Shown: positions 1 through 32,323 of the stretch, one piece after another
Numbering within the stretch: position 1 is the first letter of the stretch
How the letters are laid out: each line of letters begins with the position of its first letter
Assembly (NCBI GenBank): GCA_913051705.1
Contig: CAJXCW010000025.1
Coordinates: 1-32,323 of the forward strand
DNA length: 32,323 nt
From: an uncultured bacterium
GTDB taxonomy: Bacteria > JAAXHH01
Direction of reading: 5' to 3'
Program-made: the position numbers and the translations under genes
Notes under the pieces: model-generated
Seen by the model: the letters and a program-made list of their open reading frames with translations, nothing else
Database searches by the model: none
What the model was told of the DNA's origin: nothing

Positions 1-4
1 CATC

Positions 5-335
5 TTAGCCTGCCGTCGAGATGATACTGGGGTAAGGTCGCGAAAACAGGATGTAGTATGGGTCGACATAGGCCGTGATTTCCACAGGGATACCCGATTC
101 GGAGAATTTAAAGGCGTTATCGATCAGCTTCTCCATGATTTTGAGGAACCCAAAACGGTCCCAGATAGGGCATGGTGCCGTCGAAAACGATTAAATCCGG
201 TTTATGGTCTGCTCTAAGCCATTGTAAGGCTTCCATGTTGTTGTGCACGGTGACGACATGAAATTTGTCCTTCGTGTCGAATTTCAGCAGCGTCCTGATA
301 TTGGGTTGATCGTCGATGACTAATATGGTTTTCAT
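5..335 (-). pseudogene. Decayed response regulator / histidine kinase remnant (REC N-terminus joined out of frame to a HATPase N-box)
   Basis: Minus-strand ATG at 335 gives MKTILVIDDQPNIRTLLKFDTKDKFHVVTVHNNMEALQWLRADHKPDLIVFDGTMPYL (receiver domain). The neighbouring frame then reads GFLKIMEKLIDNAFKFSESGIPVEITAYVD (HATPase N-box-like, LIDNAFKFS) to a TAA near 5-7. The intervening protein is missing. Confidence 0.65.
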
Positions 336-531
336 GGTGGTCTCACTCTCTTTTTGAGCCGGCTCCAATACATCTGATCCGAATGAGGCGGCAAATAGGT
401 GCCAAACCTCACGGGAATTATTTTTTAAATCGTAACAGGGTGTTTTTATTTGATTTAAATTTGTTTTTTCGGTAGAGAGCGTCGAAGCGTGATGCGTTAA
501 TCACCCGGATATTTTGCCAGCTTATGAGCAT

Positions 532-558
532 AAAATGAGACCGAATCTCATTTTGAGA
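532..558. promoter_or_regulatory. Overlapping inverted repeats upstream of htpG
   Basis: AAAATGAGA-ccgaa-TCTCATTTT (532-554), overlapping TCTCA-ttt-TGAGA (546-558). Confidence 0.45.
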
Positions 559-602
559 TGATCTTGAACAGAAATATCCATCAATAGAACATGCACATCA
601 TA

Positions 603-631
603 TTGACAAAACCGGTTTTTTGCCCTATTTT
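603..631 (+). promoter_or_regulatory. Putative sigma70-like promoter of htpG
   Basis: TTGACA (603-608), 17-nt spacer, TATTTT (626-631). The spacer region contains the palindrome AAAACCGGTTTT (608-619). Confidence 0.45.
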
Positions 632-721
632 AAGTTGCTTTCGTCCAAAGCGTATAGAGGCTACAACCTGAGCCATTACACAACAGAGCAATCCTGCTTA
701 TTACTGTGAAAGGAGGCAGAG

Positions 722-2689
722 ATGTCAGAAACCACAGACACGCCTGTCGAGACCATGGAGTTTAAAAGTGAGCTGCGTCAGATTCTTCATCTCATCACGC
801 ACTCACTGTATTCCCATAAAGAAGTTTTCTTACGGGAGCTGATCAGCAACGCCAGTGATGCGATCAATAAAATACGTTTTAACTCTATAAATAATGAAGA
901 CTTGCTCGAAGGCGATAAAGACTGGAAGATCAGGCTGACCGCCGACAAGGAAAAGAACACATTGACGGTGTCGGACAACGGGGTGGGGATGTCGCGTGAG
1001 ACGATCATTGATCAGCTCGGTACCATTGCCAAATCCGGCACCATGGAATTTCTCGAAACCCTCAAAAATGCCGAAGATGCCAGCCGTCCGGATTTAATCG
1101 GACAGTTTGGTGTGGGATTCTATTCCGCCTTTATGGTCGCCGACCGGGTGACGGTGATTTCTCGTCTTGCGGGCGATCCGCCGGATCAGGGCGTTCGCTG
1201 GATATCGGCTGGAGAGGGTGAGTTCACGGTTGCTGTGGTTGAAAAAGAAACACTCGGTACCGATGTCACGCTTCATCTGAAAGACGGCGAGAAGGCATTC
1301 CTCGATGAGTGGCGGTTGCGCCAGGTCGTCAAAGAGTTCTCGGACTTCATCGAGTATCCGGTGGTCATGGACGTGGAACGGCAGGAGCCGGTCGAACAGA
1401 AAGAGGGCACGGAAGAGGACAAGAAGGAAGAGGATAAAGCGCCCGAGACCAGGACCGTTGTCAAAGAAGAAACACTCAACTCCATGAAAGCCCTGTGGCT
1501 GCGATCGAAGAGCGAAGTGGAAGAGGACGAGTATAACGCCTTCTACAAGCAGATCTCGAACGATTTCAACGATCCGGCCAAAGTGATTCACTACACCGCC
1601 GAAGGGCTTACCGAGTTCAAGGTCCTGCTCTTTATCCCTGCCAAACGGCCGTTCGACCTGATGTTCGGCGATCCCAAGGTGGGGCCCAAGTTGTACGTAC
1701 AGCGTGTGCAGATCATGGAAAACTGCGAAGAACTGCTGCCGGCTTATCTGCGTTTCGTCAAGGGGGTGGTGGACTGCGCCGATCTGCCGCTCAACGTCTC
1801 ACGCGAGATCCTCCAGCAGAATCCGATACTGGACCGGATCAAGAAAAACATCGTCAAGCGCATCTTCACCACCCTCGAAGAGATGAAGAAGGACGAGTCC
1901 GACAAGTATGTGGAATTCTTTAAAGAACTGGGTATGATCATGAAAGAGGGGCTGGCGCAGGATTTTGAGAACAAAGAGCCGCTCTCCGGCCTGATGATCT
2001 ATGAATCCATGAATACCGAAGCCGGATCATACATATCGCTCGATGAATATGTGGAGAAAATGCCGCCGGATCAGGAAGAGATCTATTATCTTACCGGTGA
2101 GCATCGGGGCATGCTCGAGAATACGCCCTATCTGGAAGTATTCAAAGACCGCAGTTGGGATGTTCTGTTCATGACCGATCCCATCGATGAGTTCGCGATG
2201 TCTTCTCTGACAGATTATAAAGAGAAGAAATTCCAGGCCGCAGACAAAGGGAATGTAGAGCCCGACGAGACGACCAAGGCAAAAGCTGAGGATAACGAAA
2301 AAACATATAAGAGTTTGTTCGAAACGCTCAAGAGTAAACTCTCAGAGGTCCAGGATATCCGCTTATCGACTCGTTTGAAAGACAGCGCCTCCTGTCTGGT
2401 CGCCGACGAAGGAGGCATGGGCGCCCATATGGAGCGGCTCATGCAACGCATGGGGGATGGCGGCGGTGGACAGACCTCAAAACGCATCCTGGAACTCAAC
2501 GCCGAGCATCCGATCATTCAGGGTCTCCAGAAGCTGCACGCCAGCGATCAGAACGATGCCCGTATCGAAAATATGGGCCGACTGCTGTACGAACAGGCCG
2601 TCGTTGCCGAAGGGTCCAAGCTCGACGATCCTGTCGGCTTCGCAAAACGAATTAATGATCTGCTGGTGAAAGATTTGATTAGAATTTAG
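722..2689 (+). CDS. htpG: Molecular chaperone HtpG (Hsp90 family)
   Basis: 655 aa. Hsp90 motifs: FLRELISNASDAINKIR, DNGVGM, GQFGVGFYSAFMVAD, LPLNVSREILQQNPIL. AGGAGG SD just upstream. Confidence 0.97.
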   Translation: MSETTDTPVETMEFKSELRQILHLITHSLYSHKEVFLRELISNASDAINKIRFNSINNEDLLEGDKDWKIRLTADKEKNTLTVSDNGVGMSRETIIDQLGTIAKSGTMEFLETLKNAEDASRPDLIGQFGVGFYSAFMVADRVTVISRLAGDPPDQGVRWISAGEGEFTVAVVEKETLGTDVTLHLKDGEKAFLDEWRLRQVVKEFSDFIEYPVVMDVERQEPVEQKEGTEEDKKEEDKAPETRTVVKEETLNSMKALWLRSKSEVEEDEYNAFYKQISNDFNDPAKVIHYTAEGLTEFKVLLFIPAKRPFDLMFGDPKVGPKLYVQRVQIMENCEELLPAYLRFVKGVVDCADLPLNVSREILQQNPILDRIKKNIVKRIFTTLEEMKKDESDKYVEFFKELGMIMKEGLAQDFENKEPLSGLMIYESMNTEAGSYISLDEYVEKMPPDQEEIYYLTGEHRGMLENTPYLEVFKDRSWDVLFMTDPIDEFAMSSLTDYKEKKFQAADKGNVEPDETTKAKAEDNEKTYKSLFETLKSKLSEVQDIRLSTRLKDSASCLVADEGGMGAHMERLMQRMGDGGGGQTSKRILELNAEHPIIQGLQKLHASDQNDARIENMGRLLYEQAVVAEGSKLDDPVGFAKRINDLLVKDLIRI

Positions 2690-2696
2690 AAAAAAT

Positions 2697-2737
2697 ACGG
2701 AGTGCGGAGTGAAAACGGCTTTTACTCCGCACTCCGT
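2697..2737. terminator. Perfect long hairpin downstream of htpG
   Basis: ACGGAGTGCGGAGT (2697-2710) and ACTCCGCACTCCGT (2724-2737), with additional inner pairing. Immediately follows the htpG stop. No strong T-tract follows, so the terminator role is tentative. Confidence 0.5.
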
Positions 2738-2775
2738 ACTGCACTTATCTTGCTTTCCTTACTCCAAATCAATCC

Positions 2776-5502
2776 ATGAGCCAGACTATAGAGCCGGCGT
2801 GGGTACACCGCGGATTCGAGGCCTTTTCCAGAGGCGCGTTCGACAATGGCGGCGACAATCTCTATGTAAATGCTAAGGGCATTATAGAGATGATTCACCG
2901 GTTTGATGTTAATAATGACGGTCATGTGGATATTATATTTCCCAACGCCCATGGGTATCTCGAGCGTGGTCCGACCTGGATTTACACACAGCCAAGCGAT
3001 AAGAACGAAGTCTGGCCCCGGCAGACGCTACCTAACGATAGTGGGTGGATGAGTCGGGCGGTGGATGTGGATGGCGATGGGTATCTCGATCTGATTGTCG
3101 TTAATGGGGAGAACGGCGTCACCTCGGAACTTGACTCGTATATCTATTGGGGCGGTCCGGATGGGTTAAGCGGCGAACGCACGGTATTACCTGCCGTCGG
3201 GGCTTATGATGTTACCACCGTCGATGGGCATGGTACGGGACGTCTGGACCTCATTCTCCCTTCCGCCTGGCTCGACCACCATAATCCGGGTGTGTCCCGA
3301 CCTGTACACGTGTATGAGCAGGTCGCGCCACGCAAGTTCGAAGACGTATCCGAACGCTACGGGCTTACAGGGATGGCAGCACTTTCCGTCGTCTGTGAAG
3401 ACCTCAATGGAGACGGCCACCCCGAACTCATTGTGGCCAACTACCGGGAGGGATTTGAATACGACATTGAATCTTATGTCTACTGGGGCACAGAAGATGG
3501 TTTCGATACCACGGCCCCTCTGAAGCTTCCCACCCATTTTGCCATGCAGGTCATTTTGGGCGACCTCAATGGGGATGGCCACAAGGAGATTGTGTTCACC
3601 GGCGGGAACAAGATCTACATTTACTGGAACAGAGCCGGTGTATTCCGTCCTGAAGACCTGACGATTCTCGAAGCCCGGGGAAATAGCACCATGTTCTGTC
3701 AGGGGGCCGTTCGCGCAGATATAAGCGATGTAGATGGAGACGGCAGGAATGAACTGCTTATCGCCACCCGGGAAGGCATAGAAATACGCACGCTGGACAA
3801 TCTGAACCAGGCGGCGACCATGCTGCCGCTGACCTTCTGTAGCTGGGTTACGGCGGCTGACCTGGACGGGGACGGTCGCCCCGAATTGGTGGCGTCCAAA
3901 TATCAGAACGACCTGACCTATGAGACCGAGTCGGCTATTTTCTGGAATGGCCCCGACGGATTCTCAAAAGATCGGATAACCTGGCTGCCGACAGGCGGTA
4001 CGATGGGGTGTACCACGGGTGATCTGGACGGCGATGGCCACCCGGAAGTGATCTTCAACAGTACCATGGGTGGTCCGTCTCAGACGGACCCCGATTTTCC
4101 GCTCTACATCTATCTTGGCAACGAGACCTCTGAGTACACCCCTTCCCGCAGGCTGGAGCTGCCGACAGGCGGAGGAACCAATACCTATGCCCTGGCCGAT
4201 CTGGATCAGGACGGCTTTGCCGACCTGGTAATAATCGCCCCCGAAGGCCTCAGGATCTTTCACGGCGGTCCGGACGGGCTCAAACCGGATAGATACTCTA
4301 TTCTTCCCAGCCGAGGACACCCATTTTACTACGTGCTGGTCGCCGATTTCAACCGTGATGGGTGGCTGGATCTGCTGGCGATCACCTACACTTATGACGA
4401 TAAACCGGAGACGCTGGCTAATTCTTCGGTGATCTTCTACGGTTCGCCCGACGGGTTTTCGCCTGACCGCTCGGCGGTTCTGCCGACTTTCTGCAGCGGC
4501 AACGCACAGATCGCCGATGTGGATCAGGATGGCTGGCTCGATGTCATTTTCTATAATCCACTGGGCCACGTTGACATTTACCTCGGTGGTCCGGACGGAT
4601 TCTCAGAACAGAGGATGCAGAAGATTCCTCTCAAGGCAACGGGTACCGTGTGCGCTATCAACCGTGCCGATCTGAACGGTAACGGCTGGCTGGATTTGAT
4701 CGTGGTCGTCATGGGGCATTACACGCGCGAAGGCAGCGGATTCTTCATTCTTTACGGTGGACCGGACGGTTTTTCACCCGACCGTACCGAGTTCCATCCT
4801 ACAGAGGCCTCGAGCATCATGATCTCCGTGGCGGATCTAAATAACAACGGGCGCCTGGATCTGCTGGTACCCGCCTATTCTACGCAATTTACCAGGGAGC
4901 TGCCGGGCTTGATCTTCCGGGGAGACGGCAAAAGCTTTGATTTCGATAATCCTTTCAAGATTCCCTGCGATTCCTCCTGTGCCTTTGTAGCCGTTGATAT
5001 AAACGGCAACGGCTACCCTGACCTGCTTACGGTGTGCCACCGCAATGATCTCGGGCATCAGGTGGACTCCCTGCTTTTCTGGAACGGCCCTGATGGACTC
5101 TCATTCGACCGGGTCACCCGTCTACCGGGCCTGGGGCCCCACCTCGCTTCTCCACGGGATTTCGGCAATGCGTTCACCAGAGAACCCCTGGAGCATTACG
5201 TCTCGCCGCCCTACGAAATGAAGGACCTTGACCCCATCCGGATCACGTGGAAAGCAGAGACGCCTGAGAAAACGCAGATCAAATTCCAACTCCGCCGGGC
5301 GGCAGACCAGGAGCAACTTGAAGATGCCCTCTGGGAAGGACCTGAGGGAGAAAACACGTTCTATGAAACACCAGGTGAGGTGATTCAAGGGATGGATAAG
5401 ATGACCGAATGGCTGCAATACAGGGTGACGTTTGTTTCCCTCAACGGATGCCGCACGGCCAGATTGGAAGAAGTTCGTGTGGATTTTGAGACCGTGACAT
5501 AA
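2776..5502 (+). CDS. FG-GAP/VCBS repeat (beta-propeller) protein
   Basis: 908 aa with about 14 Ca-binding-like DxDxDG / DxNxDG motifs (e.g. DVNNDGHVD, DVDGDGYLD, DLNGDGHPE, DLDGDGRPE, DVDQDGWLD) and recurrent GGPDGFSPDR loops. No evident signal peptide. Confidence 0.85.
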   Translation: MSQTIEPAWVHRGFEAFSRGAFDNGGDNLYVNAKGIIEMIHRFDVNNDGHVDIIFPNAHGYLERGPTWIYTQPSDKNEVWPRQTLPNDSGWMSRAVDVDGDGYLDLIVVNGENGVTSELDSYIYWGGPDGLSGERTVLPAVGAYDVTTVDGHGTGRLDLILPSAWLDHHNPGVSRPVHVYEQVAPRKFEDVSERYGLTGMAALSVVCEDLNGDGHPELIVANYREGFEYDIESYVYWGTEDGFDTTAPLKLPTHFAMQVILGDLNGDGHKEIVFTGGNKIYIYWNRAGVFRPEDLTILEARGNSTMFCQGAVRADISDVDGDGRNELLIATREGIEIRTLDNLNQAATMLPLTFCSWVTAADLDGDGRPELVASKYQNDLTYETESAIFWNGPDGFSKDRITWLPTGGTMGCTTGDLDGDGHPEVIFNSTMGGPSQTDPDFPLYIYLGNETSEYTPSRRLELPTGGGTNTYALADLDQDGFADLVIIAPEGLRIFHGGPDGLKPDRYSILPSRGHPFYYVLVADFNRDGWLDLLAITYTYDDKPETLANSSVIFYGSPDGFSPDRSAVLPTFCSGNAQIADVDQDGWLDVIFYNPLGHVDIYLGGPDGFSEQRMQKIPLKATGTVCAINRADLNGNGWLDLIVVVMGHYTREGSGFFILYGGPDGFSPDRTEFHPTEASSIMISVADLNNNGRLDLLVPAYSTQFTRELPGLIFRGDGKSFDFDNPFKIPCDSSCAFVAVDINGNGYPDLLTVCHRNDLGHQVDSLLFWNGPDGLSFDRVTRLPGLGPHLASPRDFGNAFTREPLEHYVSPPYEMKDLDPIRITWKAETPEKTQIKFQLRRAADQEQLEDALWEGPEGENTFYETPGEVIQGMDKMTEWLQYRVTFVSLNGCRTARLEEVRVDFETVT

Positions 5503-5752
5503 GGATGAAGATAAAGGATGAACCTGAATACCTGCGATTTTTCAAAGCCCGGTTTGAACCGTGACCTTGAAAATAAAGCCCATAGACGAGAATAACTACC
5601 CATATGGACCCATTTTTGTTATCATTCTACATTCAACTGCTCCGTCTGGTGCATACCATCAAGAATGGCCTTTTCAATCAAAATTCATAAATCATAAATC
5701 AACAATTGGTATTACGTGAGAAACTGTTCGAAAACATGAGGTTGCACTTCTA

Positions 5753-6688
5753 GTGAATATCTTGATTAAAGATGTCTATACGCCAGACGCTTTGGCTTTA
5801 TTACAAACAAAAGAGGATGTGAATCTTACACGGTCATATAATCTACAGTTGAACGAGGCTGAACTGGAGGAAACGGACATCTTGCTTATTCGCAGTCGAA
5901 CAAAATTAAGCAAGGAGGTCTTAGCAAAGGCCAAAAAAATCGAATTTATTGTAACGGCAACAAGTGGGTATGATCATATCGATTTAGAATACTGCAGACA
6001 GAATCAAATCAAGGTTGCTCACACGCCTGATGCCAATAGAGACAGCGCGGCAGAACTTGCTATTATGTTAATGCTTAACTGCATTCGTCATAGCCGTGAC
6101 GCGCTAACATCCATTAAGGCAAATAATTGGAGACAAGAAGTCCCCAGAGGCCACACGCTGTCCGGAAAAACCCTGGGCATCATCGGGTTGGGTCGGGTAG
6201 GCTCCCGCGTGGCGGAACTGGCGCAGGGGTTTAAGATGAAGGTAACAGCTTTTGATCCTTATCAGCCTGACGAGCAATTTCAAACATACCATGTTGAACG
6301 TAGCGGCTACACCGAACTTTTAAAACAATCGGACATTGTGAGCTACCATGTGCCCCTTACGGAAGAAACCCGGTATATGTTGAATGACCGGGCTCTGGCA
6401 TCCATTTCAAAGGGTACAATCGTTATTAATGCCTGCCGTGGTGGGGTGGTGGATGAGCAGGCACTTTACCAGGCATTGGTGAGCCGTAAAATTGCCGCAG
6501 CCGGCCTGGATGTTTTTGAGCAAGAACCTCTCCCCAAGGAGTCCGACCTGAGAACGCTCCCCAATGTTTTCATGACAACGCATCTGGGCGCTTATACCTA
6601 CGAGTCCATCTCCGCAGCCTCTCGACAAGCGGTTCAAGCCGTTTGCTTATTTCTTGAAAACAAAGAAGTACCTTGTTGCCTGGTTTGA
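5753..6688 (+). CDS. D-isomer-specific 2-hydroxyacid dehydrogenase (SerA-like)
   Basis: GTG start. GIIGLGRVGSRVAELAQGF nucleotide-binding motif, NACRGGVVDEQALYQAL, AAAGLDVFEQEPLP, TTHLGAYTYES. Confidence 0.9.
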   Translation: MNILIKDVYTPDALALLQTKEDVNLTRSYNLQLNEAELEETDILLIRSRTKLSKEVLAKAKKIEFIVTATSGYDHIDLEYCRQNQIKVAHTPDANRDSAAELAIMLMLNCIRHSRDALTSIKANNWRQEVPRGHTLSGKTLGIIGLGRVGSRVAELAQGFKMKVTAFDPYQPDEQFQTYHVERSGYTELLKQSDIVSYHVPLTEETRYMLNDRALASISKGTIVINACRGGVVDEQALYQALVSRKIAAAGLDVFEQEPLPKESDLRTLPNVFMTTHLGAYTYESISAASRQAVQAVCLFLENKEVPCCLV

Positions 6689-6750
6689 AAAAGGAAGGAC
6701 CAGGACAGGAAACACGCAAACCAGTATCCATCCACGGAGTATCTCCATAC

Positions 6751-8418
6751 ATGCTTCAAGCAACCTGTACAGCCCTGATTTGCTGCCTGTTATTTTCCGC
6801 CTGCGAGCAGGTGGATCAAACGATGCAGCAGACCATAGGTAAACGGATTAACTCGGTGGGTAAGGTCCTGCCGGCCGATGCAGCGGACGCGGGGCAGCAG
6901 ATTATACGGTTTATGAGTCCGGAGCCGCGCAGCCTGGATCCGAGTATCTATCCGTATGATACGGAAGCGACCATCTTTCCGTTCGAACCGTTGCTTGTGA
7001 AAGATGAATCCTGGACGCCCGTTCCGGCCGCCGCGAATCGCTGGGAGACGGAGGACGGCATCACCTGGACGTTTTATCTACGCCCCGGCATGCGCTGGAG
7101 CGATGGATCACCCCTGACGGCGTATGATTTTGTGTATTCCTATCGCCGTATCCTCAATCCCCAATCTAAGAATATCTACGCGTTTTTCTACTTCGATATT
7201 AAAAATGCAGAAGCCCTCGTCAAAGGGGAAATCGATGATATGGACGCCCTGGGTATTCGCGCTGTGGACGATACCACGCTCGTCATCGAAACAGAAAAAC
7301 CCGCCCCGTATCTGCCGCACATTGTGTCCTTCGCCGACGCGGTGCCCGTACCACAACGACAGGTGGAAAAGTACGGCCGTAAATGGACCGATCCGGAAAA
7401 TATCGTGACCAATTCCGGATTCAAAGTATCGGAATGGGTCCACGGCAGCCATATGACGCTGGTACCCGATCCGTTCTATAACGGTCCCCACAAACCCTAT
7501 CTGGAAAAAGTCATTCACCCGTTCCAGGATGCCTCCGCAGCGACGATCCTGCCCTATGAGAGTGATGAGGTGGATATCGTAGGACTGGATGTGACCGATC
7601 TGGAGCGGATACAACGCGATCCGGCGTTGAAAGACGAGCTGGTCCGGTTTCATGCCATGAACACCTGGTACATGTTTTTCAGAACGCAACAGCCGCCGTT
7701 TAACGACGTGCGGGTGCGGGAAGCCGTCTCGCGGTCACTCGACAGGGAAAATATGGCCAGTGCGATTCTACAGGGCGGAGCGATTCCGGCTTATTCCATG
7801 ATCCCGCCCGGATTCAAAGAATACGAAGGGACCGCCCATGAAAGTTACCAGGGGTTTAGTCCCGATCGTGCCCGCGCGCTCATGCGGGAAGCCGGCTATC
7901 CGAATGGTCGGGGATTTCCGAAGCAGGAACTCTGGATGCGGGCGCCTAACCCCTCACAACGCATGGTCGGCGTAGCCATACAGAGTATGCTGAAACAGCA
8001 TCTGGGCATTAATGTAGAAATCCGCAGCGCCGACCGGTCCATGTATATGAATAACCTGTATAAATGGAATATGAACCTGGGCTTTATCGCTTTCGGCGCC
8101 GATTTCCTCGATCCACGCAGCATACTGGACATGATCTGGCATGCCCAGCCACGCGGTGTCGGCAGGCAGGACTGGACCAATCCGGTATTCGACCAACTGG
8201 TGGAAGAAGCCGCCTCCGAACTGGATCCCGTCAAACGTGCCGAACTATACCGCGACGCCTCAACCGTCATGGCTAAAGATTATCCGGCCGCCTTCCTGTA
8301 TCACGACATCGGCCTCCAACTCCGTAAGCCCTGGGTCAAAGGCTATACCACCTACGGGGACGGCACAGTGGGGGCGTTTAAATGGGCCAGGATGTATGTG
8401 GCGGCGGAGAAGGATTAA
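6751..8418 (+). CDS. Oligopeptide ABC transporter substrate-binding lipoprotein (SBP_bac_5 family)
   Basis: In-frame ATG at 6751 gives the lipoprotein signal MLQATCTALICCLLFSAC. Body: EPRSLDPSIYPYDTEATIFPFEPLLVKDESW, RPGMRWSDGSPLTAYDFVYSYRRIL. Confidence 0.88.
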   Translation: MLQATCTALICCLLFSACEQVDQTMQQTIGKRINSVGKVLPADAADAGQQIIRFMSPEPRSLDPSIYPYDTEATIFPFEPLLVKDESWTPVPAAANRWETEDGITWTFYLRPGMRWSDGSPLTAYDFVYSYRRILNPQSKNIYAFFYFDIKNAEALVKGEIDDMDALGIRAVDDTTLVIETEKPAPYLPHIVSFADAVPVPQRQVEKYGRKWTDPENIVTNSGFKVSEWVHGSHMTLVPDPFYNGPHKPYLEKVIHPFQDASAATILPYESDEVDIVGLDVTDLERIQRDPALKDELVRFHAMNTWYMFFRTQQPPFNDVRVREAVSRSLDRENMASAILQGGAIPAYSMIPPGFKEYEGTAHESYQGFSPDRARALMREAGYPNGRGFPKQELWMRAPNPSQRMVGVAIQSMLKQHLGINVEIRSADRSMYMNNLYKWNMNLGFIAFGADFLDPRSILDMIWHAQPRGVGRQDWTNPVFDQLVEEAASELDPVKRAELYRDASTVMAKDYPAAFLYHDIGLQLRKPWVKGYTTYGDGTVGAFKWARMYVAAEKD

Positions 8419-8582
8419 CTGATTTGTTGATGGATGACGGATCGACTATTAAGCCAATCAGTCAACCTGATCTCTCGCGAGCCATCCCACCGAATTAGAA
8501 AAACTCTACGATATATCCATATCATTTTATCATTTTAAAATCACACTTAAATCAATATTTTAAATAAGTTATATACCTTTCC

Positions 8583-8620
8583 CATTGAAAAATGATCACT
8601 ATGTTGATCAACATTGAAAA
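8583..8620. promoter_or_regulatory. Putative operator upstream of cysH
   Basis: Direct repeat CATTGAAAA at 8583-8591 and 8612-8620, plus the perfect palindrome ATGTTGATCAACAT at 8601-8614. Confidence 0.45.
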
Positions 8621-8628
8621 TTTACTTC

Positions 8629-8656
8629 TTGACATAGCCCGATTTTTCCGTAGAAT
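8629..8656 (+). promoter_or_regulatory. Putative sigma70-like promoter of cysH
   Basis: TTGACA (8629-8634), 16-nt spacer, TAGAAT (8651-8656). Confidence 0.5.
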
Positions 8657-8742
8657 GGTGACTTAGATTGAGTAGAAATCTAACAACAGACCCCACGTTC
8701 CATCACCGCCGCGATGCGAGCCGAAAGAGAAAGCACACGATC

Positions 8743-9501
8743 ATGAACTACGACCAGGATCTCCAGAATTATTTTGAAGCTGACACACCGGAGACGGTGA
8801 TTGCATGGGCGCTGCAACAATGGGGATCACGTCTTGGATTCTGTACCAGCTTTCAGGCGGAAGGCATGGTGCTGATCGATATGGCCAGTAAGATGAAGGC
8901 GGACATCCGCGTGTTCACGATCGATACCGGCCGGTTGCACCAGGAAACATACGCATTCATGGATCAGGTGCGTAAACACTACGGGATCGACATCCAGGTC
9001 TATTTTCCGGATCTGCTTCAGGTGGAGTCGATGGTCAGCACACAAGGCGCGAACCTGTTCTACGATTCCGTAGCCTCCCGCACCACCTGCTGTAACGTCC
9101 GTAAAGTGGCCCCGCTTCGACGGGCGCTTGAAGGGCTGGATGCCTGGGTCGTCGGCCTGCGTCGGGATCAGGGCGAGAGCCGGCGGGGTATCAGAAAAGT
9201 AGAGAAGGACTATGAACACGACGGCCTGGTGAAAATCAGTCCCCTGGCCGACTGGACGCGCGATGAAGTGTGGTCTTATATAAAAACCCATAACGTGCCG
9301 CAACATCCGCTGTACGCCCAAGGATATACCAGCATCGGCTGCGCGCCCTGCACACGGGCCATACAGCCCGGCGAAGATATTCGTGCCGGCCGCTGGTGGT
9401 GGGAAGCGACCACGCACAAAGAGTGCGGTTTGCATTACGCGCCCGAAACCGGATCTTATGGACGCCAATTAGAGCTGCTTGTTGATAAAAAAGCCAGTTA
9501 G
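8743..9501 (+). CDS. cysH: Adenylylsulfate/phosphoadenylylsulfate reductase (CysH family, Fe-S type)
   Basis: FQAEGMVLIDM, TIDTGRLHQETY, TTCCNVRKVAPL, GCAPCTRAIQPGEDIRAGRWWWE, KECGLH. The CC plus CxxC arrangement fits 4Fe-4S assimilatory reductases. Start taken at the ATG at 8743. Confidence 0.93.
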   Translation: MNYDQDLQNYFEADTPETVIAWALQQWGSRLGFCTSFQAEGMVLIDMASKMKADIRVFTIDTGRLHQETYAFMDQVRKHYGIDIQVYFPDLLQVESMVSTQGANLFYDSVASRTTCCNVRKVAPLRRALEGLDAWVVGLRRDQGESRRGIRKVEKDYEHDGLVKISPLADWTRDEVWSYIKTHNVPQHPLYAQGYTSIGCAPCTRAIQPGEDIRAGRWWWEATTHKECGLHYAPETGSYGRQLELLVDKKAS

Positions 9502-9537
9502 AACCGGCGTGTGGGCATCCTGACCGATGCCCACACC

Positions 9538-9990
9538 CTACACCCACCGCCGTACTTTCTGCTTGTACGCCACGTACACTTCCCCGAAAATATCTTCAAG
9601 AAATCGCTCTTCACCGCGAATAAAATTGGCCGTGATGCCCCAGATAAAAAAAGGTATCGGCAGGAACGCGCTGACAACGCCAAAGAGCACGCCTGCACCG
9701 GTCAGTACCAGCACCATACCCAGATACATCGGGTTTCGCGTGAATTGATACATGCCCTCAACGACCAGCGCGGTGGATCTTTCAAAGGGGATAATCGGCG
9801 TCTTCGCTCTACTGAAGGCGCCCACGGCAATCAGCATGATGGTCAGACCGAATACAATGAACAGAATGCCTGCATAAGCATACGGAAAGAGAATAACTTT
9901 GACCACCGGTAGCAGATAATACAGCGCTGTCATAAAAATCAGAGAAATAAGGAAATACACAGGCGGAACGACTTTTCGTTTCTGCTCCAT
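9538..9990 (-). CDS. Isoprenylcysteine carboxyl methyltransferase (ICMT/PEMT-like) family membrane protein
   Basis: VVEGMYQFTRNPMYLGMVLVLTGAGVLFG ... GEERFLEDIFGEVYVAYKQKVRRWV, characteristic of the family. Several TM segments. Confidence 0.85.
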   Translation of the reverse strand: MEQKRKVVPPVYFLISLIFMTALYYLLPVVKVILFPYAYAGILFIVFGLTIMLIAVGAFSRAKTPIIPFERSTALVVEGMYQFTRNPMYLGMVLVLTGAGVLFGVVSAFLPIPFFIWGITANFIRGEERFLEDIFGEVYVAYKQKVRRWV

Positions 9991-10003
9991 GATCAGCGCC
10001 TCC

Positions 10004-10291
10004 TTAGGACCCTACCTCGCCATGCCCTATCCCCGCTTCACCGGGCGATTTCGTCTCGTCGAAAAAGCACATCGCCCCCTTCGGATTCAATATATCCGTA
10101 ATGTGCGCTAATTGCGAGATATAATAGTGCAGCACCACAAATCCCTCACCAAAACGCTCAGGAATACCCAGACAGGGTTTGGGGAGGATCACGTGTGTCT
10201 GTGTGTTGTTCTTTGCATTGAGGGATTCCGGATAAAAATAAATCAGCCCGCGCCATTCGGTGATCGGAAACTCAATTTTGGTGATGGCCAT
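10004..10291 (-). CDS. Small hypothetical protein
   Basis: In-frame ATG at 10291 (MAITKIEFPITEWRGLIYFYPES...) preceded by AGGGGAG about 6 nt upstream. No recognised family. Confidence 0.55.
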   Translation of the reverse strand: MAITKIEFPITEWRGLIYFYPESLNAKNNTQTHVILPKPCLGIPERFGEGFVVLHYYISQLAHITDILNPKGAMCFFDETKSPGEAGIGHGEVGS

Positions 10292-10451
10292 GGTTGCTCC
10301 CCTCATGATAATATGTGAGATGATATAAGATCATAGTCACATGGCGGAGCAACAGCTGTGCCAGATGGATAAGCGGGATATTTGCCTGTAAAACAATGAA
10401 AAAGCGCCCTCTGACGTACACCTCTGTTATGCCAGCGGACACTTTACAGGA

Positions 10452-11531
10452 TCAGTCATCAAATACTTTTTTCACTTTCGCCAGGACGTCAAAGCCTTCA
10501 GGACAGACCGCGTTAGCCCCTTCAAAATCCGTACAGGCCATCACCTGCACTTTATGGCCCTCATACCTCTGATGGGCCGCCTGAATACCGAATCGTTGCG
10601 CCGAATCATGAAAGGTCATGATCTGAGGAACGGGGATCCCCTGAGTATAGGGTGCACATCGACCGCAACTCCGGCAGGGGCCGATACCTACATCTTGTAT
10701 CTTGTGTCGCAATTGATCACGCTCTGCCTCTGAGAGGCCGGCCAGGATCGTCCCCACCGCACAATTTTCATCTGCGATAGCGGACGTACTCATACCCGAG
10801 AGAACAGAGGTCACAGCAGGATAAAGGAGAAGGGCCAGCAGCGCTCCTTGACAGGGCGTAGAAATATACGGATCGAGTATAGATTGAAAAACCCCGATGT
10901 CGCGTGTGAGTAATCCATCCGCTGTAGGGAAATTGATCACTACGCCCAGATCCCGTTCCGCAGCCAGAGGTAATATTTCGTCTTCCACCCGTTCGATACG
11001 AATCAGGCTCATAGGCAGCTGGATCACATCGAAGGCATCCGTTTCGATCAAGGCTTTCATCCGGTCAATCCCCGTGCGACCGTGCTCATACGGAAGAAAG
11101 TGATTAAAACTGACCCCGAGAAATCGGGTCAGCCCTTCCGACCGGATCTGCTCCAGCGTGTGCAGCATCCCTTTATCCCGCATTAAATACGTGTACCGCG
11201 CCTCATTATCGCACGCATGGGCATAGAGCAGATCCACCCGGTCTACTTCAAGCAGCGAAAAACTGGTTTCCAGACTTTCCCGCGTGACATCCGGGTCCTC
11301 GATCATCGCCTTGGTCGCCAGGATATAATCCGAACGACGTCCCCGAAGCGCCTCCCCCAGATGCTTCTCACTGTTGCCATAATATCTGGCCGTATCGATA
11401 AAATTGACGCCGAGATCCAGAGCCCGGTGCACCGTCTCCATCGCCTGTTCCGGGTGCTCATCAAGCCGGGCGCCCCCGAATCCGATCGTGCTGACCTGAA
11501 GTCCTGTTCTTCCCAGTGGTCTTGTCTCCAT
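10452..11531 (-). CDS. Aldo/keto reductase with C-terminal Cys-rich (ferredoxin-like) region
   Basis: METRPLGRTGLQVSTIGFGGARL, DLGVNFIDTARYYGNSEKHLGEAL. C-terminal GPCRSCGRCAPYTQGIPVPQI and CTDFEGANAVCPEGFDV. Confidence 0.9.
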   Translation of the reverse strand: METRPLGRTGLQVSTIGFGGARLDEHPEQAMETVHRALDLGVNFIDTARYYGNSEKHLGEALRGRRSDYILATKAMIEDPDVTRESLETSFSLLEVDRVDLLYAHACDNEARYTYLMRDKGMLHTLEQIRSEGLTRFLGVSFNHFLPYEHGRTGIDRMKALIETDAFDVIQLPMSLIRIERVEDEILPLAAERDLGVVINFPTADGLLTRDIGVFQSILDPYISTPCQGALLALLLYPAVTSVLSGMSTSAIADENCAVGTILAGLSEAERDQLRHKIQDVGIGPCRSCGRCAPYTQGIPVPQIMTFHDSAQRFGIQAAHQRYEGHKVQVMACTDFEGANAVCPEGFDVLAKVKKVFDD

Positions 11532-11777
11532 ATGTATGTGATCCTTCTTGGGGGTCAAATTTTGCTTTTAAGACGAATATTGGAAGAATATATCCTTATT
11601 TCTTTTTACTGCCAGTATATTATTTCTTGATGACCTCTGCCGATTAATGGGATATAATACAGGTGGATAATACGCCATGCATACTTCTTCTCTATTCCCA
11701 TATTGTTAAACGACCCCGGCGGTATTATATTCATCCCGATACCAATAGACCTGCTCAGAAATTCCAAAGGCAAACAT

Positions 11778-12896
11778 ATGAGCTACTCACGAATCGACAG
11801 TCACCGGGTAAATGTCAAGCCCCTGGCGTCTCGTAAGAATAAACATCATATCGACGAAATTCGGATTGATCCGGATGCGGCCCTACCCCCGGTGACATCC
11901 CGCCAAAAAGCGAACATCGCGAAGGTCGCCGGCTGGATACGCACTGCCCGAGCGCAGGGGGCCGCCGTCATGCTTGCCTATGGCGCCCACATGGTTAAGA
12001 ACGGTCTGGGACCGGTGGTCGTACGCATGATGGAAGAGGGATGGATCACCCATCTGGCGACAAACGGTGCGGGCGTGATTCACGATTGGGAATACGCCTT
12101 TCAGGGACAATCCGAGGAGGATGTGCGGGCGCATGTGGCGCAAGGGCAGTTCGGCACCTGGGACGAGACCGGCAGACATACCCATCTGGCAGTGCTGACC
12201 GGCGCGCTCGACGGCATGGGATATGGAGAGTCGGTAGGCCGTCTCATATGTGATGACGGCTATACGATTCCTGATCGGGCAGCACTTCAGCATGCTCTGG
12301 CCAGCTGGACCGATCATCCGGCAGACGATGAAATCATGCCCGCCCGTGCAGACCTGCTTCAAGCCTTGGTACGGCATGACATCGAAGCCGGATATCACAA
12401 GGTGATCCATCCTCACAAAACCTTCTCGCTTACAGGCCATGCCTGCCGGCTCCATGTCCCGCTGACGGTTCATCCGGGCATCGGATACGATATCATCTAC
12501 ACCCATCCTCTGGCCAATAGCGCGGCCATTGGCCGTGGTGCCGGCATCGATTTCTCTATTTTTGTGAACAGTGTCTCGCATCTCGACGGTGGAGTGTTCC
12601 TGTCGGTGGGCTCATCCATCATGGCCCCCCAGGTGTTTGAAAAATCCATGTCCATCGCCAACAACCTGCGCCTTCAGGACGGTCTGAAGCCGTTACGCCC
12701 TTTCATCGCCGTCAACGATCTCATGGAAGATAACTGGGACTGGAACACGGGCGAGCCGCCCATGGACAATCCCGCCTACTATAACCGCATCGGCAAAAGC
12801 TTCAGCCGCATGGGCGGCGAGATGCTGTATACCGCCGCCGACAATCGGGTGTTTATACAATCTCTTTGTCGCCAGCTGGGTAAGAGCGGCAGGTAA
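11778..12896 (+). CDS. Uncharacterised protein, possibly deoxyhypusine synthase-like fold
   Basis: Long ORF with ATG at 11778. GLGPVVVRMMEEGWITHLATNGAGVIHDWEYAFQG and HLDGGVFLSVGSSIMAPQVFEKSMSIANNL loosely resemble DHS-type nucleotide-binding segments. Family assignment is weak. Confidence 0.55.
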   Translation: MSYSRIDSHRVNVKPLASRKNKHHIDEIRIDPDAALPPVTSRQKANIAKVAGWIRTARAQGAAVMLAYGAHMVKNGLGPVVVRMMEEGWITHLATNGAGVIHDWEYAFQGQSEEDVRAHVAQGQFGTWDETGRHTHLAVLTGALDGMGYGESVGRLICDDGYTIPDRAALQHALASWTDHPADDEIMPARADLLQALVRHDIEAGYHKVIHPHKTFSLTGHACRLHVPLTVHPGIGYDIIYTHPLANSAAIGRGAGIDFSIFVNSVSHLDGGVFLSVGSSIMAPQVFEKSMSIANNLRLQDGLKPLRPFIAVNDLMEDNWDWNTGEPPMDNPAYYNRIGKSFSRMGGEMLYTAADNRVFIQSLCRQLGKSGR

Positions 12897-12982
12897 TAGC
12901 AATTGGTGATGGTGATTGAAACCCCTTTGCCATCTTGACTGCACCGTACTCTTCTTGGCTGAACTCAATCGGAGTCCTGCTC

Positions 12983-14161
12983 ATGTCCGTACGAAAACGC
13001 ATTGCCGCGATTATCACCGAATACCGACCGAATTCGCATGCTGATGTGATTGTTACGAAATATTTGAAAGGGTTTCCGACAGATGCCGGGCTTATCGCGC
13101 CTCGCGTCGATATCGCGTCGATGTATGTGGATCAATATGCCGAGAATGATCTGAGTCGGACTTTCTCCGAAGCGCATGGCGTGCCTGTCTACCCGAGCAT
13201 TGTGCAGGCGCTGACGATGGGGGGAAAGGAACTCGCGGTGGATGGCGTGCTTCTTATCGGTGAGCACGGGGATTACGCCTGGAATGAAAAGGAGCAGCAT
13301 CTGTTCCCGCGGAAATATTTCATGGAGCAGATATGCGGTGTGATGGCGACGAGTGGCCGTGCCGCGCCGGTGTTCAACGACAAACATTTGTCCTATAACT
13401 GGCACGATGCAAAATGGATGTGCGACCGGGCATCCCAATTGGGCGCTCCGTTTATGGCCGGTTCTTCGCTCCCGTTTTTCTGGCGTAATCCGTGGCTGGA
13501 ACACGAGCGGGACACACCGATTGAAGACGCTATTGCCGTTGGCTTTTCAGGACTCGATATCTATGGATTTCATACGCTGGAAACCCTTCAGTGTATGGTC
13601 GAGCGACGGGTCGGCGGAGAGACGGGCGTAGCCGCCGTGACCTGCCTGGAAGGCAACGCCGTCTGGGATGCTGCCGATGCCGGGCTCTGGCCGCTGGATC
13701 TGGCGGAAGCGGCCTGCGAGGCCATTCAGAACAAGCCGGAAGGGCATATGAAAGACCATTGCGAGAATCCGGCGCTTTTTATCGTCGAGTATCGTGATGG
13801 CTTTCGCGGGGCCATCCTGATGCTGAACGGATACGTCACCGATCTGGCCTACGCCGCCCGGGTCGATGGTCAGGTGCTCGCCTCCGAATTCTACTGCCCG
13901 CAGACGCCGCACGCCCATTTCAGTTATCTCAGCCTCAACATCGAAGAGATGTTTCTATCAGGCATCCCCGCCTATCCGGTTGAACGAACCCTGCTGACAA
14001 CAGGTGTGCTTGAAGCTGCTCTCGACTCGCGGTATCAGGGCCATATCCGCCTCGAAACGCCGCACCTCGATGTGGCTTATACATCCTATGAGCAAATCCG
14101 CTGGAGACCAACCGCAACCCGGCCAAGCGGAGCTTCGTTGATACCCTTCGGTCATGAATAG
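12983..14161 (+). CDS. Uncharacterised conserved-looking protein, possibly distantly Gfo/Idh/MocA-like
   Basis: ATG at 12983 (MSVRKRIAAIITEYRPNSHADVIVTKYLKGF). AVDGVLLIGEHGDYAWNEKEQHLFPRKYFMEQICGVM and VFNDKHLSYNWHDAKWMCDRA. No canonical GxGxxG. Confidence 0.7.
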   Translation: MSVRKRIAAIITEYRPNSHADVIVTKYLKGFPTDAGLIAPRVDIASMYVDQYAENDLSRTFSEAHGVPVYPSIVQALTMGGKELAVDGVLLIGEHGDYAWNEKEQHLFPRKYFMEQICGVMATSGRAAPVFNDKHLSYNWHDAKWMCDRASQLGAPFMAGSSLPFFWRNPWLEHERDTPIEDAIAVGFSGLDIYGFHTLETLQCMVERRVGGETGVAAVTCLEGNAVWDAADAGLWPLDLAEAACEAIQNKPEGHMKDHCENPALFIVEYRDGFRGAILMLNGYVTDLAYAARVDGQVLASEFYCPQTPHAHFSYLSLNIEEMFLSGIPAYPVERTLLTTGVLEAALDSRYQGHIRLETPHLDVAYTSYEQIRWRPTATRPSGASLIPFGHE

Positions 14162-14164
14162 CCT

Positions 14165-15649
14165 CTACTCGATGCGTTTGATAATATGAAAGCCCAAAGA
14201 TGTTCGGATGACATCGCTCACCTCACCCACCCGTAAACCCATCGCTGCTTCCTCAAACGTCGGAATCATTTCACCGGGTCCGAAAAAGCCCAGATCACCG
14301 CCGTTGGCGCCACTCGGATCTATGGATTTGGTACGGGCCAGTTCGATAAAATCTACGCCGGTGTTCAATTGGGTCAAGATCGCTTCAGCTTCGGATTGAC
14401 TGCGGACAACGATCTGCCTCACACGTATTTTGTTCGCTTGCCGAGCGGCCTCCCGATCCTGCTTTTTTGATTTGACACGATAAAGCGCCGTCTGCAACTC
14501 CGCGGAGGCCGGATCCAGCGCCACAGCCGCTTCGTAGTTGCTGATGGCCAGATCAAATTGTTCATACTGCTCGTAGACCAGACCGAGTTCCGCATAGAGA
14601 CGAGGATCTTTGCCGCCCATATCCAATATATCCTGGTAGTATTGAATCGCTTCGTCCTTGCGTCCTTCACCTGCTTCCAAACGGGCGAGAGCGACGCGGG
14701 CGACGACCAGATCAGACTTGACACCCAATGCGCGTGTCCAGACGGTCCGGGCGGCATCCGGCATATTCTTACTCTGGTAGGCGATCCCCAGATTCATATA
14801 CGCTTCGGCATAATCAGGTGCCAGAGCGACCGCTTTTGACCACGCGACAATGGCCTCATCCGGGTGCCCGGAACCCATATACGATACCCCGAGATTAAGA
14901 TATACCTTCGGCAATTGACCTGCATCCACCGACGCGGCCGCCACCTTCTCATACAGACGAATCGCTTCTTCGAATCGCTCTGCATCCGCATATAGTTTTC
15001 CGAGGTTCGTATAGGCGTCCATATACGTGGAATCATGCCTGATCGATTGAAGATAGTGATGTTCCGCATCTGACAGATAACCACCCTGGTTATATACGAT
15101 AGCCAGCGTAGTGTGAGCGACTGCTAACTGAGGCGGCCCTTTCATCATCTGGTCGAACTGAGCTTTCGCCCAGGAAAATACCGTATCAGGAGGGACCATA
15201 TCCATACGTCGCACACCAATGGTATCACCGGCGGCAGCATTCTTAAATTCTTTGAGCGCCGTAACCTGATCTCCATTCGCATGATGAAGCAACCCCAGAG
15301 TTAAATGAGCAGACGCAAAGTTAGGCGCAATTTCCAGGGCGTGGGTAAGATGAACTTGCGCACTATCGTAATTACCGATGGCAAAATATACCGCGCCCAG
15401 ATTATTCTTAGCCATCGACAAAGCCGAAAGAAACTGCCGTAACGCCGCACGCTGCCGCGCTTCCTGCGACACGTTTTCCGTCCCGGCATCCACGGTCGGA
15501 GTGGTTTGTGCCTGGGCCGTCGTCCAACTGAGAACCCAGAAGCAGACTAAAAACCACCGTAGCCGGCGTGAGGTATGTCGTCTTGTTCTACACGACCTTG
15601 AAAACCGGTGGCTTACAGGGTCCCATTCTATCCGATATCGAATATCCAT
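14165..15649 (-). CDS. Exported TPR-repeat protein with C-terminal parvulin-type (PpiC/SurA-like) domain
   Basis: N-terminal hydrophobic signal RRLRWFLVCFWVLSWTTAQAQ. Multiple TPRs (e.g. AYTNLGKLYADAERFEEAIRLYEKV, AYMNLGIAYQSKNMPDAARTVWTRAL). C-terminal VDFIELARTKSIDPSGANGGDLGFFGPGEMIPTFEEAAMGLRVGEVSDVIRTSLGFHIIKRIE. Confidence 0.88.
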   Translation of the reverse strand: MDIRYRIEWDPVSHRFSRSCRTRRHTSRRLRWFLVCFWVLSWTTAQAQTTPTVDAGTENVSQEARQRAALRQFLSALSMAKNNLGAVYFAIGNYDSAQVHLTHALEIAPNFASAHLTLGLLHHANGDQVTALKEFKNAAAGDTIGVRRMDMVPPDTVFSWAKAQFDQMMKGPPQLAVAHTTLAIVYNQGGYLSDAEHHYLQSIRHDSTYMDAYTNLGKLYADAERFEEAIRLYEKVAAASVDAGQLPKVYLNLGVSYMGSGHPDEAIVAWSKAVALAPDYAEAYMNLGIAYQSKNMPDAARTVWTRALGVKSDLVVARVALARLEAGEGRKDEAIQYYQDILDMGGKDPRLYAELGLVYEQYEQFDLAISNYEAAVALDPASAELQTALYRVKSKKQDREAARQANKIRVRQIVVRSQSEAEAILTQLNTGVDFIELARTKSIDPSGANGGDLGFFGPGEMIPTFEEAAMGLRVGEVSDVIRTSLGFHIIKRIE

Positions 15650-15678
15650 ATTCTTTTCAACCTCCATGGCGAAACCCA

Positions 15679-17043
15679 TCAACGACTCAGTGTTTCTTCC
15701 GGTTCCAGGTTTTGTAATACCTCCATGGTCTCACCGACTAAAGCGAAACTACCCGTTACGCAAATCAGATCATACGGCGTGGTGATGGTTCGGGCCATCT
15801 CGAGTGCATCGGAGACGGAAGAGGTCACATGAACCAGCGTGCCGGATTGCCGGCATAAGGCCGCGACCTTCTCAGGATCGGCCTGTCGTCTACGTAATAC
15901 GCGCCGGGTGGTCACAACAATTTCATCGGCATAATCTGCAAAGACACGACATAATTCATCGACCGCTTTGTCTTGATGTATAGATAAGACCAGAACCGAC
16001 CGGCGACTGGGAAAAAGGCGCTGGAGTGTCTGGGTCAGATTTTCAGCGGCCATTACGTTATGGGCGCCATCCAGAATCAGCCAGGGTTGATGTTCCAGAA
16101 CTTGCATCCGCCCGGGTAAGCGTACCTCTCGTATGCCTCTGTTGATGTCATCCGCAGAGATCGACAGACCATGTTGCGTGAGCAATTCTACGACACCGAT
16201 AGCCGTAGCCGCATTACATGCCTGAAACTCGCCCAACAAGGGTATCGTCAAGTGATGATACGTCTGTTCCCGCCCACGTATGTCAAGCGTCTGCTGTCTC
16301 GTATCTTCGCCCTGTATGGTGTAATGAATGTCGGTACCCACTTCACATAATGAACACTCCAGGCGACGGCAAACCTCTCTGATAATGGTACGGGCGTCCG
16401 GTGTTTGAGGCGCACTTACGGTTGGCACACCTCTTTTTATAATCCCCGCTTTTTCACGAGCGATCTCCGGTATTGTCGTACCCAGACGATCCGTATGATC
16501 CAGGCCGATAGGCGTAATCGCACATACCTTCGGTTTAATAACATTGGTCGAATCCAGGCGACCGCCTAGACCCGATTCAATGACAGCTAAATCCACATTC
16601 TGCTCTTTAAAATACAAAAAAGCAAGCGCCGTCATAATATCAAAAGACGAGGCAAACCCTTCAGACTCTTGATGGGTGTATTCGATGACAGGCCGCATCT
16701 TATCGACCAATTGAGACACCTCTTCTTCCGATATGGGCACGCCGTTGACCATGATGCGTTCCCGTATGCTGACCAGATGAGGCGATGTATACAACCCAAC
16801 GCGATATCCGCCCTGATGGACGATCGATGCGATCATAGAAGCCGTAGAGCCTTTTCCCTTGGTCCCGGCGACATGTACGGACGGCCAGTGACATTCAGGA
16901 TGGTCCAGGGCTTCTACAAGCGCTTCGATCCGGTCCAGATTCATTCGTCTTGGTGAGGCGCCGGGTAACTTCTCGTAATCTACAAAACCGTATACATAAT
17001 CAAGCGTTTCTTTGTAAGTAGATGGATTCATGGATTTCAGCAT
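15679..17043 (-). CDS. folC: Bifunctional folylpolyglutamate synthase/dihydrofolate synthase
   Basis: VHVAGTKGKGSTASMIASI, GLYTSPHLVSIRERI, ESGLGGRLDSTNVI, PIGLDHTDRLGTTIPEIAREKAGIIK, LILDGAHN. Confidence 0.95.
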   Translation of the reverse strand: MLKSMNPSTYKETLDYVYGFVDYEKLPGASPRRMNLDRIEALVEALDHPECHWPSVHVAGTKGKGSTASMIASIVHQGGYRVGLYTSPHLVSIRERIMVNGVPISEEEVSQLVDKMRPVIEYTHQESEGFASSFDIMTALAFLYFKEQNVDLAVIESGLGGRLDSTNVIKPKVCAITPIGLDHTDRLGTTIPEIAREKAGIIKRGVPTVSAPQTPDARTIIREVCRRLECSLCEVGTDIHYTIQGEDTRQQTLDIRGREQTYHHLTIPLLGEFQACNAATAIGVVELLTQHGLSISADDINRGIREVRLPGRMQVLEHQPWLILDGAHNVMAAENLTQTLQRLFPSRRSVLVLSIHQDKAVDELCRVFADYADEIVVTTRRVLRRRQADPEKVAALCRQSGTLVHVTSSVSDALEMARTITTPYDLICVTGSFALVGETMEVLQNLEPEETLSR

Positions 17044-17052
17044 CTCTATCAG

Positions 17053-18213
17053 TCAATGGGTCAATGAACCGATCAAACCCCTGGCATACCGAAACGGCAT
17101 GGTAACGGCTTGCCGTCTAATGTGTTTAAACCGTGTACGGACCTGATCCGAAACATCTTCACTATGAGCAATGCGCTTAAATACGTTCCGCCCCGGTTTT
17201 GCATTGATTTCAATAAGCCAGGGCTCGCCGTTTGGATCGGGTATAATATCGAGCCCAAGCTCGCCGAAGGCACATAGATCCTGTTCCAGCCCCTGACATA
17301 TAGACAACGACATGTGGACCACGCGATCCACAATAGCCTGTCTTTGTGACACGCCATAGTGGGCATCCAATATCGATTCCGCCTCTTCGGATCTGGCGCC
17401 CGTGCTGAGATTGGTTGTTGGTATATCCGTTTGACATACCCGCGCAACCAGCCCGGTCATTCCCCATTGCTTTTGATCATCCTGCTGCATTAATACCCGC
17501 AAATCGAATCGAGGCCGGTGTCGATGTGCAACCGGCTCCACCGAAATCCCTTGCTGTACCAGATATACGCTGTCCCGTAAGGCCTGGTTCCCGAGTAAAC
17601 TGCGTATCTTATGGCGAACAGCTTGTCTTCCGGTAACTCGATGACAGGCCTCGTCCATACGGACAACCCATATATGGGCCTGAACGGATATAATCTCTAC
17701 AATATCCGATCCTAAAGATCCTTCGACCGGCTTGATATACACATGCTCGTATCGATCCAGAAACGCATCCAGGCTATCGCACGTCAGGCAAGCCGTATCG
17801 GGTAACAACACATCATAGTTCGACAGAAGGCCGAAGGCCCCCCATTTATCCGCCGCGATCCTGATGATTTCAAGAGGGTTAATAAATGGGATATCAGATC
17901 GCATGAATCGGGCACGAATCCGGTCTGCTTTGGGAGAATACACCGGATCGGATACAGGCGCTCGATCATAGATGACCTGTGGCCAGGGCTCAGGGCCGCA
18001 TTCGTGCCATCTACTGTTGATCAAAGTGGCCGGGGTTACCGTGTCTGTCTCCAGGTGAATATCGTCAGCATCAAAAACCACCACGCGTACCCCGAGTGAT
18101 TCAGCAGCCAGACAACACTCTTCAAAAAAACCGGTAGGCGGCCCGAATAACCGGTCAGAATCATCTGGCGTTCGCCGACTCAAAATACCGACGGTTATTT
18201 TGGACGTACTCAT
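17053..18213 (-). CDS. YheC/YheD-like ATP-grasp protein
   Basis: VGILSRRTPDDSDRLFGPPTGFFEECCLAAESLGVRVVVFDADDI, VIYDRAPVSDPVYSPKADRIRARF, YIKPVEGSLGSDIVEI, RFDLRVLMQ, LGLDIIPDPNGEPWLIEINAKPGRNVF. Confidence 0.82.
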   Translation of the reverse strand: MSTSKITVGILSRRTPDDSDRLFGPPTGFFEECCLAAESLGVRVVVFDADDIHLETDTVTPATLINSRWHECGPEPWPQVIYDRAPVSDPVYSPKADRIRARFMRSDIPFINPLEIIRIAADKWGAFGLLSNYDVLLPDTACLTCDSLDAFLDRYEHVYIKPVEGSLGSDIVEIISVQAHIWVVRMDEACHRVTGRQAVRHKIRSLLGNQALRDSVYLVQQGISVEPVAHRHRPRFDLRVLMQQDDQKQWGMTGLVARVCQTDIPTTNLSTGARSEEAESILDAHYGVSQRQAIVDRVVHMSLSICQGLEQDLCAFGELGLDIIPDPNGEPWLIEINAKPGRNVFKRIAHSEDVSDQVRTRFKHIRRQAVTMPFRYARGLIGSLTH

Positions 18214-19181
18214 GTTTTGACCAATCCGGCCAGATGCCGTACCTCTTCCAATGTTGACCAGGTGACATCTCCCTGCTCAGAGTAGGAAAGCGCGGCCAAG
18301 GCCGTCCCGAAGCTTAAACCAGATTTCAGGTCATCTTGCAGAATACCATAAAGCAATCCGGCGTCGAAGGCATCACCTGCGCCTAGCCGGTCAACCTGTT
18401 CTACCCAATGCGGACCAGTACGCAAAAATCCGGTGTCTTCCGACCAACCTACGGCACCGCCTTCTGCTAGCGTAAGGATAATCATTTCGTTATTAAACCG
18501 AGTACTCAATTCCTGGATGATCTGTTCGGGAGAGCCGTCTATATTGAATATCAATTCTATGTCCGCCATAGTAGATATCAAAATGTCGACATTATGTAAG
18601 ATCGGCGTCAGCGTATGGGCAGCTTCATCCGGCGACCAGAGTTTTGCCCGGTAATTGATATCAAACGATGTCCGGCAGCCCAGCGAACCCGCTTTCTGGA
18701 GGGCCTCCTCTGTAAATATCCGGCATGAATCGCTTAAAGCGGCGGTAATCCCTGTTGTATGTACTATCCTGGCGTTTGCAAATATATCCCAATCCACTAT
18801 ATCTGTCTTCAGAAAACTGACGGCAGCATCTGCACGGTCATACACGACACGGCTACCGCGGGGCGGGGTCCCCGGTTCCAGGAAGAACACGCCCACACGA
18901 TCACCGGTCCATATGACATGAGACACGTCGACACCATGGCTATCCAGGCGAGTCGTAATCCAACGACCTAACGGCGTATCCGGCAATAAGGAAAACCAGG
19001 ATACCCGCCGTCCTAAACGCGCCAGGGCAACCGCCATATTCGACTCCGTCCCGGCAGGGTCCACTCTTAACTGATCGGCTTGTTCAAGCATCTGGCCGGC
19101 GGGCGGCGAGAACCGCAACATGCATTCGCCGAAGGTGATGACATCGAATTCGGGAGAGGTAGGGGATTGCGGATTGGACAT
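18210..19181 (-). CDS. PfkB-family sugar kinase (2-keto-3-deoxygluconate kinase-like)
   Basis: FDVITFGECMLRFSPP, GTESNMAVALARLGRRVSWFSLLPDTPLGRWI, DRLGAGDAFDAGLLYGIL. ATGA overlap with the downstream ATP-grasp gene. Confidence 0.9.
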   Translation of the reverse strand: MSNPQSPTSPEFDVITFGECMLRFSPPAGQMLEQADQLRVDPAGTESNMAVALARLGRRVSWFSLLPDTPLGRWITTRLDSHGVDVSHVIWTGDRVGVFFLEPGTPPRGSRVVYDRADAAVSFLKTDIVDWDIFANARIVHTTGITAALSDSCRIFTEEALQKAGSLGCRTSFDINYRAKLWSPDEAAHTLTPILHNVDILISTMADIELIFNIDGSPEQIIQELSTRFNNEMIILTLAEGGAVGWSEDTGFLRTGPHWVEQVDRLGAGDAFDAGLLYGILQDDLKSGLSFGTALAALSYSEQGDVTWSTLEEVRHLAGLVKT

Positions 19182-19266
19182 ATATATCAATAGACATCTT
19201 ATGACGAGTGACGGGGACAATAGGTAGCCTTCTCTTCACTCTTCACTTTTCACTGCACTTACCCTG

Positions 19267-20235
19267 TCATGCATAATGGCAGGCTACCCAATGTCCGCTT
19301 TCGTTTTGTTTGAGTTGAGGTTCGTGTTCGGCGCAGTCAGGCTTTGCAATCGGGCAACGGGGATGGAAATAGCAACCGGAAGGCGGATTGACCGGGCTGG
19401 GCACATCGCCCTCCAGTTGAATACGTTTTTTCTGACGCCGTTTAGTGATTTCCGGTACCGCCGAAAGCAAGCTCTGAGTGTACGGATGCTGAGGGGTATC
19501 CGTCACGTCTGCTGTTGTTCCCATCTCGATCAGTTTACCGAGATACATGACACCGATGCGATCACTGATGTGTGCAACGACCGCCAGATTATGAGCGATA
19601 AACAGATAGGTCAGATTCAGTTCTTTCTGCAGGTCCTCGAGCAGATTCAGAATCTGCACCTGAATAGATACGTCAAGGGCAGACACCGGCTCATCACAGA
19701 TAATGAGGTTCGGGTTTATCGCAATGGCCCTTGCGATGCCGATACGCTGCCGCTGCCCGCCGCTGAACTCGTGAGGATACCGATCGATATAAGCATCACT
19801 CAACCCCACCATTTCGAGTAGATCTCTCAACCGTTCTTTTCGTTCGGCCTTGTTGCCGACTCTATGGATGTCAAGCGGCTCCTGGACGATGTTGCCGACG
19901 GTCATTCTCGGATCAAGCGAGGCATACGGATCCTGAAAAATCATCTGGAGCCTCTTACGAACCGGTTTCAATGCCCTATCTCCCAATACAGCAAGATCCT
20001 GTCCTTCAAATATAACCTTTCCTGAAGTGGGCCGGTACAACTGAAGTATCGTCAAACCCAACGTGGATTTTCCACAGCCGCTTTCTCCGACCAGACCGAA
20101 TGTTTCCCCTTCATTGATGGAAAAAGAAACACCGTCGAGCGCCCGGACAATACCGCCTTCTTCCTGACGTCCGAAACCCCCTTCAAGGGTGAAATGTTTG
20201 GTAACATGGTCCAATTTCAACAGGGGCTCTGTCAC
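19267..20235 (-). CDS. oppF: Oligopeptide/dipeptide ABC transporter ATP-binding protein (OppF-like)
   Basis: [51 protein letters not shown]-terminal CYFHPRCPIAKPDC. GTG start at 20235 with GGAGG upstream (an ORF extension from TTG at 20247 is possible). Confidence 0.93.
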   Translation of the reverse strand: MTEPLLKLDHVTKHFTLEGGFGRQEEGGIVRALDGVSFSINEGETFGLVGESGCGKSTLGLTILQLYRPTSGKVIFEGQDLAVLGDRALKPVRKRLQMIFQDPYASLDPRMTVGNIVQEPLDIHRVGNKAERKERLRDLLEMVGLSDAYIDRYPHEFSGGQRQRIGIARAIAINPNLIICDEPVSALDVSIQVQILNLLEDLQKELNLTYLFIAHNLAVVAHISDRIGVMYLGKLIEMGTTADVTDTPQHPYTQSLLSAVPEITKRRQKKRIQLEGDVPSPVNPPSGCYFHPRCPIAKPDCAEHEPQLKQNESGHWVACHYA

Positions 20236-20248
20236 TAAAACCTCCAAG

Positions 20249-20470
20249 GTGTAAGGCTACGAAGCTACGAACCCCGAAGGGCTCGGAGGGTCCGATAGGA
20301 CCTGCAATCACGTAGTGATCGATGCGCTCCCGCAGGGCGTCATCTACCTACGAATTTCGAATCAATAAAAATAGTGGAATCTTACTTTGCAAATTCCTCT
20401 GGCAAGTGGTTATCAATTCGTGATTCGCAGATTCGTAGCTTTGTAGCTTCGCAATTCGTCGTTTCGTCAT
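20249..20470. repeat. Structured repeat element between oppD and oppF
   Basis: GGCTACGAAGCTACGAA (20255-20271) is imperfectly inverted relative to GATTCGTAGCTTTGTAGCTTCG. Seven 8-bp tandem units lie at 20415-20470. Internal hairpins: GGTCC/GGACC, ATCAC/GTGAT, GATGCGCTCCC/GGGCGTCATC. Confidence 0.6.
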
Positions 20471-20474
20471 TTCC

Positions 20475-21455
20475 CTAATACAACCAGCAAGCGCACTTAT
20501 GATTTGGTCCAACTTCTTTCAATGTCGGCTCATCTTTACACAGATCGAACTTCTTGGGACATCGCGGTGCAAATCGGCAACCGGGAGGCATTGCGATCAA
20601 ATCAGGCGGCGCACCGTCGATTGGTTCCATACGATCTTTTACCGTTGGTCCCAATTTGGGAACGGACTGAAGCAGACCGCGGGTATAGGGATGTTTAGGA
20701 TTGTCAAACAGATCATCCACCGACGCTGATTCGATGATTTCACCAGCATACATGACGAGCACCCGGTCACAGACCTCACCCACTACACCTAAATCGTGAG
20801 TGATAAGAACGACCGACATCTTCAGCTTTTCCTGGAGCTTTTTCATCAGTTCTAGAATCTGGGCCTGAATGGTTACATCCAAAGCCGTTGTCGGTTCATC
20901 AGCGAGAAGCAGCTTCGGATTACAGGCCATGGCCATAGCGATCATTACGCGTTGCCGCATCCCGCCGCTGAACTGATGCGGATAGTCGTCCAGACGTTGT
21001 TCCGGACTGGGGATGTTGACCAGTTGAAGCAACTCAATACTGCGATCCCGCGCTTCCCGCTTATTCATACCAAGATGAAGCTGTAGCGGCTCTCTTAACT
21101 GCCATCCGATGGTTAATACGGGATTAAGCGAGGTCATAGGATCTTGAAACACCATCGCCACCATATTACCGCGAAGGGCCTGCATTTCGGCTTCAGGGAC
21201 TGTCAGCAAATCGACCGGGGCCTTACCCTCACCGGGAGAGAACATAATCCGGCCGTCTACCACGCGTCCGGGTGGAGTTTGTATCAGTCGCATAATAGAG
21301 AGCACTGTTGCACTCTTTCCACAACCGCTTTCGCCTACAATACCTACCGTCTCACCTTCTGCCACTTCGAAGCTGATCTTATCAACGGCTTTGACCACAC
21401 CGGCTCGAGTAAAATAATGGGTCGAAAGATTATCAACCTTGAGTAAAGGTTCCAT
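20475..21455 (-). CDS. oppD: Oligopeptide/dipeptide ABC transporter ATP-binding protein (OppD-like)
   Basis: [90 protein letters not shown]. Confidence 0.93.
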
Positions 21456-21503
21456 GCAGAATCCTTCTTAAAAAATACGGTGGTAAAAAACTAATATAGT
21501 CAT

Positions 21504-21530
21504 ATATGAATTATATGAATTATAGAATAT
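21504..21530. repeat. Short 9-bp tandem repeat
   Basis: ATATGAATT / ATATGAATT / ATAGAATAT in the intergenic space between oppD and mlaD. Confidence 0.5.
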
Positions 21531-21540
21531 CACGGTTCAG

Positions 21541-22467
21541 TTAAAAAATTCTCATTCGAATACCGTTTGTCTTTACGTGTTGTACCAGATCCTCTGTAGA
21601 GTCCAGTAGCTGCTGAATTCTAAGGTGCAACGTTTCATCCATGATCATCTGGCCAGCCGTCCCCTCGCCTCGCTTTATCTTCTCGCTTATGTCCTGCACA
21701 TTGGCCAACACGGTCCGCACATCGGATAAGAGTTGCGGAATCTGTTCCACTCCGGCCTGTACTGTGGCAATGGTCGTATCTATTTTACCCCGATTGGCCG
21801 CCAGCAAGGCGTTTATCTGATTGGTAAGATGGGCGGCCTGATTGACTATCGTATGAATATCTTGTTCGTTTTTATTCAGCACACGATTGACGCTGGAGAT
21901 CGTCGTATTGACATCATTGATCAACGTCTGTGCCATATGCAACGTGATCATCAGCTCGCCCGGCTTGTCACCGCTGGCCAGCAGATGGTCTACTGAGGAG
22001 GTAATACGCTGTGTGTTCATCGCAACTTGTGAGATCACTTCCAGCAAGGCTTGAATGGCGACCGTCTCTTCACCGGGAATAACAATAGCCGAATCCAATA
22101 GTGGGGCTTGAGGGGTCCCCGGTGATATTTGCATATACTTTTCGCCCCCCAGAAGACCGACACTTCGAATGGTGACCTTGGCATCGGTTCGGATTGCGAT
22201 GAACTCATCTATTGTAATCGTCACTTCGACATGATGGTCCTCATTCACATCCACCTCGGTCACCACGCCGACTTTTTTTCCTGCAAACTGAACATCTGTC
22301 CCCTGGGCGATCCCTCCACTTATCTCATGCGGAAAATATACGATATATGTTTTCTTACCTACAAACAGTTCCTCAAGGTTACTGGCAAAAAAAAGCATGG
22401 TAATCAGGATAATCATAGCCGACACCAACATAGTGCCTACGCGAATATCCGATCGTTGATAGTTGAT
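21541..22467 (-). CDS. mlaD: MCE-domain protein, MlaD-like phospholipid-binding component (possible ATC start at 22467; first canonical ATG at 22431)
   Basis: TM helix, then TYIVYFPHEISGGIAQGTDVQFAGKKVGVVTEVDV ... VTIRSVGLLGGEKYMQISPGTP (MCE). Upstream in-frame residues NYQRSDIRVGTM extend the ORF to an ATC preceded by GAGGAG. Confidence 0.88.
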   Translation of the reverse strand: MNYQRSDIRVGTMLVSAMIILITMLFFASNLEELFVGKKTYIVYFPHEISGGIAQGTDVQFAGKKVGVVTEVDVNEDHHVEVTITIDEFIAIRTDAKVTIRSVGLLGGEKYMQISPGTPQAPLLDSAIVIPGEETVAIQALLEVISQVAMNTQRITSSVDHLLASGDKPGELMITLHMAQTLINDVNTTISSVNRVLNKNEQDIHTIVNQAAHLTNQINALLAANRGKIDTTIATVQAGVEQIPQLLSDVRTVLANVQDISEKIKRGEGTAGQMIMDETLHLRIQQLLDSTEDLVQHVKTNGIRMRIF

Positions 22468-22503
22468 GGCGGGGCTCCTCTATGACTGACAAGGAACAAT
22501 ACA

Positions 22504-23295
22504 CTACAAATTACTGCCCAACAAGGATTGTTCGTATTCTTCCCGGGACTGTCTCAATTGAATCGGTCCGTCCGGATCACCATTTATATATTGGCGGACC
22601 AGGGGATCTTCCGTCTGCTTCATCTCATCCGGCGTCCCTTCAAAACATATCTCGCCATGATGTAATAAAATTAGTTTATGCGCTATTTCCATTACACTGC
22701 CAGGATCGTTCGTGAAGACCACAGAGGTCATCTTCAAGACCTGATTGAGATCCGTGATTAATTTCGTAATGGCTCTGGATGATATGGGATCCAACCCGGA
22801 CGTAGGCTCGTCGTAGAGCACAATCTTCGGCTCAAGCGCGATCGCCCGGGCCAGGGCTACGTGCTTCTGCATACCCGGATTTAGTTGTCGGGGCAGGTAG
22901 TCTTCGAAATCCGGGAGACCGACCTGATCGAGCTTCATCTTTACCATAATGTCGATGATTTTCGGATCAAGCTCTGTATTTTCGACCATGGGCAACGCGA
23001 TATTTTCGCGGACCGACATGTTTTGAAATAAAGCGGCATGCTGAAAGAGAACCCCTATTTTTCGCCTGATATCGTTTAACGTTTCTTCATCATCTGTCCG
23101 AATTTCCCGGCCAAAAATTCGGATCTCACCCTCATCCGGGTCTATCGCGCCGACCAGCATTTTAATCAACGTACTTTTTCCCTCACCGCCCCTTCCCAAT
23201 ATACCGGTAATATGACCGGGTTCACAGGTGAAGGACAGATCGTTCAAGACCTTCAATTCACCGAATCGTTTATAGAGGCCAATGACTTCTATCAT
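22504..23295 (-). CDS. mlaF: ABC transporter ATPase, MlaF-like, with degenerate signature motif and H-loop
   Basis: Adjacent to MlaE/MlaD. Walker A GRGGEGKST, Walker B IVLYDEPTSGLDP, signature LNPGMQKHVALARAIA, H-loop position FTNDPGSVMEIA. Confidence 0.9.
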   Translation of the reverse strand: MIEVIGLYKRFGELKVLNDLSFTCEPGHITGILGRGGEGKSTLIKMLVGAIDPDEGEIRIFGREIRTDDEETLNDIRRKIGVLFQHAALFQNMSVRENIALPMVENTELDPKIIDIMVKMKLDQVGLPDFEDYLPRQLNPGMQKHVALARAIALEPKIVLYDEPTSGLDPISSRAITKLITDLNQVLKMTSVVFTNDPGSVMEIAHKLILLHHGEICFEGTPDEMKQTEDPLVRQYINGDPDGPIQLRQSREEYEQSLLGSNL

Positions 23296-23301
23296 ACAAT
23301 A

Positions 23302-23374
23302 AACAAATGAACAGATGAGCAGATGAGCAAGGGATAATCCTGAGTTATAGCGGACTTCTTATGGCTCATCTGCT
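23302..23374. repeat. Octad tandem/inverted repeat between mlaE and mlaF
   Basis: AACAAATG/AACAGATG/AGCAGATG/AGCAAGGG (23302-23333). AGCAGATGAGC (23318-23328) is inverted to GCTCATCTGCT (23364-23374). Confidence 0.55.
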
Positions 23375-23380
23375 TTTTAA

Positions 23381-24175
23381 TCATAACAAATAGAATATAA
23401 TAGAGAGTATACCGTCTGCAACGATCACCGTGATGGTGCAGGAAACAATGGAAACCATTGTCGCGCGTCCGACACTTTCAGCGCCACCGGATACATTGAG
23501 ACCTGTATAGCAGGCGATAAGAATAATCAATATACCAAATATGACGCTTTTGAGCAAGCTGAAGAATACATCCGTCACTGTAAAGGCCGAGAGCACCCCC
23601 TCCAGGTATATCTGAAACGGCAGATCAAGCCCTACCGTTGCGATAACCACACTGACGGTAACACCTATCAAATCAGCGATGAGCGTTAAACAGGGTAATA
23701 TGATCACGGCAGCTACAAATCGGGGCAGAATCAAATATTCTACGGGATTAACCGCCATGACCTCCAGAGCCAGCATTTCATTGTCTACGACCATCGTACC
23801 CAGTCTGGCCGTCACCAGAGCCCCCACCCGTCCTGCCACCACTATGCCGGTCAACAACGGATTTAATTCTCTTATGAGAAATATCGTGACGATAGATGAG
23901 GCATAATCTGATACGCCGAAGGTCCGAAGTTGCAGTCCGAACAGAAAGATGAGCGCTGTGGCAATGGAGCAGGACATCACCAGAATCAAAGGAAAAGAAC
24001 GCACGCCCATCTCATCCATCTCACGAATGATAGACGTCAATCTGAGCGGCTTTCCACGCTTTGGACCGATAAAGAGCCAGCAGAAGATGTCCCTGGCAAG
24101 GTAGGAAATATTAGATAGGTGGATAAGCAGGCTAATGACCGTCGACCCTATCCATCCCATTGTGTTGGTTATCAT
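23381..24175 (-). CDS. mlaE: MlaE-family ABC transporter permease
   Basis: VRSFPLILVMSCSIATALIFLFGLQLRTFG, RELNPLLTGIVVAGRVGALVTARLGTMVVDNEMLALEVMAVNPVEYLILPR. Multiple TM helices. Confidence 0.92.
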   Translation of the reverse strand: MITNTMGWIGSTVISLLIHLSNISYLARDIFCWLFIGPKRGKPLRLTSIIREMDEMGVRSFPLILVMSCSIATALIFLFGLQLRTFGVSDYASSIVTIFLIRELNPLLTGIVVAGRVGALVTARLGTMVVDNEMLALEVMAVNPVEYLILPRFVAAVIILPCLTLIADLIGVTVSVVIATVGLDLPFQIYLEGVLSAFTVTDVFFSLLKSVIFGILIILIACYTGLNVSGGAESVGRATMVSIVSCTITVIVADGILSIIFYLL

Positions 24176-24185
24176 GCCCTAAAAA

Positions 24186-24527
24186 TTACAGATCATTCAT
24201 GGCATCTGTTATCGTTGGATATATGGAGAAAACCGAATCCAGCCGGGCCAATTTGAAGATATCCTGTACGGCATCGCTTAACTCAGCCAGCCGAAAAGAA
24301 ATCCCCGACTTCATCGATTGTTGCAGCCCTTCTACTAACGTCGCAATACCGGAACTATCCATATAGGATACATGTACAAGGTGTACAATGATCGCAGAGG
24401 TACTGGTATCCAGCAACGGCGCCAATTGCTGTCTGACCTCGGTGGAACTGCTCATATCCACCTCACCCTGAACGCTAAGGACATAGATCCCTGTCTTCTG
24501 TTCTTGTACCTCTATGGTCACACTCAC
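24186..24527 (-). CDS. STAS-domain anti-anti-sigma factor / MlaB-like protein
   Basis: 113 aa STAS domain with the phospho-acceptor motif SYMDSSGIATLVEGLQQ (Ser58 by position). Confidence 0.92.
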   Translation of the reverse strand: MSVTIEVQEQKTGIYVLSVQGEVDMSSSTEVRQQLAPLLDTSTSAIIVHLVHVSYMDSSGIATLVEGLQQSMKSGISFRLAELSDAVQDIFKLARLDSVFSIYPTITDAMNDL

Positions 24528-24973
24528 GTAGCTATTCCTCCTGTCTCAGGATAACGCTTGATCAATGTAAGACACGTACCCACCTCGGGGCTCAGGTCAT
24601 AGTCCATCTCATCCATTACAGAACGCATGAGGTGTGTCCCCAGCCCGCCCGGCCTCACCTCATCCAGGTCGCGGGGTTTGATGGTATCCAGATCCGCTTT
24701 AACGCCATAATCTCGAATGGAAATTTTGATACCGTTGGGCACGCCGGATAGAGAGACCCTAATCTTTTTGGTTTCATCCAGGTTATAAGCATACTTAATC
24801 ACATTTGAACACGCTTCATCGACAGCCAGTACGATATGCCGGATGTCTTCATCCGGGAAGGGGTGCGCCTGAAAATACGTTTTGATCACCCTCCGTACAA
24901 TTTTCAGGAATTCGGCGTTACTTGGAATGGTAACTGAGACCTGACTCGATTGATCCTCATCCTGATCACTCAT
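24524..24973 (-). CDS. RsbW/SpoIIAB-like serine kinase (HATPase_c_2)
   Basis: IVLAVDEACSNVIKYAYNLDETKKIRVSLSGVPNGIKISIRDYG ... PGGLGTHLMRSVMDEMDYD. Overlaps both neighbouring genes. Confidence 0.9.
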   Translation of the reverse strand: MSDQDEDQSSQVSVTIPSNAEFLKIVRRVIKTYFQAHPFPDEDIRHIVLAVDEACSNVIKYAYNLDETKKIRVSLSGVPNGIKISIRDYGVKADLDTIKPRDLDEVRPGGLGTHLMRSVMDEMDYDLSPEVGTCLTLIKRYPETGGIAT

Positions 24974-26363
24974 CCACAGCTCCTAAACAAACGAGCGTAA
25001 GATCATCATGCTGTGGTTGTTCATTTGTAAAGGCGACCAGTTCCTGGCGTATATCCCGCACCGTCGATTCGGCATGGGAAGATCCTGCCTTTAGTAATGA
25101 TTGTAAGCGATCAAGACCGAATTCCTGCTTTTCAGCATTACGGGCTTCCATGACGCCATCCGTATATAACAGCAATGTATCTCCGGCATGGAACTGACAG
25201 CATATCGCCTGATACATCATATCCGGCATGATACCCAGAGGGGGGGCGGACTGACTATCCAGCATCTTGACCTCCCCTGTTTTACCCTCCCGAAATAAAG
25301 GCGGTAAATGACCGGCATTAATGATGGTCATAAAATTATCCCGCAATTCGAGCAGGACATACACAAGTGTCACGAATATCCCACGGCGACTGCGTTGTAC
25401 CAGCAGATTGTTAACCCGGGTCAGAACACGTGTGGGATTATGTTCCGTCAGAGCGATAAACCGGAAATCGCTCATTAGTTTCGCCATATACAATGCGGCA
25501 GCCACCCCTTTTCCTGCTACATCACCGATTACGATTCCCAGCCGATTATCCGGGAACTCAATGAAGTCATAAAAATCGCCGCCGACTTCCTGGGCAGCGG
25601 TATATTCGGTGGCGAAAGTATAACCGGCCACGTCCGGTGTTTCTTGGGGCAGGAAGCTCTGCTGCACGGTCTGCGCGAACTGAAGATCATGTTCCAATGC
25701 TTGCCGCGCTATCAACCGCTCCTGCATCCGCGCATTTTCAATGGCGATAGCCGCCTGGACACAGAAGGCCTCAAACAATTCAAGATCCCCGGAATTAAAA
25801 GGCAGGCCATCCTGTTTATTAATGGCCTGTGATACGCCGAGGATCTTGTTTGAGGATTTAATAGGGACGCAGATCATGGATTTCGTATGATAACCGGTCT
25901 CCTTATCGTAGTGGTCATTAAACCTGGGATGTTTATAGACGTCTTCGATCAGTTCGGCCTGACCCTGCTCTGCGACCCAACCGGCAATACCCTGGCCCAA
26001 TTGCAAGGGAGGTAATGCCTTTAATTTACCTCCAGCGCCGCCCTCGACAATAAGGGGAACCAGCGTTTGGGATGCTTCATCAAGGAGAAAGAGACTGCTG
26101 GCGTCTGCGTTGACGACCCGTTTGGATTCGCTCATGATACGCGACAACAAATCATCCAGAACGATGGTCGAATTCAGAAACGATGTGATTTCTACCAGCT
26201 TCTCAAGGTTTTCCACTTTGCGGCGGTAATAATCCACGTCCTGATTGCTGTTTTCACCATAACAACGCGGATCATCTGAAACAGGTAGGTGGCTGGCATG
26301 CGATGCACTCATAAGACGCTCACTATCTGAACGGATGTCTTTTTCCAACATCATGGACAACAT
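24966..26363 (-). CDS. GAF domain + PP2C/SpoIIE-type serine phosphatase (RsbU-like)
   Basis: GAF region (FLNSTIVLDDLLSRIMSESKRVVNADASSLFLLDE ... GQGIAGWVAEQGQ), then PP2C_SIGMA (EVGGDFYDFIEFPDNRLGIVIGDVAGKGVAAALYMA ... DTLLLYTDGVMEARN). Confidence 0.93.
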   Translation of the reverse strand: MLSMMLEKDIRSDSERLMSASHASHLPVSDDPRCYGENSNQDVDYYRRKVENLEKLVEITSFLNSTIVLDDLLSRIMSESKRVVNADASSLFLLDEASQTLVPLIVEGGAGGKLKALPPLQLGQGIAGWVAEQGQAELIEDVYKHPRFNDHYDKETGYHTKSMICVPIKSSNKILGVSQAINKQDGLPFNSGDLELFEAFCVQAAIAIENARMQERLIARQALEHDLQFAQTVQQSFLPQETPDVAGYTFATEYTAAQEVGGDFYDFIEFPDNRLGIVIGDVAGKGVAAALYMAKLMSDFRFIALTEHNPTRVLTRVNNLLVQRSRRGIFVTLVYVLLELRDNFMTIINAGHLPPLFREGKTGEVKMLDSQSAPPLGIMPDMMYQAICCQFHAGDTLLLYTDGVMEARNAEKQEFGLDRLQSLLKAGSSHAESTVRDIRQELVAFTNEQPQHDDLTLVCLGAVDE

Positions 26364-26396
26364 ATGGAAAGGGACGGCTCTTATCTTACAGAACGG

Positions 26397-28484
26397 TTAT
26401 TCCCCTTCCTGGATTTCTTTTGCCTCTGCGATAACTTTTCTTTCCTCTTCTTTCGGCATTTCATCATAGCGCACAAATTTACGGGTATGACTGCCGCGGC
26501 CCTGGGTAAAAGAACGTAAAGTAGTTGAATATTTGTGTAACTCGGCCAACGGCACCTCGGCTCGAACGACCTGATTACTGCCCTTAGGGTCCATACCCAG
26601 AATACGACCACGACGGCTCGATAGATCGCCCATTACATCGCCCATATATTCATCGGGCACCACGACCTCAACCTCATAGATCGGCTCCAGTAATATGGGT
26701 TTGGCATTCATAAACGCCTTTTTAAATCCCATAGAAGCGGCTACTTTAAACGCCATCTCCGACGAATCTACCGTATGATAAGAACCATCATATAACGTCG
26801 CCTGAATATCAACTATCGGATACCCGGCCACAACGCCTTCATGCAGGGCTTCCTGAATGCCTTTATCCACAGCCGGAATAAACCGACCAGGCACCACACC
26901 GCCGACTATGCCATTAACAAACTCATATCCCTCACCACGCGGTTTAGGCTCTATCTTAAGCCATGTGTCGCCGAACTGTCCTCGACCGCCGCTCTGTCGC
27001 TTGAATCGTCCCTGAGCTTCAGCCCTTCCTTTAATCGCCTCACGATAAGGGATTCTTGGTTGAATCATCTCAACATCTACGCCGAATCGATCTTTAAGTC
27101 TTTCAACAATCAGGTCAAGATGCATTTCTCCGGCACCCGCCAGGATCAATTGCTTGATGTCTCCGTCATAGTTAAAAATGAACGAAGGGTCTTCCTCATG
27201 CAATCGGGACAGGCCCATACTGATTTTCTCTTCATCTTCCTTACTTTTAGGTATGACTGCTACATTGGCTACCTGTTCAGCGAAAGTGACCCAGCTCAGG
27301 ACAACCGGATCTTGGCGCACACACAACGTGTCACCGGTATGTGTATCTTTCAGTTTGACGGCCGCACCGATTTCGCCAGCGCGGATGGTATCGAACTCCC
27401 TCCGGTCATGTCCAAGTGTTTTGTAAATCTGACCGAATCTCTCATTGTTGTGTTTTGAAGCGTTAAATACGTCAGCCCCGGCCTTTATCTCCCCAGAATA
27501 GACTCGGAAATAAGTCAGCTCGCCGATATGGGCTTCTGAAACGATTTTGAAGACCAGAGCGGATAAGGGTGCTGAAGGGGCGTGGTCGAGCGTAATTTCT
27601 TCGTCGCTATCCGGTCTTGTACAGACCGTAGCGGGTCGGTCTGCCGGCGAGGGCATGAATTGAACCATCGTATCCAGTATGCCGGATGTGCCAATATTTA
27701 ATGATGCGGACGTACTTAAAACTGGAAACACAGTACCATTTTTCACACCGATCATCAATCCTCGAATAAGTTGTTCATCAGTCAAAGCCCCTTCCTCGAA
27801 ATATAATTCGAGTAAATCATCATCAGATTCAGCTGCTGCTTCGATCAATTTTTCTCGGTACTCTTCCGCCTGATCTGCAAGGTCATTCGGTATATCCTGT
27901 ATCTGGCCCTTTCCATCTCCACCCCGATCGTAGATAATGGCCTTCATGGATACCAGATCGACGACACCGGAAAACGATTCGCTGGTTCCTATTGGAATCT
28001 GGAACGGTACCGCGTGCTGTCCAAAGCGTTCCTGCAAGCGGTTCAACACATCAAAAAAATCGGCATGTTCTTTATCAAGGAGATTGACGACCAGCATACG
28101 TGGCAGACCATACTCTTCTGCATATTCCCAGGCATGCTCGGTCTCGATCTCGATACCTTCTATAGCCCGTATGATAATGGCGATGCTATCCGATACCCGA
28201 GCTGCACATCGCACTTCACTGGTGAAGTCGGAGTAGCCGGGTGTATCGATAAAATGGATAGTATGGTCGATCCATTCGCAATGCAACGGGGTTAGATTCA
28301 TTGAAATCTTATGGTCGATCTCTTCTTTTCGGTAGTCAGACGTGGTATTACCGGCCCCCACCTCACCCAATCTATCAATTTCGCCTGTTGTGAAAAGTAT
28401 AGCCTCTGCGAGGGATGTTTTACCACTACCGCCATGTCCGGCTAAGCAGATATTTCGAATATTTTCAATACGATAATCCTCCAC
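26397..28484 (-). CDS. Elongation factor G-like translational GTPase (EF-G2 type)
   Basis: 695 aa. GHGGSGKTSLAEAI P-loop, FIDTPGYSDF G3, C-terminal EF-G domains (GGVVPGRFIPAVDKGIQEALHEGVVAGYPIVDIQATLYDGSYHTVDSSEMAFKVAASMGFKKA). Confidence 0.93.
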   Translation of the reverse strand: MEDYRIENIRNICLAGHGGSGKTSLAEAILFTTGEIDRLGEVGAGNTTSDYRKEEIDHKISMNLTPLHCEWIDHTIHFIDTPGYSDFTSEVRCAARVSDSIAIIIRAIEGIEIETEHAWEYAEEYGLPRMLVVNLLDKEHADFFDVLNRLQERFGQHAVPFQIPIGTSESFSGVVDLVSMKAIIYDRGGDGKGQIQDIPNDLADQAEEYREKLIEAAAESDDDLLELYFEEGALTDEQLIRGLMIGVKNGTVFPVLSTSASLNIGTSGILDTMVQFMPSPADRPATVCTRPDSDEEITLDHAPSAPLSALVFKIVSEAHIGELTYFRVYSGEIKAGADVFNASKHNNERFGQIYKTLGHDRREFDTIRAGEIGAAVKLKDTHTGDTLCVRQDPVVLSWVTFAEQVANVAVIPKSKEDEEKISMGLSRLHEEDPSFIFNYDGDIKQLILAGAGEMHLDLIVERLKDRFGVDVEMIQPRIPYREAIKGRAEAQGRFKRQSGGRGQFGDTWLKIEPKPRGEGYEFVNGIVGGVVPGRFIPAVDKGIQEALHEGVVAGYPIVDIQATLYDGSYHTVDSSEMAFKVAASMGFKKAFMNAKPILLEPIYEVEVVVPDEYMGDVMGDLSSRRGRILGMDPKGSNQVVRAEVPLAELHKYSTTLRSFTQGRGSHTRKFVRYDEMPKEEERKVIAEAKEIQEGE

Positions 28485-28654
28485 GAATACCCTCCTCTAC
28501 CGGTTCGTTGTTATATCCTATATATTGATCTTAAATACGATTATTTTATCAGGTTGAGAACTGTAATATAGTAGTAAAGGTGGGGGGCTCTGTCAAGGTT
28601 TTCGAAGATAGGAAGGAGAGAAAGCAGAAGAAGGGAGCAGATAAAAACAGAAAA

Positions 28655-28680
28655 GGCGCCCAGATGAAAATCTGGGCGCC
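28655..28680 (-). terminator. Rho-independent terminator of the rRNA operon (potentially bidirectional)
   Basis: GGCGCCCAGAT-GAAA-ATCTGGGCGCC perfect 11-bp stem, with T-runs on both sides (AAAA before, TTTTT after on +). Confidence 0.85.
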
Positions 28681-28690
28681 TTTTTAAATC

Positions 28691-28807
28691 CCCCGGCAGC
28701 GACCTACTCTCCCACAAGGTCACCCAAGCAGTACCATCGGCGCAAAAGGGCTTAACTACTCTGTTCGGAATGGGAAGAGGTGTTTCCCCTCCGCTATCAC
28801 CACCGGA
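28691..28807 (-). rRNA. rrf: 5S ribosomal RNA
   Basis: Reverse complement reads TCCGGTGGTGATAGCGGAGGGGAAACACCTCTTCCCATTCCGAACAGAGTAGTTAAG..., a characteristic 5S sequence, about 117 nt. Confidence 0.93.
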
Positions 28808-28863
28808 AGAACTATCTGACAATTGCATAGGAAAAGAACAGCATTGCATCATAGAAGCGCTGG

Positions 28864-31934
<3,071 letters not shown>

Positions 31935-32036
31935 AACAAATACTAAAAGTGTTCCGTGCTCCGATGATACAATGCCGTTCCCGTCTTTCCTATGCAATTG
32001 TCAAAGAACAGGCACAGCTCATGTGCTGTGCCGTAA

Positions 32037-32109
32037 TGGAGATAACCGGGATCGAACCGGTGACCTCCGGCTTGCAAAGCCGGCGCTCTCCCAGCTGAGC
32101 TATATCCCC
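32037..32109 (-). tRNA. tRNA-Ala (anticodon TGC)
   Basis: GGGGATATAGCTCAGCTGGGAGAGCGCCGGCTTTGCAAGCCGGAGGTCACCGGTTCGATCCCGGTTATCTCCA. 3' CCA not encoded. Confidence 0.95.
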
Positions 32110-32121
32110 GGCTTTTAAAGG

Positions 32122-32195
<74 letters not shown>

Positions 32196-32268
32196 AAATT
32201 AAAAACGAGATAGCGTGCATGTCTTACATCTGACCGAGTCGACCTCAGAGTTTAGTTATAATAACTCT

Positions 32269-32323
<55 letters not shown>

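Follow-up and report, generated by a model that had tools for sequence, protein, structure and literature searches.

A candidate partner switch encoded with an Mla-type lipid transporter

The locus and its genes

Partner switches made of a phosphatase, a kinase and a switch protein normally control gene expression. In the window (the whole stretch of 32 323 nucleotides that was analysed), genes for such a module lie in one operon with genes for an Mla-type transporter, all on the minus strand, in the order GAF-SpoIIE phosphatase, HATPase kinase, STAS protein, MlaE, MlaF and MlaD. The features are:

26397..28484, minus strand: EF-G-like GTPase (FusA2-type; Pfam)
24966..26363, minus strand: RsbU-like phosphatase with a GAF sensor and a SpoIIE PP2C domain (Pfam: SpoIIE E=8.6e-49, GAF 3.7e-21)
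24524..24973, minus strand: RsbW-like serine kinase (HATPase_c_2; Pfam E=1.5e-26)
24186..24527, minus strand: STAS switch protein, the putative counterpart of MlaB and substrate of the kinase (Pfam E=5.1e-20)
24354..24356, minus strand: Ser58 codon, predicted phosphosite (D-S-S-G; alignment with SpoIIAA/RsbV)
23381..24175, minus strand: MlaE permease (Pfam E=3.8e-63)
22504..23295, minus strand: MlaF-type ATPase (best PDB matches are the MlaF proteins of P. aeruginosa, A. baumannii and E. coli)
22870..22884, minus strand: MlaF signature motif, LNPGM instead of LSGGM (motif comparison)
22708..22710, minus strand: MlaF H-loop, Asn196 (AAC) replacing the switch His (TND vs THD)
22519..22536, minus strand: MlaF C-terminal docking helix, with Tyr254/Leu258/Leu259 corresponding to E. 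coli Tyr261/Leu265/Leu266 (PDB alignment; interface residues from PMC7367683)
21541..22431, minus strand: MlaD, a single MCE domain with an N-terminal membrane anchor (Pfam E=5.3e-17)

The phosphatase and kinase genes overlap by 8 nt, the kinase and STAS genes by 4 nt, and the gap between the STAS gene and mlaE is 10 nt. Coordinates and Pfam matches agree with a first-pass annotation of this DNA, which had described the gene order from the EF-G-like gene to mlaD, the overlaps and the short gap, and which had rightly noted that the cluster holds no sigma factor gene; its placement of an MDSSGIA motif at STAS residues 56-62, with Ser58 in the phosphosite column of SpoIIAA/RsbV, is borne out by alignment. 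The core of an Mla system is present: MlaE and an MCE-domain protein both exceed their Pfam cut-offs, and an MlaF-type ATPase is encoded next to them. No mlaC gene was found in the cluster, and one MlaC-family gene is located elsewhere in the genome. The EF-G-like gene keeps its place beside the module in both other genomes of the order (L040 and L210), not in other phyla, and its product probably stands outside the mechanism discussed below.

Conservation of the module and of its kinase

We observed kinase and STAS genes beside mlaEFD in 50 of the 80 relatives' loci, in at least eight named phyla, and, in a sample of 384 genomes, in 20 that belong to 14 families outside the window's own order. 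The order RsbU-RsbW-STAS-MlaE-MlaF-MlaD is found in Nitrospirota, Nitrospinota, KSB1, Calditrichota, Acidobacteriota, Planctomycetota, Thermodesulfobacteriota and a 'Deferribacteres' bin, so the gene order is conserved far beyond its own contig; the phosphatase gene in this order is not always adjacent. Verrucomicrobiota have a second layout, STAS-MlaE-MlaF-MlaD followed by a GAF-SpoIIE-HATPase fusion, and phosphatase-kinase fusions linked to STAS-mlaEFD are found at L042, L044, L180, L183, L192, L193 and L195. Chance adjacency of switch and mla genes was rejected, as the association is kept across phyla and in two layouts. Our literature search, which covered mainly openly accessible papers, found no report of an operon coupling a partner switch to Mla or phospholipid transport.

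The enzymes of the switch look intact. The window kinase has the N-box Glu53 and Asn57, Asp88 and the GGLG lid; among the relatives' loci Glu53 and Asn57 are kept in 55 out of 55 kinases, as is GGLG. The metal-binding residues of the window phosphatase are present (Asp263, Asp281, Asp402 and Asp453/454), and the Asp residues are kept in 36-37 of 37 relatives; the sensor domain varies (GAF, or HAMP in some Acidobacteria). The kinase scores below the equivalog cut-offs for both RsbW (70.9 vs 145 bits) and SpoIIAB (47.6 vs 135 bits). In the 384-genome sample all 18 kinase matches of at least 143 bits belong to mla loci: 17 are adjacent to mla genes, and the other (in G014) shares a contig with them but is separated by ∼10 kb following an insertion. 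A check for circularity found that 12 of these 18 top matches were absent from the profile, all of them mla-linked. Judged by these profile scores, the kinase subfamily is Mla-specific at high score. The serine is kept at the SpoIIAA Ser58 position in 47 of 54 switch-linked loci, and the same seven Verrucomicrobiaceae have lost both the STAS serine motif (NTP instead) and kinase Asp88.

These patterns bear on an alternative in which the STAS protein serves as a structural MlaB, like that of E. coli, and the kinase-phosphatase pair acts elsewhere (on another STAS protein or a transcription regulator), sharing the operon for co-expression. Some Verrucomicrobiota have STAS-mlaEFD with no kinase within 6 kb and several Nitrospinota loci have no phosphatase nearby, as such an arrangement would allow; but the kinase gene adjoins or overlaps the STAS gene in most phyla, the high-scoring kinase subfamily is confined to mla loci, and phosphosite and kinase Asp were lost together in one clade. 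We consider this alternative unlikely.

Another alternative is that an ordinary sigma partner switch (RsbU/RsbW/RsbV) merely sits beside the mla operon, with no true MlaB present and the STAS protein acting as an anti-anti-sigma factor. The STAS and kinase sequences are indeed closer to TM1442, RsbV/SpoIIAA and RsbW/SpoIIAB than to MlaB. However, the cluster has no sigma gene, and a genome-wide search for SigB/F/G-type sigma factors (TIGR02980) gave eight weak matches, none over the curated cut-off; a nearby cognate sigma factor, which the first-pass annotation had named as a possible explanation of the module, is thus missing. The linkage is also kept across phyla in two different layouts, and an MlaF helix tracks the presence of the STAS protein (see below). 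Ordinary sigma70-family genes are present in the genome, so a target of a type other than SigB could still exist, but as an account of the locus this reading seems to us quite improbable.

The STAS protein and MlaF

From sequence and gene context, the STAS protein is probably the MlaB subunit, because its gene always precedes mlaE, MlaF carries the helix (Tyr, Leu, Leu) at which MlaB docks in E. coli, the helix is missing in the MlaF of STAS-less loci, and no SigB/F/G-type sigma factor exceeds the cut-off. A separate dedicated MlaB is not encoded in the genome: its three other STAS genes (one of them a SulP domain) are not near any mlaE, and its two other mla loci have no STAS gene. Against the NCBIfam MlaB equivalog NF033618 (cut-off 90), the window STAS protein scores 25.7 bits and its relatives 20-34; NCBI models label it an anti-sigma antagonist. 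The survey that found MlaB to be rare used this same model (PMC10665443), and our results suggest that surveys reaching this conclusion miss MlaB subunits of the RsbV-like kind, which carry the label 'anti-sigma factor antagonist'.

Ser58 was rejected as a diagnostic of the switch, as DSSG also occurs at loci that have a STAS gene but no kinase nearby. A phosphosite serine by itself proves nothing, because E. coli MlaB conserves Thr52 at the matching position with no kinase known (PMC7367683). In that protein T52A is non-functional though MlaB is still bound, and T52E weakens MlaF binding (PMC7367683). We also modelled in-frame neighbouring genes, read through the stop codon, with AlphaFold: kinase-STAS (L080) reached a pTM of 0.68 and STAS-MlaE-MlaF (L040) 0.49, with confident domains and low-confidence mutual placement. 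Foldseek matched the modelled domains to SpoIIAB/RsbW and SpoIIAA/RsbV, as expected.

The docking helix, by a strict pattern, is found in 40 out of 59 MlaF proteins with a STAS protein vs two out of 29 without; of these two, one is G014 (its STAS gene is 10 kb upstream) and one is on a truncated contig. On the MlaE tree STAS presence switches only twice; the correlation therefore amounts to two independent contrasts, which weakens it as statistical proof. The helix counts as indirect evidence, since E. coli MlaF and MlaB still bind each other once the C-terminal extension has been removed (PMC7367683).

The window MlaF itself departs from the consensus at two catalytic motifs (LNPGM in the signature, TND in the H-loop), a feature overlooked in the first-pass annotation, whereas nearly all other switch-linked loci have the consensus ATPase motifs (Walker A/B, signature and H-loop). 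The MlaF of G015 has an LSSGM signature and a Walker-B Glu to Ala change; all other aligned MlaF proteins keep Walker-B and H-loop, and also the signature, bar one distant copy (LSYGM). Lipid transport by the window's own Mla copy is doubtful, because both the signature motif and the H-loop His are lost: this copy may perform weak, altered or no transport, while its sensing part looks intact. We hold it quite possible, if short of likely, that the locus in this genome and in G015 is a decaying or repurposed copy, in which the switch persists and MlaF, with little or no ATPase activity, perhaps serves as a partner in regulation or in a heterodimer. Beyond the motifs, such a reading fits the presence of two more MlaF genes elsewhere in this genome, one on C35 and one on C49, whose motifs match the consensus; intact reading frames, normal codon-position GC and a strongly conserved C-terminal docking region speak against it. 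Even if it is right, the main explanation set out below could hold for other species.

A proposed gate and its relation to known systems

We think it probable, from gene content and motifs, that the locus encodes a Mla-type phospholipid ABC transporter whose MlaB-equivalent STAS protein doubles as the substrate of a partner switch, so that transport would be gated by phosphorylation. The kinase would phosphorylate Ser58 of the STAS protein and/or hold the unphosphorylated form; the STAS protein would then be unable to sit on MlaF, and the transporter would be off. A signal at the GAF domain (or HAMP, in some Acidobacteria) would activate the phosphatase; the dephosphorylated STAS protein would return to MlaF, the MlaF dimer would be stabilised on MlaE and lipid would move. 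The output of the switch would thus be a transporter, not a sigma factor. The dual role of the STAS protein in gating transport had been proposed in the first-pass annotation: synteny and the lack of both another MlaB and a cognate sigma factor favour it, but for the window copy the impaired look of MlaF weighs against gating of active transport. Somewhat less firmly, we favour the existence, across at least eight bacterial phyla, of a class of Mla transporters whose ATPase-bound STAS protein is the partner-switch output and in which phosphorylation directly gates inter-membrane lipid trafficking.

Whether phosphorylation controls MlaB, and hence outer-membrane lipid flow, has been a question since the MlaFB structure, and the 2020 paper called it open (PMC7367683). 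These operons supply a candidate kinase, phosphatase and substrate for such control, together, in many species. If the proposal is true, partner switches reach beyond transcription to membrane lipid transport: a partner switch would have an ABC transporter as its effector, and an ABC transporter would be gated by a SpoIIAB/RsbW-type kinase.

Like MlaFEDB of E. coli, A. baumannii and P. aeruginosa, the locus encodes MlaE, MlaF, MlaD and a STAS protein together, and its MlaF is extended at the C terminus, where it has the docking residues Tyr-Leu-Leu. It differs in that the STAS protein is RsbV-like (D-S-S-G vs Thr52), the STAS gene comes first and mlaE-mlaF-mlaD follow, the operon includes a kinase and a phosphatase, and mlaC is not in the cluster. 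With RsbU-RsbW-RsbV (sigma B) and SpoIIE-SpoIIAB-SpoIIAA (sigma F) of B. subtilis it shares the three protein types and their active-site and phosphosite motifs; here, however, there is no sigma factor, and the gene after STAS encodes a lipid permease. Partner switches outside the Bacillus sigma B and sigma F systems include SypE/SypA of V. fischeri and HsbR/HsbA of P. aeruginosa (PMC10120452, PMC6482189); no example that we found concerns a transporter. The mlaE-mlaF-mlaD core is shared with the Veillonella-type MlaEFD without MlaB, which has no STAS protein and a shortened MlaF extension (PMC10665443); that type resembles the STAS-less loci of our survey and differs from the window locus, where the STAS protein is present.

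The operon and its genome

All genes that the first-pass annotation had named in the window were found at their positions and on their strand, and Pfam backs the protein types claimed for them: SpoIIE with GAF (the RsbU-like phosphatase), HATPase_c_2 (the RsbW-like kinase), STAS, MlaE, ABC ATPase (MlaF) and MlaD. The reported overlaps are real (phosphatase/kinase, 8 nt; kinase/STAS, 4 nt), as is the 10-nt spacing between STAS and MlaE, and STAS residues 56-62 do read MDSSGIA, with Ser58 aligned to the phosphosite of SpoIIAA and RsbV. Upstream on the contig lie EF-G and then an rRNA operon; downstream are two oligopeptide-type ABC ATPase genes, which also follow mlaD in both related genomes (G014 and G015).

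Features of the window and of the related loci
21541-28484, window, minus strand: EF-G-like gene, switch (phosphatase, kinase, STAS) and mla operon
22504-23295, window, minus strand: MlaF
28691-32323, window, minus strand, contig end, upstream of EF-G: 5S, 23S, two tRNAs and the 3' end of 16S rRNA
5929-6720, G015 locus (L040): MlaF
5100-15189, G014 locus (L210): insertion between STAS and mlaE

In the window's own genome (G000; 5.45 Mb, 405 contigs) mlaE occurs three times: as the window copy, in an mlaE-F-D locus on contig C49 and in an mlaE-D pair on C336 (L005) with no neighbouring MlaF. No STAS, kinase or phosphatase gene adjoins the latter two loci. The STAS protein had been suggested to serve as the MlaB subunit, with the transporter instead of a sigma factor as target; three further STAS genes are present in G000, none near mlaE, and SigB/F/G-type factors above the curated cut-off are absent from it. 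Besides the operon kinase there is one standalone HATPase_c_2 protein. A single MlaC-family gene is found on C166 (L219).

Linkage across phyla

The gene order is kept well beyond this contig, both within the order and across phyla. EF-G-RsbU-RsbW-STAS-MlaE-MlaF-MlaD is unbroken in G015; G014 keeps EF-G-RsbU-RsbW-STAS, and an insertion of about 10 kb with unrelated genes lies before its MlaE-F-D, parting switch from transporter in this one genome. Scanning an MlaE alignment against 84,980 species genomes gave 80 loci, 50 of which have kinase and STAS beside the same mlaE. By record title these belong to Nitrospirota, Nitrospinota, KSB1, Calditrichota, Acidobacteriota, Planctomycetota, Thermodesulfobacteriota, Verrucomicrobiota plus a single 'Deferribacteres' bin; one entry with Emcibacteraceae in its title clusters among Nitrospinota on the tree and may be wrongly named. 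Because this set was drawn by a profile built from linked members, we added a kinase-profile search of 384 genomes: all 18 matches of at least 143 bits (12 of them absent from the profile) are part of mla loci, and those at 110-131 bits are mixed. Outside the order, linkage was seen in 20 genomes of 14 families in this sample, and in four of 35 MlaE-bearing genomes in a smaller sample of 59.

The layout varies: a fused phosphatase-kinase upstream of STAS (L042, L044, L180, L183, L192, L193 and L195), the fusion downstream of mlaD (Verrucomicrobiota, L081, L087, L107, L110 and others), and three separate genes. The sensor domain also varies (mostly GAF; HAMP in L094). That linkage is retained despite re-arrangement argues for a functional link over inheritance of a frozen block. 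Linked kinases are clustered on the kinase tree (four label changes against 8.7 in shuffles), a tree of few columns with many unresolved forks. In L105 and L134, mlaE and mlaF apparently form one fused reading frame.

The system may have been overlooked through the naming of its STAS protein as an anti-sigma factor antagonist: the window STAS passes TIGR00377, the model of that name (83; cut-off 53), and falls below the cut-off of the MlaB model NF033618 (25.7 against 90; relatives 20-34). A phylogenomic survey of Mla that used NF033618 and synteny reported MlaB as sparse (PMC10665443).

Switch residues and the MlaF docking helix

Every one of 55 kinases has Glu53, Asn57 and the GGLG lid, and the phosphatase Asp residues are retained in 36-37 of 37. 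Of 54 switch-linked loci, 47 retain the STAS serine; in the remaining seven, all from Verrucomicrobiaceae, NTP stands at the serine site, and the same seven have kinase Asp88 replaced by His. This is possibly a natural loss of the switch, probably a single event in one clade, yet one in which both sides were lost. Loci with the NTP motif and a phosphatase-kinase fusion are L107, L108, L114, L123, L137, L139 and L145.

The C-terminal docking helix of MlaF (window Tyr254/Leu258/Leu259, corresponding to Tyr261/Leu265/Leu266 of Escherichia coli MlaF at its interface with MlaB; PMC7367683) follows the presence of STAS: under a strict pattern 40 of 59 STAS-bearing versus two of 29 STAS-less loci have it (both exceptions are explained), and under a looser one 55/59 versus 5/27. 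This correlation is support rather than proof, since the tree holds just two independent contrasts. In soil Verrucomicrobiota with mlaE-F-D and neither STAS nor switch (L104, L119-L122, L124-L127, L129-L132, L134-L136, L141, L142, L149-L151), a His-rich or basic tail replaces the helix. Both STAS-less MlaF copies of G000 (C35 and C49) are without it; that on C35 (L199), an orphan with consensus motifs, may be the partner of the C336 pair.

A candidate gate on lipid transport

RsbW/SpoIIAB-type kinases add phosphate to STAS serines, which RsbU/SpoIIE phosphatases take off again. SpoIIE, for example, acts on SpoIIAA (PMC8256260). MlaF requires MlaB for association with the complex, MlaB T52E binds MlaF more weakly in pull-downs, and phospho-regulation of MlaB has been proposed and is still an open question (PMC7367683). 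In the off state, STAS would be phosphorylated or held by the kinase, leaving it no seat on MlaF and allowing no transport; a signal would act through the phosphatase to free STAS and permit transport. AlphaFold models of joined chains gave pTM 0.68 for kinase-STAS (L080) and 0.49 for STAS-MlaE-MlaF (L040), the domains being confident and their mutual placement not.

The window MlaF, its reading frame intact, has LNPGM in place of LSGGM and Asn for the H-loop His, and that of G015 has LSSGM and Ala for the Walker-B Glu; the motifs are normal in G014. Walker-B and H-loop residues are kept in all other aligned copies, one distant copy having LSYGM. The substitutions differ between the window and G015, yet the C-terminal docking region is conserved in both. 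Judged from these altered motifs, it is doubtful whether the window locus moves lipid in G000; the argument for gated lipid transport rests on the wider family.

The evidence supports the switch-gated Mla reading well at the level of a gene system found widely; at the biochemical level it is a candidate mechanism. A similar shortening of the MlaF extension where MlaB is missing has been described for the Veillonella type (PMC10665443). We read the system as a partner switch whose likely target is a lipid ABC transporter.
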